DNA from: Agromyces larvae
GTDB taxonomy: Bacteria > Actinomycetota > Actinomycetes > Actinomycetales > Microbacteriaceae
Length of the DNA: 64,000 nucleotides
Direction of reading: 5' to 3'
Assembly (NCBI RefSeq): GCF_022811705.1
Contig: NZ_CP094528.1
Location: 2,604,001-2,668,000, forward strand
Part shown: piece after piece, positions 1 to 64,000 of the stretch
Layout: every line of letters begins with the position of its first letter
How positions within the stretch are numbered: position 1 is the stretch's first letter
Position numbers and translations under genes: made by a program
The notes under the pieces: generated by a model
What the model was told of the DNA's origin: nothing
The model's input: the letters and a program-made list of their open reading frames with translations, nothing else
Databases searched by the model: none

Positions 1-317
1 GCCAGGTCGGGGACATCCGCCCAGCCTTGCGAACCCGCGAAGGCGCCGCAAAGCGCGCTCAGCGGGTTGACAGCGGGCGTTCAGGCCCGCTCGGGCGGAG
101 CGGAGCGCTCCGGGCGGACGAGCGGATGCTCCGGACGAGCGGATGCCACGGGCGAGCGGATGCCACGGACGAGCGGATGCGCCGGGCAAGCGGATGCCCC
201 GGACGAGCGCGCGAACCTGCGCCCGCGCCGAGCGGATGCCACGCCGGCGCCCTCGACGCACCGGATCGGTCTACACTCGCCGGGAGCCGGGACACGACCA
301 CGGCGGTGAGGAGCACG
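1..317. other. Non-coding region upstream of lhgO
   Basis: No convincing gene is seen here. The reading frame of lhgO is open far upstream, but the translated stretch is arginine- and alanine-rich low-complexity sequence with no resemblance to the family, so it is treated as untranslated. The region holds a 17-bp tandem repeat and, closer to the gene, a possible -10 box TACACT at 272-277. Confidence 0.6.
116..210. repeat. 17-bp tandem repeat, about 5.5 copies
   Basis: Consecutive units begin at 116, 133, 150, 167, 184 and 201 with consensus GGACGAGCGGATGCCAC. Units differ at only a few positions. Each unit contains GCGGATGC, the word that is over-represented across the whole window. Confidence 0.9.
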
Positions 318-1538
318 ATGACGGACCCCCTCGGCGCAGCGCGCATCGCCATCATCGGCGGCGGGATCGTCGGCATCGCGCTCGCGCGTGCGCTCACGTT
401 GCGCGGCCTCGGCGAGGTCACGGTGTTCGAGAAGGAGCACCGCCTCGCCGCGCACCAGACCGGCCACAACTCGGGCGTCGTGCACGCCGGGCTCTACTAC
501 AAGCCGGGTTCGCTGAAGGCCGAGCTGTGCGCGCTCGGCCGGGTCGCGATCCGCGAGTTCTGCGCGGAGAAGAAGCTCCCCTACCGCGAGGTCGGCAAGC
601 TCGTCGTCGCGATCGACGAGTCCGAGCTGCCCGCCCTCGCCGAGATCGAGCGCCGCTCGATCGCGAACGGCGTGCCCGACCTGCGGCGCATCGACGAGGT
701 CGCCGAGCTCCGCGAGATCGAGCCGCACGTCGCGGGCGTCGCGGCGGTGCACTCGCCGCAGACCGCGGTCGTCGACTACGCCGCGATCACCGAGGCGATG
801 GCGCAGGACGTCCGCGCCGGAGGCGGGAGCATCCTGCTCGGCCAGGAGGTCGTCGCGATGACCGTCGAAGCCGGCCGGGTGCGGGTGCGCACCGCGGTCT
901 CGGAGCAGGTGTTCGACCGGGTGATCGCGTGCGCCGGCCTGCAGTCGGACGTGGTCGCGAAGCTCGTCGGCGCCGACCCGTCACCGAAGATCCTGCCGTT
1001 CCGCGGCGAGTACTGGTCGCTCGCGCCCGAACGCAACGACCTCGTGAACGGCATGATCTACCCGGTGCCCGACCCGCGATTCCCGTTCCTCGGCGTGCAC
1101 TTCACCCGCGGCGTGTACGACGACATCCATGTCGGCCCGAACGCCGTGCCCGCGCTCGCGCGCGAGGGGTACCGCTGGCTCGCGATCTCGCCGAAGGACA
1201 CCTGGGAGTCGCTGACCTGGCCCGGCGCACCGTCGCTCGCGAAGCAGCACTGGCGGATGGGCGTCGACGAGATCAGCGCGTCGCTGCTGAAGACCCGCTG
1301 GTTCCGCAAGGCGCGCCGGTTCGTCCCCGAACTGCGCAGCCGCGACCTCGTGGCGAAGACCGCCGCGGGCGTGCGCGCACAGGCGTGGGGGCGCGACGGC
1401 GCACTGCTCGACGACTTCGCGGTCGACCAGGTCGGCCCGGTGACCCTGCTGCGCAACGCGCCCTCGCCGGCCGCGACCTCGTCGATGTCGATCGCCGACT
1501 ACGTGATCGACCACTTCCTCACGGTGCGCGCCGACTGA
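318..1538 (+). CDS. lhgO: L-2-hydroxyglutarate oxidase
   Basis: FAD-dependent oxidase of the DAO fold that turns L-2-hydroxyglutarate into 2-oxoglutarate and passes electrons to the respiratory chain. The 406-residue protein opens with the dinucleotide-binding motif IAIIGGGIVGIALA near residues 9-22, followed by a TGHNSGVVHAGLYY stretch typical of LhgO. Length agrees with the family at about 400. The ATG at 318 was chosen because the Rossmann motif follows directly and a GTGAGGAG ribosome-binding stretch lies just before it; upstream in-frame sequence is repeat-derived. It stands alone, convergent with the next gene, so context adds little. The family call is strong; exact substrate is known from homology only. 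Confidence 0.88.
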   Translation: MTDPLGAARIAIIGGGIVGIALARALTLRGLGEVTVFEKEHRLAAHQTGHNSGVVHAGLYYKPGSLKAELCALGRVAIREFCAEKKLPYREVGKLVVAIDESELPALAEIERRSIANGVPDLRRIDEVAELREIEPHVAGVAAVHSPQTAVVDYAAITEAMAQDVRAGGGSILLGQEVVAMTVEAGRVRVRTAVSEQVFDRVIACAGLQSDVVAKLVGADPSPKILPFRGEYWSLAPERNDLVNGMIYPVPDPRFPFLGVHFTRGVYDDIHVGPNAVPALAREGYRWLAISPKDTWESLTWPGAPSLAKQHWRMGVDEISASLLKTRWFRKARRFVPELRSRDLVAKTAAGVRAQAWGRDGALLDDFAVDQVGPVTLLRNAPSPAATSSMSIADYVIDHFLTVRAD

Positions 1539-1565
1539 ACGGTGCGCGCCGACGGACGCGGCCGG

Positions 1566-2303
1566 TCAGGATGCCGCGAGCGCGTCGAACCGGCCGAGGG
1601 CGTCGAAGTACCGGTCGGGATCCTGCCGGGTGGCATCCGTCATGAGCAGCACGTGCTCGCCGATGCGCCGGGTGAACTCGCCCACGCACGGGATCGTGAC
1701 GATCTTCGTGAGCCCCGCGCGCCAGGCCTGGATCAGCACGACCAGCGCTCGGTACTCTGGCGCCTCGTCGTAGGCCGGGACGGTGCGGGTCACGCGGCGC
1801 TCGAACGCGCGATGGTTCCAGGCCTGGAACGCGGGCCCGAGGTCGGGAACGGCCTCGCCCAGCTCGTCCCGCCAGCTCGGCCCGACGAGGCTCGCGAGCA
1901 GGCTGCGGCGCTCCGGTGAGCCGTCGGCCGTGTCGCCCAGCGCCGCGAAGATGCCGGGGTCGCGGATGGCGCCGGCATGGCCGAGGGCGTCGGCCCACAT
2001 CCCGGCCCAGGCGTCGGCGGCCCGCTCGCGCACGTGCGCCGGCGGCAGGTCGGCGCCCGCCGGCCGTTCGGGCGGGTCGGCGAGTCGCGGCGGGGCATCC
2101 GGCGCGCCCGGCTCGAGCGGGCCCGGCCTGAGCGCGCCCGGCTCGAGGATGCCCGGCTCGAGCGCCCCCGGCTCGAGGATGCCTTCGAGCCCCCACGCCT
2201 CGCGCATCCACAGCAGCTCGACGAGCTGGTGCGGATCGTCGTCGACCGCGATGACCATGTCGTGCGGCCACGGATTCCCCGGGATGGGCACGGACGATCG
2301 CAT
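1566..2303 (-). CDS. Conserved hypothetical protein with LEPGA repeats
   Basis: I do not recognise a named family. The 245-residue protein lacks a signal peptide or membrane segment and has a mixed alpha/beta composition with many tryptophans, suggesting a soluble cytoplasmic protein. Residues about 41-66 are five to six copies of the pentapeptide LEPGA/LEPGI, encoded by a 15-bp tandem repeat at about 2110-2190. This looks like a recent expansion inserted between an N-terminal block and a C-terminal domain (about 90-245). The start at 2303 has a good AGGAAGGA ribosome-binding site. A possible -10 box TAGCAT lies at 2356-2361 on this strand. Function unknown. Confidence 0.7.
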   Translation of the reverse strand: MRSSVPIPGNPWPHDMVIAVDDDPHQLVELLWMREAWGLEGILEPGALEPGILEPGALRPGPLEPGAPDAPPRLADPPERPAGADLPPAHVRERAADAWAGMWADALGHAGAIRDPGIFAALGDTADGSPERRSLLASLVGPSWRDELGEAVPDLGPAFQAWNHRAFERRVTRTVPAYDEAPEYRALVVLIQAWRAGLTKIVTIPCVGEFTRRIGEHVLLMTDATRQDPDRYFDALGRFDALAAS

Positions 2304-2380
2304 CGCTGTCCTTCCTCGCGCGGCATCCGCCGCGCGTCCGCAGCAGCACGGCCCAATGCTACGCCGACCCGTCCCGCCAC

Positions 2381-2515
2381 GACCAGACCCGACCGACCAG
2401 ACCCGACCGACCAGACCCGACCGACCAGACCCGACCGATGAGGCCCGACCGATGAGGCCCGACCCGGAGGCCCGACCCGGAGGCCCGACCCGATGAGGCC
2501 CGACCCGATGAGGCC
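2381..2515. repeat. 14-15 bp tandem repeat
   Basis: This intergenic stretch between two leftward genes consists almost entirely of related 14-15 bp units. The first type is CCAGACCCGACCGA and it grades into TGAGGCCCGACCCGA. No open frame here resembles a protein. With the flanking bases it fills most of the gap from 2304 to 2552. Confidence 0.85.
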
Positions 2516-2552
2516 CGCGCCGCGAGGTGCGAGCCCTCGCGGCGCGGGACGG

Positions 2553-2831
2553 TCAGGCCGCGTCGGTGTAGCGACCCGGCACTGCGGGAGCGGGCACGCC
2601 CGAGACGTAGCCGCCCATGCCGCGCGGGGCGACGCCCGTCACGTACGCGCCGCCGGGCGCGGCGACCGCGGCGACCGCGACGGATGCCCCGAGCGAGACG
2701 TATGCACCGCCGAGGGGGTGGGTGGCGGCGGGGAATGCCGCTTCCACCTCGGCGACGACGCGGGCGTCGACCGCCCGGTCGACGTGCTCGCGAGCGGTGG
2801 GCGCGTACGCTGGGATGGTTCCGTTGTTCAT
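2553..2831 (-). CDS. Small YVxG-repeat protein of unknown function
   Basis: A 92-residue protein. The start at 2831 is supported by a strong ribosome-binding site, AGGAAGAG, six bases upstream. Residues about 1-45 look helical and charged (AREHVDRAVDARVVAEVEAA). The second half carries three spaced motifs, GGAYVSLG, GGAYVTGV and GGYVSGV, and ends in GRYTDAA. No signal peptide, cysteine cluster or hydrophobic helix long enough to span a membrane is obvious. It follows katA on the same strand, 188 bases downstream, behind a run of unusual stem-loops. The repeated aromatic-glycine tail suggests a structural or precursor peptide, but no function can be assigned. Confidence 0.7.
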   Translation of the reverse strand: MNNGTIPAYAPTAREHVDRAVDARVVAEVEAAFPAATHPLGGAYVSLGASVAVAAVAAPGGAYVTGVAPRGMGGYVSGVPAPAVPGRYTDAA

Positions 2832-2867
2832 GATCTCTTCCTTCTCAAGGGTCGGTTCGATGGTTCG

Positions 2868-2982
2868 GTGATGCCGGGGCTGCCACCCCGGCATCACGCG
2901 TTCCCGCCCCCGGCGCTGCCACGCCGGGAACGAGGACGGGCACGGATGCCCCGCCGTGCTGCCACACGCACGGAGCATCCGC
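2868..2982 (-). promoter_or_regulatory. Three stem-loops with an identical hexaloop
   Basis: Between katA and the small YVxG gene lie three consecutive hairpins whose loops all read CTGCCA on the plus strand (TGGCAG in the predicted leftward transcript). Hairpin 1 spans 2868-2897 with a perfect 12-bp stem. Hairpin 2 spans 2899-2932 with a 7-bp upper stem, a 6-base bulge and 4 more pairs. Hairpin 3 spans 2943-2981 with 7, 3 and 4 paired bases separated by small mismatches. The stems differ in sequence while the loops are the same, which suggests an RNA-level or DNA-cruciform recognition element rather than a simple sequence duplication. Confidence 0.6.
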
Positions 2983-2983
2983 T

Positions 2984-3008
2984 GCCCGGCGCCGAGGGGG
3001 AGCCGGGC
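2984..3008 (-). terminator. Possible katA terminator hairpin
   Basis: A 7-bp perfect stem (GCCCGGC/GCCGGGC) with an 11-base loop lies 12 bases beyond the katA stop. There is no T tract, as is common in actinobacteria. Confidence 0.45.
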
Positions 3009-3019
3009 GCGCCGTACGG

Positions 3020-4546
3020 CTACGCCGCGTGCACCTCGTCGGGCTCGGGCTCGCCGGCCTCGGGCTGCTGCGGGACATCCGCAACCGGCTCGGCCGCGTA
3101 CGCCGCCCGCAGCGAGGCACCCAGCCCGGCGTCGACGTTCGTCCAGTACTGGAAGAACCGCTCGCGGATCTCCTCGATCGAGATCGCCCGCGCCTGACCG
3201 GTCAGGGTCGCGAGGAAGCGCGCCTTCGACTCGTCGGAGAACACCTCGCGGTAGAGGGTGCCCGCCTGACCGAAGTCGGAGTCCTCGGCGTGCAGCGTCG
3301 CCGCCGCGCGCACCAGTTCGCCGTCGTGCTCCCACGAGCCCTCGGCCGCACGCGCCGGGTCGGCGTGCGGGCCTCCGAAGCTGTTCGGCGCGTACACGGG
3401 CGTCGAAGGCGCGTTGAAGTGGTGGCGCTGCGCGCCGTCCTGCGAGTAGTTGTGCACCGGCGCGGCGTGCGGCGCGTTCACGGGCAGCTGGTTGTAGTTC
3501 GTGCCGACCCGGTAGCGCTGCGCGTCGGGGTAGCTGAACACGCGGGCCATCAGCATCTTGTCGGGGCTGATGTCGGTGCCCGGCACCTGGTTCGCCGGCG
3601 AGAAGGCGGCCTGCTCGATCTCGGCGAAGTGGTTCTGCGGGTTGCGGTTCAGCGTGAAGTGGCCGACCTCGACGAGCGGGTAGTCGGCGTGCGGCCACAC
3701 CTTGGTGAGGTCGAACGGGTTGAAGCGGTACGTCTTCGCCTCGTCGTACGGCATGATCTGGACCTTCACGTCCCAGGTCGGATAGTCGCCGCGCTCGATC
3801 GCCTCGTACAGGTCGCGGCGGTAGAAGTCGGCGTCGGCACCGGCGATCGCCTCGGCCTCGCCCGCTTCGATCGTCTCGACGCCCTGGCGCGCGATGAAGT
3901 GGTACTTCACCCAGAACCGCTCGCCCGCGGCGTTGATCCACTGGTAGGTGTGCGAGCCGTAGCCGTTCACGTGACGCCACGAACGCGGCAGGCCGCGGTC
4001 GCCCATGAGGTACGTCACCTGGTGCGCCGACTCGGGCGAGAGCGTCCAGAAGTCCCACTGCATGTCGGAGTTGCGCAGGCCCGAGCCCGGCAGTCGCTTC
4101 TGCGAGTGGATGAAGTCGGGGAACTTGATCGCGTCGCGGATGAAGAACACCGGCGTGTTGTTGCCGACGATGTCGAGGTTGCCCTCGGTCGTGTAGAACT
4201 TCAGGGCGAAGCCGCGCACATCGCGCCAGGTGTCGGGCGAACCCAGCTCGCCGGCGACCGACGAGAAGCGCAGCAGCGTCTCGCTCGTCGCGCCCGGCTG
4301 GAACACCGCGGCACGCGTGTAGGCCGAGACATCCCCGGTGACGACCAGTTCGCCGAACGCGCCGCCGCCCTTGGCGTGCACGATGCGCTCGGGGATCCGC
4401 TCGCGGTTGAACTGCGCCAGCTTCTCGACCAGGTAGCGGTCGTGCAGCACGGTGGCGCCGTCGGCGCCCACCGTGAGGGAATGCGCGTCGCTCGCGACCG
4501 GCGTTCCGGTCTGCGTGGTCGTGAACTGCTGCGTCGATTCCGTCAT
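3020..4546 (-). CDS. katA: Catalase (haem, small-subunit type)
   Basis: Decomposes hydrogen peroxide to water and oxygen. The 508-residue length fits small-subunit clade 3 catalases. The essential distal histidine is His57 in [11 protein letters not shown], the distal asparagine is in [10 protein letters not shown] (about 129-130), and the proximal haem ligand is Tyr339 in [14 protein letters not shown]. The start at 4546 follows an AAAGAGGA ribosome-binding stretch. It lies 115 bases downstream of a Fur-family regulator on the same strand, the usual furA-katA arrangement, so expression is probably induced by peroxide through release of that repressor. Confidence 0.96.
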
Positions 4547-4661
4547 GCGTCCTCTTTCTTCGGTTGGGTGGGTGGCGCGCGGGCACGCCGAGTACCGCCG
4601 TGGTGCGGCGGTCGTTCAGTGGGCCGGGATGTCCCGGCCGGGCCGGCTCGTCAGGCCGGGG

Positions 4662-5162
4662 TCAGGCGGATGCTTCGAGCTCGGCGGATGCTTCGAGCTC
4701 GGCGGATGCCTCGAGGCCCGTGCTGTCCGTGACGGTGGGCCTGCAGTCGGCGCAGAGGCCCCAGAAGGTGACCTCGGCCGTGTGGATCGTGAAGCCGTTC
4801 GTGGTGTTCGGCGCGAGACACGGGGGTTGCCCCACCACGCAGTCGACGTCGGCGATCGCGTGGCAGCGCGTGCAGACGAGGTGATGGTGGTTGTCGCCGA
4901 TGCGGCTCTCGTAGAGCGCAGGCGACCCGGCGGGCTCGATGCGGCGGAGGAGTCCCGCGCCGTGGAGCGCGTCGAGCACGTTGTAGACCGACTGGATCGA
5001 CGTGCCGGGGAGTTCGGCGACGATGCGCTCGTGCACGGAGTGCGCGTCGAGATGACCGTGGCCGGCCAGCGCTTCGAGCACCGCGACGCGGGGCGCCGTC
5101 ACCTTGAGCCCGGCCGAACGGAGCCGTTCGGCGGTGTGCTCGCGTGCGGTTTCCGTCGTCAT
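4662..5162 (-). CDS. furA: Fur-family peroxide regulator (FurA/CatR type)
   Basis: Metal-dependent repressor of 166 residues. The N-terminal winged helix covers about 8-90 (LKVTAPRVAVLEALA, TSIQSVYNVLDAL). The metal-binding C-terminal part has HHHLVCTRC and GLCADC, giving two CxxC pairs for a structural zinc. The gene sits directly upstream of katA, which makes a peroxide-sensing role more likely than iron control. The protein ends in LEASAELEASAELEASA, encoded by three 18-bp repeats at 4666-4718, an addition not needed by the family. A palindromic operator lies 18 bases upstream of the start, implying autoregulation. Confidence 0.9.
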   Translation of the reverse strand: MTTETAREHTAERLRSAGLKVTAPRVAVLEALAGHGHLDAHSVHERIVAELPGTSIQSVYNVLDALHGAGLLRRIEPAGSPALYESRIGDNHHHLVCTRCHAIADVDCVVGQPPCLAPNTTNGFTIHTAEVTFWGLCADCRPTVTDSTGLEASAELEASAELEASA

Positions 5163-5180
5163 GTCGACGAACTTAGCAGG

Positions 5181-5203
5181 TTATTTTGATTTGCTCAAAA
5201 CAA
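5181..5203. promoter_or_regulatory. FurA/CatR-type operator
   Basis: The imperfect palindrome TTATTTTGA-N5-TCAAAACAA (8 of 9 arm positions pair) lies in the AT-rich gap upstream of furA. It resembles actinobacterial FurA/CatR boxes and is the only AT-rich palindrome here, so it is the likely autoregulatory site of the furA-katA unit. Confidence 0.75.
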
Positions 5204-5303
5204 CGAGGAATTCACGACAACGACGGCGGTGCGGGGCATCCGGACTACCCATCGGACGCGCCGTGAAGCATGATGGTGCGCACGCCCGATCAAAGGAGAT
5301 CAG

Positions 5304-6935
5304 ATGGCCCACAGCCCGTTGCCCGACGTCGAGATTCCCGACGCGTCGATCTACGACTTCCTGTTCACCGGCCTCGACGAGCAGCAGCTCGACGAAATCG
5401 CCCTCATCGACGGCACCAGCGGTGCCACCACCAGCTACCGGCAGCTCATCGCCCACGTGGACCTCTTCGCGGGCGCGTTGGCCGCTCGCGGCGTCGGCGT
5501 CGACGACGTGGTCGGCGTGCTCTGCCCGAACGTGCCCGCGTTCGCGACCGTGTTCCACGGGCTGCTGCGCGCCGGCGCCACGGTCACCACGATCAACTCG
5601 CTCTACACGCCCGACGAGATCGAGAACCAGCTCCGCGACGCCGGGGCGCACTGGCTCATCACGGTGTCGCCGATGCTGCCGCAGGCCGAGGCCGCCGCGG
5701 CCCGGGTCGGCATCCCCGCCTCGCAGCTCATCGTGCTCGACGGGGTCGGCGAAGCCGCAGCGGACGGCGTCGGTGCGGGGCATCCGTCGCTCGCGCAACT
5801 GCTCGGCGAGGGGCGCCCGGCACCCGAGGTGAGCTTCGACCCCGCCACCCATCTCGCGGTGCTGCCGTACTCGTCGGGCACCACCGGGCGACCGAAGGGC
5901 GTCATGCTCACGCATCGCAACCTCGTCGCGAACGTCTCCCAGTGCTCGGCGAACATCTCGCTCGCCGCGGGCGACCGCGTACTCGCGGTGCTGCCGTTCT
6001 TCCACATCTACGGCATGACCGTGCTGCTCAACTTCGCCCTCGACCGACGCGCGGCGCTCGTCACCATGCCGAAGTTCGACCTCGTCGAATTCCTGCGCGT
6101 GATCAGCGAGCACCGGGCGACCTGGGTGTTCATCGCGCCGCCGATCGCGGTGGCGCTCGCGAAGCATCCGATCGTCGACCGATACGACCTCTCGAGCGTC
6201 GAGGTCGTGTTCTCGGGGGCCGCGCCGCTCGACGGCGCACTCGCCGAAGCCGTCGCAGCACGCCTCGGCTGCACCGTCTGCCAGGGCTACGGCATGACCG
6301 AGACCAGCCCGGTGACGCACGCCATCCCGGTCGACCGCACCGACATCGACCGGTCGAGCGTCGGGATCCTCCTCGCGAACACCGAGGCGCGCGTCGTCGA
6401 CCCGGAGACCGGGGCCGACGTGCCCATCACCGACGGCACCGATAGCTGGAGCGAGCCGGGCGAGCTGCTGATCCGCGGTCCCCAGGTCATGCAGGGCTAT
6501 CTCAACAACCCGGATGCCACGGCCGCCATGCTCGACGCCGACGGTTGGCTCCACACCGGCGACATCGCGACCATGAACGACGAGGGCCTGTTCCGCATCG
6601 TCGACCGACTGAAGGAGCTCATCAAGTACAAGGGCTACCAGGTCGCGCCGGCCGTGCTCGAGGCCGTGCTGCTGGAGCACCCGGCGATCGCGGATGCCGC
6701 GGTGATCGGCGTGCACGACGACGACGGCCAGGAGATTCCGAAGGCGTTCGTCGTCGTGCAGTCGGGGGCTTCGCTCGACGCATCCGAGGTCATGGCGCAC
6801 GTCGCCGCCCACGTCGCTCCGCACGAGAAGGTGCGCCGGGTGGAGTTCATCGAGGCGATCCCGAAGAGTTCGTCGGGGAAGATCCTGCGGAAGGACCTGC
6901 GGGCGCGGGAGCAGGCGGCGGCTCCGGTCGCGTAG
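5304..6935 (+). CDS. Acyl-CoA ligase, 4-coumarate:CoA ligase-like
   Basis: ATP-dependent acid:CoA ligase of the ANL superfamily, 543 residues, cytoplasmic. It carries the AMP-binding P-loop YSSGTTGRPKGVMLTH (about 190-205), the GYGMTE motif, the YLNN and GWLHTGD motifs and the C-terminal catalytic lysine in KSSSGKILRKDL. Overall composition and motif spacing resemble plant 4CL and firefly luciferase more than classic FadD. AAAGGAGA precedes the ATG at 5304. It stands alone, divergent from furA, so the acid substrate cannot be inferred from neighbours. Confidence 0.88.
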   Translation: MAHSPLPDVEIPDASIYDFLFTGLDEQQLDEIALIDGTSGATTSYRQLIAHVDLFAGALAARGVGVDDVVGVLCPNVPAFATVFHGLLRAGATVTTINSLYTPDEIENQLRDAGAHWLITVSPMLPQAEAAAARVGIPASQLIVLDGVGEAAADGVGAGHPSLAQLLGEGRPAPEVSFDPATHLAVLPYSSGTTGRPKGVMLTHRNLVANVSQCSANISLAAGDRVLAVLPFFHIYGMTVLLNFALDRRAALVTMPKFDLVEFLRVISEHRATWVFIAPPIAVALAKHPIVDRYDLSSVEVVFSGAAPLDGALAEAVAARLGCTVCQGYGMTETSPVTHAIPVDRTDIDRSSVGILLANTEARVVDPETGADVPITDGTDSWSEPGELLIRGPQVMQGYLNNPDATAAMLDADGWLHTGDIATMNDEGLFRIVDRLKELIKYKGYQVAPAVLEAVLLEHPAIADAAVIGVHDDDGQEIPKAFVVVQSGASLDASEVMAHVAAHVAPHEKVRRVEFIEAIPKSSSGKILRKDLRAREQAAAPVA

Positions 6936-6975
6936 GGCGCAGCGCCCAGCGCGGTCGCGCGGCTGCTTCTCCGCT

Positions 6976-7072
6976 GTGCAGGAGTCTGGGACCTGACACC
7001 CCCGTAGTCGGGCGGAGAGGTCCCAGACTCCTGCACTTCAGACTCCTGCACCCAGACTCCTGCACTTCAGAC
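6976..7072. repeat. 19-bp inverted repeat plus 14-15 bp direct repeats
   Basis: Between two convergent genes the arms 6976-6994 and 7018-7036 (GTGCAGGAGTCTGGGACCT and its complement) form a perfect 19-bp stem with a 23-base loop. The right arm then continues as direct copies of AGACTCCTGCA starting at 7025, 7040 and 7054, with a partial copy at 7069. It could act as a two-way terminator and has the look of a REP-like mobile palindrome. Confidence 0.85.
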
Positions 7073-7155
7073 GCGCGGATGCCACTCGACCGGAGCGCGC
7101 GACCCGCGCGATGCGGGCACTCCTGGCCGCGGTGCGGCAGGCGTGCCGTACGAAG

Positions 7156-7701
7156 TCAGTAGCGAAGCAGGTTGTACACCCGAAGCCCGTCGCCGAACTC
7201 GCGCGCGAGCGCGGCGCGCCCGCCGAGGTCGGCCAGCTCGACCGCGACCGAGACGCCGGCCACGTGCCATCCGGCCCGCTCGATCAGCCGAACGGATGCC
7301 GCGACCGTGCCGCCCGTCGCGAGCACGTCGTCGACGATGAGCACGCGGGTGCCCGGCGGCAGTTCGCCCTCGTGCACCTCGAGCGCGGCCGTGCCGTACT
7401 CGAGCGCGTACTCCTCGCGCAGCACGGGGCGCGGCAGCTTGCCGGCCTTGCGCACGGTGAGCACGCCCTTGCCGCAGAGCGCCGACGCGGCCGCCGCGAG
7501 CAGGAACCCGCGCGCCTCGAGCCCCGCGAGCACGTCGAATTCGCCGTCGAACGGCGCGGTCAGCGACTCCGAGAGGGTGTGGAACGCCGGCCCGTCGGCG
7601 AACACCGGGGTGAGGTCGCGGAAGAGGATTCCGGGCTCGGGGAAGTCGGGGATCGTCGCGATGTGCGCCTCGACGAGGTCACGTGCCTGGGGCTCGTTCA
7701 C
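7156..7701 (-). CDS. apt: Adenine phosphoribosyltransferase
   Basis: Purine salvage enzyme that condenses adenine and PRPP to AMP. The 181-residue protein has the PRPP-binding signature VLIVDDVLATGGT (about 120-132) with its acidic pair Asp124-Asp125, and the N-terminal IPDFPEPGILFRDLTPV block characteristic of Apt. Length matches the family at about 170-185. No operon partner is present; the gene converges on the acyl-CoA ligase with the inverted repeat between them. Confidence 0.95.
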   Translation of the reverse strand: MNEPQARDLVEAHIATIPDFPEPGILFRDLTPVFADGPAFHTLSESLTAPFDGEFDVLAGLEARGFLLAAAASALCGKGVLTVRKAGKLPRPVLREEYALEYGTAALEVHEGELPPGTRVLIVDDVLATGGTVAASVRLIERAGWHVAGVSVAVELADLGGRAALAREFGDGLRVYNLLRY

Positions 7702-7918
7702 TGAAGCAGGCTACCCGCCCCAGCCGTGAGTCCGCGGAATAGGCTCGGCTCGTGCGGTACCTGTCGCTGGACGCGGCGTTCGCGATCGTCGGCCCGTGGA
7801 CCTGGGCGGCGGTCACCTGGGCGGGCGGCGCACCAGCACACCGCCGATGGGTCGCGTCGAACTCGAGTCGGCGATCGAGTAACGGAATTTCGTCACGCAT
7901 TGCGGAATTTCGTGACCG
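7702..7918. other. Intergenic region without a confident gene
   Basis: A short GTG-initiated frame at about 7752 and an opposing frame are open but resemble no protein. Near 7873-7910 the decamer GGAATTTCGT occurs twice and GTCACG/CGTGAC can pair, possibly forming the terminator of the leftward surface-protein gene that ends at 7919. Confidence 0.5.
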
Positions 7919-9181
7919 CTACCCGCGCGGCCCGCGATTCCGCCCAGCGGCTCGGGCCGGACGAACGGATGCCCCGACCGCGGCCAGCACGCCGCCGGTG
8001 AGGAGCGCGACGCCCGCGATCACGAGCGGCAGCGGGTCGGCGCCGGTCCTGGCGAGCGCCCCGCCCGCCGATGCCTTCGGCGCCGCCGGCACGGGCGCGG
8101 GCGCGGGCGCGGGAGGCACCGTCGAGAAGTCCACGGCCCCGCGCGCGATGACGACCCGCACGTTCTCTTCGAACTCGTCGTCGATGAAGCGATTCGCGAT
8201 CACGCTCGCCTCGATCGTCATGCGGTGCCCGGCGGTGGCGAGCCCGCCGACGTCGAGCGTGAGCGAGTTCGTCTCGCCGACCTGCACGCCGTCGACGAAC
8301 ACCGTGTACGTGACCGTGCGCGGTACGTGTCCGCCGACACCCACCGATCCGCCGTAGACGGCCGGCCACGTGAAGTTCGCGCTCGTCGGCGTCGTGCCCG
8401 TGACGGTGGGTGCGATCGAGGCGACCTCGGGCGTCACCTCGACGCGCTCGCCGAGCAACGCGTACGAGAACGTCTGGCCGGGCAGCACCGAGTGGTCGGT
8501 GAACTCGGTCGCACCCGCCGGCAGCGGAGCGGCCCAATTGTCGCCCCCGATCCAGGTCTCGTCGTCGACGAGCGGCGGCGCCCAGGTCAAGCGCACCGTG
8601 GTCGGCCCGGTCGCGACGCCGCGCAGCTCGAACGAGGCCAGGGTGCGGAACGACCGGGTTCCCGTCGTCAGCACCAGTTCGTCGGCGTCGAGCACGTCGA
8701 CCTGCACGGTGTAGTCGGTGTCGCGGGCGAGCCCGGTCAGGCGGGCGAAGCCGCCGTAGGTGGCGGGCTGCGTGATCTCAACGGTTCCGTCGGTGGTCGT
8801 GATGACGTACTGCTCGGCACCCTCGACCTCGGGCCACCAGACGTTGGCGGTGCCCGTGCCGATGCCTCCGACCTCGACGGCGAGCGGCTCGGCTTGTGCG
8901 GGGGTCTGCACCTGCGGCCCCTGGTACGACACGAAGATGTGCTCGGGCAGTTCGGGGGCGGCGGGAGCGGCGTCGCCCTCGGGTGCTTCAGGCATCGCCG
9001 GGTCTTCGGGCGCCGACGGCTGCTCAGCCACGAGCGGTGCCGCAGCCGGCTCGGGCGCCGGATCCTCGAGCGCGAACGCCGCACCGGCCGCGCCGCCGGT
9101 CACCATCGCGAGTGCGAGGCCGGTTGCGACGATCGCGCGCAGACCGAATCTGCGGATACCTCGCCGCGAAGCCCTGCCCAT
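7919..9181 (-). CDS. Sortase-anchored fibronectin III-like surface protein
   Basis: A 420-residue exported protein. It has an N-terminal signal peptide (positively charged start, then IVATGLALAMVTGGAAGAAFA), a proline/alanine-rich linker, two or more beta-rich domains of fibronectin type III character (residues about 80-360, with GTTPTSANFTWP-like strands), a PAPAPAPVPAAP spacer and a C-terminal sorting signal. The sorting motif is LARTG rather than LPxTG, followed by a hydrophobic helix and a basic tail, which fits actinobacterial class E sortases (LAxTG). The start at 9181 was picked because the signal peptide follows and GGAGGGTGAG precedes it. Ligand and role are unknown; no sortase gene is in the window. 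Confidence 0.82.
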   Translation of the reverse strand: MGRASRRGIRRFGLRAIVATGLALAMVTGGAAGAAFALEDPAPEPAAAPLVAEQPSAPEDPAMPEAPEGDAAPAAPELPEHIFVSYQGPQVQTPAQAEPLAVEVGGIGTGTANVWWPEVEGAEQYVITTTDGTVEITQPATYGGFARLTGLARDTDYTVQVDVLDADELVLTTGTRSFRTLASFELRGVATGPTTVRLTWAPPLVDDETWIGGDNWAAPLPAGATEFTDHSVLPGQTFSYALLGERVEVTPEVASIAPTVTGTTPTSANFTWPAVYGGSVGVGGHVPRTVTYTVFVDGVQVGETNSLTLDVGGLATAGHRMTIEASVIANRFIDDEFEENVRVVIARGAVDFSTVPPAPAPAPVPAAPKASAGGALARTGADPLPLVIAGVALLTGGVLAAVGASVRPARAAGRNRGPRG

Positions 9182-9439
9182 GGTGCTGCTCACCCTCCCG
9201 CGACGCCGCCGGGTGGTGTCACCCGGACCGGCGATCGGCGATCCGGGAGCCCGGACGCGCATCATTGACAACGAGTCAACGCTACCGGGGCGGGCGCAAC
9301 GCGCGCTGAACGGGCGCTGACAGCTCGCTGAGCACCACCCGTCGAGAAGCGAGCCGGCGCGCCCGGGTAGACTCGGGGGGTCCGGCATCCGCCCGCCGCG
9401 AGGCATCCGTTCGCGGCCGCTCTCTGGAGTTCGCCACTC

Positions 9440-11776
<2,337 letters not shown>

Positions 11777-11828
11777 ACGGCCGGCGAGCCGGTCACGGCG
11801 AGCAGACCACGAGTGCGCGCAGACGCGG

Positions 11829-12494
11829 CTAGAACACCACGAGGCCCGCGAGGTAGCTGAGCCCCATCGTGGCGAGGCCGATGGCGAGGGTGCGACGCAG
11901 GGCGCGCGGCACCGAGGTGTGCGCCGAGAGGGCGATGAGCATGCTCGTGGCTGCGAGCGAGATGAGGACGGCGACGAACACCGCCCAGCTCTCCCACGCC
12001 GCTGGGTAGGCGAGCAGGATCAGCAGCGGAAGCGCCGAACCGGTGGCCACCGCCGCCGCGTTCAGCAGACCGCCGAGCAGCGGCCGCGACGGCGGCGTCG
12101 GTTCGTCGATGCCGTGTTCGACCTCGAGCTGCGCACCGACGGCGTCGTGCCGATGCAGGTGATCGGCCACCTCGCGCGCCGTCGGCACAGGCACCCCGCG
12201 CTCCACGAAGTAGGCCGCGAGATCGTCAAGATCGTCGGAGGCGTCCTCCAGGATGTCGCGCTCGGTCTCCGCGATCAGCGCTCGCTCGGCGTCACGCGCG
12301 GCGGCCAGCTCGGCGTACTTCGCACCGAAGCTCGCGACCGACCCCGCCACGAGCGCGGACAGGGAGGCGACCAGCAGCGTCGTGCTCGTCGCTCCGGCGC
12401 CCGCGAAGCCCTGCAGCACGCCGGCCGTGGCGATGATGCCGTCGTTCGTCGCGACGGCGAAGTCGCGCGCGGCCTCCGAGCGATACCACCGCAT
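11829..12494 (-). CDS. VIT-family membrane protein
   Basis: A 221-residue member of the VIT1/CCC1 (vacuolar iron transporter) family, probably an Fe/Mn transporter of the cytoplasmic membrane. The first helix has NDGIIATAGVLQGFAGAGA, a hallmark of the family. A charged cytoplasmic segment (about residues 60-125, GVPVPTAREVADHL...) separates the first two helices from three C-terminal helices. It is the second gene of a pair: the upstream paralogue ends two bases before its ATG, so translation is probably coupled. Direction and metal are not shown by the sequence. Confidence 0.82.
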   Translation of the reverse strand: MRWYRSEAARDFAVATNDGIIATAGVLQGFAGAGATSTTLLVASLSALVAGSVASFGAKYAELAAARDAERALIAETERDILEDASDDLDDLAAYFVERGVPVPTAREVADHLHRHDAVGAQLEVEHGIDEPTPPSRPLLGGLLNAAAVATGSALPLLILLAYPAAWESWAVFVAVLISLAATSMLIALSAHTSVPRALRRTLAIGLATMGLSYLAGLVVF

Positions 12495-12496
12495 GA

Positions 12497-13159
12497 TCAG
12501 AACAGCAGCAGCCCGGAGACGTAGCTGACGGCCATCGTCCCGACCCCGATCGAGAGGGTGCGCAGCACGCCGCGCACGATGCTCGTGCCGCCCGAGCGCG
12601 CGCCCACGATCGCGGTCACGACGAGCGACAGCGCCGCGGCGACCGCGACGGCCCACGCCTCGAGCGCGGCGGGGAACACGCTCACCATCACGAACGGCAC
12701 GGCGGCCCCGAGCGTGAACGCGACCGCCCCGGCGAGCGCCTCGACGAGCGGCGCCGAGCGGCGCATCGGCTCCTGGATGCCGTGCTCGGTCTCGAGCTGG
12801 GCGCCGAGCGGATCGGCGGCGCTCAGCTGCTCGGCGACCCGCCGAGCGAGATCGGGCTCGAGCCCCTTGCGCTCGTAGTGGGCGGCGAGTTCGGCGACCT
12901 CGTCGTCGGGCCGGGCGGCGAGCTCGGCCCGCTCCTCGGCGATGAGTGCGAGCTGGCGCTCCCGCTCCGAGGCCTGCTCGACGTACTTGGTGCCCGCGAG
13001 CGCCAGGGCGCCCGCGACCATCGCCGCGATCGACGCCACGAACAGGGTCGATTCGGATGCCCCGGCTCCCGCGAAGCCCTCGAGCACGCCGGCGGTCGCG
13101 ATGATGCCGTCGTTCGCGTCGACCACATGACCGTGCAGCAGCTCGCGCGCCCTGCCCAT
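12497..13159 (-). CDS. VIT-family membrane protein, paralogue
   Basis: A 220-residue VIT1/CCC1-family protein that aligns along its whole length with the next gene downstream: NDGIIATAGVLEGFAGAGA in helix 1, the charged segment ending near LGAQLETEHGIQEP, and three C-terminal helices ending in SYVSGLLLF. Each is a full-length five-helix protomer, so this is a tandem duplication, not a split gene. The two products could form a heterodimer. The start at 13159 is the usual position just before the first helix. Confidence 0.82.
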   Translation of the reverse strand: MGRARELLHGHVVDANDGIIATAGVLEGFAGAGASESTLFVASIAAMVAGALALAGTKYVEQASERERQLALIAEERAELAARPDDEVAELAAHYERKGLEPDLARRVAEQLSAADPLGAQLETEHGIQEPMRRSAPLVEALAGAVAFTLGAAVPFVMVSVFPAALEAWAVAVAAALSLVVTAIVGARSGGTSIVRGVLRTLSIGVGTMAVSYVSGLLLF

Positions 13160-13253
13160 GGGGCGACCCTATCGGGCGCGCCGGGCGCGACGCGCGATTG
13201 GACACGCACCCGCGCGGCCAGGAGACTGACGGCATGGGACGCGGAGCAGCAGC

Positions 13254-13769
13254 ATGACCGACGAGCCCGCGCAGGCGTACTCCGACGCGTACGCGGCCGC
13301 CCACGGACGGTTCGCGGTGATCCCCGCCGCGTACGTGCTGCTCTTCGACCCGCAAGGGCGGGTGCTGCTGCAGCACCGGGTCGACACCGGCTACTACGAC
13401 GACTGGTGGGGCGCATCGGCGGCCGGTCACGTGGAGGCAGGCGAACCGGTGACGCTCGGGGCCGTGCGCGAGGCATCCGAAGAACTCGGAGTGACGATCG
13501 CATCCGACGCGCTCGCACCGCTCACCACCATGCACCGACGCGGTCGCGACGACCGGCCCACCGAGCAGCGCGTCGACTTCTTCTTCGGATGCCGCGACTG
13601 GCAGGGGGTGCCCGAACTCCGCGAGTCGACGGCCGACGAGCTGCGCTGGTTCGCGCTCGACGCGTTGCCCGCCCGCGTCGTGCACCACGAGCGGCACGTG
13701 CTCGACCTCATCGCGGCCGGAAGCCTGCCGTCGATCACCGTGTACGGATTCGACCGAACCGAGTCCTGA
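13254..13769 (+). CDS. Nudix hydrolase
   Basis: A 171-residue pyrophosphohydrolase fold. The complete Nudix box starts at GHVEAGE and runs to REASEELGV, with the metal-binding glutamates of REASEE in place. WWGASAAGHVEAGE and the C-terminal PARVVHHERHV are also seen in isopentenyl-diphosphate isomerase-like and general Nudix proteins; the substrate cannot be told. A GGAGCAGCAGC stretch precedes the ATG. It is divergent from the VIT pair. Confidence 0.85.
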   Translation: MTDEPAQAYSDAYAAAHGRFAVIPAAYVLLFDPQGRVLLQHRVDTGYYDDWWGASAAGHVEAGEPVTLGAVREASEELGVTIASDALAPLTTMHRRGRDDRPTEQRVDFFFGCRDWQGVPELRESTADELRWFALDALPARVVHHERHVLDLIAAGSLPSITVYGFDRTES

Positions 13770-13812
13770 CCGGAACGGGACGACGTCCCCCGGATTCCCT
13801 CGTTTTGGGGGC

Positions 13813-13959
13813 ATGCCAACTGTCCACCCCCTGATTGCGAGTCCACTCGGCCGGATGGTGTCGACCGCGACCCAGCCGATCGGCTCATTCTCGTACGACG
13901 GGAACAACCGGCTGCTCGAGAACCTGGCGGCCGACGCGATCAACAACGCGCAACGCTGA
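13813..13959 (+). CDS. Small ORF or gene remnant
   Basis: A 48-codon frame ending at 13959, rich in polar residues (SFSYDGNNRLLENLAADA). No clear ribosome-binding site precedes the ATG and no family is recognised. The ordered composition of the last 25 residues suggests the C-terminal end of a lost gene rather than random translation. Low confidence. Confidence 0.25.
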   Translation: MPTVHPLIASPLGRMVSTATQPIGSFSYDGNNRLLENLAADAINNAQR

Positions 13960-13983
13960 GCCGGGTCCACCCGGCCGCGCAGA

Positions 13984-14025
13984 CGCACCGGATGCCCCGG
14001 GCGCGAGCCCGAGGCATCCGGTGCG
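13984..14025. terminator. Strong two-way terminator hairpin
   Basis: A 13-bp perfect outer stem (CGCACCGGATGCC and complement), one C/A mismatch, then CGGGC/GCCCG closing a GCGA tetraloop. It sits just after the leftward protease gene and also faces the rightward small ORF, so it can serve both strands. Confidence 0.8.
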
Positions 14026-14044
14026 CTCGTTCAGCGGAGCGCGA

Positions 14045-15865
14045 CTACCGCCCGATCGCACGCAGAGCGTTCACGACGCCCTTGCCGGAGAACCCGTTCT
14101 GCGCGGCCGTGCCCTCGCAGGTGTGGGTGGCCGTGACCACCTGGCCGGTGGGCAGCGTACGGGTGTAGGTGAAGTCCGCCGGAACCGGGCACGCGGTCTC
14201 CACCGCCGACCGCTCGAGCTTGGCCTGGGTGAGTGCCGCGGGCAGGTAGGTGCCGCCGCGGAGGAAGTCCTTCACCCCGTACTTGCCGACGATGAGCGCC
14301 GCGACGCCCGCCGCGTGCGGTGAGGCCATCGACGTGCCCTGCAGGTACTGGTAGTACGCGCAGTTCGCGCCCTCGGCGTCGCAGCTCTTCACCGCCCACG
14401 GCACCACGACCTCGCCGTTCTCGTCGATCGCGCCCTCGGCCGCAGCCACGTTCGCGGGGTACGCGGCGAGGATGCCGGCCGCATAGTCGCGCGTGCCGTC
14501 GGCCGTGTCGTACACGTCGCCGCCCGGGGCGGCCACGTCGATGTACCCGTTGCCGTAGTCGGAGTAGTACGCCTTGCGGCTCGACGGCCCCGTGCTCGAC
14601 ACCGAGATCACGCCACGCGCCTCCGACGGCATCGAGGTGCACGACGCCGGGTCGAGCAGGTCGCGGGTGTAGGCGATCTCACCGGGCACGTCGGCGAAGT
14701 CGGGGCTGCCGGCATCCGTCAGCGGCTTCGTGTAATCGGTCGCCCCGTTGCCCGCCGCGGACACGAGCGTGACCCCGCTGATGCGCGCGAAGTCGAGCGC
14801 CCGCTGCATCGCCGTGATGATGGTGCGCTGCTCCTGCTGGTCCTCGGGCGAGTCGGCCGGGTGGCTCGTGCAGTTGAACAGCCACGGGTCGACGTAGTAG
14901 CTCATGTTCACGACATCGACGCCGAGCTTCGCGGCGTACGTGAGCGCGTCGACCGACGGCTGCAGGAAGAAGTAGCCCGAGTCCTGACCGGCGCGGAGGT
15001 TCACGATCGTCGCCTCGGGCGCGACGCCCGCGATGCCGACGCCGTTCAGCGGCGACGCGATGGTGGATGCCACGTGCGTGCCGTGTCCGTTCTCGTCGAC
15101 GTCGGCCGGGTCCTCGCAGGAGCCGTCGGACTCCTCCTCGCACGGGCCGTCGACCACGTCGCCGTTCGCGTCGACCGGGATGTCGACCGTGAAGTTGCGG
15201 CTGTGCGCGGCGTCGAAGTTCGGCGCGATGTCGGGGTGCGATCCGTCGACGCCGGTGTCGAGGATGCCGACCAGGACGCCCTTGCCCTGCTCGTACCGGT
15301 ACGAGCCGTCGACGGTGGCGTCGATCGCCTGCAGGTCCCACTGCAGCGACGCGAGCGGGTCGGCCGCGGGCGCCTCGGGCTGGCTGTGGCCGTGGCCGTT
15401 GCCGCTGCCCTTTCCCTTGCCGTTGCCGTTGCCGGCTGCGGCGTCGGCGGCCGCCTCGGTCGCCGTCGCGCCGGCGTCGGCGCCCGCATCGGCTCGCACG
15501 TCCTGCTCGGCGGCGTCCTGCTTCTGCGCCTCTCCGCTCGCCTTCCGCCCCTCGGGCACGTCGGCGATGACGCGGTTCTGGGCGGTGCCCTCGATCGCGC
15601 GCTGCTCCGCGGCGGCATCGGCGAAGCCCGCCTCGGTCGTGGTCACCGTGGCGACGCCGACGTCGGTGTTCTGACTGACGACGGTGCCGCCGGCGGCCTC
15701 GACCGCGGCGACCTGCGCCTCGGCGGAGGTGCCCTCGGCGAAGAGGACGACGAACTCGCGTTCGCCGTCCTCGGTTGCGGTCTCCGCGCCCGCCGGCGTC
15801 GTCGCCAGCGCCGTCAGGACCAGTGCTGCTGCGCATGTGGCAGCGATCGTGCTTGCTCTTCTCAT
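14045..15865 (-). CDS. Secreted S8 (subtilisin-like) serine protease
   Basis: A 606-residue exported protease. Signal peptide at residues 1-27 (ending TTPAGA), an inhibitor_I9-like propeptide at about 35-105, a low-complexity Ala/Gly/Asn linker (about 115-165), then the peptidase domain with Asp203 in GILDTG, His261 in GHGTHVAS, oxyanion Asn383 in SAAGNG and Ser512 in QGTSMASPHAAG. A long insert follows the His region and several paired cysteines suggest disulfides. The start at 15865 follows a GGGAGA site; upstream in-frame codons have no signal-peptide character. It is likely secreted and self-processed. No membrane anchor is seen. The substrate is unknown. Confidence 0.92.
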   Translation of the reverse strand: MRRASTIAATCAAALVLTALATTPAGAETATEDGEREFVVLFAEGTSAEAQVAAVEAAGGTVVSQNTDVGVATVTTTEAGFADAAAEQRAIEGTAQNRVIADVPEGRKASGEAQKQDAAEQDVRADAGADAGATATEAAADAAAGNGNGKGKGSGNGHGHSQPEAPAADPLASLQWDLQAIDATVDGSYRYEQGKGVLVGILDTGVDGSHPDIAPNFDAAHSRNFTVDIPVDANGDVVDGPCEEESDGSCEDPADVDENGHGTHVASTIASPLNGVGIAGVAPEATIVNLRAGQDSGYFFLQPSVDALTYAAKLGVDVVNMSYYVDPWLFNCTSHPADSPEDQQEQRTIITAMQRALDFARISGVTLVSAAGNGATDYTKPLTDAGSPDFADVPGEIAYTRDLLDPASCTSMPSEARGVISVSSTGPSSRKAYYSDYGNGYIDVAAPGGDVYDTADGTRDYAAGILAAYPANVAAAEGAIDENGEVVVPWAVKSCDAEGANCAYYQYLQGTSMASPHAAGVAALIVGKYGVKDFLRGGTYLPAALTQAKLERSAVETACPVPADFTYTRTLPTGQVVTATHTCEGTAAQNGFSGKGVVNALRAIGR

Positions 15866-15980
15866 TCGGGTCTCCCATCGTGTGGTCGGACCGTGCGCGG
15901 AAGTGGCGCACATTGGGCGCGATCCTGACACGCCCCCCGAACGGGGGTCAAGAGGTTGCGGGAGATCGCGGCGATCCGGA

Positions 15981-18533
15981 TCAGGCCCGCCGCACCGCCC
16001 GCCCGAACTCGTTCGCGGAGCGCACCACCCGCGCGTCGAGCACCCGTGCGGCGTCGACGGGAGCCGGCTGCTCCGACGTGTGCGACCGCGCTGTCACCGT
16101 GAACGTCGCCGGCTCGCCCGGCAGCAGCGTCACCAGTCCGGCATCCACGTGCCAGGCCGCGTCGACCTTGTCGACGAGCAGGGTCAGGTCGCGCACGTAC
16201 GACCGCGCGGTCGCCACAATGGATGCTCCGTCGGCGACGAGCTCGACCGCGTCCGGGTCGAGGCGCTGGTCGACGACCTCGGCGAAGTTCCACAGGGCCC
16301 GGTCGTAGCCGTCGGCGGGCGTGACCACGAGCACCTCCCCGGCAGGGTCGCCGGTCGCCGTGACCGACTCGGGAAGCGGCAGTCGCGCGACGCCCCACGC
16401 ATCGATGTCCACCGTCGCGAGGTGCGCCGCGCGCACGTCGCCGTCGAACGAGATCCGCTCTGCGCGTACCTCGCCCGACCACGCGGCATCCGTCTCGTTG
16501 AGGAACACGGCGACGAGCCGCGACGAGGCATCCGAGGCATCCGCCCCTGACTGATCGGGCTGGATCGTGACCAGCCGCGGCCGGAAGGCCGCGCGCATCG
16601 CATGCCACAGAGGCTTGCGGTGCTCGGCGAAGTCGACCGCCGCCCACGACACCACCGGCCAGTCGTCGTTGAGCTGCCATACGATCGCGCCCGTGTTCAG
16701 CGGCGCGAGCGACCGGAAGTGCTCGAGCCCGAACTGAACCGCGTGCGCCTGGTTGAGCTGCGTCGCCCAGTGCCAGTCCTCGATGCCGCGCCCGTCGACG
16801 ACGGCAGGCACCGGCAGGTGCGGGCCGAGCCCGCGCTCGAGCTTGCCGTTGCCGTCGTCGGCCTTCTGGTGCACGAGCAGTTGGGGCCCGTAGGGGTCGA
16901 GCGGTTGGTCGTGCACGACCGACGTGAGCGTCGACCAGGCGGGCGGACCCTGGAAACCGAATTCGGCGACGAACCGCGGCCGCCATTCGCGGTACGCCGT
17001 GTAGTCGCGCTCGTTCCACACGTCCCAGATGTGCACCGTGCCGTTCGACGCGTCGTTCGGGTGCAGGTAGTCGGAGAACGAGAACGGGCTTCCCGGCGTG
17101 TACGGCCGGGTCGGATCGAGCTCGCCGAGGAGCTCGGGCAGGATACGCCGGTAGTACCCGTTGCCCCAGGTGCGGCCGCCGAGCCGCGCCCGCCACCCCC
17201 ACTCGGCATACCCGACGAGGTTCTCGTTGTTGCCGTTCCACAGCACGAGGCTCGGGTGCGGCGAGAGCCGCGTCGCGTTGTCGCGCAGCTCCGCCTCGAC
17301 CTCCGAGCGGAGCCACTTCTCTTCGGCGTACGCCGCGCACGCGAACAGCACGTCCTGCCAGACCAGGATCCCGGCCTCGTCGCACGCGTCGTAGAAGTCG
17401 TCGGATTCGTAGAGCCCGCCGCCCCACACGCGCAGCAGGTTCAGGTTCGCCTCGACCGCGTCGGCGATGCGGCGATCGATGCGATCACGGTCGACTTCGG
17501 TGACGAACGCGTGGTCGGGGATCCAGTTCGCACCCCGCACCCGCACGTCGCGTCCGTTCAGGCGCAGCACGAACCGGCTGCCGACTTCGTCGGCCGAGGT
17601 GTCGAGCTCGACGGTGCGGAACCCCACCCGGCCGGTCCAGGCATCCGTCTGCCCCGACGTCGTCGCGACCTCGAGCCGCACCTCGTACAACGGCTGCTCG
17701 CCGAACCCGAGCGGCCACCAGCGGCGCACGTCCGGCACCGCGACGACCACGACCCCGGATGACGCGACCCGCGCCGACCCGCGCGCCGCCTCGACGCCCG
17801 CCAGCGAGACGATCACGGTGGCCTCGACAGGCTCGCCGCGGCCCTCGTCGCCGCGCGCGAGGTCGACGTGCGTCGTCAAGATGCCGGTGCGCCCCGTGAC
17901 GTCCACGAGCGGGCGCACGCCGAGGATGCGTACGCCCGACCACGCCTCGATCGCGATCGGCTTCCAGATGCCGACCGTGGCGACGTCGATGCCCCAGTCC
18001 CAGCCGAAGTTCGACGCCGACTTGCGCAGCGCGTTGTACGGGTGGTGGTTCACGTGCGGCAACTCGCCGCCCGTCGCACGCGAGCGTCGTTCCGCCTCGG
18101 GCACGGGCGCGGTGAAGTCGACGGTGATCGTGTTCTCGCCCTCGACGAGCAGCTCGCGCACGTCGATTCGATGGGTGCGGAACTGGTTCTCGACGTGGCC
18201 GACGTGCCGCCCGTTCAGCCGGATCTCGGCGACCGTGTCGAGTCCGTGCGCGACCAGCTCGACGCGCTCGGCGGGAGCGGCCGGGCCGCCCGGCTCGACC
18301 CAGGTGAACGTGCGCTCGTAACGCCAGTCGGTGTCGCCGATCCACTGCTGGGATGCCTCGTGGTCGCCGTCGAACGGGTCGGCGATGAGGCCGGCGGCGA
18401 CGAGGTCGGTGTGCACGACGCCGGGCACGGCACCCGGGAACGACGAGGCGGTCACCTCGGGCGGGATCGGCGAGCGCGCCGCCGAGCCGAGAGCGGTGAC
18501 GGTCCAGGCGCCGTCGAGCGAGAGCGAGTGCAT
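15981..18533 (-). CDS. Beta-mannosidase (GH2)
   Basis: A cytoplasmic exo-glycosidase of 850 residues removing non-reducing beta-mannosyl units. N-terminal jelly-roll sugar-binding domain (about 1-190), immunoglobulin-like domain (about 200-320), then the TIM barrel with the acid/base Glu437 in WNGNNEN and the nucleophile Glu524 in FVAEFGFQG. The motifs and the SFPGAVPGVVHTDL opening are those of bacterial beta-mannosidases rather than LacZ. A GGAGGAGG site precedes the ATG. It is the last gene of the importer operon, so it probably digests the oligosaccharides that the importer brings in. No signal peptide. Confidence 0.9.
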   Translation of the reverse strand: MHSLSLDGAWTVTALGSAARSPIPPEVTASSFPGAVPGVVHTDLVAAGLIADPFDGDHEASQQWIGDTDWRYERTFTWVEPGGPAAPAERVELVAHGLDTVAEIRLNGRHVGHVENQFRTHRIDVRELLVEGENTITVDFTAPVPEAERRSRATGGELPHVNHHPYNALRKSASNFGWDWGIDVATVGIWKPIAIEAWSGVRILGVRPLVDVTGRTGILTTHVDLARGDEGRGEPVEATVIVSLAGVEAARGSARVASSGVVVVAVPDVRRWWPLGFGEQPLYEVRLEVATTSGQTDAWTGRVGFRTVELDTSADEVGSRFVLRLNGRDVRVRGANWIPDHAFVTEVDRDRIDRRIADAVEANLNLLRVWGGGLYESDDFYDACDEAGILVWQDVLFACAAYAEEKWLRSEVEAELRDNATRLSPHPSLVLWNGNNENLVGYAEWGWRARLGGRTWGNGYYRRILPELLGELDPTRPYTPGSPFSFSDYLHPNDASNGTVHIWDVWNERDYTAYREWRPRFVAEFGFQGPPAWSTLTSVVHDQPLDPYGPQLLVHQKADDGNGKLERGLGPHLPVPAVVDGRGIEDWHWATQLNQAHAVQFGLEHFRSLAPLNTGAIVWQLNDDWPVVSWAAVDFAEHRKPLWHAMRAAFRPRLVTIQPDQSGADASDASSRLVAVFLNETDAAWSGEVRAERISFDGDVRAAHLATVDIDAWGVARLPLPESVTATGDPAGEVLVVTPADGYDRALWNFAEVVDQRLDPDAVELVADGASIVATARSYVRDLTLLVDKVDAAWHVDAGLVTLLPGEPATFTVTARSHTSEQPAPVDAARVLDARVVRSANEFGRAVRRA

Positions 18534-18597
18534 GGGGGAATCCTCCTCCGATGGTGCGATGGGGTGGGACGAGAGGTCGGCCGTTGCGGCCGAACGG

Positions 18598-19505
18598 TCA
18601 GGATGCTGCGGCGAGGGGCGGCACGGACGCACCGTCGAGACTCGTCCACTGCCCGGTGTGGTGGTCGAAGCTGACCCGGTTGTCGAGCCGCGACCGGTCG
18701 GGCGCACCACCGTCGCGCACCAGCGCGCCCGCGCGTTCGGGGTCGGGCGCCGCCGCGGCGAGCAGCTTCGTGTACTCATGCTGCGGGTCGAGGATGACCC
18801 GGTCGCTCGGGCCGCGTTCGACGATGCGGCCCTTGTACATGACGAGCACCTCGTCGGAGAAGTGCCGCGCGGTCGCCAGGTCGTGGGTGATGTACAGCAC
18901 CGCGAGGTGGTCCTCACGCTGGAGGCGCGCCATCAGGTTCAGCACGCCGAGGCGGATCGAGACGTCGAGCATCGACACCGGCTCATCCGCGATGAGCACC
19001 TGCGCGCCCGGCGCGAGGGCGCGCGCGATCGCGACGCGTTGGCGTTGCCCGCCCGACAGCTCGTGCGGTCGGCGGGCCGCGACCCGATCCGCCGGCTCGA
19101 GATTGACGCGCTCGAGCATGTGCAGCACCCGCTCGTGCACGGCCTCGCGTCCCGTCGCCCGGTGGTGCAGCATGAGCGGCCGGGCGATGTGGTGCTCGAC
19201 GGTGTGGAACGGATTCAGCGAGGCGAACGGGTCCTGGAACACCATCTGCACATGTCGGCGGTACATCGAGCCGAGCACGGGCGTGTGGTCCTCGAGGCGC
19301 ACATCGATCGTGCCCGAGGTGGGCTTCTCGAGCCGCGCGAGCATGCGGGCGATGGTCGACTTGCCCGAGCCCGACTCGCCGACGAGGGCGACGGTGCGGC
19401 CGGGCCGCAGATCGAACGACACCCGGTCGACTGCGGTGAGCCGCCGCCGCTTCAGGCCGTCTCGCACGGTGAAGACCTTCGTCAGGTCGCGAACCTCGAC
19501 GCTCG

Positions 19506-19509
<4 letters not shown>
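18598..19509 (-). CDS. ABC importer ATPase, DppF/OppF type
   Basis: A 303-residue ATP-binding subunit energising oligosaccharide (or peptide) uptake. Walker A GESGSGKST (about 42-50), signature LSGGQRQRVAIARAL, Walker B VLIADEP and the switch histidine in YITHDLA are present. The tail after about residue 240 is the oligopeptide-importer C-terminal extension. Its start overlaps the stop of the other ATPase by 4 bases (ATGA), showing coupled translation. Confidence 0.9.
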
Positions 19510-20443
<934 letters not shown>

Positions 20444-20447
<4 letters not shown>

Positions 20448-21469
20448 GCCGGCTCCTTCGCCTGCTCGGATGCCCCGCGGGCGGATGCCCCGCGACGAGC
20501 CGCACGACGTGCCGCCCGCGCACGCCGACGGTGGAGCCGGACGTTGCGGAGCTTGGGGTTGATGATCTCGTCGATCGAGAAGTTCACGAGCGACAGTCCG
20601 GTGCCGAACAGGGCGATCACGAGCCCCGGCGGCACGAACCACCACCAGGCGCCGAGCGGCAGTGCGAAGCCGTTCTGCGCGAAGAAGAGCATCGTGCCCA
20701 GGGTCGACGCGTTCGAGGCGCCGAGCCCGAGGAACGACAGCCCCGCCTCGCCGAGGATCGCGGCGATCACCGCGAACACGAACTGCGACGCGAGCACCGG
20801 CAGCAGGTTCGGCAGAATCTCGATCGCGACGACCCGCCAGGCGGGCTCCCCGGCGACCTTGGCCGCGGCGACGTAGTCGCGGGCGCGCACCGACAGCGTC
20901 TGCGCACGGAGGACCCGCGCCGCACCGGCCCAACCGGTGATCGCGAGCACCACGGCGATGGTCCACAGGCCCCGCGCCTCGCGCGGCACGAAGCCGGCGA
21001 GCACGATCACCAGCGGCAGACCGGGGATGACCAGGAACACGTTCGACAGCAGCGAGAACGCCTCGTCGGCCACGCCGCCCCAGTAGGCGCCGAGGATGCC
21101 GACCACCGCGGAGATGAGCGTCGCCAGGATGCCGACGATGAAGCCGATCGTGAGCGACCCGCGGGTGGCGTAGGCGAGCTGGGCGAACACGTCCTGCCCG
21201 GTCTGGGTGGTGCCAAGCCAGAACTCGGCGCTCGGCGGAGTCATCCCGATGTCGCGGATCGCCGACGGGTCGCCGACGAAGAACGGACCGAGCAACCCGA
21301 ACAGCACGATCGCGCCGATGAGCGAGAGCCCGGTGATGAGCGCCGGAGTCGGCGTCGGAAGCATCAACCGCCACGCCGAGCGGGAGCGCTGGGGCGAGTC
21401 GGCCGCGAGTTCGTCGAGGTCGGGGGCCGCGCCGACGGCGGCCGCGGCATCCGTCTGGATGTTGGTCAT
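20444..21469 (-). CDS. ABC importer permease, DppC type
   Basis: A 341-residue inner-membrane permease with one N-terminal and about five further helices. The binding-protein-dependent transport (BPD) region includes AARVLRAQTLSVRARDYVAAAKVAGEP, which carries the EAA-loop role of contacting the ATPases. The C-terminal end after the last helix is an Arg/Ala-rich run partly made of CGGATGCC words. It is translated 15 bases after the other permease. Confidence 0.9.
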
Positions 21470-21484
21470 CTGTCGATGCCTCCT

Positions 21485-22474
21485 TCAGGACCGAGCGCGC
21501 GTGCGCGGGTCGATGACGCCGTACAGCAGGTCGACGATGAGGTTCGCGCCGAGCACCGCGAGGGTGATGTACAGGAAGATGCCCTGCATGAGCGCGTAGT
21601 CGTTGCTCGTCACGGCCGACAGCAGCTTCGATCCGATGCCGGGGTATGAGAACACCTGCTCGGTCACGATCGAACCCGACACCACGAAGCCGAGCGAGAT
21701 CGCGAACCCGGCGATCGACGGCAGCACCGCGTTACGGGCCGCGTACGTGCGCAGGATGCGGCCGCGTGAGAGCCCCTTCGCCTCCGCGGTGACGATGTAG
21801 TCCTCCGAGAGGGTCGACACCATCATGTTGCGCATGCCGAGCAGCCAGCCGCCGAGCGACGCGATCACGATCGTCGCGGCCGGCAGCACGCCGTACTGGA
21901 CGGCGGACGCGATGAAGTCCCAGCTCCAGCCCGGGTCGAGCACCACGTCGTAGCCGCCCTGGCTCGGGAACCAGTGCAGGGTCGTCGCGAACACGTACAC
22001 GAGGATGAGCGCGAGCCAGAAGTACGGCACCGCGGCCAGCAGCGTCGTGGCCGGCACGAGCGAGTCGAGCCAGGTGCCGGGCCGCCAGCCCACGAACGCG
22101 CCGAGACCGACGCCGATCACCGTCGCGATGATCGTCGCGATGCCGACGAGGGCGACCGTCCACGGCAGCGAATCGCCGATCACGGTCGTCACCGGCGTCG
22201 GGAAGTACGCGACCGAGACACCGAGCTCGCCGCGGAACACGTTGCCGAGGTACTGCACGTACTGCACCGGCAACGGCTCCGAGGTATCGCCCCCGAGGAG
22301 GAGCGAGTAGGCGTGCCGGGTCGACTCGGTCACCGTGCCGCCGCGCTGCTGGAGCTTGGCGAGCAGGATGTCGACCGGGTTGCCGGGCATCAGCCTGGGG
22401 ATGATGAAGTTCAGGGTCAGCGCCGCCCAGAGTGCGACGAGGTAGAACCCCAGCTTGCGCAGGACGTAGTTCAT
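21485..22474 (-). CDS. ABC importer permease, DppB type
   Basis: A 329-residue permease with the DppB-family opening MNYVLRKLGFYLVALWAALTLNFIIPRLMPGNP, a large periplasmic segment (about 35-95) and six predicted helices. The EAA-like stretch is IVTAEAKGLSRGRILRTYAARNAVLP. It forms the transmembrane pore with the DppC-type subunit. Confidence 0.9.
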   Translation of the reverse strand: MNYVLRKLGFYLVALWAALTLNFIIPRLMPGNPVDILLAKLQQRGGTVTESTRHAYSLLLGGDTSEPLPVQYVQYLGNVFRGELGVSVAYFPTPVTTVIGDSLPWTVALVGIATIIATVIGVGLGAFVGWRPGTWLDSLVPATTLLAAVPYFWLALILVYVFATTLHWFPSQGGYDVVLDPGWSWDFIASAVQYGVLPAATIVIASLGGWLLGMRNMMVSTLSEDYIVTAEAKGLSRGRILRTYAARNAVLPSIAGFAISLGFVVSGSIVTEQVFSYPGIGSKLLSAVTSNDYALMQGIFLYITLAVLGANLIVDLLYGVIDPRTRARS

Positions 22475-22508
22475 CGGGCGACCTGCATCCTCCTCGGGAG
22501 CGACATGC

Positions 22509-24206
22509 TCACTCCCCGGCCGGGGCGAGGCGCTTGAAGACCTCGGCGTTGTCGGGGCTCGACCACACCGCGGGCACCGCGTAGAGGTCGTCCTCGGTCG
22601 GCCAGCCGGTGAACTTGTCGGCGTGGTACTCGCTGGTGGTACCGCCGGTCAGGATCGGGATGTAGGGCATGTCCTCGACGATGTGCTGCTGGATCACGTC
22701 GAAGTACGGCTGTCGCGCGTCGGCGTCCGCCGGGTCGATCGTGGACAGCGCTTCGAGCGCCGCGTCGACCTCGGGCACCGAGTAACGCGCGAAGTTGTTG
22801 CCGGCGGCCTCGCCGACCGCGGCCGTCGCCGTGGACTCGAAGAAGTAGTGATACACGTAGTACGGGTCGCTCGCCGGGCCCTGCCAGAGCGAGTCGATGG
22901 CGAGCTGGTAGTCGCCCTTCGACTTCTTGTCGGTCCACTCGTTCCACGACGACTGGGCGGCGTTCACCTCGATGCCCGCGTCCTTCGCCTGCTGGGTGAT
23001 CGTCTCGAGCGCGGTGATGTAGTCCGTCCACCCCGAGACGGTCTCGATCGTGAGCGAGAGCTTCTGCCCGTCCTTCGCGTAGATCCCGTCGTCGCCCTTC
23101 GCCCAGCCGGCGGCCTCGAGGATCTCGCCGGCCTTCGCCGCGTCGGCTGTCGACGGTGCGACGGGCTCGGTGATCGCGTCGGAGATCGTGTCGGACTGCG
23201 AGTCGAGCAGCGCGAACGTCGGCGACATGTCGGCGGCAGTGTTCGTGAACGCGAGCGAGTTCAGCTGGGTGCGGTCCATGGCGTAGTAGAGCGCCTGACG
23301 CACCGCGGGGTCGGTCTGCGGGCCGGTGCAGCCGAGGTCGACGTTCGCGCAGGCGCCGAGCACCATCTGGCTCTGGTGGATCGTCACCGAGTCGTAGCCC
23401 GGGTAGTGGCCGGCGACGTCGTCGATGTTCGGCACGGGGCCGGTCTGCCAGTCGATCGTGCCCGCGGCGAGCGCGTCGGCTCCGGCCGTGTTGCCCGACA
23501 GCGAGATGTAGCGCACGTTCTTCACCTTCGGCTCGCCGCCCCAGTAGTCGGGGTTCGCGGTGAGGGTGAACGCCTGCGGCTTGAAGTTCGTGAGGGTGAA
23601 CGGCCCGGTGCCGACGGGCTGCTCCATGACGTTCGTGGCGGGGTCGATGTCCTTCCAGATGTGCTCGGGCACGATCCAGACGCCGCCGAGGATATCGGGG
23701 CCGGAGATGAACGCGGGCTGGTCCCAGGTGACCGTGACATGGGTGTCGTCGACCTTCTCGGCGACGCCGTCGAAGCCGGTCGTGTTGAGCGACTCGTTCT
23801 CGCGGAGCATGTCGAGGGTGAACACCACGTCGTCGGCGTCGAACGCTTCGCCGTCGGTCCAGGTCACGTCGTCGCGGAGCGTGATCGACAGCACGGTGCC
23901 GTCGTCGTTCCACGAGTACTCGGTGCCGAGCAGCGGTTCGGGCTCGCCGCCGCCGGCCTTGTTGATGAAGAACAGGCCTTCGTAGATCGATCCGCGACCG
24001 CCGATGTTGGTCGGTGCGTACGGGTTGAAGTTGATCTGGTAGTCGCCCGACTGGCCGGTGTAGGCGATCAGCGTGTCGGCGGCGCTCGAGGAGCCGGCCG
24101 CGGATCCCGTGCAGCCGGCGAGGCCGAGCGTGGCCGCTGCGGCGAAGGCGGCGCCGGCGAGCAGAGCCCGGCGGCGGCGTGTTGCGAGGTGACGCAGGAA
24201 CATCAT
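22509..24206 (-). CDS. ABC importer substrate-binding lipoprotein (SBP_bac_5)
   Basis: A 565-residue extracellular receptor. The signal peptide ends in the lipobox LAGC with Cys32 as lipid attachment site, followed by a Ser/Ala-rich linker. The mature part has the family-5 order, including EPEPLLGTEYSWNDDGTVLSI-like and TWTDGEAFDADDVVFTLD motifs. Family 5 proteins bind peptides or, in actinobacteria, cello-, manno- and galacto-oligosaccharides; the adjoining glycosidases favour sugars. Two adjacent ATGs occur at 24206 and 24203; the second is better spaced from the AAAGGA site. It is the first gene of the operon ending with beta-mannosidase. Confidence 0.9.
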   Translation of the reverse strand: MMFLRHLATRRRRALLAGAAFAAAATLGLAGCTGSAAGSSSAADTLIAYTGQSGDYQINFNPYAPTNIGGRGSIYEGLFFINKAGGGEPEPLLGTEYSWNDDGTVLSITLRDDVTWTDGEAFDADDVVFTLDMLRENESLNTTGFDGVAEKVDDTHVTVTWDQPAFISGPDILGGVWIVPEHIWKDIDPATNVMEQPVGTGPFTLTNFKPQAFTLTANPDYWGGEPKVKNVRYISLSGNTAGADALAAGTIDWQTGPVPNIDDVAGHYPGYDSVTIHQSQMVLGACANVDLGCTGPQTDPAVRQALYYAMDRTQLNSLAFTNTAADMSPTFALLDSQSDTISDAITEPVAPSTADAAKAGEILEAAGWAKGDDGIYAKDGQKLSLTIETVSGWTDYITALETITQQAKDAGIEVNAAQSSWNEWTDKKSKGDYQLAIDSLWQGPASDPYYVYHYFFESTATAAVGEAAGNNFARYSVPEVDAALEALSTIDPADADARQPYFDVIQQHIVEDMPYIPILTGGTTSEYHADKFTGWPTEDDLYAVPAVWSSPDNAEVFKRLAPAGE

Positions 24207-24282
24207 CGTCCTTTCTGTCGCGCCGGTGCGAGCGAGGCATCGGCTCTGACACCTTGATGGGGGCGGTTGCCCCGGGCCATTC

Positions 24283-24307
24283 TTACGTGAGTAAATTAAG
24301 TTCGTCA
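24283..24307. promoter_or_regulatory. Candidate shared operator/promoter motif, copy 1
   Basis: In the divergent gap between the importer operon and the ROK gene, this AT-rich stretch matches 17 of 25 positions with 29935-29959 upstream of the GH42 gene, including the uninterrupted block TAAGTTCGTC. It also contains the short palindrome TTACGTGAGTAA. Probable binding site of one of the local ROK regulators. Confidence 0.5.
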
Positions 24308-24341
24308 AGATAGTTCGACGGCCTGTGGACGAGGAGGTGCC

Positions 24342-25604
24342 ATGGCGGGAACCGATGAGCGCGGGTCGACGCGCAGCCTCGTGCTGCGCGCCATCCGCGC
24401 GGGGGGAACGGTGAGCCGCACCGAACTCGCCGACGCGACCGGCCTGGCCGGCGCGTCGATCACGCGCATCGTGCGCGGGCTCATCGACGAGGGGCTCGTC
24501 ACCGAGGTGGGCCTCGCCGAGTCCCGCGGCGGCACCCCCAGACGTCTGCTCGAACTCGACCCTGCCGCCCGCTACGCGGCGGGCGTCCACCTCGACCGCC
24601 ACGGGTCGCACATCGTGCTGACCGACCTCGCGGGCCGGGTCGTCGCGCGCGATGACGGCGCCGGCTTCGGACCGTCTCCGATGGAGACGCTGGTATCGCT
24701 CGCCGAACGGATCGCCGACCTCGTCGACTCGGTCGGCGTGCCGCCCGAGCGCATTCTCGGCATCGGCCTGGGCAGCTACGGCCCCCAGGACCGCCGTACC
24801 CGTCGGATCCGATCGGGGTACGTCGACGCCGAGTGGCAGGGCACCGACGTCTGCGGAGTGCTCGAGCACCTCACCGGCCTGCCCGTCGCGCTCGAGAACG
24901 ACGCCCTCGCCGTCGCCGTCGGCGAACTGTGGTCGGGGGGCATGCCGCCCACCGCCACCTATGCGGTGGTCTACCTCGCCGGCGGCATCGGCGGCGGTGT
25001 CGTCGTGGGCGGGCGAGCGTACCGCGGTTCGTCGTCGAACGGCGTGGAACTCGGGCACATCACCATCGACCACGCAGGCGCGCTCTGCACCTGCGGCAAC
25101 CGCGGATGCCTCGACAACATCGCGGGGCCGCACGCCGTCGTCGAACGCGCGATCGCAGACACCGACCTCGGCGAGCGGCTCGGCCTCACCGGGACCGAGG
25201 CGTCCATCGCCACGGACTTCCGGCTCATCACGGATGCCGCCGCCGACGGCAACCGCATCGCGCACGAGCTGATCGAGCACTCGGCTCGAGCGATCGCGAC
25301 CGGCGCGGTGACGCTGGCGAACCTCTTCGACCTCGACTCGGTCGTGCTCGCAGGCCCGGGCTACGGGCGGATGCTGCCCGTCTACCGCGACGCCGTGGCC
25401 GACGCCCTGGATCGGTCGTTCTTCGCCCGCGCCCTGCACGTCGTGACCGCGACCGCCTCGACGTCGACGACCGAGGCCGTGGCGTTCGGCGCCGCTGCGT
25501 CGGTGCTCGAATCGGCCTTCGGCCCCGACGATGCCGCCGACGCGCTCGTGCCCTTCCCCCGCCACCGACCGATCACCCGACCGGCCTACCAGGAGCTCAC
25601 GTGA
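24342..25604 (+). CDS. ROK-family transcriptional regulator
   Basis: A 420-residue repressor with an N-terminal winged helix (about 8-70, with TVSRTELADATGLAGASITRIVRGLIDEG) and a C-terminal sugar-kinase-like ROK domain that senses a sugar. The ROK zinc motif CTCGNRGCLD is intact. It is divergent from the importer operon and translationally coupled to alpha-galactosidase, so it most likely controls both in response to galactosides or mannosides. The gap between the divergent genes contains a candidate operator. Confidence 0.88.
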   Translation: MAGTDERGSTRSLVLRAIRAGGTVSRTELADATGLAGASITRIVRGLIDEGLVTEVGLAESRGGTPRRLLELDPAARYAAGVHLDRHGSHIVLTDLAGRVVARDDGAGFGPSPMETLVSLAERIADLVDSVGVPPERILGIGLGSYGPQDRRTRRIRSGYVDAEWQGTDVCGVLEHLTGLPVALENDALAVAVGELWSGGMPPTATYAVVYLAGGIGGGVVVGGRAYRGSSSNGVELGHITIDHAGALCTCGNRGCLDNIAGPHAVVERAIADTDLGERLGLTGTEASIATDFRLITDAAADGNRIAHELIEHSARAIATGAVTLANLFDLDSVVLAGPGYGRMLPVYRDAVADALDRSFFARALHVVTATASTSTTEAVAFGAAASVLESAFGPDDAADALVPFPRHRPITRPAYQELT

Positions 25605-27778
25605 CCACCACCACCGACTCGTCCGGCACCGCCGTCCTGCGCGCGCACGGCGTCGGCCTCGTCCTCGCTCCCTCGGGCAGCGGATTGCCCGCCGTCGTGC
25701 ACTGGGGCGCCGACCCCGGGCCGCTCTCCGGCGCCGATGTCGACGCGCTCGTGCGGGCGTCGGTGCGCCAGACGGCGCCTGGAACCCTGGATGCCGCGTG
25801 GCTGGTGCCGATCGTGCCGCAGGAGTCCGACGGCTGGTCGGGGCGCCCCGGGCTGGTCGCCACCCGAGACGGGCGGCCGGTGTTCCCCCGCTGGACGATC
25901 GACGCGATCGACGTCGAGGGCGCGGCCGGACTCGCCGGCGAGGCATGCGCGAACGTCGCCGTGGTGCGCGCGTCGAGCCCCGGCCTCGCCCTCGAGACCC
26001 GACTGGCGATCGAGCCGGGTGGCGTCGTGACGGTGCGCCACCGGCTGACCAACACCGGCGAGGGCGTCGTGTCGGTCGCCTGGCTCGAGGCAATCCTGCC
26101 GGTGCCGAAGGGCGTGCGTTCGCTCACCGAGTTCGCCGGCCGCTGGACGCGTGAGAAAGTGCCGCACACCGCGCCGATGCCGCGCGGCTCGAACGTGCGC
26201 CAGACCCGACGCGGCCGCACCGGTCACGACGCGCCGCACGTGCTCATCGCAGCGCGCGACGCGACGCCGGCGAACCGATCGGGCGAACTCTGGTCGGTGC
26301 ACCTCGGCTGGAGCGCGGACGTCACCTCCCGCACCGACCGCCTGCACGACACGACCGCGCAGATCGGGGCGGGCGAGCTGCTGCGCCCCGAGGAGATCCG
26401 TCTCGCACCGGGCGAGGCCTACGAGACCCCGGTCGCCTTCTTCGCCTGGTCGGATGCGGGCCTCGACGGGCTGTCGGCCCGGTTCCACACGTACCTCCGC
26501 TCTCGCCCGAACCACCCGAGCAACCCGCGGCCGCTCGTGCTGAACACGTGGGAGGCCGTGTACTTCGATCACGACCCCGCCCGTCTCGCCGAACTCGCGA
26601 CCCTCGCCGCGAGCGTCGGCATCGAGCGATTCGTCCTCGACGACGGCTGGTTCCACGACCGCCGCGACGACACCCGCGGGCTCGGCGACTGGGTCGTCGA
26701 CCGCACGGTGTGGCCCGACGGTCTCGGCCCGCTCGCCGACCACGTGCACGCGCTCGGCATGGAGTTCGGGCTCTGGTTCGAGCCCGAGATGGTGAGCCTC
26801 GACTCCGACCTCGCCCGGGCGCACCCCGACTGGCTGCTGCACGACCCGGCGCACGTCCCGCCGCCCGCGCACCTGTCGTGGCGGACGCAGTTCGTCCTCG
26901 ACCTCGCCCGTCCTGAGGCGTACGAGCACGTGCTCGGGCAGCTCGATGCGCTGGTCGCCGAACTCGGCGTCGACTTCATCAAGTGGGATCACAATCGCGA
27001 TCTCGTCGACACCGTCCACGACGGCCGGCCCGGCACCCACGAGCAGACCCTCGCCGCGTGGCGCTTGATGGCCGAGCTGAAGGCGAGGTATCCGGGCCTT
27101 GAGATCGAGTCCTGCTCATCGGGCGGCGCGCGAACCGATCTCGGCATCCTCCAGGTGGCCGACCGCGTGTGGGCGAGCGACTCGAACGACCCGGTCGAGC
27201 GACAGGACATCCAGCGCTGGACCCAGCTGCTGCTGCCGCCCGAACTCGTCGGCGGGCACGTCGGCCCCGCGGTCTCGCACAGCTCGGGCCGCGCCACCGA
27301 CCTGTCGTTCCGGCTGGCGACGAGCCTCATGGGGTCCGCCGGCTTCGAGTGGGACATCTCGGAGTGCGACGCCGACGAGGTGGCGACGATCACCCGCTGG
27401 GCCGGGCTCTACCGCGAGCTGCGCGGGCTGATCCACACGGGCGTCGCGGTGCATCCGGATGTCTCGGATCCGGCCCTGCGCATGACCGGCGCGGTGGCAC
27501 TCGATGGATCGGAGGCGGTGTTCACCGTCGCGACCGTCGCGACGCTGGAGGACGCGCAGCCCGAGACCATCCGCCTCGACGGGCTCCACCGCGACCGACG
27601 GTACCGGGTGCGCGTGCGCAACGAGATCGGGCCCGACCGGCACGGGTTCTGGACGCCCGAGTGGTACTCCGCCGGCGGTGTCGAGTTGCCGGGTTCACTG
27701 CTCGTCGACGTCGGGTTGCAGCCGCCGACGCTCTGGCCGATGCAGGCGTTCGTGCTGCACGCGGTCGCGGTCGAGTGA
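25601..27778 (+). CDS. Alpha-galactosidase (GH36)
   Basis: A 725-residue retaining glycosidase that removes alpha-galactosyl units, for example side groups of galactomannan or raffinose-family sugars. It has an N-terminal beta-sandwich and a TIM barrel with LDDGWFHDRRDD, the nucleophile Asp463 in FIKWDHNRDL and the acid/base Asp513 in CSSGGARTDLG. No signal peptide, so it acts on imported sugars. The GTG start at 25601 has AGGAG nine bases before it and overlaps the stop of the ROK gene by 4 bases. Confidence 0.92.
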   Translation: MTTTTDSSGTAVLRAHGVGLVLAPSGSGLPAVVHWGADPGPLSGADVDALVRASVRQTAPGTLDAAWLVPIVPQESDGWSGRPGLVATRDGRPVFPRWTIDAIDVEGAAGLAGEACANVAVVRASSPGLALETRLAIEPGGVVTVRHRLTNTGEGVVSVAWLEAILPVPKGVRSLTEFAGRWTREKVPHTAPMPRGSNVRQTRRGRTGHDAPHVLIAARDATPANRSGELWSVHLGWSADVTSRTDRLHDTTAQIGAGELLRPEEIRLAPGEAYETPVAFFAWSDAGLDGLSARFHTYLRSRPNHPSNPRPLVLNTWEAVYFDHDPARLAELATLAASVGIERFVLDDGWFHDRRDDTRGLGDWVVDRTVWPDGLGPLADHVHALGMEFGLWFEPEMVSLDSDLARAHPDWLLHDPAHVPPPAHLSWRTQFVLDLARPEAYEHVLGQLDALVAELGVDFIKWDHNRDLVDTVHDGRPGTHEQTLAAWRLMAELKARYPGLEIESCSSGGARTDLGILQVADRVWASDSNDPVERQDIQRWTQLLLPPELVGGHVGPAVSHSSGRATDLSFRLATSLMGSAGFEWDISECDADEVATITRWAGLYRELRGLIHTGVAVHPDVSDPALRMTGAVALDGSEAVFTVATVATLEDAQPETIRLDGLHRDRRYRVRVRNEIGPDRHGFWTPEWYSAGGVELPGSLLVDVGLQPPTLWPMQAFVLHAVAVE

Positions 27779-27789
27779 GCGGGTGCGGC

Positions 27790-28650
27790 TCAGGTCGGGG
27801 CCGGCCCGGTGGTGCCGCGGGTCACGATGCGCGCGAGCAGCGCGTCGCGCACGACGGCCGGTCGCCCGGCGAGACGCCCCGCGAGCGCTTCGGCCGCCGC
27901 TCGCCCGAGACCCGGCGTGTCCCGCGTCATGACCGACATCGGCGGGTCGGCGAGCCGGCACTGGTCGGAGTCGTCCCACGCGAGCAGCGACACTTGGCCG
28001 GGCACCTCGACGCCCGCCTCGAGGGTCGCCTCCAGGCCGGCGACGGCCATCGCCGCGCTGTCGTAGACGATCGCGGTGGGGCGCGGCGACGCGGCCAGCA
28101 GCAGCCGGGTCGCCGCGGCGCCGCCTTCGGCGCTGTAGTCGGATGCCTCGACGACACCCGCGATGCCGTGCTCGGCCAGCGCCTCATCGAACCCGCGCGT
28201 GCGCGCCCGGCTGTGCACGAGTTCGGGTGGCCCGGCGACCCGGCCGATCAGCCGGTGCCCGAGCGCCGCGAGATGCCGCACCGCCTCGCGCATCTCGCCG
28301 TGGTTGTCGACCTTCAGCTCGGCGACGCCGGCGGGCACCTCGACCTCACCCAGCACGACGGCCGGCATGCCGAGCGCGTGCACCAGCTCGACCCGCGGGT
28401 CGCCCTCGACGAGGTCGACCACGACGACGCCGGCGACGGCCCCCGACGCACTCCAGCGCCGGTACAGCTCGCTCTCCTCCTCGGGGGTCGTGGCGATGGC
28501 GAGCAGCACCCGCGCGCCCGAGGCGGCGAACCCCTCGTCGAGCCCTTCGACGAACTGCGTGTAGAACGGATCCTCCGTGCGCCGATGGCGCGACCGCTGC
28601 AGCACGATGCCGATGGTCGGCCGATGCCGTGCCGCGTGCTCGACGCCCAT
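27790..28650 (-). CDS. LacI-like sensor protein without a DNA-binding domain
   Basis: A 286-residue protein made of only the periplasmic-binding-protein-like effector domain of LacI regulators: it begins almost at once with RPTIGIVLQRSRHRRTEDPFY, the strand that normally follows the 60-residue helix-turn-helix and hinge. The start at 28650 is well supported by AGGAGG five bases upstream, and only about 60 bases separate it from the divergent ROK gene, so there is no room for a missing N-terminus. It could act as a dominant partner of another regulator, as a sugar-binding cytoplasmic protein, or be a decayed regulator. The downstream domain is complete. Confidence 0.75.
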   Translation of the reverse strand: MGVEHAARHRPTIGIVLQRSRHRRTEDPFYTQFVEGLDEGFAASGARVLLAIATTPEEESELYRRWSASGAVAGVVVVDLVEGDPRVELVHALGMPAVVLGEVEVPAGVAELKVDNHGEMREAVRHLAALGHRLIGRVAGPPELVHSRARTRGFDEALAEHGIAGVVEASDYSAEGGAAATRLLLAASPRPTAIVYDSAAMAVAGLEATLEAGVEVPGQVSLLAWDDSDQCRLADPPMSVMTRDTPGLGRAAAEALAGRLAGRPAVVRDALLARIVTRGTTGPAPT

Positions 28651-28711
28651 GTCGCCTCCTGTCCGCCTGACCTGCTGAATATAGACTGATCGCGACGTTT
28701 CCGGGGGTCAG

Positions 28712-29938
28712 ATGGCAGTCCGCCGCATCACGTCTCCGGCCGCGACGAGCCGGGGACTCATTCTCGACCTCATCCGGTCGGCCGGTCCGATCAGCCGGGT
28801 CGAGCTCGCCGATCGCACCGGCCTCACGCAGGCGACGATGTCGCACGTCGTGCGACAGCTCATCGACGAAGGACTCGTCGTCGAGTCTGGTCGCGGCGAG
28901 TCCACCGGGGGCAAACCGCGCGTGCTCATCGAGCTCGATCCGCGGGCCCGGTTCGCGCTCGGCATCCAGCTCGGCGCGGTGGCGACGACGTACGTCGTGG
29001 TCGACGCCTCGGGCGCGATCGTCGGGCGTCTGACCGCGGCGGGCGCGGCCCCCTCCGCCGAAGCGGCGATCGCCGACCTGGCCGCGACGATCGACCACCT
29101 CCTCGACGCGCTCGCGATCGACCGCGCGCGGGTGCTCGGCGTCGGCGTCGCAGCCCCCGGCCCGATCGACCTCGACCGGGGGGCGATCGTGGCGCCCCCG
29201 ACCCTCGGCGGGTGGCGGCAGGTCGCGTTACGCGATGCGCTCGAACGGGCGTCGGGGCTGCCCGTCGTGGTCGACAACGATGCGACGGCGGCCGCACTCG
29301 GCGACTTCTGGGTCGGCACCATCGAGGGGTCGGCGGCGCACTGCACACTGTTCATGAGCGCGGGCATCGGCGCCGGGATCCTGCTCGACGGCGCGGTCTA
29401 CCGCGGCGCGAGTTCGAACGCCGGCGAGATCGGCTCGGTGCGCGGCGCCGACGGCGTGCGCCGGCCGATCGAGGCGATCGCGAGCCCGGCCGCCGTCGCT
29501 GCCGCGGCCCGTTCGGCGCTGGCCTCCGGTCGGTCAGGCGCCTTCGAGCTCGACGACGGGGCGGATGACCCGTTCGACGACTTCACCGCGGTGTCGACGG
29601 CGGCAGTGCTCGGCGACCCGCTCGCCCTCGAGCTGCTCGAGCCGAGCGTCGACGCGATCGCCGACCAGGCGGTGGCGCTCGCGAACGTGCTCGACCTGGA
29701 CTCGCTCGTGCTCGCGGGCCCGGCGTTCGCGGTGGCCGGCTCGCTGTACCTGGCGCGGGTGCGCGAGCGCATCGACGCGGAGTTCTTCGCCCGCTCGGTG
29801 CACCGGGTGCGCATCGGGCTCTCGCCCCACCTCGCCGACGCGGCGGCGGTGGGTGTTGCCGCGCTGGTACTGCAGTCGGAGCTCGCTCCTCGGTCTCTGC
29901 CGTCGCGACCCGAGCCCGTCGGAACTGGACTTCGTTAA
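28712..29938 (+). CDS. ROK-family regulator lacking the zinc motif
   Basis: A 408-residue protein with a winged helix at about 12-75 (PISRVELADRTGLTQATMSHVVRQLIDEG) and a ROK domain at about 85-400 (GVGVAAPGPIDL, VVVDNDATAAALGDFW). After SSNAGEIGSV, where ROK proteins normally carry CxCGxxGCxE, the sequence is RGADGVRRPIEA with no cysteine, so the zinc site is gone. Its start lies 61 bases from the divergent LacI-like gene, and the GH42 gene follows 62 bases downstream on the same strand. It probably regulates GH42. Confidence 0.85.
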   Translation: MAVRRITSPAATSRGLILDLIRSAGPISRVELADRTGLTQATMSHVVRQLIDEGLVVESGRGESTGGKPRVLIELDPRARFALGIQLGAVATTYVVVDASGAIVGRLTAAGAAPSAEAAIADLAATIDHLLDALAIDRARVLGVGVAAPGPIDLDRGAIVAPPTLGGWRQVALRDALERASGLPVVVDNDATAAALGDFWVGTIEGSAAHCTLFMSAGIGAGILLDGAVYRGASSNAGEIGSVRGADGVRRPIEAIASPAAVAAAARSALASGRSGAFELDDGADDPFDDFTAVSTAAVLGDPLALELLEPSVDAIADQAVALANVLDLDSLVLAGPAFAVAGSLYLARVRERIDAEFFARSVHRVRIGLSPHLADAAAVGVAALVLQSELAPRSLPSRPEPVGTGLR

Positions 29939-29959
29939 TGCACTGAAGTAAGTTCGTCG
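29935..29959. promoter_or_regulatory. Candidate shared operator/promoter motif, copy 2
   Basis: Directly upstream of the GH42 gene, matching 24283-24307 at 17 of 25 positions with the common block TAAGTTCGTC. ACTTC and GAAGT around it form a spaced inverted repeat. This links GH42 to the importer/alpha-galactosidase control region. Confidence 0.5.
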
Positions 29960-30000
29960 ATCGGGGCGCCCGCTCCGGACGACGACGATCAGGAGCCCCG

Positions 30001-31992
30001 ATGACGGCATGGCCCACCCCCGGCATCTCGTTCGGCGGCGACTGGAACCCCGAGCAGTGGACGCACGAGACCGTGCTCGAAGACCTCGACCTGATGTGCG
30101 ATGCCGGCGTGAACCTCGTCACCCTCGGTGTCTTCTCGTGGGTGCGGCACGAGCAGCGCGACGGCGCCTTCGACTTCACGTGGATCGACGGCCTGCTCGA
30201 TCTGACGCACGAGCGAGGCATCCGGGTCGATCTCGCGACCCCCACCGCGTCGGTGCCGATGTGGCTGCACCGGCTGCACCCCGAGATTCTGCCGCAGGAC
30301 GAGTTCGGCCACCCGCTCGCGCCCGGTGGCCGCAACGGGTTCTGCGCTTCGTCGCCGGTGTACCGCGAGTACGCGCTGCGACTCGTCGACGCACTCGCCG
30401 AGCACGTCGCCGGTCACCCGGCGATCGCGATGTGGCACGTGGGCAACGAACTCGGCGGCGGCAACGCGCGCTGCCACTGCGCGGTGTCGAACGACGCGTT
30501 CCGGCGGTGGACGCTCGACCGGTACGGATCGGTCGAGGGGGTGAACGAGGCCTGGGGCATGTCGTTCTGGGGCAACCGCTACTCCTCGATCGAAGAGGTG
30601 ACGACCCCGAGCGGGCGCACCGCGCACAACCCGGGCCAGCTCCTCGACTTCGAGCGCTTCTCGTCCGAGGCGCTGCTCGACTGCTACCTCGCCGAGCGCG
30701 CGGTACTGCGCCGGCACACGCCCGACGTGCCGGTGACGACGAACTTCATGGTCGGCCTCGGCCCCGACGTCGTCGACTACCCTCGCTGGGCCGAGCACGT
30801 CGACCTCGTCGCGAACGACCACTACACGTACGGGCCCGATCCTCGCCGCCACCAGGACCTCGCGTTCGCGGGCGACCGGATGCGCGGGCTCTCGCACGGC
30901 GGCCCCTGGATGCTGATGGAGCACGCGGCGAGCGCCGCGAGCTGGCATCGCATCAACCGGGCGAAGCGGCCGGGCGAGCTCGCCCGGCACGCGCTCGCGC
31001 ATGTGGCGCGCGGCTCCGACAGCGTGCTGTTCTTCCAGTGGCGGGCCTCGCGGTTCGGCACCGAGCAGTTCCACTCGGCGATGGTGCCGCACTCGGGCGC
31101 CGATTCACGTCGGTTCCGGGACATCCGCGCCCTCGGCGACCAGGTGGGCCGCCTTGCGGAGGTGGCCGGCACCCGCGTGACCGGCGCCCGAGTCGCCCTG
31201 CTGCACGACGACGAGGCGGGGTGGGCGCTGCGAAGCGGGCTCAAGCCGGTGAACGGCGCCGGCTACGCCGACACCGCGCGGGCCGTGCACGACGCCCTGT
31301 TCGACCGGGCGGTGACCGTCGACATCGTCACGCCGTGGCATCCGCTCGACGACTACGACCTCGTCGTCGTGCCCGGGCTCTTCCTCGTCTCCGACGAGCA
31401 CGTCGCGCGGATCGCCGAGTTCGCCGGTGCCGGCGGAACGGTCGTCGTCACCTGGTTCTCGGGCATCGTCGACGAGCACAACCGCGTGCGCCTCGGCGGG
31501 TATCCGGGCGCGTTCCGCGACCTGCTCGGGGTGCGCGGCGAGGAGTTCGTGCCGCTCGACGACGGCGAGTCGTTCGCGCTCGACACCGGATGGCGCGGAA
31601 CACGCTGGGCGGAGGACCTCACCGTCGTCGACGCCGAGGTCGTCGCCCGAGCCGCGGACGGCGACCTCGCAGGCGTGCCCGTCGTCACCCGGCGCGCTGT
31701 CCCCGGCGGCGGCACCGCCTGGTACGTCGCGACCGACCTCGACCGCTCCGGCCTCGACGCCCTGCTCGACCGGCTGCTCACCGAGACCGGCGTCGAGCCG
31801 GTCGCGCACGTCTCGGCTGGCATCGAGGCGGTACGGCGAGCCGGTGGCGGGCGATCGTACCTGTTCCTGATCAACCACGGCGACGAGCCCGGCTGGGCGG
31901 ATGCGACGGGCACCGACCTGCTCACCGGCGAATGTCACGACGGGCGCGCCGTCGTGCCCGCAGGGGCGGTCGTCGTGCTGCGCGAGAGCTGA
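30001..31992 (+). CDS. Beta-galactosidase (GH42)
   Basis: A 663-residue retaining glycosidase acting on beta-galactosides such as galacto-oligosaccharides, lactose or arabinogalactan pieces. The TIM barrel has the acid/base Glu150 in MWHVGNELGG and the nucleophile Glu307 in WMLMEHAASAASW. A cysteine set including Cys158 and Cys160 (ARCHC) matches the metal site of many GH42 enzymes. A trimerisation domain (about 390-600) and a small C-terminal beta domain follow. No signal peptide. AGGAG precedes the ATG. Confidence 0.93.
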   Translation: MTAWPTPGISFGGDWNPEQWTHETVLEDLDLMCDAGVNLVTLGVFSWVRHEQRDGAFDFTWIDGLLDLTHERGIRVDLATPTASVPMWLHRLHPEILPQDEFGHPLAPGGRNGFCASSPVYREYALRLVDALAEHVAGHPAIAMWHVGNELGGGNARCHCAVSNDAFRRWTLDRYGSVEGVNEAWGMSFWGNRYSSIEEVTTPSGRTAHNPGQLLDFERFSSEALLDCYLAERAVLRRHTPDVPVTTNFMVGLGPDVVDYPRWAEHVDLVANDHYTYGPDPRRHQDLAFAGDRMRGLSHGGPWMLMEHAASAASWHRINRAKRPGELARHALAHVARGSDSVLFFQWRASRFGTEQFHSAMVPHSGADSRRFRDIRALGDQVGRLAEVAGTRVTGARVALLHDDEAGWALRSGLKPVNGAGYADTARAVHDALFDRAVTVDIVTPWHPLDDYDLVVVPGLFLVSDEHVARIAEFAGAGGTVVVTWFSGIVDEHNRVRLGGYPGAFRDLLGVRGEEFVPLDDGESFALDTGWRGTRWAEDLTVVDAEVVARAADGDLAGVPVVTRRAVPGGGTAWYVATDLDRSGLDALLDRLLTETGVEPVAHVSAGIEAVRRAGGGRSYLFLINHGDEPGWADATGTDLLTGECHDGRAVVPAGAVVVLRES

Positions 31993-32014
31993 GCGCGGTC
32001 GACCCGCGGTGAGG

Positions 32015-32539
32015 TCAAGAGCCTTGCGGCGGATGCACGAGCAGGTCGACCCGCTCCGCGAGGTAGCGTTCGAAGGGCGCGAGCGCCGTCGGGTCGGTCG
32101 CGCTCCAGCGCACGAGCACCTCGCGATCGCGGTCGCGGTCGCCCAGCACCAACGGCCCGGATGCTCCGGAGCGCGCGAGCTCGTCGAGGTCGATCGGCAC
32201 CGCATCGAAGTTCACGGTCTCGCCCGTTCGGAACCCGCCCCGGATCGCGGCGACCCGGTACGCGCGCTGCTCGGCGACCGAGTTCGCGGTGACGCTGCGG
32301 CGCACCTCGGGCTCGGCGCGGACGACCCGCCCCGTGCCGAGCACCCGCCCGTCGTCGGTCACGAGCAGCACACCGAGTCGCCACACCCGTCCTGCACGGG
32401 ACATCCGCTCGGCTCTGGGAAACCCGAGCACGCGGCGCGCCGGAACGAACGAGGCGAGCGCCTCGTCGCGCGCACCCGCAGCCTGCAGACGCGCGGCCGC
32501 ACGCGCGACGAGCCCCTGCACCTGCTCCGCGACGTCCAT
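32015..32539 (-). CDS. Conserved actinobacterial hypothetical protein
   Basis: A 174-residue soluble protein I cannot place in a named family. The N-terminal third is helical (MDVAEQVQGLVARAAARLQAAGA), the middle has strands around VWRLGVLLVTDDGRVLGTGRVVRA and a C-terminal helical part (PFERYLAERVDLL). Convergent with GH42 and downstream of adhP on the same strand with a 34-base gap, so possibly co-transcribed with adhP. Confidence 0.7.
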   Translation of the reverse strand: MDVAEQVQGLVARAAARLQAAGARDEALASFVPARRVLGFPRAERMSRAGRVWRLGVLLVTDDGRVLGTGRVVRAEPEVRRSVTANSVAEQRAYRVAAIRGGFRTGETVNFDAVPIDLDELARSGASGPLVLGDRDRDREVLVRWSATDPTALAPFERYLAERVDLLVHPPQGS

Positions 32540-32573
32540 CCCCCGATGGTAGGTCGCACCCCGCCGAGGCGCC

Positions 32574-33599
32574 TCAGTACTTCATGACGATGCGGCCCTC
32601 GACCTTGCCCTCCTCGAGTCGTTCGAAGATGTCGTTGATGTCGTCGAGCGACTCGACCGACGAGACCGTCGGGTGGATGAGCCCGCGGGCGTAGAAGTCG
32701 ATCGCCTCGGCGAGATCCTGCCGGGTGCCGACGATCGAGCCGCGGATCGTGATGCGACGCAGCACCACATCGAAGATCGACGCCGGGAACTCCCCCGGAG
32801 GCAACCCGACGAACACCACCGTGCCGCCGCGACGCGCCATGCCGACGCCCTGCCCGAACGCCTCGGTGTGCACCGCCGTGACGAGCACGCCGTGCGCGCC
32901 CCCGATCTGCTCCTGGACGGCACTGATCGGGTCATCCGTCGCCGCGTTCACGACCACCTCGGCGCCGTGCCTGGTCGCGAGCGCGAGCTTCTCGTCGTCG
33001 ATGTCGACGGCCGCGACCCGCATGCCCATCGCGATCGCGTACTGCACCGCGATGTGCCCGAGCCCGCCGATCCCCGAGATGACGACCCACTGGCCCGGCT
33101 TCACCTCGGTCTCCTTGAGGCCCTTGTAGACGGTGACGCCGGCGCACAGGATCGGCCCGATCTCGACCTCGTCGACGCCGTCGGGGATGCGGGCGGCGAA
33201 CCGCTGGTCGACGAGCATGTACTCGCCGAAGCTGCCGTCGACCGAGTAGCCGCCGTTCTGCTGGTTCGGACACAGCGTCTCCCACCCGGTACGGCAGTAC
33301 TCGCAGACGCCGCAAGCCGTCCACAGCCAGGCGTTGCCGACCTTGTCGCCGACCTTCAGCTCGGTGGTGCCGGGGCCGACGGCGACGACCTCGCCGTACC
33401 CCTCGTGCCCCGGAATGAGCGGGATCTTCGGCTTCACCGGCCAGTCCCCGTTCGCGGCGTGCAGATCGGTGTGGCACACCCCCGACGTGATGAGCCGGAC
33501 GAGTGCCTCGCCCGGCCCCGGCTGCGGGATCGGGACGTCTTTGATCTCGAGCGGTTCGCCGAGTTCGGTGACGACGGCGGCGCGCATGGTATCGGCCAT
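32574..33599 (-). CDS. adhP: Zinc-dependent alcohol dehydrogenase (AdhP type)
   Basis: A 341-residue NAD-dependent enzyme interconverting primary alcohols such as ethanol and aldehydes. Catalytic zinc ligands are in GVCHTDLH and GHEGYG; the structural zinc has CGVCEYCRTGWETLC; the Rossmann motif is GIGGLGH. Length equals typical AdhP. The start at 33599 (MADTMRAAVV) follows GGGGGAA; an earlier ATG at 33641 adds a Gly-rich stretch not found in the family. Confidence 0.92.
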   Translation of the reverse strand: MADTMRAAVVTELGEPLEIKDVPIPQPGPGEALVRLITSGVCHTDLHAANGDWPVKPKIPLIPGHEGYGEVVAVGPGTTELKVGDKVGNAWLWTACGVCEYCRTGWETLCPNQQNGGYSVDGSFGEYMLVDQRFAARIPDGVDEVEIGPILCAGVTVYKGLKETEVKPGQWVVISGIGGLGHIAVQYAIAMGMRVAAVDIDDEKLALATRHGAEVVVNAATDDPISAVQEQIGGAHGVLVTAVHTEAFGQGVGMARRGGTVVFVGLPPGEFPASIFDVVLRRITIRGSIVGTRQDLAEAIDFYARGLIHPTVSSVESLDDINDIFERLEEGKVEGRIVMKY

Positions 33600-33688
33600 T
33601 GTTCCCCCTGAGTCGATGTTCGACCGGCCCCCGCCGGCCATGCCCCACGCTACGCGGATGAAGCATCCTCACGGAAGGTGCGGATGCC

Positions 33689-33875
33689 TCACTCGGTTCT
33701 GCCCTCCCAGACGAAGACCAGGTACTCGACGATGAGGTACTCCTCGCCGTCCGGCGGCGTACACGAGGAAGGCGGCGAGGAGGATCGCCAGCGGGGTCGC
33801 GAGCGCGAGCACCCAGGAGCGGATGCCCCGCCGCCGATGCTCGACGCGGTCGAGGTTCGCAGTCATGACGCCCAC
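33689..33875 (-). pseudogene. Remnant of a TasA-like gene with an internal deletion
   Basis: The first 45 codons (RRGIRSWVLALATPLAILLAAFLVYA) match the start of the TasA-like gene at 35034-35603 (NTRAWVIAIAIPLAIVLAALMVYRA). Immediately after, a different reading phase gives DGEEYLIVEYLVFVWEGRTE and a stop at 33689-33691, matching the C-terminal end of the same protein (DTEKYTITYEV then VTFVWEAQG). The middle of about 130 codons is missing and the two ends are out of frame. The uninterrupted frame continues in the wrong phase as a 68-codon product. This is a collapsed paralogue. Confidence 0.75.
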
Positions 33876-33938
33876 CGATCCGTTCGGACGGCGAGCGCCA
33901 GCACGTCGGACGTCACCGGGTCGAGCTCCGGTGCCGGG

Positions 33939-34937
33939 TCAGGGGGCCGGCTCGGCGTGCACGACCGTACAGGAGGTTCCGTTGAGCCTGAAGTCCGTAG
34001 GCGGCTGCGACCAGTCGCCGCTCTGCGAATAGAGCCGCATTCCCACGTTGGCCGAGTCCCCTGGCCCAATGGGTTTCTCCGCGGGACCCACCCAGACGAC
34101 GTCGTGGCCCGTTTGCGTGTACGAGTCGACCCAGTCGGTCTCGGTGATCTGCTGGTCTCCCGGGAACGACCAGGTGAGCTCCCAGCCCCCGGGAATCACT
34201 TCGGAACCTGAGGTATTCACGTTGAAGCTCATGTTTCCGCCGCCCGGCCCGCCACCCCAAGGCGACCAGTCGAGAGCGGTGATCTCGCACGGGGCGGCGG
34301 GCGGCCGGGCCATCTCCCATGTCGAGACGCCGGTCGCGGTCTGCGCGGTCCAGGCGGCGGACGCACCACGGCCCACTCCTGCGCAGACCAGGACCACGCC
34401 CAGCACGACCGTGAGCGCGGCCGCGGTCAGCTCGAGCGCGAGCCGCACGGGCGAGCGGTTCCGCCGATCGGGTTCGGCGACCGGGCGGACCATGCCGCGC
34501 AACGCGACCGCCATGACGATGACCACGAGTGCGACGAGCCACCAGGCACCGGCGGCCGCCCACACGACCGGCAGACCCACGAGCGGCACGAGGATGACGC
34601 CGACGCCGACGACGTCGGCCGGGTCGACGAGCGTCGAATCGGCGCTCTCGTTCGCGTCGCCCTTCGTGCGGAGCATCCCGTCGTCGTCGATGTCGGCGAC
34701 GCGGTGCAGCATCAGTCGGTCCGCCCCCGACGGATCCGGGAACAGCACGACCTGGCCCTCCGCGATGACATCGGGCTCGACGGGAAGCGAGAGCGCGACA
34801 TCGCCGGCGCGGATGACCGGCGCCATCGAATCGCTCATCACGGTCGTGGCCGTGAGGCCGAAAACCTGCGGCACGACCGCGATGACCGCGAGCGTCGCCA
34901 CCAGGGTGACGAGCGCGCGACTGAGCGCGATGCGCAC
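33939..34937 (-). CDS. sipW: SipW-like signal peptidase fused to a CBM2-like domain
   Basis: A 332-residue membrane protein. Residues 1-150 are an S26B (ER/SipW-type) signal peptidase: helix at 5-28, catalytic Ser37 in MSDSMAP, His78 in LMLHRV, and TKGDAN (91-96), followed by helices between 108 and 147. A third helix at about 165-190 ends in GASA-A, which looks like a cleavable signal anchor. Then follows an extracellular domain with Cys217 and Cys323 at its ends, GWELTWSFPGDQQI, TQTGHDV and the closing FRLNGTSC, the pattern of family 2 carbohydrate-binding modules. It is downstream of a TasA-like substrate gene. It may process that protein and possibly release its own CBM domain. Confidence 0.8.
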   Translation of the reverse strand: MRIALSRALVTLVATLAVIAVVPQVFGLTATTVMSDSMAPVIRAGDVALSLPVEPDVIAEGQVVLFPDPSGADRLMLHRVADIDDDGMLRTKGDANESADSTLVDPADVVGVGVILVPLVGLPVVWAAAGAWWLVALVVIVMAVALRGMVRPVAEPDRRNRSPVRLALELTAAALTVVLGVVLVCAGVGRGASAAWTAQTATGVSTWEMARPPAAPCEITALDWSPWGGGPGGGNMSFNVNTSGSEVIPGGWELTWSFPGDQQITETDWVDSYTQTGHDVVWVGPAEKPIGPGDSANVGMRLYSQSGDWSQPPTDFRLNGTSCTVVHAEPAP

Positions 34938-34972
34938 GACCGACGGCCAGGGCAGCAGCGAGATCGGCGTGC

Positions 34973-35004
34973 GGCTCCGAGTCCGCTGCCGGGGACTCGG
35001 AGCC
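34973..35004 (-). terminator. Hairpin between TasA-like and sipW genes
   Basis: A perfect 12-bp stem (GGCTCCGAGTCC and complement) with an 8-base loop in the 96-base gap. No T tract. In a leftward transcript it would reduce read-through into sipW and protect the 3' end of the TasA-like message. Confidence 0.65.
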
Positions 35005-35033
35005 CTGGCCGTGACGGTGTTCAGCTCAGCTCA

Positions 35034-35603
35034 CTATCCCTGGGCTTCCCACACGAACGTGACCGACGCGGTCTTGCCCTGCGGCGCGCCTTCCGCCACC
35101 TCGTACGTGATCGTGTACTTCTCGGTGTCGCCGGATGCGGTCGTCAACTCGACCTCACCGTCCTCCGCCTCGGCCCACGTCGTTCGCAGCTGGAACGTGG
35201 CGAGCGTCCCTGCGAACACCGTTTGAGCGTCCTCATTCTTGATCGTGAGGTTGATGTCCGCAGCGAGATCCTGCGTTCCCGTCGGGTTCTCTGCGTACAT
35301 GCGGACATCGACCGTCGGGATCGAGCCCTTGTACGTCACCGTGACCGTCTTCGTACCCGTCGCACCGGGAGCGAGGTTGGTCTCGTTGAAGACCGCGGTG
35401 CCCGTCATGTCGTTCTCGATGCGCACGTCGCCGGTCGCCCAGTTGTTCTCGCCCGACGCGGTCGTCGCCATGAACGCCGCGAACGACGCCCGGTAGACCA
35501 TGAGGGCGGCCAGCACGATCGCCAGCGGGATCGCGATCGCGATCACCCACGCCCGCGTGTTGCGCTTCTTGTCGTCCCTCGTCAGGACGATTGCCTCGGT
35601 CAT
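35034..35603 (-). CDS. TasA/camelysin-like secreted protein
   Basis: A 189-residue exported protein. A basic N-terminus and helix (about 18-37, AWVIAIAIPLAIVLAALMVY) are followed by RASFAAFMATTASGENNWATGDVRIEND, the pattern just after the SipW cleavage site in the TasA/CalY family, and by a single beta-sandwich (LAPGATGTKTVTVTYKGS). The ATG at 35603 has GGAGG eight bases before it; the ATG at 35615 overlaps that site and is less likely. The protein is probably processed by the downstream SipW-like peptidase and secreted as a fibre or matrix component. A truncated paralogue lies at 33689-33875. Confidence 0.75.
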   Translation of the reverse strand: MTEAIVLTRDDKKRNTRAWVIAIAIPLAIVLAALMVYRASFAAFMATTASGENNWATGDVRIENDMTGTAVFNETNLAPGATGTKTVTVTYKGSIPTVDVRMYAENPTGTQDLAADINLTIKNEDAQTVFAGTLATFQLRTTWAEAEDGEVELTTASGDTEKYTITYEVAEGAPQGKTASVTFVWEAQG

Positions 35604-35724
35604 CCCAGCCTCCATACGCGTGGGGCGACCTTGGTAGGGTCTGGAAACCCCACATCAGCAGGCTATTCAGGCGACCTGCGACGGCCCTGTTGACTGCCTG
35701 ACAGTGTGCCGCGAACCGGGCGCC

Positions 35725-36144
35725 TCATCGCGACCGCGACACGAGTTCCAGCAGCGCCATCGCGTAGGCCTCCGAGGCATCCGGATGCTCGTATCGCAGC
35801 CGCTCGCCCGCGATCTCGACCTCGACCTCGAACGCGTCGTCGAGGCGGCGCAGCGACCGGAAGGTGCCGCGCAGCAGCTCGCGCAGCTGGTCTTCGCGCG
35901 GCAGCCAGACCGCGTCCTCGAGGGTGAGCGAGTCGAGCGCCCACTCGGTCGTGCCGTTGAACCCGAGGATGGTGCCGGCCGATGTGCGGTGCGACTCGAT
36001 CGTCATCTCGCTCACGGTGAAGACGTCGGCGTCGAGGTCGACTTCGACGCCGCCCGGCAGGTCGACCTGGAAGCGGTCGCCCGACTCGGGATGCCAGACG
36101 AGACCGGCGCGCTTCAGCGCGACCGCGAGCTCGCGGCTGATCAC
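35725..36144 (-). CDS. Conserved actinobacterial hypothetical protein
   Basis: A 139-residue soluble protein starting at a GTG that overlaps the stop of the chorismate mutase gene (GTGA). The sequence is well ordered (ISRELAVALKRAGLVWHPESGDRF, TVSEMTIESHRTSAGTILGFNGTTEWALDS) and of a type I have seen conserved in Microbacteriaceae, sometimes under the doubtful label of a pilus-assembly protein. No motif gives a function. Tight coupling to chorismate mutase suggests joint expression. Confidence 0.75.
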   Translation of the reverse strand: MISRELAVALKRAGLVWHPESGDRFQVDLPGGVEVDLDADVFTVSEMTIESHRTSAGTILGFNGTTEWALDSLTLEDAVWLPREDQLRELLRGTFRSLRRLDDAFEVEVEIAGERLRYEHPDASEAYAMALLELVSRSR

Positions 36145-36482
36145 GCAGGCGCCCCCGGCTCGGTGCGGGCGGCGGATGCTCCGCCGGCGAGCTCCTCGTG
36201 ATGCTGGATCACCTCGGCGACGACGAAGTTGAACCACTTCTCGGCGAACGCGGGATCGAGGTGCGCGTCCTCGGCGAGTGCGCGCAGGCGCGCGATCTGG
36301 CGCTTCTCGCGGTCGGGGTCGCTCGGCGGCAGCCCGTGCCGTGCCTTCAGGCGGCCGACCTGCTGCGTGAACTTGAACCGCTCGGCGAGCAGGTGGATGA
36401 GCGCTGCATCGATGTTGTCGATGCTCGAGCGGATGCCGAGCAGTTCGCTCATCGCGGCGTCGCGGTCGTCGATGGAAGTCAT
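36141..36482 (-). CDS. Chorismate mutase (AroQ class)
   Basis: A 113-residue all-helical enzyme converting chorismate to prephenate for Phe/Tyr synthesis. IRSSIDNIDAALIHLLAERFKFTQQVGRLKARHGLPPSDPDREK is the AroQ pattern, including the conserved Arg, Lys and DPxRE positions. The start MTSIDDRDAAM at 36482 fits typical length; an upstream ATG at 36518 adds nothing family-like and runs into the terminator hairpin. Confidence 0.85.
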   Translation of the reverse strand: MTSIDDRDAAMSELLGIRSSIDNIDAALIHLLAERFKFTQQVGRLKARHGLPPSDPDREKRQIARLRALAEDAHLDPAFAEKWFNFVVAEVIQHHEELAGGASAARTEPGAPA

Positions 36483-36505
36483 GGATTCGACCCTAGGCGC
36501 AACGA

Positions 36506-36544
36506 CGCGGCGTGGCATCCGTCCCCCTCGGATGCCACGCCGCG
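36506..36544 (-). terminator. Terminator after the acyl-CoA synthetase gene
   Basis: A 16-bp perfect stem (36506-36521 with 36529-36544) with loop TCCCCCT, 15 bases beyond the stop of the leftward acyl-CoA synthetase. The stem contains GGCATCCG/CGGATGCC. Confidence 0.8.
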
Positions 36545-36558
36545 CGCGTCTCGTCGTG

Positions 36559-38136
36559 TTACGCGGCCGTCGACACCAGGTCGTTCTGACGCAGGGCGAC
36601 CTTGTTCACCTTGCCGGCCGCGTTGCGCGGCAGGGCGTCGACCACGACGACGGCCTTCGGCTGCTTGAAGCGGGCGAGGCGGCCGGTGAGCCACTCCTGC
36701 AGTTCGCCGACGGTGAGCTCGTCTTCGCCGGGCTTCAGCACGACGGCGGCGACGGGCACCTCGCCCCACTGCTCGTCGGCGCGGCCGTAGACGGCGACAT
36801 CGAGCACCTTCGGGTGGGCGAACAGCACGTTCTCGACCTCGGTGCTGTACACGTTCTCGCCGCCCGAGATGATCATGTCCTTCAGCCGGTCGACGACCCA
36901 CACGAAGCCCTCGTCGTCCTGTCGCACGAGGTCGCCCGAGTGGAACCAGCCGCCCTCGAACGCGGCCGCGGTCTCGTCGGGCTTGCGCCAGTACCCCTTC
37001 ATGAGGTTCGGGCCGCGGTACACGATCTCGCCGACCTCGCCGCGGGGCACGTCGTTGAAGTCGGCATCGACGATGCGGTACTGCACGGTCGGGATGGGCC
37101 GGCCGACCGAGCCGAGCTTGCGCAGCGAGTCGTCGCCGCGCAGCGCGCAGGTGATGGGCGACATCTCGGTCTGACCGAACACCGCGATGTTCGTCGCATT
37201 CGGGAACGCCTCGGACATGGCGCGGAGCACCGTCTCGGACGCGGGCGCCGCACCCCAGCTGATGATGCGCAGCTTCAGGTCGCGTTCGTGGATGCCCGGG
37301 ACGGCGCAGATCGCCTGCCACTGCTGCGGCACGTTGAACACGATCGTGGCCTGCTCACGTTCGTACGCATCCAGGAGTTCCACCGGATCGAACGCCCCGA
37401 GCGGGTGGATGACGGTCGGGATGCCGACGATGAAGTTCGGCGCGATCGACCCGAGCCCGGCGATGTGGAACAGCGGCGCGGTCATGAACGAGATGTCGGA
37501 CTCGTCCACGACCGCGTTCGTGCGGATGCAGGTGACCGCCTGCGAGAACAGGTTGAGGTGGTCGAGCATCGCGCCCTTCGGCCGACCGGTCGTGCCCGAC
37601 GTGTACATGATGAGCGCCGTCGCATCCTCGGGCACATCGGGCGCGACGAAGTCGCCCACCGGTTCGGCGAGCAGGTCGGCGAGCGTCTCCTGGCCCTCGG
37701 CGGCCGGGCCGATCACGATGACGCGGCGAAGCCGGTCGGTGAGCTGACCCACCGCGCCGACCAGCGGCAGCAGCGGCGCGTCGACGAGGATCACGTCGGC
37801 ATCGGCGTCGTCGACGATGTAGGCGATCTCGGGCGGGGCGAGGGGCACGTTGATCGGCACGGCGATCGCGCCGAGCGCGTTGATCGCGAAGACCGACTCG
37901 ACGACCTGCGGGTGGTTCAGGGTGAGCAGCAGCACCCGGTCGCCCGCGCCGACGCCGCGCCGCTGGAGGGCGGCGGCGATGGCGTCCATGTGCTCGGCGG
38001 TCTCGCGCCAGGTCGTCACCGCGCCCTGGAACTTGAAGGCCGTGGCATCCGGCCGCATGGTCGCGTGGGTGCGCACCTGGTTCATCCAGTGGTTGCGACG
38101 CGCCGCGGCGGGGATGGTGTGGGACAGGTCGTTCAT
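36559..38136 (-). CDS. Acyl-CoA synthetase
   Basis: A 525-residue ATP-dependent CoA ligase. P-loop MYTSGTTGRPKGAMLDH, FGQTEMS, the ADP-forming hinge GWFHSGDLVRQDDEGFVWVVDRLKDMIISGGENVYS and the C-terminal lysine region RNAAGKVNKVALR are all present. The start at 38136 has an AAGAGGTG site. It is divergent from the double TetR gene, and the palindrome at 38237-38254 lies between them, so it is likely under that repressor. It is the probable entry enzyme for the acyl-CoA catabolic genes to the right; chain length is not evident from the sequence. Confidence 0.9.
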   Translation of the reverse strand: MNDLSHTIPAAARRNHWMNQVRTHATMRPDATAFKFQGAVTTWRETAEHMDAIAAALQRRGVGAGDRVLLLTLNHPQVVESVFAINALGAIAVPINVPLAPPEIAYIVDDADADVILVDAPLLPLVGAVGQLTDRLRRVIVIGPAAEGQETLADLLAEPVGDFVAPDVPEDATALIMYTSGTTGRPKGAMLDHLNLFSQAVTCIRTNAVVDESDISFMTAPLFHIAGLGSIAPNFIVGIPTVIHPLGAFDPVELLDAYEREQATIVFNVPQQWQAICAVPGIHERDLKLRIISWGAAPASETVLRAMSEAFPNATNIAVFGQTEMSPITCALRGDDSLRKLGSVGRPIPTVQYRIVDADFNDVPRGEVGEIVYRGPNLMKGYWRKPDETAAAFEGGWFHSGDLVRQDDEGFVWVVDRLKDMIISGGENVYSTEVENVLFAHPKVLDVAVYGRADEQWGEVPVAAVVLKPGEDELTVGELQEWLTGRLARFKQPKAVVVVDALPRNAAGKVNKVALRQNDLVSTAA

Positions 38137-38236
38137 CGGGCACCTCTTCGTACACGTTGTCCAGGGGTCGCGGAAGGGGGGTTCACCGCGTCCTGCTCCG
38201 AGTATGCCAAGAGAAGGCGCGGATGTCACGGAGTTT

Positions 38237-38254
38237 TGTGAATCGAAATTCACA
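38237..38254. promoter_or_regulatory. TetR-type operator, copy 1
   Basis: TGTGAATCGAAATTCACA is a 7-4-7 perfect palindrome in the gap between the acyl-CoA synthetase and the double TetR gene. The same 18 bases occur with one change at 59695-59712 and a degraded copy is at 41121-41138. Confidence 0.75.
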
Positions 38255-38301
38255 TTCTCGATCGTGGCGGGCGAACGGATGGCGGACGATATCCTGACGT
38301 G

Positions 38302-39570
38302 ATGGACGACAGCACCGCGGCCGCGCGAACCGACGCACCGGCCGATGTCGCCCCGACCCCCGCCCCGACCCCCGCCCCGGCGCCGGCCGAGCGACGACGC
38401 CGGCCCCGCGACCGCCGGCGGCAGATCGAAGCCGCGGCCGCGGTCGCCTTCGCCCAGCGCGGGTACCACGGCGTGAGCATGCAGGAGGTCGCGCACGCCG
38501 TCGGCATCTCGGCGCCCGCGCTCTACCGGCACTTCCCGAACAAGTACGTGCTGTTCTCGACCTCGGCCCTGGCCCTCGCGCACGGGCTCGTCGAGGCCAC
38601 CGACGAAGCCGCGACCGGGGGTCACGCCGACCCGGCCTCCGCTCGGCGCGAACTCGGCGACATCCTCGCGGCAACGATCAGCACCACCATCGACTCGCGG
38701 GCCTCGGGCGGGATCTACCGGTGGGAGGGCCGGTACCTGACCGACGACGACCGGGCACGACTGCACGACGACCTGCGCACCCTGCGGCACCGCGTCGCCG
38801 ACCCGCTCGCGGTGCTGCGGCCCGACGCGAGCCCCGAACTGCTCGACCTCGCCTCGAGGGCGGCGCTCAGCGCGATCGCGTCCATCACCACCCACCGCAC
38901 CGCCGCGCCGACCGGCGCGATCCGCTCGCTGCTCGCCGACACGGCCCGCCGGTCGCTCACGGTCGATCCTGCTCCGGCCGACGATGCGCCCCCCATCGAC
39001 GCGGAGGGGCCCGGCGTGCGCCCGCGCCGCCGCAAGGATCTGCTCGTGCAGGCCGCGATCTCGCTGTTCGCCGAGCGCGGCTACCACGAGGTCACCATCG
39101 AGGACATCGCGCGCGCGGTCGACCTGACCCCGTCGGGGGTGTACCGCCACTTCGCCGGCAAGTCCGACCTGTTGCGCGCGGCCTGCGAACAGGCGGCGGC
39201 CGTGCTCGCCGCCGCCGCCGACGACGCACTCGCCAGGGAGCATCCGGCCGATGCCCTGGCGACCCTGTCCAACGCGTACCTGCGCTTCGCCGTACGCGAC
39301 CGCGAGCTGATGGACGTCTACACCGCCGAGGTCGCCGCCCTCGACCCCGACGACCAGCGCCGCCTGCGCACGCTGCAACGCAACCACGTCGCCGAATGGG
39401 TCGAGGTGCTGCGGCGCGTGCGACCCGAGCTCTCGGCACGCGACGCGAAGTTCCTCGTGCACGCGGGCTTCAACGTGGTCGCCGACCTCAGCGTGACGCT
39501 GCGGCGCGAAGATCCCGCCGAGGCGATCCGTCGCATCCGACCGTTCCTGAACGCCGCGCTCGGAGCGTGA
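38302..39570 (+). CDS. TetR-type regulator with two complete TetR units
   Basis: A 422-residue regulator. After a Pro/Ala-rich tail, the first helix-turn-helix lies at about 40-85 (AFAQRGYHGVSMQEVAHAVGISAPALYRHFPNKY), with its own ligand domain to about 220. A second helix-turn-helix lies at about 245-290 (ISLFAERGYHEVTIEDIARAVDLTPSGVYRHFAGKS) with a second C-terminal domain. The polypeptide is thus a fused dimer, which could bind a palindrome as a monomer. GTG at 38299 and ATG at 38302 are adjacent alternatives. It is divergent from the acyl-CoA synthetase and probably senses an acyl-CoA. Confidence 0.85.
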   Translation: MDDSTAAARTDAPADVAPTPAPTPAPAPAERRRRPRDRRRQIEAAAAVAFAQRGYHGVSMQEVAHAVGISAPALYRHFPNKYVLFSTSALALAHGLVEATDEAATGGHADPASARRELGDILAATISTTIDSRASGGIYRWEGRYLTDDDRARLHDDLRTLRHRVADPLAVLRPDASPELLDLASRAALSAIASITTHRTAAPTGAIRSLLADTARRSLTVDPAPADDAPPIDAEGPGVRPRRRKDLLVQAAISLFAERGYHEVTIEDIARAVDLTPSGVYRHFAGKSDLLRAACEQAAAVLAAAADDALAREHPADALATLSNAYLRFAVRDRELMDVYTAEVAALDPDDQRRLRTLQRNHVAEWVEVLRRVRPELSARDAKFLVHAGFNVVADLSVTLRREDPAEAIRRIRPFLNAALGA

Positions 39571-39591
39571 GGCGGGAACGGCCGGCACCGG

Positions 39592-41085
39592 CTACTTCGC
39601 CCGGCCGTGCAGCATCGGGATGAGCCGGGCGACGAGGTGCATGTCCTTCTCGGAGCGGTCGAAGCTCAGCAGGTTGAGCGCGGCCTTCCGGGTCTGACGG
39701 GCGATCGACTTCGCCGTGCTGAACTCGCGCAGGCCGTCGGCACCGTGGATGCGACCGAAGCCCGACTCCTTGACGCCGCCGAACGACAGCGTCGGGATCG
39801 CAGCGAAGCCGAGCACCGAGTTGATCGTCACCGCGCCGGCGCGCAGTCGCTCGGCCGCACGCAGGCCGAGGTGCGCATCCTTCGTGAAGATCGCCGCCCC
39901 GAGGCCGTAGGCCGTGCCGTTCGCGCGCTCGACCGCCTCGTCGACCGAGCGCACCGTGTTCACGATGACGACCGGGCCGAACGTCTCCTCCTGCACCGCA
40001 GGGCTCTGCTCGTCGACGTCGACGAGCACGATCGGGTCGATGACGCGCCCGTCGATGCTCTCGGGCCCGCCGAGCACGGCACGGCCGCCCGCCTCGAGGG
40101 CGCTGCGCACGTGGCCGGCGACGACGTCGGTCTGCGAACCGAGCGTCATGGGGCCGTAGTGCGGCGACTCGTCGCGCACCCGCAGCCGCTCGGCGCGCTC
40201 GACGACCTTCTGCACGAGCGCGTCGCGCACCGAATCGACCACGTACACCCGCTCGACGCCGACGCAGGTCTGGCCGGCGTTGCCCATGCCGCCGAACACG
40301 ACGAAGTCGGCTGCGGCGTCGAGATCGGCGTCGGCGGCGACGATGAGCGCGTCCTTGCCGCCGCACTCGGCGACCAGCGGGACGAGTCGCTCGGCGCACG
40401 CCGCCATGACCCGTTTCGCGGTGCGCGACGACCCGGTGAACGCGACCTTGTCGACGCCGCCGCGGACGAGCGCCGCACCGGTCGCACCGTCGCCGACGAC
40501 GACGGTGAGCACGTCGTGCCCGACCGCCTCGGCCCAGCGCTCGGCGATCCAGGTCGCCGGGCCCGGGGTGAGCTCGCTGGGCTTGAACACCACCGCGTTG
40601 CCCGCGGCGAGCGCGTACGAGATCGAGCCCATCGGGGTGTACAGCGGGTAGTTCCACGGGCCGATCACGCCGATGACGCCGTACGGCTCGTAGCCGAGGC
40701 TGGCGTGCTGGTTGTAGTTCATGACGCCGGCCTTGACCTTGCGGCGCTTCAGCACGCCCTCGGCGTGCTTGGCCGCCCAGTCGAGGTGGGTGAGGGTGAG
40801 CATCACCTCGAGCAGTGCGTCGGAGCCGGGCTTGCCCGTCTCGGCGGCGATGAGGTCGGCCAGCTCTCCCGCGCGGTTCGCGATCGCCGCCTTCCAGCGC
40901 AGCAGGTGCCGCCGGCGCCCCGCGAAGCCCTCGGCGCGCCAGAACTCGGCACCGGCCCGGGCGCGGCGGACGGCGTCGGCGACGTCGGCCTCGCCCGCGG
41001 TGCGGTAGGTGGCGACGGCGGTGCCGTCGGTGGGGCGGCGGGTCGTGAATTCGCCCGCGTCGGGGGCGTCGCGCAGCAGTGTCAT
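39592..41085 (-). CDS. Aldehyde dehydrogenase
   Basis: A 497-residue NAD(P)-dependent enzyme oxidising an aldehyde to its acid. The Rossmann region has FTGSS, the active-site Glu is in VAECGGKDA and the catalytic Cys is in NAGQTCVGVERV. The C-terminal part has the bridging EETFGPVV and SFGGVKESGFGR. It resembles long-chain or general aldehyde dehydrogenases of the coniferyl-aldehyde type by the carboxyl tail. A degraded copy of the 18-bp palindrome precedes it (41121-41138), so it may belong to the same regulon as the acyl-CoA synthetase. Confidence 0.9.
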   Translation of the reverse strand: MTLLRDAPDAGEFTTRRPTDGTAVATYRTAGEADVADAVRRARAGAEFWRAEGFAGRRRHLLRWKAAIANRAGELADLIAAETGKPGSDALLEVMLTLTHLDWAAKHAEGVLKRRKVKAGVMNYNQHASLGYEPYGVIGVIGPWNYPLYTPMGSISYALAAGNAVVFKPSELTPGPATWIAERWAEAVGHDVLTVVVGDGATGAALVRGGVDKVAFTGSSRTAKRVMAACAERLVPLVAECGGKDALIVAADADLDAAADFVVFGGMGNAGQTCVGVERVYVVDSVRDALVQKVVERAERLRVRDESPHYGPMTLGSQTDVVAGHVRSALEAGGRAVLGGPESIDGRVIDPIVLVDVDEQSPAVQEETFGPVVIVNTVRSVDEAVERANGTAYGLGAAIFTKDAHLGLRAAERLRAGAVTINSVLGFAAIPTLSFGGVKESGFGRIHGADGLREFSTAKSIARQTRKAALNLLSFDRSEKDMHLVARLIPMLHGRAK

Positions 41086-41120
41086 GGCCGGGTCTCCGTA
41101 CTCTCCGTCGAGCTGGAATA

Positions 41121-41138
41121 AGTGAATGGCGAATCACA
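41121..41138. promoter_or_regulatory. TetR-type operator, weak copy
   Basis: AGTGAATGGCGAATCACA matches the palindrome of 38237-38254 and 59695-59712 at 14 of 18 positions and lies 36 bases upstream of the aldehyde dehydrogenase start. Confidence 0.5.
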
Positions 41139-41172
41139 TGCTAGACGCGGGCGCGGCGCGAGGCAAGATGTT

Positions 41173-41190
41173 TTCGAATCTCGATTAGAA
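41173..41190. promoter_or_regulatory. Imperfect palindrome before tetR
   Basis: TTCGAATCTCGATTAGAA is an imperfect inverted repeat 20 bases upstream of the TetR start. It shares the GAATC-N2-GATT core with the 59695 operator and could be an autoregulatory site; TAGAAT at its end could also be a -10 box. Confidence 0.4.
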
Positions 41191-41210
41191 TGCCCTGGGA
41201 GAGGAGCGGC

Positions 41211-41831
41211 ATGGCCGACGAGCAGTCCACGATCGCGACATCGAAGTCGGCGCGCACGCGCGAGCGCATCCTCGACGCGGCCGCCGCGGTGCTCTCCCGC
41301 AAGGGCTACGCCGGCACCCGGCTCTCGGAAGTGGCCGATGCGGCCGGCGTGCAGGCCCCCGCGATCTACTACTACTTCGGCTCGCGCGACGAACTCGTCG
41401 AAGAGGTCATGTGGGCGGGCGCCAACAGCGTGCGCACCCACGTCGAGAGCGAGATCGCGGCGATGCCGACCACCGCGACCGCGATGGATCGCCTGCTCAC
41501 CGCGGTCGAGGCGCACCTGCGCTACGAACTCGAGATCTCGGACTACGCGACCGCATCGATCCGCAACGCCGGGCACGTGCCCGAGCACCTGCGCGTGCGG
41601 CCCGCCGCCGAAGAGGCGCTCTACAGCCGCATGTGGCGCGACCTGCTCGTCGAAGCTCAGGAGTCGGGCGAAGTGCGCGCCGACCTCGACATCAACGTGT
41701 TCCGCCTGCTCCTGCTCGGCGCGCTGAACTGGGTCGTCGAGTGGTGGAATCCCCGCACCCGGTCATTCGACGACCTCGTGCGCACGGCGTGCGACATGGT
41801 GCGGCGCACCGCGGGCACCGGGTCGGACTGA
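41211..41831 (+). CDS. TetR-family regulator
   Basis: A 206-residue repressor with an N-terminal helix-turn-helix (about 15-60, ERILDAAAAVLSRKGYAGTRLSEVADAAGVQAPAIYYYFGSRDEL) and a ligand-binding helical domain of the TetR_C class common beside acyl-CoA genes. The ATG at 41211 follows GGAGAGGAG; an ATG at 41190 lies inside the palindrome and is less likely. It is divergent from aldehyde dehydrogenase and convergent with the fatty-acid operon, so it probably regulates one of these. Confidence 0.87.
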   Translation: MADEQSTIATSKSARTRERILDAAAAVLSRKGYAGTRLSEVADAAGVQAPAIYYYFGSRDELVEEVMWAGANSVRTHVESEIAAMPTTATAMDRLLTAVEAHLRYELEISDYATASIRNAGHVPEHLRVRPAAEEALYSRMWRDLLVEAQESGEVRADLDINVFRLLLLGALNWVVEWWNPRTRSFDDLVRTACDMVRRTAGTGSD

Positions 41832-41851
41832 CCCGGCGCCCGCGGCGCCCC

Positions 41852-42826
<975 letters not shown>

Positions 42827-45016
42827 CTACTCGTACGTCTCGCCGGCGTCGGCCTTCGCGAGGAGCGAGGCCGGTGGCAGGAATCGGTCGCCGTAGGCGG
42901 CGGCGAGCTCGCGGGCACGGGCTGCGAAGCCCGGCAGCCCGCCCTCGTACTGGTTGACGTACTGCAGCACGCCGCCCGTCCAGGCGGGGAACCCGATGCC
43001 GTAGATCGAGCCGATGTTCGCGTCGGGCACGCTCGTCAGCACGCCCGCGTCGAGGCAGGCGATGGTGTCGAGCGCCTCGGCGAACAGCATCCGCTCCTGA
43101 AGGTCGACGAGCGGCAGCACGGTGCGACCCGAGCCGAACCGCTCGCGCAGCCCCGGCCAGAGGCCGACCCGCCTGCCGTCGGCGTCGTACTCGTAGAACC
43201 CGCGGCGGGCTCGGCGGCCGGGGCGGTCGGCTTCGTCGACCATCCAGTCGACGACGGCCTCGGCCGGGTGCGGCACCCACACGGCTCCGGATGCCTCGTC
43301 GGCCGCACGCGTCTCGTTGCGGATCTTCTGGGTCAGCGTGAGCGTCAGCTCGTCGAGGAGCTGCAGTGCCCCGGCGGGGTATCCGGCCTGGAGCGCCGCC
43401 TGCTCGACCGAGGCGGGCTCGACGCCCTCGCCGACCGCGGCGACCGCCTCGTCGATGAACCGCCCGATCACGCGCGAGGTGAAGAATCCGCGCGCGTCGT
43501 TCACGACGATCGGGGTCTTGCGGATCTGCTGCACGAAGTCGAAGGTCTTCGCGAGCACGGCGTCGCTCGTGTTGCGCCCGCGCACGATCTCGACGAGCGG
43601 CATCTTGTCGACCGGCGAGAAGAAGTGGATGCCGATGAAGTCGTCGGGTCGCGAGACCCCTTCGCTCAGCAGCGTGATCGGCAGGGTCGAGGTGTTCGAG
43701 CCGAGCACGGCGTCGGGCGAGACCACGTCCTGGATCTGCTGGAACACCTCCTGCTTCACGGGCACCGACTCGAAGACCGCCTCGATCACGATGTCGACGC
43801 CGGCGAAGTCGGCGGGGTCGTCGGTCGGCGTGATGCGCGCGAGCAGCGCCTCGGACTTCTCGGCGGTGGTCGCACCGCGCGCGAGCGCCTTGTCCTCGAG
43901 GGCGCGGGCGTAGTCCTTGCCGCGTTCGGCGGCCTCCAGCGAGACATCCTTCAGCACGACCTCGATGCCGGCCTTCGCGCCCACGTACGCGATCGCCGCG
44001 CCCATCATGCCCGCGCCCAGCACACCGAGCTTGGTCGCGGTGAACCGGGGGTAGCCGTCGGGGCGGCTGCCGCCCGCGTTGATGTGCTGCAGGTCGAAGA
44101 AGAACGCCTTGATCATGTTCTTCGCCACCTGCCCGTGCATGAGCTGCACGAGATAGCGGGTCTCGATGGTCGACGCGGTCTCGAAGTCGACGTACGCCCC
44201 CTCGACCGCGGCGGCCATCGCCGCACGCGGCGCGGGCATCGGCGCACCCTTCAGCTGCTTGCGCAGCAGTGCCGGCATGGCCGGGAGCATCCCCGCCAGC
44301 GACGGCGAGGTGGGCGCACCGCCCGGCAGGCGGAAGCCCTTCTCGTCCCACGGCTTCACGGGCGCGGGGTTGGCGGCGATCCAGGCGCGCGCCCGGGCGT
44401 CGAGCTCGGCGAGCGGCGCGAGCTCGTCGACGATGCCGACCGCGAGCGCGTCGTCGGCGCGGAACCGCGTCGCCGGCAGGATGACGTCGGCGAGCGCCTT
44501 CTGCAGCCCGAGCATGCGCACCAGGCGGGTGATGCCGCCGCCGCCGGGCAGCAGCCCGAGCGACACCTCGGGCACGCCGAACTGCGCGCCGCGCACGTCG
44601 CTCGCCGCGATGCGGTGATGGGCGGCGAGGGCGACCTCGAGGCCGCCGCCGAGCGCGGTGCCGTTCAGGGTCGCGACGACGGGCTTGCCCAGTCGTTCGA
44701 GCCGGCGCAGCAGCGACTTGACGTGCTCGATGTGCGCGGTCTCCTCCGCCGAGCGCGCCGGGTCGGCCGCGCGCAGCAGGTTGAGGTCGCCGCCGGCGAA
44801 CCAGCTCTTCTTCGCCGACGCCAGGATGACGCCGGCGATGGCGTCGCGCTCGGCCTCGAGCCGGTCGACGGTCGCCTCCAGGGCGGCGGTGAAGTGCGCG
44901 TTCATGGTGTTCACCGCACTGTCGGGGTCGTCCATCGTGATGGTGACGATGCCGTCCGCGTCGACGTCCCACGCGTAGCCCGCGTACACGTCGACGATCT
45001 CACTCGTGATGCTCAT
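42827..45016 (-). CDS. FadB-like enoyl-CoA hydratase/3-hydroxyacyl-CoA dehydrogenase
   Basis: A 729-residue bifunctional beta-oxidation enzyme. The N-terminal crotonase domain (about 1-300) has SWFAGGDLNLL and NGTALGGGLEVALAAHHRIA with an oxyanion hole. The dehydrogenase part starts at KLGVLGAGMMGAAIAYVGAKAG (about residue 330), has the catalytic His in FIGIHFFSPVDKMPLVEI, and two C-terminal helical domains follow. It works with the adjacent thiolase as the last two cycles of beta-oxidation. Start at 45016, 11 bases after the thiolase stop. Confidence 0.93.
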   Translation of the reverse strand: MSITSEIVDVYAGYAWDVDADGIVTITMDDPDSAVNTMNAHFTAALEATVDRLEAERDAIAGVILASAKKSWFAGGDLNLLRAADPARSAEETAHIEHVKSLLRRLERLGKPVVATLNGTALGGGLEVALAAHHRIAASDVRGAQFGVPEVSLGLLPGGGGITRLVRMLGLQKALADVILPATRFRADDALAVGIVDELAPLAELDARARAWIAANPAPVKPWDEKGFRLPGGAPTSPSLAGMLPAMPALLRKQLKGAPMPAPRAAMAAAVEGAYVDFETASTIETRYLVQLMHGQVAKNMIKAFFFDLQHINAGGSRPDGYPRFTATKLGVLGAGMMGAAIAYVGAKAGIEVVLKDVSLEAAERGKDYARALEDKALARGATTAEKSEALLARITPTDDPADFAGVDIVIEAVFESVPVKQEVFQQIQDVVSPDAVLGSNTSTLPITLLSEGVSRPDDFIGIHFFSPVDKMPLVEIVRGRNTSDAVLAKTFDFVQQIRKTPIVVNDARGFFTSRVIGRFIDEAVAAVGEGVEPASVEQAALQAGYPAGALQLLDELTLTLTQKIRNETRAADEASGAVWVPHPAEAVVDWMVDEADRPGRRARRGFYEYDADGRRVGLWPGLRERFGSGRTVLPLVDLQERMLFAEALDTIACLDAGVLTSVPDANIGSIYGIGFPAWTGGVLQYVNQYEGGLPGFAARARELAAAYGDRFLPPASLLAKADAGETYE

Positions 45017-45027
45017 GCGTGTTCTCC

Positions 45028-46236
45028 TCACACCCGCTCGATGACCGTTGCGATACCCATGCCGGCGCCGACGCACAGCGTCGCGAGCCCGCGACGCAGG
45101 TCGCGCCGCTCGAGTTCGTCGAGCAGCGTGCCCAGGATCATCGCGCCGGTGGCGCCGAGCGGATGCCCCAGGGCGATCGCCCCGCCGTTGACGTTGACGT
45201 TCTCGTGGGGGATGCCGAGGTCCTTCTCCCACTTCATGACGACCGACGCGAACGCCTCGTTCAGCTCGAACAGGTCGATGTCGTCGACCGTGAGCCCGGC
45301 CTTCTCGAGCGCCTTGCGGGTCGCGGGCGTCGGGCCGGTGAGCATGATCGTCGGGTCGGAGCCGGTGACCGCGGTCGACACGATGCGGGCGCGCGGGGCG
45401 AGCCCGAGGCGTTCGCCGATCTCGGGGCTGCCGATCAGCATGAGCGCGGCGCCGTCGACGATGCCCGACGAGTTCGCGGCGGTGTGCACGTGGCGCACCC
45501 GCTCGACGTGGTGGTACTTCTGCAGCGCGACCGCGTCGAAACCCGCCTCGGCGCCGGGGCGCTCGAACGCGGGCGGCAGCTCGGCGAGCGTCGCGACGGT
45601 CGACCCCGGCCGGCGGTGCTCGTCGGTGTCGAGCACGGTCACGCCGTTCTGGTCTTTCACGGGCACGACCGACTTGGCGAACCATCCGTTGCGCCATGCT
45701 TCGTCGGCGCGGCGCTGCGACTCGACCGCGAACGCGTCCACGTCCTCGCGGCTGAAGCCCTCGATCGTGGCGATCAGGTCGGCGCCGATGCCCTGCGGCA
45801 CGAAGTACAGGTCGTAGTTCGTCGTCGGGTCCTGGGCGTACGCGCCGCCGTCGGAGCCGATCGGCACCCGCGACATCGATTCGACGCCGCCGGCGAGGAT
45901 GAGCTGGTCGAATCCGCTCGCGACCTTCTGCGCCGCGGTGTTCACCGCTTCGAGGCCCGATGCGCAGAATCGGTTGAGCTGCACGCCGGCGACCGTCTCG
46001 GGCAGCCCGGCGACGAGGGCCGCGGTGCGCGCGATGTCGCCGCCCTGCTCGCCGACCGGCGAGACGACGCCGAGCACGATGTCGTCGATGAGCTGCGCGT
46101 CGAGCGACGGGTTGCGCTCCTGCAGCGCGTCGATGAGGCCGACGACGAGGTCGACCGGCTTGATGCCGTGCAGCGCGCCGCCGCGGTTGCGGCCGCGCGG
46201 TGTGCGCACCGCGTCGTAGATGTACGCGTCGGTCAT
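45028..46236 (-). CDS. Acetyl-CoA acyltransferase (thiolase)
   Basis: A 402-residue thiolase cleaving 3-oxoacyl-CoA to acetyl-CoA and a shortened acyl-CoA. The acyl-accepting cysteine is in [11 protein letters not shown], with the C-terminal [19 protein letters not shown] and the second cysteine in [17 protein letters not shown] precedes the ATG at 46236. The operon with the FadB-like enzyme suggests FadA function (3-ketoacyl-CoA) rather than acetoacetyl-CoA synthesis. Confidence 0.93.
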
Positions 46237-46250
46237 GGTTGCTCCGCCCT

Positions 46251-47411
46251 TCAGAGTCCGAGGCTCCGGCCGACGATCTCTTTCATGATCTCGGTCGTGC
46301 CGCCGTAGATGGTGGTGATGCGCGCGTCCTCGTAGTCGCGCGCGATGCGGTACTCGCGCATGTAGCCGTACCCGCCGTGCAGTTGCAGGCACCGGTTCAC
46401 GATGTCGACGTACTGCTCGGTGGTGAGGAACTTCGCCGCGGCCGCGTCTTCGGCCGACAGCTCGCCGCGGTTGTGCAGCCGCAGGCAGTGGTCGAGGTAG
46501 GCGCGGCTCGCGCGCGTGGCGGTCACCATGTCGGCGAGCTCGAACCGGGTGTTCTGGAACGAGCCGATCGGGCGGCCGAACGCCTCCCGCTCCTTCGCGT
46601 AGGCGATGGTGCGCTCGAGCACGCCCTCGCTGGAGGCGACCGCGGCGGCGGCGATCGAGATGCGCTCCTGCGGGAGGTTGCGCATGAGGGCGGCGAAGCC
46701 GGTGCCCTCGGCGCCGAGCAGGTTCTCGACCGGCACGCGCACGTTCTGGAAGACCAGCTCGCTGGTGTCCTGCGCGTGCAGCCCGATCTTCTCGAGGTTG
46801 CGCCCGCGGGTGAACCCGGGGGTGTCGGCTTCGATCACGAGCAGGCTGAGACCGCGGTGCGGGTCGTCGCCCGTGCGCACCGCGGTGGCGACGAGGTCGG
46901 CGTTCTGCCCGTTCGAGATGAAGATCTTCGAGCCGTTCACGACGTAGTGGTCGCCGTCGCGCACCGCGCTGGTGCGGATGCCTGAGAGGTCGCTGCCCGT
47001 GCCCGGTTCGGTCATCGCGACCGCGACGACGAGCTCGCCCGCGGCGATGCCCGGCAGCCAGCGCGCCTTCTGCGCGTCGTCGGTGAGGTCGGTGAAGTAC
47101 GGGATGACGATGTCGTTCGACAGGGCGATGCCGGCCATGCCCGACGACACCGGATTGCGGGCGAGCTGTTCGCCCATGATCGCGTTGAAGCGGAAGTCGT
47201 CGGTGCCGCCGCCGCCGTACTCCTCGGGGATGCCGAAGCCGAGGATGCCGGCCTCGGCGGCCTTCGTGAAGAGGTCGCGGTCGACGCGGCCCTCGCGATC
47301 CCAGCGGTCGGCGTTCGGTCGGGCGTGCTGCTCGACGAACGCGTCGACGATCTCGCGGAACTGTTCGTGCTCGTCCTCGTAGAGGTCGCGCTGTCCGATG
47401 ACACCGGCCAT
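46251..47411 (-). CDS. Acyl-CoA dehydrogenase
   Basis: A 386-residue FAD enzyme introducing the alpha-beta double bond. [15 protein letters not shown] and the flavin/acyl contacts around [12 protein letters not shown] are present. The C-terminal motif reads IYGGTTEI; the Gly replaces the Glu that is the base in medium-chain enzymes, a pattern of the long-chain type in which the base lies elsewhere. First gene of the leftward operon leading to thiolase, FadB-like enzyme and nitronate monooxygenase. Confidence 0.92.
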
Positions 47412-47470
47412 GTGATTCCGATCTTCCTCGATCTGCGGGGGTTCGGTTCGGAGTTGACCCGAACGACGAG

Positions 47471-47493
47471 TTTTTTTATATCATATTCAAAAC
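47471..47493. promoter_or_regulatory. AT-rich promoter/operator between divergent operons
   Basis: The run of T residues followed by ATATCATATTCAAAA is the only strongly AT-rich stretch in the 159-base gap between the two divergent acyl-CoA operons. On the minus strand it offers TATGAT and TATAAA as -10 candidates for the dehydrogenase gene. Confidence 0.4.
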
Positions 47494-47570
47494 TGCGATG
47501 CGGATGCCACGTTTCACCGGGGATGCGCAACGAATCGTTTATCTTCGATTAGGAACGCAAGGGAGCGTGC

Positions 47571-48500
47571 ATGGCCATCACGGAGACCGCCGGCTCACCC
47601 GGCGCACGGTTCGCGGGCCGCGTCGCCGTCGTGACGGGGGCGAGCCGGGGCATCGGGCTCGCCATCGCCGCGCGACTGCTCGACGAGGGCGCCCGGGTGC
47701 TGCTCACCGCCCGCTCGGAGGACGGCCTCGCCGCCGCCCGCGACGCGCTGGGCGGGCGCGACGCGCTGGGCGGGCGCGACGTGCCCGACGACGGCGCAGG
47801 CACCGCCGGCCTCGCCGCCGCCCGCGACGCGCTGGTCGGGCGCGAGGCGCTGGGCGGGCGCGACGTGCCCGACGACGGCGCAGGCACCGCCGGCCTCGCC
47901 GGGCGCATCCGCACCGTCGCCGGCCGTGCCGACGACCCCGAGCACCGGCGCACCGCGATCCGCACCGCGGTCGACGCGTTCGGCGGGGTCGACGTGCTGG
48001 TGAACAACGCCGGCATCAACCCGCTGTACGGGCCGCTGGCCGAGCTCGACCTCGACGCGGCGCGCAAGGTGCTCGAGGTGAACGTGCTCGGCACGCTCAG
48101 CTGGACCCAGGAGGCGCTTTCGGCCGGCCTCGGCGATCGGCCGGGCGCCGCGGTGCTCAATCTCTCGTCGGTCACCGGCCAGGTGCCCTCGCCGGGCATC
48201 GGCTGGTATGGCGTGAGCAAGGCGGCCGTATCGCATCTCACGACGACGCTCTCGGTCGAGCTGGCACCGCGCGTCCGCGTCAACGCGCTCGCACCCGCGG
48301 TCGTGAAGACCCGCTTCGCGCGCGCCCTGTACGAGCACGACGAGCCCGGCGTCGCGGCCCGCTACCCGCTCGGCCGGCTCGGCGAGCCCGAGGATGCCGC
48401 GGCCGCCGCCGCGTACCTCTGCTCCGACGAGGCGGCCTGGGTGACCGGCCAGGTGCTCACGCTCGACGGCGGCCTGCTCGCGGCGGGAGGCGTGGCGTGA
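47571..48500 (+). CDS. SDR-family oxidoreductase with an internal duplication
   Basis: A 309-residue NAD(P)-dependent short-chain dehydrogenase. Cofactor motif TGASRGIG (about 22-29), NNAG (about 145), active-site Ser in LNLSSVTG, and YGVSK with Tyr and Lys. An 84-bp direct repeat (47724-47807, 47808-47891) doubles 28 residues (GLAAARDALGGRDALGGRDV...) in the loop between the cofactor motif and the next strand, making it about 50 residues longer than usual. It opens the operon with an ACAD, a kinase, etfBA and prpDBC. It could reduce a 4-oxoacyl-CoA, as LvaD does. Confidence 0.88.
   Translation: MAITETAGSPGARFAGRVAVVTGASRGIGLAIAARLLDEGARVLLTARSEDGLAAARDALGGRDALGGRDVPDDGAGTAGLAAARDALVGREALGGRDVPDDGAGTAGLAGRIRTVAGRADDPEHRRTAIRTAVDAFGGVDVLVNNAGINPLYGPLAELDLDAARKVLEVNVLGTLSWTQEALSAGLGDRPGAAVLNLSSVTGQVPSPGIGWYGVSKAAVSHLTTTLSVELAPRVRVNALAPAVVKTRFARALYEHDEPGVAARYPLGRLGEPEDAAAAAAYLCSDEAAWVTGQVLTLDGGLLAAGGVA
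47724..47891. repeat. 84-bp tandem duplication in the SDR gene
   Basis: Two adjacent 84-bp units (47724-47807 and 47808-47891) differ at only a few positions. Within the first, the 18-mer GCGCTGGGCGGGCGCGAC is itself repeated. Both lie in frame and keep the gene open. Confidence 0.9.
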
Positions 48501-49729
48501 ACGCCGGGGCGGATGCCTCCGCGCTCCGCGCGCGCACGCGTGCGTTCATCCGCGAGGCGGTCATCCCCGCGGAACCGCCCGCCGGCACACCGCTCGCCGC
48601 CGACGTGCTCGCCGCGCTCCGCGGCGCCGCCCGCGAGGCCGGGGTCTTCGCCCCGCACGTGCCCGCCCGCCTGGGCGGCGGCGGGCTGCCGCTCGCCGAG
48701 TGGTCGCCCGTGTTCCAGGAGGCCGGCTACTCGCTGATCGGGCCGGCCGTGCTCAACTGCATGGCCCCCGACGAGGGCAACATGTACCTGCTCGAGCGCA
48801 TCGCGGACGACGACCAGCAGCAGCGCTACCTCGCCCCGCTCGCCGCCGGGCTCACCCGCTCGTGCTTCGCGATGACCGAGCCGCACCCGGGCGCCGGCTC
48901 CGACCCGGCCGCGCTGGCCGCCTCGGCCCGCCGGGTCGACGGCGGCTGGGTCGTCAGCGGTCGCAAACGGTTCATCTCGGGCGCCGAGGAGGCCGACTTC
49001 GCGATCGTCATGGCGCGCACCCCCGAGCTCGGGCCCGAGGCCGCGACGATGTTCCTCGTGCCGATGGGCGCCGAGGGCCTCACCCTCGGGCACCGGATCC
49101 GCACCATGGAGACCGCGATCACGGGCGGGCACCCGCACGTCGACCTCGACGACGTGTTCGTCGCCGACGCCGACGTGCTCGGCACCCCGGGTGAGGGGTT
49201 CCGGCACGCGCAGGTGCGGCTCGCGCCCGCGCGACTCACCCACTGCATGCGCTGGCTCGGGCTCGCCCGCAGAGCCCACGACACCGCGCTCGACCGGGTC
49301 GGCGCGCGCGAACTGTTCGGCAGCCGGCTCGCCGACCTCGGCATCGCGCAGACGCTGATCGCCGACTCCGAGATCGACCTCGCGACGTGCGACGCGATCA
49401 TCGACCGGGCCGTCGGAGCGCTGACCGTCGACGAGCGGGCGGGCGCCGCACTCTCGTCCATCGCGAAGGTGCACTGCGCCGAGGCCGTGTACCGCGTCAT
49501 CGACCGGGCCGTGCAGCTCTGCGGCGGCGACGGGGTCACCCTCGAGCTCCCCCTCATCGCCTGGCTCAACGAGGTGCGCCCGTTCCGCGTCTACGACGGC
49601 TCGAGCGAGACCCACCGCATGGCGATCGCCCGCCGCGCGTCGTCACGGCGGCGCCGCGAGCGCGAGGCCGGCGCGCCGCGGCTCGACGTGCCCGCCGGCG
49701 CGCGCGATGCGAGCGAGGCGGGCGCATGA
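48497..49729 (+). CDS. Acyl-CoA dehydrogenase, ACAD10/11-like
   Basis: A 410-residue FAD enzyme. FAMTEPHPGAGSDPAAL and GRKRFISGAEEADFA bind FAD and substrate; the C-terminal end reads VYDGSSETHRMAIARR, a variant of the usual YEGT base motif, as in ACAD10/11 relatives. The GTG start overlaps the SDR stop. In ACAD10/11 of animals and LvaC of Pseudomonas such enzymes remove phosphate from a 4-phosphoacyl-CoA rather than just oxidise. The neighbour encoding a kinase supports that role here, as an inference. Confidence 0.88.
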   Translation: MNAGADASALRARTRAFIREAVIPAEPPAGTPLAADVLAALRGAAREAGVFAPHVPARLGGGGLPLAEWSPVFQEAGYSLIGPAVLNCMAPDEGNMYLLERIADDDQQQRYLAPLAAGLTRSCFAMTEPHPGAGSDPAALAASARRVDGGWVVSGRKRFISGAEEADFAIVMARTPELGPEAATMFLVPMGAEGLTLGHRIRTMETAITGGHPHVDLDDVFVADADVLGTPGEGFRHAQVRLAPARLTHCMRWLGLARRAHDTALDRVGARELFGSRLADLGIAQTLIADSEIDLATCDAIIDRAVGALTVDERAGAALSSIAKVHCAEAVYRVIDRAVQLCGGDGVTLELPLIAWLNEVRPFRVYDGSSETHRMAIARRASSRRRREREAGAPRLDVPAGARDASEAGA

Positions 49730-50892
49730 CCGGGCTCACCTCGCTCCCCGACGGCCTCGACGTCGTGCAGACCGCCGACGAGGCATCCGCCTGCGACCGC
49801 CCGCCCCTGCTCGTGGTCGACGCGCTCGACCGCCGCCTCGACGACCTCGGCGTCGCCCCCGGCGCCCTCGCCTGGCGGCGCATCGGCGACGGCCAGTCGA
49901 ACGTCACCTTCGAACTGCACCGCGGCGGGCGGCGGCTGGTGCTCCGCCGCGGCCCGCGACCGCCGCTGCCGCCGTCGACGCACGACATGCTCCGCGAGGC
50001 CCGCATCCAGGCCGCGCTCGCCGCGCACGGGGTGCCGGTGCCGCGCATCCTCGCCGTATGCGACGACGATGCCGTGCTCGGCGTACCGTTCTACCTGATG
50101 GACTACGTCGACGGCGACGTGCTCACCACGTCGCTTCCCGCCGGGTACGAGACGCCCGAGGCGCGAGCGGCGACCGCGTACGCCGCGGTCGACGCGCTCG
50201 CCGACCTGCACGCCGTGCCGCTCGACGACGACGTCGCGGCGCTCGGCCGCCCCGACGGGTACCTCGCCCGGCAGGTGTCCCGGTTCGCCTCGCTGTGGCC
50301 GTCCGTCTCGCGCCGCGAGCTGCCGCTCGTCGACGAGCTCGCCGCCCGACTCGCCGAGCGTCTGCCCGTATCGCAGCGGGCCTCGGTCGTGCACGGCGAC
50401 TTCCGACTCGGCAACCTCATGTTCGCCGCGCCCGGCGAGATCGCCGCCATCCTCGACTGGGAGATGGCGACCCTCGGCGACCCGCTCGCCGACCTCGGCT
50501 ATCTCGCCGCCACGTACACCGAGCCCGGTGCGGGCGGGGCCGACTCCGCGGCATCCACCGTCATGGACCTCACCCCCGCGACCGCCGAACCGGGCTTCCC
50601 CACCCGCGCCGAGCTCGTCGCACGCTACGAGGAACGCACCGGGCTGGATGCCTCGGAGCTGGCCTGGTACGAAGCCCTCGCGCTGTGGAAGGCCGCCGTG
50701 TTCTGCGAGGCGATCCGCACCCGCTGGCTCGACGGCCAGCGGCCCGGCGACACGTTCGGTCCGCGGCTCGAACACGGCGTGCCCGCCCTGCTCGACGCGG
50801 CCGCGGCGGCACTCGAGCACGACACCGGCGCGCCCCGCGACACCGCCGCGCCCCGCGACACCGCCCACGCGAAGGAAGGAACTCCGCGATGA
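49726..50892 (+). CDS. APH-family phosphotransferase (ACAD10/LvaA-like)
   Basis: A 388-residue aminoglycoside-phosphotransferase-fold kinase. ATP-site glycine motif in GDGQSNVTFEL, catalytic loop VVHGDFRLGNLMF and metal site AILDWEMATLGDPLADLGYL. This is the class fused to or adjacent to ACAD10/11-type dehydrogenases, not an antibiotic-resistance enzyme. It overlaps the dehydrogenase stop by 4 bases. The predicted substrate is a 4-hydroxyacyl-CoA. The C-terminal tail has the repeat APRDTAAPRDTA. Confidence 0.85.
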   Translation: MTGLTSLPDGLDVVQTADEASACDRPPLLVVDALDRRLDDLGVAPGALAWRRIGDGQSNVTFELHRGGRRLVLRRGPRPPLPPSTHDMLREARIQAALAAHGVPVPRILAVCDDDAVLGVPFYLMDYVDGDVLTTSLPAGYETPEARAATAYAAVDALADLHAVPLDDDVAALGRPDGYLARQVSRFASLWPSVSRRELPLVDELAARLAERLPVSQRASVVHGDFRLGNLMFAAPGEIAAILDWEMATLGDPLADLGYLAATYTEPGAGGADSAASTVMDLTPATAEPGFPTRAELVARYEERTGLDASELAWYEALALWKAAVFCEAIRTRWLDGQRPGDTFGPRLEHGVPALLDAAAAALEHDTGAPRDTAAPRDTAHAKEGTPR

Positions 50893-51665
50893 AGATCGTC
50901 GTCCTGGTGAAAGAGGTGCCCGACACCTACGGAGACCGCGTCCTCGACCTCGAGACCGGGCTCGCCCGGCGCGACGCGAGCGACCCGGTGCTCGACGAGA
51001 TCGGCGAACGCGCGCTCGAGGTCGCCCTCGCCTACGCCGACGCGCACGAGGGCACCGAGGTGGTCGCGCTCACGATGGCGCCCGCGTCCGCGGCGACCAC
51101 GCTGCGCAAGGTGCTCGCGATCGGCGCCGGCTCGGCCGTGCAGGTGGTCGACGACGCGCTCCTCGGCGCCGACCTCGGGCTCACCGCCGAGGTGCTCGCC
51201 GCCGCGATCCGGCGCGTCGGATTCGACCTCGTGCTCGCCGGCGACCGGTCGACCGACGGCGTCGGCGGCGTGCTGCCGGCCATGGTCGCCGAACTCCTCG
51301 ACGTGCCGAACGTCACCGGGCTCGACTCGGTCCAGATCGGCGACGGCGAGATCCGCGGCGTGCGGGCGACCGACGGGGCCACCGTACGGGTGTCGGCCGC
51401 GCTGCCCGCCGTCGCGTCGATCACCGAAGCGCTGCCCGACGCCCGGATCGCGACCTTCAAGGGCATCATGGCCGCCAAGAAGAAGCCGCTCGACGCCCTC
51501 GCGCTCGCCGACCTCGGCGTCGACGCCGACGACCCCGACGCGGCCCGCTCGATCATGCTGCGCGTCGCCCCCAGGCCGCCCCGGCAGGCCGGCGTGAAGA
51601 TCGTCGACGACGGCGACGCCGGCGTGCAGCTCGCCGACTTCCTGATCCAGAACCGACTCGCGTAG
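50889..51665 (+). CDS. etfB: Electron transfer flavoprotein, beta subunit
   Basis: A 258-residue subunit that binds AMP and takes electrons from acyl-CoA dehydrogenases. [13 protein letters not shown] opening and [22 protein letters not shown] are typical, with MAAKKKPLD near residue 195. The ATG overlaps the stop of the kinase gene by 4 bases, tying ETF to this pathway. It pairs with the next gene. Confidence 0.95.
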
Positions 51666-51681
51666 ACCGACGGAGCTCCCG

Positions 51682-52683
51682 ATGACCGACCACGCACCCG
51701 ACTCGATCCTCGTGCTGCTCGACGTGACCCCCGCCGGGGCGCTCGCGAAGAGCTCCGCCGGGCTGCTCGGCGCCGCCGCCGCCGTGGGCACGCCCGTCGC
51801 GCTCATCGTCGGCGGCGGGGACGGCGGCGCCGGCTCCGGCGCCGACCCCGACGCGCTCGCTCGCGACGCGGCCGCCCTCGGCGCCGGCCGCGTGCTGCTC
51901 GCCCCGGGCGGCGACACGCTCACCGTGCCCGCCGCCGACGCACTCGAGGCGGCGGCCCGGCTCGTGCAGCCCGACGCGGTGCTCGTCTCGAACTCGCTCG
52001 ACGGCCGCGAAGCCGCCGCACGGTTCGCGGCACGCAGCCGCTCGGGCCTCGCGGTCGACGCCGTGGGCGTGTCCCGTGACGACGAGGGCGTGGTCGCGCA
52101 CCACTCGGTGTACGGCGGCGCGTACGACGTCGACTCGGCTGTGACGTTCGGCGCGCCCGTCATCACCGTGCGCCAGGGCGCGATCGACGCACGCGCCGCC
52201 GCGGTCGACGCCCCCGTCGTCGAGCGGCTCGAGGTGACGCCGTCGGGCCGACGCGGCGCGACCGTCGGCTCGGTCGACGCCGTCGAGGCGACCTCGACGC
52301 GGCCCGAGCTCCGCGGTGCCGCGAAGGTCGTGTCGGGCGGGCGGGGTCTCGGGTCCGAAGCGCAGTTCGAACTCGTCGGCCGGCTCGCCGACGCGCTCGG
52401 CGCGGCCGTCGGCGCGTCCCGTGCGGCGGTCGACGCGGGGTACATCCCGCATGCGCATCAGGTCGGCCAGACCGGGGTCTCGGTGTCGCCGCAGCTCTAC
52501 ATCGCGCTCGGCATCTCGGGTGCGATCCAGCACCGTGCCGGCATGCAGACGGCGAAGACCATCGTCGCGGTCAACACCGACGCCGACGCGCCGATCTTCG
52601 AGATCGCCGACTTCGGCGTCGTCGGCGACGTGTTCCGGGTGGTGCCGCAGCTCATCGAGGCCCTCGAGTCGAAGCGGGCGTGA
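51682..52683 (+). CDS. etfA: Electron transfer flavoprotein, alpha subunit
   Basis: A 333-residue FAD-binding subunit. The C-terminal domain has [17 protein letters not shown] and [39 protein letters not shown], the FAD-binding signature of the family, followed by [21 protein letters not shown]. The N-terminal domain is typical in length. Its stop overlaps the GTG start of the cytochrome b gene. Confidence 0.95.
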
Positions 52684-54305
52684 CGATGGCCACCTCGACG
52701 ACGAACCTCCGACGCGGGCTGCCGCGGGTGCCCGGCGGCGAGCCGTGGCCGCCCGCATCGGCTCCGGCCGTCGTCTCACCGGGTCTCGAGACGCGTGCTC
52801 CTTCGTCGCCCGCTCCTCGACCAGCGGAGGCGGGTTCGCCCGAGCGCAGCGAGGACGCGTCTCGCGACCTCGCGACCGGGTCCGCTCAGCCGGTACGGCC
52901 CCTGCGGCGCGGGCTCCCCCGGGTCGCGGGCGGCGAGCCCTGGCCGCCCGCATCGGCTCCGGCCGTCGTCTCACCGGGTCTCGAGACGCGTGCTCCTTCG
53001 TCGCCCGCTCCTCGACCAGCGGAGACGGGTTCGCCCGAGCGCAGCGAGGACGCGACTCGAGACCTCGCGACCGGGTCCTCGGATCCGGGACGCACGCCTC
53101 GTCCCACGGTGGCGGGCACGGTCGCGCTGCGCCGCGGGTTGCCGCGGGTCGCGGGCGGCGAGCCCTGGCCGCCGGCGGGGCTCGCACCCGAGCGCGCCGG
53201 GGCACCGATCGTCGCGGAAGCGGCCGACGTGAAGCCCGTGGCATCCGCCGAACCCGAGGCATCCGCCGAATCCGAGGCATCGGCCGAACCCGTGGCATCC
53301 GCCGAAGCATCCGTCGCGCCCGAACCGTCTGCGCGCGCGTCCGAAGCGCGGTCGACCGCGCCTTCGGCACCCGAACCCGTTCGCCACGGGCCGTTCACGA
53401 CGCGGCAGTGGGTCGGCGCGACCGCCGTCGGCCTCGTCGGCGTGCTGGTCGTCGCCGCGCTCGTCGTGCTGGGCACGCGGTGGTTGCTCGACCTGCCGGC
53501 CATGCGCGACTTCCTCGTCGCCTACCCCGGCGAGTACCGCCTGCCCGACGCGGCGCCCGTCGGGATCCCGGCATGGCTCGGCTGGCAGCACTTCTTCAAC
53601 GTGTTCCTGATGGCGTTGATCGTGAAGTCGGGCCTGCAGGTGCGCACCGAGCGCCGACCCAAGGCGCTGTGGGCGCCGAAGCGCGACCCGAAGGCGAAGA
53701 TCGGGCTGCCCGCCTGGTTCCACCAGTCGCTCGACGTGTTCTGGCTGGCGAACGGCGTGCTCTTCGTCGTGCTGCTCGCAGCGACCGGGCAGTGGATGCG
53801 CATCGTGCCGACGAGCTGGGAGGTGTTCCCGAACGCGCTGTCGGCGGCGCTGCAGTACGCCTCGCTCGACTGGCCGACCGAGAACGGTTGGGTGAACTAC
53901 AACTCGCTGCAGCAGCTCGCCTACTTCGCGACGGTGTTCCTCGCCGCCCCGCTCGCCGCGATCACGGGCTACCGCATGAGCATGTGGTGGCCGAAACGGC
54001 AGGGCGGGCTCGCCCGGGTCATCCCGATGGAGTGGGCTCGCCGGGTGCACTTCCCGGTGATGCTCTACTTCGTGGCGTTCACGGTCGTGCACGTGCTGCT
54101 CGTGTTCGCGACCGGGGCGCTGCGCAACCTGAACCACATGTACGCCGCGCGCGGCTCGGCCGACCCGACCGCCTCCGCCGACGACTGGACGGGGTTCTGG
54201 TTCTTCGCCGCATCGCTCGTCGTCATCGTCGGTGCCGTCGTGGCCGCTCGACCGCTGGTGCTCGCACCGATCGCCCGGCTGTTCGGCACCGTGACCGCCC
54301 GATAA
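52680..54305 (+). CDS. Membrane cytochrome b (FdhI/b561-like) with expanded N-terminus
   Basis: A 541-residue protein. Residues about 240-530 contain six predicted helices with histidines near [40 protein letters not shown], as expected for haem b ligands of the cytochrome b561/formate dehydrogenase gamma fold. Residues 1-235 are disordered: [16 protein letters not shown] occurs at 10, 75 and 150, and the first two units are 65 and 75 residues long and nearly identical, with the DNA between carrying a dispersed repeat. The start GTG (or ATG at 52686) overlaps the etfA stop. Position next to etfBA suggests it passes ETF electrons to quinone; no ETF:quinone oxidoreductase gene is in the window. 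Confidence 0.75.
52707..53174. repeat. Expanded repeat in the cytochrome b gene
   Basis: Two long units starting at 52707 and 52902 (with a shorter third at 53127) are nearly identical. Each of the long units contains TCTCGAGACGCGTGCTCC and CTCCTCGACCAGCGGAG, the paired parts of a dispersed element common in related genomes, here translated in frame. Confidence 0.85.
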
Positions 54306-54368
54306 CCCCCGTTCCGAGAAGACGGCGTCGCGCAGACGCATCCCTCCCCCACCCCCGAGAAGAGGACC

Positions 54369-55895
54369 ATGACCCAGCCCCATCCCACCCGTGTCCACCG
54401 CAGCGACGAGCACCTGCCGAAGGAGGGCCAGCTCGCGTGGCGCATCGCCGAGGTGGCCGCCGACCCCGTGGCCGTCGACGACGACGTGGTCGACATGATC
54501 GTGAACCGCGTGATCGACAACGCGGCGGTCGCCGCGGCATCCCTGACCCGTGCGCCCGTGATCGCCGCACGCAGCCAGGCGCTCTCGCACCCCGTCTCCA
54601 CCGGCGGCGCAGGCGCGACGGTGTTCGGTGCCGACGCCGTCAGGCGCACGAGCCCCGAGTGGGCGGCGTGGGCGAACGGGGTCGCGGTGCGCGAACTCGA
54701 CTTCCACGACACGTTCCTCGCGGCGGAGTACTCGCACCCGGGCGACAACATCCCGCCGATCGTGGCCGTCGCGCAGCATGTCGGCGCCGACGGCGCGGCG
54801 CTCGTGCGCGGCATCGCGACCGGGTACGAGATCCAGATCGATCTGGTGCGCGCCATCTCGCTGCACCGGCACAAGATCGACCACGTCGCGCACCTCGGGC
54901 CGTCGGCCGCGGCCGGCATCGGCACCTTGCTCGGGCTGCCGGTCGACACCGTGTACCAGGCGGTCGGGCAGGCGCTGCACACCACGACCGCGACGCGCCA
55001 GTCGCGCAAGGGCGAGATATCGACGTGGAAGGCGCACGCGCCCGCGTTCGCCGGGAAGATGGCGGTCGAGGCGGTCGACCGTGCGATGCGCGGCGAGACC
55101 AGCCCGTCGCCCATCTACGAGGGCGAGGACGGCGTGATCGCGTGGCTGCTCGACGGGGCGGATGCCTCATACGACGTCCCGCTGCCCGCACCCGGCGAGG
55201 CGAAGCGGGCGATCCTCGATTCGTACACGAAGGAGCACTCGGCCGAGTACCAGGCGCAGGCCTGGATCGACCTGGCCCGCAAGCTGCACACCGAGCGGCC
55301 CGACCTCGCCGACCCGTCCGCGATCGCATCGATCGTGCTGCACACCTCGCACCACACGCACTACGTCATCGGGTCGGGTGCGAACGACCCGCAGAAATAC
55401 GATCCGGATGCTTCGCGCGAGACGCTCGACCACTCGATCCCGTACATCTTCACCGTCGCCCTGCAGGACGGCGCGTGGCATCACGCTCACTCCTACGCGC
55501 CGGAACGCGCCCACCGACCCGACACCGTCGAACTCTGGAAGAAGGTCACCACGGCCGAGGACGCCGAGTGGACCCGCAGGTACCACTCCGACGACCCGAA
55601 CGAGAAGGCGTTCGGCGGTCGGGTGGTGATCAAGCTCGCCGACGGCGGCGAGATCGTCGACGAGATCGCGGTCGCGGACGCGCACCCGCTCGGTGCCTGC
55701 CCGTTCGCGCGGGCCGACTACGTGAAGAAGTTCCGCACCCTCGCCGAGCAGACCCTCGAAGCGGCCGAGATCGAGCGGTTCCTCGACCTCGCGCAGCGAC
55801 TGCCCCAGCTCACCGCCGACGAGGTGCGACAGCTCACGATCGTGGCTGCGCCCGGCGTGCTCACCGCCTTCCCCGCACCGACCGGGCTCTTCTGA
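54369..55895 (+). CDS. prpD: 2-methylcitrate dehydratase (MmgE/PrpD)
   Basis: A 508-residue enzyme of the 2-methylcitrate cycle, dehydrating 2-methylcitrate to 2-methyl-cis-aconitate. Ordered motifs: [47 protein letters not shown] and ASYDVP near the middle, and a C-terminal [19 protein letters not shown]. Length is as expected. It follows the cytochrome b gene after 63 bases and overlaps prpB by one base (TGATG), so it belongs to the same transcription unit. Confidence 0.94.
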
Positions 55896-56803
55896 TGTTG
55901 TATGCGAAGACTCCGGCGCATGAGAAGCGGCGTGCGTTTCGTGAGCGGCTCGCGTCGGGGGAGTTGTTGCGGTTCCCGGGTGCGTTCAACCCGTTGTCGG
56001 CGCGGTTGATCGAGCAGCGCGGGTTCGAGGGGGTGTACGTCTCGGGTGCGGTGCTCGCGGCCGATCTCGGGTTGCCCGATATCGGGTTGACCACGCTCAG
56101 CGAGGTCGCGGGGCGGGGTCGGCAGATCGCACGGATGACGGAGTTGCCGGCGATCATCGATGCGGATACCGGGTTCGGTGAGCCGATGAACGTGGCCCGC
56201 ACCGTGCAGGAGCTCGAGGACGCGGGCCTGGCCGGCCTGCATATCGAGGATCAGGTGAATCCGAAGCGGTGCGGGCACCTGGACGGGAAGCAGGTCGTGG
56301 ACCAGCACACCGCGCTGCAGCGCATCGCGGCCGCGGTCGACGCGCGCCGGGATGAGAACTTCTTGATCATGGCGCGTACCGATATCCGTGCGGTCGAGGG
56401 GTTGGATGCGGCGATCGACCGTGCGAAGGCGCTGGTGGATGCGGGTGCGGACGCGATCTTCCCCGAGGCGATGGCGACCCTGGCCGAGTTCGAAGCGGTC
56501 CGCAACGCGGTGGACGTGCCGTTGCTGGCGAACATGACCGAGTTCGGCAAGAGCGACCTGTTCACGGTCGACCAGTTGCGCGATGTGGGCATGAACCTGG
56601 TGATCTGGCCGGTCTCGCTGCTGCGCCTCGCGATGGGCTCCGCGATGCGCGGACTCGACGAACTCGAAGCATCCGGCTCGCTGCAAACGCAACTCGACCA
56701 GATGCAGCACCGCGCCGAGCTCTACGACCTCGTCGACTACCCCGGCTACAACCACTTCGACACCGACATCTACAACTTCACCATCACGAAGGAGCGACCG
56801 TGA
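55895..56803 (+). CDS. prpB: Methylisocitrate lyase
   Basis: A 302-residue TIM-barrel lyase cleaving 2-methylisocitrate to pyruvate and succinate. The active-site loop KRCGHLDGK, IIDADTGFGEP (metal-binding Asp) and ARTDIRAVEGLDAAIDRA are present. The first two thirds use codons unlike the neighbours (Leu TTG, Asp GAT, Arg CGT), while the last 200 bases return to CTC/CTG and GAC. This suggests that the front part came in by recombination. Its stop overlaps the GTG of prpC. Confidence 0.94.
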   Translation: MLYAKTPAHEKRRAFRERLASGELLRFPGAFNPLSARLIEQRGFEGVYVSGAVLAADLGLPDIGLTTLSEVAGRGRQIARMTELPAIIDADTGFGEPMNVARTVQELEDAGLAGLHIEDQVNPKRCGHLDGKQVVDQHTALQRIAAAVDARRDENFLIMARTDIRAVEGLDAAIDRAKALVDAGADAIFPEAMATLAEFEAVRNAVDVPLLANMTEFGKSDLFTVDQLRDVGMNLVIWPVSLLRLAMGSAMRGLDELEASGSLQTQLDQMQHRAELYDLVDYPGYNHFDTDIYNFTITKERP

Positions 56804-57996
56804 CCGCACCGACCGACATCAAGAAGGGGCTCGCCGGCGTCGTCGTCGACACGACGGCGATCTCGAAGGTCAACCCCGAGACGAACTCCCTGCTCTACCG
56901 GGGCTACCCGGTGCAGGAGCTCGCCGCGACCCAGCCGTTCGAGGCCGTGGCCCACCTGCTCTGGCACGGCGAACTGCCGACCGCCGACGAACTCGCCGAC
57001 CTGCGCCGCGAGGAGCGCGCCCACCGCGCCCTCGCCCCGCGCGTGCGCGCGGCCATCGACCTGCTGCCGCTCGACACGCACCCGATGGACGAGGTGCGCA
57101 CCGCGGTCAGCGTCATCGGCGCGATCGAGACCGCCGGCATCGACAGCGTGCTCGAGGTCGGCGGCAGCCCCGCCGACAACCTCGCGCGGAGCATCCGTCT
57201 GTTCGCCGCCCTGCCCGCGATCGTCGCCTACGGTCAGCGCCGCCGACGCGGACTCGAACCGATCGAACCGCGCGACGACCTCGACTACGCGGCGAACTTC
57301 CTCTGGATGACGTTCGGCGAAGAGGCCGACCCGGTCGTCGTCGACGCGTTCAACCGGTCGATGATCCTCTACGCCGAGCACTCGTTCAACGCCTCGACGT
57401 TCACGGCACGGGTGGTCACCTCGACGCTCAGCGACCTGCACTCGGCGGTCGTCGCCGCGATCGGCGCGCTGAAGGGGCCGCTGCACGGCGGCGCGAACGA
57501 AGCGGTGCAGCACACGCTCGACGAGATCGGCGACGCCTCCCGGGTCGGCGCGTGGCTCGACGACGCGCTCGCGCAGAAGCGCAAGATCATGGGGTTCGGC
57601 CACCGGGTCTACAAGCGCGGGGATTCGCGGGTGCCCACCATGCAGGCGGCCCTCGACACGCTCGTCGCCCACTACGACCGGCCGGATGTCGCGGAGCTGA
57701 CCCACGCGCTCGAAGCCGAGTTCGTCGCCCGCAAGGGCATCTACCCGAACCTCGACTTCCCGTCGGGGCCCGCGTACGCGCTCATCGGGTTCGACACGCT
57801 CACCTTCACGCCGCTGTTCGTCGCATCGCGCGTGACCGGGTGGACGGCGCACATCCTCGAGCAGGCCGCGTCGAACGCGCTCATCCGCCCGCTCTCGGCG
57901 TACGACGGGCCGGCCGAGCGGCACGTCGAGGGCTACGTGCCCGATGCCGCCGCCCTCGCGGCGGCCGAGCGGCCCGAGGAGGCGCTCGGGGCGTGA
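56800..57996 (+). CDS. prpC: 2-methylcitrate synthase (citrate synthase family)
   Basis: A 398-residue synthase condensing propionyl-CoA with oxaloacetate. Active-site motifs: HSFNASTFTARV, the catalytic GHRVYKRGDSR and the Asp region near the C-terminus. Co-operonic position with prpD and prpB supports methylcitrate rather than citrate synthesis. The GTG start follows AAGGAG and overlaps the prpB stop by 4 bases. Confidence 0.93.
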   Translation: MTAPTDIKKGLAGVVVDTTAISKVNPETNSLLYRGYPVQELAATQPFEAVAHLLWHGELPTADELADLRREERAHRALAPRVRAAIDLLPLDTHPMDEVRTAVSVIGAIETAGIDSVLEVGGSPADNLARSIRLFAALPAIVAYGQRRRRGLEPIEPRDDLDYAANFLWMTFGEEADPVVVDAFNRSMILYAEHSFNASTFTARVVTSTLSDLHSAVVAAIGALKGPLHGGANEAVQHTLDEIGDASRVGAWLDDALAQKRKIMGFGHRVYKRGDSRVPTMQAALDTLVAHYDRPDVAELTHALEAEFVARKGIYPNLDFPSGPAYALIGFDTLTFTPLFVASRVTGWTAHILEQAASNALIRPLSAYDGPAERHVEGYVPDAAALAAAERPEEALGA

Positions 57997-58016
57997 GCTG
58001 CGGGCGACCCGCGCCG

Positions 58017-58050
58017 GAGACCCCGTTCGCCGTCAGGCGGGCGGGGTCTC
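58017..58050. terminator. Convergent terminator
   Basis: GAGACCCCG pairs with CGGGGTCTC around a 16-base loop between prpC and the convergent alcohol dehydrogenase. The right arm overlaps the last codons of the dehydrogenase gene. Confidence 0.6.
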
Positions 58051-59667
58051 GTCGCGTTCGAGCACGAAGTAGAACTCGCGCCCGTCGTCGCGCGTGTCGC
58101 GCCCGCCCATCACGCCCAGCACCGCATCGGCCGACAGGCGCGTGAAGCTGTCGACGATCGGCAACGCGTCGTACACCATCGCGGCGGTGACGACGCCGTC
58201 GCGCTCGATCCGCCAGAGCGAGGCGCCGCCCTTCGAGAAGCCGGTGTCGGCGACGAGCCCTCCGTCGGCGCCGCGGCACACGATCGGGTCGACGTCGTCG
58301 TCGGCGCGGAACCGCTTGCCGACCCACCGCATGCGATCGAGCAGCCGCTCGGCGCGGTGCCCGGTCGTCACCGCCCATCCCCGCCAGAACCCGCGCAGCT
58401 CGTCGGTGCGCACCGGCGGCAGCGAGCGCCAGAGCTCGGCGAGCGCGGCATCCGACAGCGATCGGTCGCGCAGTGTGCGCAGCGGGTCGGATGCCTCGCC
58501 GGCCACGGCCTCGGTCGCCGGCGCGAGCGGCTCGCGCAGCGAAGCATCCGTGGCATCCGTGGCATCCCGCCGCACCAGCACCGCCTTCACCGCGCGGCCC
58601 GCGCGCGCGTCCGCGACCGCCCGGCCGATGTCATCGAAGTCGTACTCGGCGACCAGCCGCTCCACCGGGAACCGCCCCGCCCGCCACAGGGCCAGCAGGC
58701 GCGTGATGTCGCGGTCGAGCACCGCGTCGCCCTCGATGACGCCGGTGAGGGTGCGACCCCAGAGCAGTCGCCCCTGGGCGATCGACAGCCGGTTCGCACC
58801 GGGGCGCAGCGCGACCGTCGCACACACCCCGCGCGGGCCGAGCGCGGCCATCGCGGCATCCATCGCCGGCTGCGTGCCGACCGTGTCGAGCACGTACCGC
58901 ATCTGGCCGGTCGTGCGCAGCAGCCCCGCGAGGTCGTCGGGTGCGACCGCGGCGGTCGCACCGAGCTCGAGCGCGAGCGCACGGCGGGCGGGCACGGGAT
59001 CGCTGACCAGGATGTCGCGGCATCCGGCGACCGCGGCCGCCATCACCGCGGCCAGCCCGACCGCGCCGGCGCCGATCACGAGCAGGCCGTCGTCGGCGCC
59101 GGGGCGCAGCACGTTGAACACGGTGCCGGCACCCGTGAGCACGCCGCAGCCGAGCGGCGCGGCGATGCTCGGCGGCACGTCGTCGGCGATCACCACCGCG
59201 TTCGACTCGCGCGCGATCACCCGGGTCGCCCAGGACGACTGCGACATCCATCCGGTGGTGAGCGCTTCGCCGCTGTCGGCGATCGAGAGCGCGTCGCGCA
59301 CGGGGGCGTTGTTGAGGTCGGCGAACCGCGCGCACGACGACGGATGCCCGTCGCGGCACGCCCGGCACGCCCCGCACGAGTCGAACCCGAGCACCACCCG
59401 GTCGCCGACCCGCACCCGGTCGACGCCGGTGCCGACGGCCTCGACGACGCCCGCGCCCTCGTGCCCGAAGACCGCGGGCAGCGGATACCCCGTGCCGCCG
59501 TCGATCGCGACGAGGTCGGTGTGGCACACGCCCGAGGCGAGGATGCGCACGAGCAGCTCGCCGGGCCCGGGGGCCGCGACCGTGACCGGCTCGAGCAGCG
59601 GCTCGCCGCCGGGCGTTCGCACCACCGCCGCCAGATCGCGGGCCGTGATCAGGGGGACACTCGTCAT
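58033..59667 (-). CDS. Alcohol dehydrogenase fused to GXWXG/DUF4334
   Basis: A 544-residue fusion. Residues 1-367 are a zinc alcohol dehydrogenase of the class III/aryl-alcohol type: Cys48 and His69 and Cys184 for the catalytic zinc, Cys98, 101, 104 and 112 for structural zinc, and GAGAVG (209-214) for NAD(P). After a linker rich in Asp, Ala and Thr (368-405) comes a domain with GFWRG (426-430) and GASLWRIERDGVVTAAMVYDALPIVDSFTRL, the GXWXG plus DUF4334 pair that usually forms a separate protein. A palindrome with the regulon core is upstream. Probably oxidises an alcohol feeding the acyl-CoA route; the role of DUF4334 is unknown. Confidence 0.82.
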   Translation of the reverse strand: MTSVPLITARDLAAVVRTPGGEPLLEPVTVAAPGPGELLVRILASGVCHTDLVAIDGGTGYPLPAVFGHEGAGVVEAVGTGVDRVRVGDRVVLGFDSCGACRACRDGHPSSCARFADLNNAPVRDALSIADSGEALTTGWMSQSSWATRVIARESNAVVIADDVPPSIAAPLGCGVLTGAGTVFNVLRPGADDGLLVIGAGAVGLAAVMAAAVAGCRDILVSDPVPARRALALELGATAAVAPDDLAGLLRTTGQMRYVLDTVGTQPAMDAAMAALGPRGVCATVALRPGANRLSIAQGRLLWGRTLTGVIEGDAVLDRDITRLLALWRAGRFPVERLVAEYDFDDIGRAVADARAGRAVKAVLVRRDATDATDASLREPLAPATEAVAGEASDPLRTLRDRSLSDAALAELWRSLPPVRTDELRGFWRGWAVTTGHRAERLLDRMRWVGKRFRADDDVDPIVCRGADGGLVADTGFSKGGASLWRIERDGVVTAAMVYDALPIVDSFTRLSADAVLGVMGGRDTRDDGREFYFVLERDETPPA

Positions 59668-59680
59668 CGGGAACCTCGCT

Positions 59681-59726
59681 CGGCCGTGCAGTAATGTGAA
59701 TCGAGATTCACATTACTGCACGGCCG
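59681..59726. promoter_or_regulatory. 46-bp near-perfect palindrome with operator core
   Basis: Two 22-bp arms (59681-59702, 59705-59726) pair perfectly around GA. The core TGTGAATCGAGATTCACA (59695-59712) is the same as the 38237 operator except for one base. Flanks GTAA/TTAC, CTGCA and CGGCCG extend the symmetry. It is both a likely operator for the dehydrogenase and a possible terminator for the ABC operon on the other side. Confidence 0.8.
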
Positions 59727-59753
59727 GGTTCCTGCACGCGGCGGGTCGTGCGA

Positions 59754-60521
59754 TCAGCGGGGAGTCGCCCGCCGGATCACGAGGTACCCGCCGAGGGCGC
59801 AGACCAGGGCGAGCCCGAGCACGATCGTGAATCCGCCGACGATGCCGATGGAGGCGAACCACGTGAAGAGCGACATCCAGCCGTTGCTGAAGGTCATGGT
59901 CGCGATGAAGGCGAGGAACAGCGCGATCGCGCTGAACGTCACGACCAGCATGCCCCGCATGCGCCACCGCATGTACACCGTCGTCACGCTCGCGCCGATG
60001 AACAACACCAGCAACTGCATCGCCAGCGTCGTGTAGAAGTCGGTGAGCCAGCCCTGCTGGCCGTACCAGAGCGAATCGAACATCGCGATGCCGATCCCCC
60101 AGCCGCCGGTCGCCTTCTCGATCTGCACGAGCGTGGCGATCGCGACGGCGTTCAAGAACGAGACGATGCCGAACATCACGCTCGTGCCGATCCAGAAGTC
60201 GCGCCGCGTGGTGCCGAAGCCGAGCGCGAACGAGAAGGTCAGGCCGATCGCCTGCACGCCGACGACCACGAGGTACCACTGGGGCGAGAGCACCGCCCAG
60301 CTGTAGCGCATGCCCACGGCCATGTTCTCGGCAGGGCCGCCCGCGCCCGTGATGATGAGCCCGATGACCATCATGATGGCCCAGGCGGAGCCGAGGATGA
60401 TCCACGGGATGCCGAAGAACACCGACGGGTTGACGGCGTGCAGGCGCACGACGCGCCAGATCTCGTGGGCCCGCGAACGGGCCTCGGTGCGCACGATCGG
60501 CTGATCGATGACGGCGCTCAT
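59754..60521 (-). CDS. ABC transporter permease
   Basis: A 255-residue integral membrane protein with about six hydrophobic helices (for example PSVFFGIPWIILGSAWAIMMVIGLII and YLVVVGVQAIGLTFSFALGFGTT). No export motif or signature gives the cargo. The start at 60521 overlaps the ATPase stop by 4 bases, so it is the membrane half of a YtrB-type exporter or sensor. Confidence 0.82.
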   Translation of the reverse strand: MSAVIDQPIVRTEARSRAHEIWRVVRLHAVNPSVFFGIPWIILGSAWAIMMVIGLIITGAGGPAENMAVGMRYSWAVLSPQWYLVVVGVQAIGLTFSFALGFGTTRRDFWIGTSVMFGIVSFLNAVAIATLVQIEKATGGWGIGIAMFDSLWYGQQGWLTDFYTTLAMQLLVLFIGASVTTVYMRWRMRGMLVVTFSAIALFLAFIATMTFSNGWMSLFTWFASIGIVGGFTIVLGLALVCALGGYLVIRRATPR

Positions 60522-61426
60522 GCGGCGACCTCCCGGTCGGTCGAGTCGGCACTCAGGTCGGTGCCGGTCAGGTGGATGATGAGCTGCTGCAGCGAGACCG
60601 GCGCGAGCTCGAGCCCGAGTTCGGCGGCCGTGACCCGCTCGGCCTGGTCGAGCCGGCCGTCGATCGTGACCGACGCGAGCCCGCCGAGGTTGTCGCGGCC
60701 GATGACGGGCCGGTCGGCCGTGAACGACTCGACCGCGGCGCGCGGCCCGGCGATGGTCGTCGCGGACCCGCGCAGCTCGTCGGCGTCGCGGTCGAACAGG
60801 ATGCGGCCCTGGTCGATGAGGATGACATGCTCGAGCAGGTTCGCGACCTCGTCGATCAGGTGCGTCGAGAGCACGATCGTGCGGGGGTGCTCGGCGTAGT
60901 CCTCGAGCAGGCGGTCGTAGAAGATGTGCCGCGCGACGGCGTCGAGGCCGAGGTAGGGCTCGTCGAAGAACGTGAGCGGCGCGCGGCTCGCGAGCCCGAC
61001 GATCACGCCGACGGCCGAGAGCTGCCCGCGCGAGAGCTTCTTGACGTAGCGGTTCAGCGGCAGCCGGAAGTCGGCGATGAGCCGCTCGGCGAACTCGGCG
61101 TCCCAGTGCTCGAAGAACCAGGGCGCGGCCTTGAAGACGTGCGCGGCCTTGAAGCTGTCGGGGTAGCGCTGCGACTCGGCGATGAAGCACATGCGGCGCA
61201 GCACGTCGGCGTGTTCGGCCGGTTCGCGGTCGAAGACCTCGAGGGCGCCGGCGTCGGGGAACAGCTGGCCCGTGAGCAACTGCATGATCGTCGTCTTGCC
61301 GGCCCCGTTGCGGCCGAGGAGCCCGTAGATGCGGTTCTCCTCGAGCGTGAAGTCGACGGCGTCGACGGCCGTGAACGAGCCGTAGCGCTTGGTGAGCCCG
61401 GTCGCCCTGGCGACGGTGCGGGTCAT
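60518..61426 (-). CDS. ABC transporter ATPase (YtrB type)
   Basis: A 302-residue ATPase. Walker A LLGRNGAGKTT, signature LSRGQLSAVGVIVGLA, Walker B FFDEPYLGLD and switch STHLIDE are present; the signature reads LSRGQ instead of LSGGQ, which is common in this subgroup. C-terminal domain of about 80 residues. It overlaps the GntR gene by 4 bases. Confidence 0.88.
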   Translation of the reverse strand: MTRTVARATGLTKRYGSFTAVDAVDFTLEENRIYGLLGRNGAGKTTIMQLLTGQLFPDAGALEVFDREPAEHADVLRRMCFIAESQRYPDSFKAAHVFKAAPWFFEHWDAEFAERLIADFRLPLNRYVKKLSRGQLSAVGVIVGLASRAPLTFFDEPYLGLDAVARHIFYDRLLEDYAEHPRTIVLSTHLIDEVANLLEHVILIDQGRILFDRDADELRGSATTIAGPRAAVESFTADRPVIGRDNLGGLASVTIDGRLDQAERVTAAELGLELAPVSLQQLIIHLTGTDLSADSTDREVAA

Positions 61427-61782
61427 GATGCGATCCTCTCTGCGCGGACCATCGCCGCGAGTTCTTCGGGGCCGATGCCGAGCTTCTCGGCTTCGACCAT
61501 GAGTGGTCTGAGGTACTGCGCGGCGAACTCGGCCCGCCGGCGCTCGATGAGACGCTCCCTGGCGCCGGCCGTCACGAACATGCCGATGCCCCGCCGCTTC
61601 TCCACGATGCCGTCGTCGACAAGGCGGTTCACCCCTTTCAGCGCGGTGGCCGGGTTGACCCGGAGGAACGCCGCGAACTCATTGGTCGACGGGATCTGAC
61701 TGCCCTCGAGCAGGGTGCCGTCGATGATGTCGTTCTCGACCTGCTCGGCGATCTGGATGAAGATCGGGCGCGATTCGTCCAT
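61423..61782 (-). CDS. GntR-family regulator (YtrA subfamily)
   Basis: A 119-residue repressor with a winged helix (about 4-75, PIFIQIAEQVENDIIDGTLLEGSQIPSTNEFAAFLRVNPATALKGV) and a short C-terminal helical pair. YtrA proteins lack a large effector domain and control an adjacent ABC operon, often responding to cell-wall antibiotics. A perfect palindromic operator lies 18 bases upstream of the start, and the gene leads the operon. Confidence 0.88.
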   Translation of the reverse strand: MDESRPIFIQIAEQVENDIIDGTLLEGSQIPSTNEFAAFLRVNPATALKGVNRLVDDGIVEKRRGIGMFVTAGARERLIERRRAEFAAQYLRPLMVEAEKLGIGPEELAAMVRAERIAS

Positions 61783-61799
61783 ACCCGCCTAACTCTGTT

Positions 61800-61823
61800 G
61801 GTTCATTACTCGACTAATGAACC
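61800..61823. promoter_or_regulatory. YtrA-type operator
   Basis: GGTTCATTA-N6-TAATGAACC, a perfect 9-bp inverted repeat with 6-base spacer immediately upstream of the GntR gene, in an AT-rich stretch. It fits a GntR-dimer site. Confidence 0.82.
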
Positions 61824-61949
61824 ACTGAACCGCGGTGATGTCAACCCCCTGCGCGACATCCGGCCGGGACGCGTTCGAACACCACGAAGTGCCGCTAGGA
61901 CGTGTTGCTAAAGCCTGGCGGGTGTGAGAGCTCGATCTCTATCGGCTGG

Positions 61950-62324
61950 CTACTTCGTTGACCGCGACGGCGTGGCCTGCAGGATCAGCTGCCGCGAAGT
62001 CGCAGCATCGTCCACGGATAGGTAGAGCTGGCGGAAGTGCTCGGCTTCGTCGAGCCGGATGCTGAGTGCGGCGCCGGTTCCCGAGTAGTTCCAGTAATGC
62101 CGCTCACCCTTGGGATGAAATGTGCCGACGAGCTTGCCGGAGATGTCCAGTCCCGGGCCACGCCATCCAGTAGCAATCTGGTAGGGGGCGGGTTCCACGG
62201 ACACATTCGTAACACTGGACAGCGGGACGGTGAGCTTCCTCCTGAAGCCCCAGAGCTTGTCCAGTCCTTTGGGAACGATGATGAGGTTCCCGTTTTCGAT
62301 CCTCAATGAGTTCCGGGCAGGCAT
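61950..62324 (-). CDS. Hypothetical PH-like protein (IS passenger)
   Basis: A 124-residue protein. The strand-rich order (LRIENGNLIIVPKGLDKLWGF, KLTVPLSSVTNVSVEP, HYWNYSGTGAALSIRLD) followed by a C-terminal helix resembles bacterial PH-like domains; this is inference. Codon use is less G/C-biased in the third position than the surrounding genes, suggesting a foreign origin. It lies between the left IS end and the transposase stop, on the same strand as the transposase, and is thus carried by the element. Confidence 0.7.
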   Translation of the reverse strand: MPARNSLRIENGNLIIVPKGLDKLWGFRRKLTVPLSSVTNVSVEPAPYQIATGWRGPGLDISGKLVGTFHPKGERHYWNYSGTGAALSIRLDEAEHFRQLYLSVDDAATSRQLILQATPSRSTK

Positions 62325-62392
62325 GCCCCCAGATTATCTGGGTAGCTCCGGGCTCGGGACCTGAGGCACGTCCAGACACTGCCCGCTCGAAC

Positions 62393-63284
62393 CTAAGTCG
62401 GGATCTTCCCGGTGCTCGAGATCCAGTGGAGCGTCGCGGCGAGGCAGAGGCCGGCGTGGTAGTTGCGGGCGGTCTTGTCTGAGCGCATCGCGATGCCGCG
62501 CCACTGCTTGAGCTTGTTGAAGCACCGCTCGACGACGTTGCGGCCGCGGTAGCGGGCCCGCTGCTGGCCGCCGAAGTCGATCGGTCGTCCGCGGCGCTTG
62601 CGTCGGTGCGCGATCTGATCGTCGCGTTCGGGGATCGTCGCGGCGATCCCGCGCTCTCGCAGCCATGCCCGGTTCGCCTTCGACGGGTAGCCCTTGTCAG
62701 CGAGCACACGCTCCGGCCGGGACCGTGGCCTGCCCCGAGCACCCGGAACGCGGATCTCACTCAGCGTCGCGGCAAGCATGCTTGTATCCGCCGCTTGCCC
62801 GGGGGTGAGGATGAACGCGAGAGCCCTGCCCCTTCCGTCGCAGACCAGGTGGTTCTTCGTCGTCAATCCGCCGCGGGAGCGGCCGATCGCATGATCTGAC
62901 GGCTCGTCACCGAATTTCTTGTAGTTCGACAGAGCCCCCTGTGGTGCGGGGAAGTGTCGCGCCGTGCTGGTGCACGCGCACGATAGTGGAGTCGATTGAC
63001 GCGACCCAATCCAGGTCCCCGGACTGCTGCGCGAGCGACTGCGTCTTCTCCAGCACCCGCGCCCACACGCCCTGCTCGGACCACCGGTTGAAGTTCTTGT
63101 AGATCGTGTTCCAGTTCCCGAATCGCTCGGGCACGTCTCGCCACGGCGCGCCCGTACGAAACCGCCATGCCGTCGCCTCGACCACCGTGCGCCGATCCAC
63201 CGGCGGCCGCCCCGTCAACTTCTCCCTCGGGAACAGCGGACCGATCACAGCCCAGGCCTCGTCAGAGATCACATCACGCGACAC
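62393..63284 (-). CDS. IS5-family transposase (programmed frameshift)
   Basis: The DDE transposase is encoded by two overlapping frames. The first runs from 63284 to 62907 (125 residues, MSRDVISDEAWAVIGPLF... to VELQEIR) and contains the first Asp in ASIDSTIVRVHQHG. The second ends at 62393 and contains the second Asp in LADKGYPSK and the Glu in RNVVERCFNKLKQWR. The slip occurs around ACAAGAAATTCGG, giving YKKFGDEPSDHAIGRSRGG across the junction, as in other IS427-type elements, so the gene is probably intact, not broken. Typical length for a fused product. Confidence 0.85.
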
Positions 63285-63346
63285 GCGTTCAAGACTCGCC
63301 GACTCGGAGGCTGAAGGTGTTTAGCAACACGGCCTAGGGTGACCGG

Positions 63347-64000
63347 ATGCCGCCCCGCATGCTCCTGCCCCGCTCGGCTCCTTCGCGAGAAGGGGTGTCC
63401 CCCCTCGCCGTCACGGCGCTGCTGGACCGGCTCGACGAGCAGGCGATCGAATGCCACTCGCTGATGGTCGTGCGTCACGGGCGCATCGTGGCGGAAGGGT
63501 GGTGGGCACCGTACTCCGCTGCACAGCCGCACCTCCTCTACTCGCTGACGAAGTCGTTCACCTCGATCGCGGTCGGTCTCGCGATCGCCGACGGCCTGCT
63601 CTCGCTCGACGACCGCCTGGTCGACGTGCTGCCCGAGCACGTCCCCGACGACGTAACCGCTCAGGGGCGGCGCATCACCGCGCACCACCTGCTCTCGATG
63701 ACCGCGGGGCATCCGACCGACACCCTCGAGGAGGCCTGGCGGCTCGAGCCGGGCGATCTGGTCAGAGGATTCCTGCGACTGCCGTTCGCCGCACCCGAGG
63801 GCACGCTCCACACCTACGACAACGCGACCACCTTCATCCTGGCCCGCATGGTGGAACGGGTCACCGGCCGCGAGCTTCCCGACTACCTCGACGAGCGGCT
63901 GTTCGACCCCATGGGCATCGAGGCGGGCGAATGGGACCGCGTCGCGAGCGGCCTCGCGTTCGGATTCCACGGGCTCCACCTGACGACCGAAGCGGTCGCC
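63347..64000 (+). CDS. Serine hydrolase, beta-lactamase fold (partial)
   Basis: The window ends inside this gene; 218 codons are present. The penicillin-binding/class C beta-lactamase-like fold is shown by Ser66-x-x-Lys69 in LYSLTKSF and the YDN motif in HTYDNATTFILARMVERVTG. No signal peptide is seen, so a cytoplasmic esterase or peptidase-like activity is plausible. The start ATG lies 10 bases beyond the IS target CTAG, with AGGGTG before it; the IS insertion may cut the gene from its native promoter. Confidence 0.8.
   Translation, partial: MPPRMLLPRSAPSREGVSPLAVTALLDRLDEQAIECHSLMVVRHGRIVAEGWWAPYSAAQPHLLYSLTKSFTSIAVGLAIADGLLSLDDRLVDVLPEHVPDDVTAQGRRITAHHLLSMTAGHPTDTLEEAWRLEPGDLVRGFLRLPFAAPEGTLHTYDNATTFILARMVERVTGRELPDYLDERLFDPMGIEAGEWDRVASGLAFGFHGLHLTTEAVA

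Follow-up and report, generated by a model that had tools for sequence, protein, structure and literature searches.

The window analysed here is a 64,000-nucleotide stretch of the Agromyces larvae genome (contig NZ_CP094528.1). On its forward strand it carries three overlapping genes, for a short-chain oxidoreductase (SDR), an enzyme of the acyl-CoA dehydrogenase fold (ACAD) and a kinase, which are followed by etf, membrane-protein and prp genes and preceded by an island of mostly divergent fad and associated genes:

36559..38136, minus strand: FadD5-like acyl-CoA ligase (607 bits to FadD5, 8r2q)
38238..38253, plus strand: candidate operator GTGAAT-N4-ATTCAC (further sites at 41122-41137, with 1 mismatch, and 59696-59711)
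38299..39570, plus strand: TetR-type regulator with two TetR_N stretches
39592..41085, minus strand: aldehyde dehydrogenase
41211..41831, plus strand: TetR regulator conserved with the island
41852..42820, minus strand: nitronate-monooxygenase/FabK-like flavoprotein
42827..45016, minus strand: fadB/fadJ-type enoyl-CoA hydratase / 3-hydroxyacyl-CoA dehydrogenase (best NCBIfam models below their cut-offs)
45028..46236, minus strand: fadA-type thiolase (NF006090, 688 bits, above cut-off)
46251..47411, minus strand: fadE, ordinary acyl-CoA dehydrogenase, divergent from the SDR gene (Pfam)
47571..48500, plus strand: SDR family oxidoreductase, 309 aa (Pfam adh_short_C2, 1.3e-50)
47723..47901, plus strand: in-frame 84-bp tandem duplication inside the SDR gene (TRF)
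48497..49729, plus strand: ACAD, 410 aa (Pfam Acyl-CoA_dh N/M/1)
49726..50892, plus strand: APH/ACAD11-type kinase, 388 aa (Pfam APH, 2.3e-47)
50889..51665, plus strand: etfB, electron-transfer flavoprotein beta (Pfam ETF)
51682..52683, plus strand: etfA, electron-transfer flavoprotein alpha (Pfam ETF_alpha, 3.8e-33)
52680..54305, plus strand: membrane protein with a weak cytochrome b561 match (28 bits, cut-off 30.1)
54369..55895, plus strand: prpD, 2-methylcitrate dehydratase, high-GC Gram-positive type (NF042438, 854.7 bits, below the cut-off of 950)
55895..56803, plus strand: prpB, methylisocitrate lyase (TIGR02317, 406 bits, above cut-off)
56800..57996, plus strand: prpC, 2-methylcitrate/citrate synthase (NF010636, 597 bits, above cut-off)
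58033..59667, minus strand: zinc alcohol dehydrogenase fused to GXWXG and DUF4334 domains

The sequence-only reading had described the SDR, an ACAD10/11-like enzyme and an APH-like kinase as coupled through their start and stop codons, and both the gene positions and the Pfam matches agree with this. Overlaps of 4 bp join SDR to ACAD (GTGA, within which the ACAD gene starts with GTG) and ACAD to kinase (ATGA), and a further 4-bp ATGA joins the kinase stop to the etfB start. The SDR carries TGASRGIG and YGVSK motifs when aligned with related SDRs; the tandem duplication in its gene (period 84, 2.1 copies, 97% match) is an insert missing from all 7 related SDRs in the alignment. We propose that the SDR is a 4-oxoacyl-CoA / 4-hydroxyacyl-CoA oxidoreductase with an LvaD-like role, that the kinase is a 4-hydroxyacyl-CoA kinase, and that the ACAD converts 4-phosphooxyacyl-CoA to 2-enoyl-CoA.

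Downstream, etfBA and prpDBC had been read as following the kinase, with the propionyl-CoA route in the same operon. The order and the common gene run stand, but the succession is not direct: the membrane gene separates etfA from prpD and a 63-bp gap precedes prpD, so that a single transcript from the trio to prp is only plausible. The start of the membrane gene is uncertain (52680, 53109 or 53442), a 195-bp tandem repeat lies near its 5' end, and the gene also adjoins etfBA in four Agromyces relatives (L163-L166). The prp genes match the Pfam families MmgE_PrpD, PEP_mutase (prpB) and Citrate_synt (prpC). We dropped the view that they are a unique copy, since by tblastn the genome has another set of prpD, prpB and prpC at around C1:3.283 Mb (82%, 97% and 71% identical, respectively, with prpC about 6 kb from prpB). 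Methylmalonyl-CoA mutase, considered as another propionyl-CoA route, was rejected, as none was found in the host genome; propionyl-CoA therefore needs the methylcitrate cycle.

Within the divergent island, the ligase scores 711 bits with the FadD5 model NF005857 (cut-off 733) and 487 bits with the long-chain ligase model NF004837 (cut-off 476). Full or short homologues of the zinc alcohol dehydrogenase fusion occur in the island of L163, L164, L165 and L168. The three candidate operator sites compare with 0.38 expected in shuffled sequences, 1 of 100 shuffles reaching three. A scripted search found no palindromic operator in the fadE-SDR gap, and a guessed second operator motif gave 0 matches. 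By eye only, an A/T-rich element upstream of fadE appears common to the relatives.

Alignment of the window ACAD with ACAD11 places R241, H249, R252 and D367 at ACAD11 R626, H634, R637 and D753, so that all four residues required by the mouse enzyme for 4-phosphoacyl-CoA are kept, and in the structure model of the window ACAD the first three lie on one helix (234-270). In ACAD11, Ala or Leu substitutions of R626, H634 and R637 were the most disruptive, and D753 is catalytic (PMC12440821). The window enzyme therefore has the Asp base and the single-helix Arg/His/Arg set of 4-phosphoacyl-CoA ACADs in the wide sense (ACAD10/ACAD11/LvaC type), where an ordinary ACAD is expected to have a catalytic Glu and no Arg/His/Arg; the FadE protein lacks this R/H/R/D signature. 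Of the 110 fetched ACADs that have the window ACAD as best query, 108 carry the set, a count that includes near-copies and the host genome's own copies (L019/L030 and L020/L032 are apparently the same two organisms); the two exceptions are 28% and 32% matches.

In a tree, ACADs with the R/H/R/D set form one group apart from other ACADs (SH-aLRT 99), within a quick-method analysis that warned of long branches among those other ACADs. The ACAD11-type rows form one group (support 100), and the window ACAD falls beside it, in a separate group. The tree has 76 rows out of 178 proteins, namely 4 references, every third of the 108 and every second of 31 further R/H/R/D proteins, the 2 odd ACADs lacking the full set and part of the other ACADs; LvaC and ACAD11 are represented by their type rather than by their own rows, and clade membership was taken from the tree itself, the row labels by best-scoring query being coarse. 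In keeping with this placement, the window ACAD matches human ACAD11 with 159 bits, as compared to 448 bits for an ACAD11-type ACAD elsewhere in the genome. LvaC itself is 62% identical to ACAD10 and 56% to ACAD11 (PMC11342911). As judged from this phylogeny, the window ACAD is not an LvaC/ACAD11 ortholog and sits in a second, deeply separated clade, and the kinase-ACAD module appears to use a branch of the enzyme family other than those already studied.

The kinase carries the residues H223-G-D225, N230, D244-W-E246, R90-E91 (the Arg-Glu pair of helix C) and R182. D225, N230 and R182 equal D220, N225 and R176 of ACAD11 and the DWE motif is kept, as is the Arg beside the helix C Glu, for which the PDB-chain count disagrees with the printed number R86. 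The HGD-N and DWE motifs, the helix C pair and the Arg equivalent to R176 are invariant in 49/49 close kinase relatives. The kinase scores 180 bits to 9o56, 143 to 3dxp and 140 to ACAD11 (8v3v). Among the 50 matches listed for the kinase in a VIA list, the ACAD11 kinase and 9o56 are absent, which excludes nothing.

Relatives of the window ACAD clade occur in Actinomycetota, Deinococcota, Chloroflexota, Myxococcota, and Alpha- and Betaproteobacteria; many bacterial members bear names such as "acyl-CoA dehydrogenase family protein" and "phosphotransferase family protein". Across 80 related loci (L029-L108 only), a kinase lies within 500 bp of the ACAD on one strand in 60, and in 22 of the 24 loci with an ACAD of 58% identity or more; an SDR lies within 400 bp upstream in 18 of these 24. 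By comparison, a kinase stands beside 1/20 other ACADs, a set restricted to those flanked on each side by 1200 bp or more, near-copies included, and taken from loci fetched for the window ACAD family. The ACAD-kinase module is therefore more than chance. Neighbouring genes, taken from an ORF caller that missed genes of the second prp set and re-searched by tblastn, show by best hit the order ligase-SDR-ACAD-kinase in sister operons L038, L041, L043, L047 and L049. An MFS transporter follows in L043 and L047, in L034, where the SDR is missing, and in L041, where a thiolase gene comes in between; the best model for that of L047 is a metabolite/H+ symporter (350 bits, cut-off 443). A TetR gene lies near the operon in L034 and L167. 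In some Agromyces relatives the pair lies in an island that also holds fadE, thiolase, fadB and etf or prp genes: in Agromyces G001 (L169), prpDBC, SDR, kinase, ACAD, fadE, thiolase and fadB are contiguous, and in G006 and G024 prpC stands beside the island and runs up to the end of the fetched DNA.

Among the closest described counterparts is the lva operon, whose lvaE-D-C-A gene roles (PMC6692424) match those found here: the enzyme-role set is the same, kinase, ACAD and SDR are tightly linked neighbours on one strand, and the ACAD has the Asp base and R/H/R site. The window differs in its ACAD clade, in that the ligase lies elsewhere in the island rather than in the operon, in having TetR genes near the trio rather than an LvaR-type regulator, and in joining the trio to fad, etf and prp genes. 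A DUF6285 protein, which we infer from size and place to correspond to LvaB, the possible partner of the kinase, was found nowhere in the host genome; tblastn finds its gene in loci L093, L098, L108 and L134, and the excerpted text of PMC6692424 reports no lvaB homologue in the P. citronellolis region. Mammalian ACAD10/ACAD11 share with the window the partnership of kinase and ACAD, the full R/H/R/D set and the catalytic residues of the kinase, whereas the window has separate overlapping genes instead of a fusion and an ACAD only 28-30% identical by structural alignment. The host genome holds a second module (C1:2.390-2.394 Mb, L015), likewise a kinase followed by an R/H/R/D ACAD; unlike the window it has the ACAD11-type ACAD (36% identical to the window ACAD), an adjacent AMP ligase and, by the ORF table, no SDR directly beside the pair. 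The operon TTHB023-TTHB014 and the genes following it on pTT27 of Thermus thermophilus HB8 share the SDR-ACAD-kinase order, with a ligase first; its ACAD is 47% identical to that of the window and its kinase only 30%, and, in contrast to the window, DUF6285 and histidine phosphatase genes follow. Its ACAD-kinase pair, equated by gene order with TTHB015-TTHB014, belongs to the PfmR operon, which is assigned to phenylacetate/fatty-acid metabolism, and is up in a pfmR mutant (PMC7022988, table 5). The earlier impression of novelty for an actinobacterial version is fair by the literature searched. Levulinic acid is made by an Amycolatopsis (PMC12282000) and was tried as a PHA precursor in Rubrobacter (PMC8146576), the excerpts of both sources describing no pathway genes. 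The genes themselves, though, are not rare in actinobacterial genomes, as seen in a survey that scored 4 candidates per genome.

Taken together, the arrangement of the genes, the families they belong to, the key residues that are kept, the pairing that recurs across phyla and the island linkage with fadE, fadA and fadB in relatives, in one of them with prpDBC too, bear out the suggestion of a probable 4-hydroxyacyl-CoA module feeding beta-oxidation. Judging from these features, the trio probably forms a bypass that admits 4-hydroxy/4-oxo acyl-CoAs to beta-oxidation in what is likely a soil actinobacterium. A CoA ligase would activate the acid, the SDR would reduce 4-oxoacyl-CoA to 4-hydroxyacyl-CoA, and the kinase would place a phosphate on the 4-hydroxyl; FAD and Asp367 of the ACAD would then remove the alpha proton while R241, H249 and R252 hold the phosphate during its elimination, so that 2-enoyl-CoA forms without net oxidation or reduction. 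FadB and FadA, whose genes are divergent from the trio, would complete the chain, with FadE and ETF acting on later turns, and prpDBC would handle propionyl-CoA when the acid yields it.

We think that the substrate is a 4-hydroxy or 4-oxo acid. Quite possibly the bypass is a general one for medium, long or branched chains within a fatty-acid degradation island, given that a FadD5-like ligase, FadE, FadA, FadB, ETF, alcohol and aldehyde dehydrogenases share one island, again in Agromyces relatives; that mice can break down longer-chain 4-hydroxy acids through ACAD11 (PMC12440821); that the Thermus operon carries the assignment given above; and that in Rhodococcus sp. ZPP the neighbours of the pair are annotated as AtuA-family acyclic terpene utilization and acyl-CoA carboxylase subunit genes. 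Against it, the ACAD11-type module, which has a ligase of its own and a thiolase, could do the same job, and the genome contains no oleate hydratase; the latter was rejected as a source of 10-hydroxy acids, and an origin of 10-hydroxystearate is therefore not home-made. Tentatively, the window ACAD may represent another subfamily of phosphate-eliminating ACADs, a second one not yet described and with its own recruited kinases, serving 4-hydroxyacyl-CoAs that LvaC and ACAD11 do not, for example with branched, terpenoid or otherwise substituted chains; if true, this would explain why one genome keeps both ACAD kinds.

The label "levulinate-type" lacks support as it stands: the ACAD lies outside the ACAD11/LvaC clade, an ACAD11-type module exists elsewhere in the genome, the island ligase is nearest FadD5, and the surroundings of related clusters point to fatty acids or terpenes. 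That the locus is a functional lvaEDCA copy yielding acetyl-CoA and propionyl-CoA, the latter consumed by prpDBC, is accordingly doubtful, and a C5 acid (levulinate or 4-hydroxyvalerate) is a rather unlikely candidate among the possible substrates. The matching gene roles, the prp genes in the same run here and in or beside the Agromyces islands, the need for the methylcitrate cycle, and sister operons with ligase, SDR, ACAD, kinase and an MFS transporter, which would fit a small soluble acid, speak for it. However, no small-acid MFS-type transporter was recognised in the window island, prpDBC (at least 50% identity) or etfBA (at least 40%) were found by tblastn in 0/80 loci within the fetched stretches, and a second prp set exists. 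Moreover, prpDBC also serves odd-chain and anteiso acids.

It is improbable that the kinase acts on another, tertiary or distal hydroxyl beside an ordinary dehydrogenase. The 25-hydroxysteroid kinase (9fsg, 9ft5) shares the APH fold and, by its entry titles, phosphorylates a lipid hydroxyl, that of a 25-hydroxysteroid, but it is distant (61 bits, as against 136-180 bits to ACAD11-type kinases), and the Asp base and phosphate-site residues of the ACAD speak against an ordinary dehydrogenase. An aminoglycoside phosphotransferase conferring antibiotic resistance is very improbable: the APH family fold and a weak match to the APH(3') model speak for it, but that match reaches 41.6 bits where the cut-off is 205, the recurrent neighbour is a catabolic ACAD, and the CoA-site Arg of ACAD11 is conserved.

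The functions of ACAD10/11 and of LvaA/LvaC were assigned only recently. Should the clade to which the window ACAD belongs carry out their chemistry on other acids, catabolic clusters of actinobacteria and other phyla could be reinterpreted, the degradation of gamma-lactones, 4-hydroxy and 4-keto acids would become predictable from genomes, and the conversion of levulinate and related feedstocks would gain new enzymes.

The window covers C1:2604001-2668000 of a single-contig genome of 4.0 Mb, and its GC content is 71%. The genes of the proposed 4-hydroxyacyl-CoA bypass and of the surrounding island are:

47571-48500, SDR
48497-49729, same strand, ACAD
49726-50892, same strand, APH/ACAD11-type kinase
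36559-47411, both strands, neighbouring island genes (fad genes, ligase, ALDH, NMO/FabK-like flavoprotein and TetR genes)

The SDR, ACAD and kinase genes are connected by 4-bp overlaps, and etfBA, a membrane gene and prpDBC continue on the same strand, confirming the sequence-only reading of a coupled run followed by etfBA and prpDBC, with the membrane gene lying between the two. Divergent from the SDR, the opposite strand carries fadE, a thiolase, a FadB/FadJ-type protein, the FabK/NMO-like flavoprotein, the ALDH and the FadD5-like ligase; two genes for TetR-type regulators lie among them. Within the SDR gene, an in-frame 84-bp tandem duplication (47723-47901, 97% match) forms an insert missing from seven aligned SDRs. 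A 195-bp tandem repeat (52706-53078, 93% match) makes it uncertain where the nearby cytochrome b561-like gene begins.

The window ACAD carries the phosphate-site Arg/His/Arg and catalytic Asp equal to ACAD11 R626, H634, R637 and D753. Among the fetched loci, a same-strand kinase was found within 500 bp of 95 of 122 ACADs with these residues, as compared to 1 of 20 other ACADs. According to PMC11342911, the reaction studied there needs no added electron acceptor, and the suggestion made is that FAD accepts a hydride, that loss of phosphate yields a dienoyl-CoA, and that the hydride is then handed back. Judging by its residues, the window ACAD would follow the same route; in that case etfBA would serve FadE rather than the window ACAD.

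The palindrome GTGAAT-N4-ATTCAC occurs three times in the window (0.38 expected): at 38238 upstream of the ligase/TetR pair, at 41122 upstream of the TetR/ALDH pair, and at 59696 upstream of the ADH at 58-60 kb; the fadE-SDR gap contains none of these sites. As the sites stand at island promoters, the island is likely a regulon and the palindrome a likely operator for one of its TetR regulators. The gene at 38299-39570 contains two TetR DNA-binding domain stretches, and the gene at 58033-59667 encodes a zinc alcohol dehydrogenase with fused GXWXG and DUF4334 domains; at this place the ORF table for two Agromyces relatives (L164, L165) lists just a 168-aa homologue.

A scan of named genomes for window-type ACADs gave 568 loci, of which we took the best 80; their titles span Actinomycetota, Chloroflexota, Myxococcota, Alpha- and Betaproteobacteria, one Sporosarcina and one assembly labelled Klebsiella, and a plasmid search added Thermus and Rhodococcus. 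In an even draw of the phylum, 20 of 396 genomes had a match at 1e-75 (own included). A same-strand kinase lay within 500 bp of the ACAD in 60 of these best 80 loci: 22/24 with an ACAD at least 58% identical, both others having a kinase elsewhere in the locus, and 38/56 below 58%. Among all 20 unpaired loci, 16 showed no kinase by tblastn, one of them being a Pfam miss. Of the 24 loci at or above 58%, 18 have an SDR no more than 400 bp upstream of the ACAD. Some divergent family members (L093, L098, L108, L134 and L172) are accompanied by a small protein of the DUF6285 family, a possible LvaB-type partner; a histidine phosphatase gene comes next in L093 and L172. For the P. citronellolis region, PMC6692424 reports no lvaB homologue.

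Related islands were found in several Agromyces genomes (G001, G006, G017 and G024). One stretch of G001 (L169; tblastn) holds prpD (77%), prpB (69%), prpC (71%), kinase (42%), ACAD (53%), fadE (77%), thiolase (78%), fadB (75%), NMO, TetR and ALDH, with an SDR of another kind between prpC and kinase. Stretches of 20 kb in G006 (L164) and G017 (L163) each contain ACAD, fadE, thiolase, fadB, etfBA, the cytochrome-like gene, ligase and ALDH, prpC being located at the edge of L164. G024 has the island without the window-type ACAD (L165); its ACAD is placed elsewhere, within a ligase-SDR-ACAD-kinase run (L167). Microbacterium Leaf288 (L029) shares the fadE-SDR-ACAD-kinase arrangement, and two Nannocystis loci (Myxococcota; L061, L064) carry fadB (72%), thiolase (80-81%) and TetR (68-69%) genes beside an ACAD-kinase pair, a likeness to the window genes that suggests transfer between phyla. 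By tblastn, neither etfBA (at least 40%) nor prpDBC (at least 50%) was found in the DNA examined of the best 80 of 568 loci, so that the links to ETF and propionyl-CoA genes appear, as far as seen, to be Agromyces-specific.

The genome carries both ACAD kinds. In a second module at C1:2.390-2.394 Mb (L015, G000:C1:2378000-2397900), kinase and ACAD genes are grouped with one for an AMP ligase; TetR-type and thioesterase genes precede them, and the opposite strand carries a further ACAD and a thiolase. The kinase-linked ACAD of this module reaches 448 bits against human ACAD11 and shares 36% identity with the window ACAD. Among the 60 genomes searched (own included), 11 had a window-like ACAD at E <=1e-60 and 18 an ACAD11-type ACAD at E <=1e-100. 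G004, the nearest genome by ACAD11-type protein (98%), has no window-ACAD match at 1e-60, no etfA match at 0.001 and weak fadB matches (best 33% identity), and therefore appears to lack the island. A second prpD/prpB/prpC set, with prpC about 6 kb from prpB, lies at L177 (G000:C1:3277000-3293000); identity to the window copies is 97% for prpB, against 82% for prpD and 71% for prpC, a pattern that may reflect a recent duplication, or gene conversion, affecting prpB only.

The module had been called levulinate-type. Evidence for a C5 acid (levulinate or 4-hydroxyvalerate) comes from prpDBC, from the transporter and from several sister operons of ligase-SDR-ACAD-kinase order, whose gene content, MFS transporter included, is close to the Pseudomonas lva set. 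The four genes scanned just past the kinase or subsequent thiolase (L034, L041, L043, L047) were MFS transporters, and for the one tested further the best model was a metabolite/H+ symporter, with a score under the model cut-off. Against a C5-only role speak the FadD5-like ligase, the ADH and ALDH, the placing of the ACAD in a clade of its own, the gene surroundings in Thermus and, in Rhodococcus, neighbours that include AtuA and a carboxylase. Levulinate or 4-hydroxyvalerate is a candidate substrate, though less likely than not. In a T. thermophilus pfmR mutant, the ACAD-kinase pair TTHB015-TTHB014 was reported as upregulated (log2 change 1.68 and 1.86, adjusted p ~0.02), with a smaller, non-significant rise for the preceding seven genes, pfmR aside (TTHB022-TTHB016), in PMC7022988. 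Titles and abstract starts among the literature matches listed, with subscription papers mostly outside, held no actinobacterial version or description of the window ACAD clade, which is weak evidence of absence. Levulinate is not established as the substrate; the enzyme class is well supported, and the module belongs with the lva/ACAD11 systems as a new variant.
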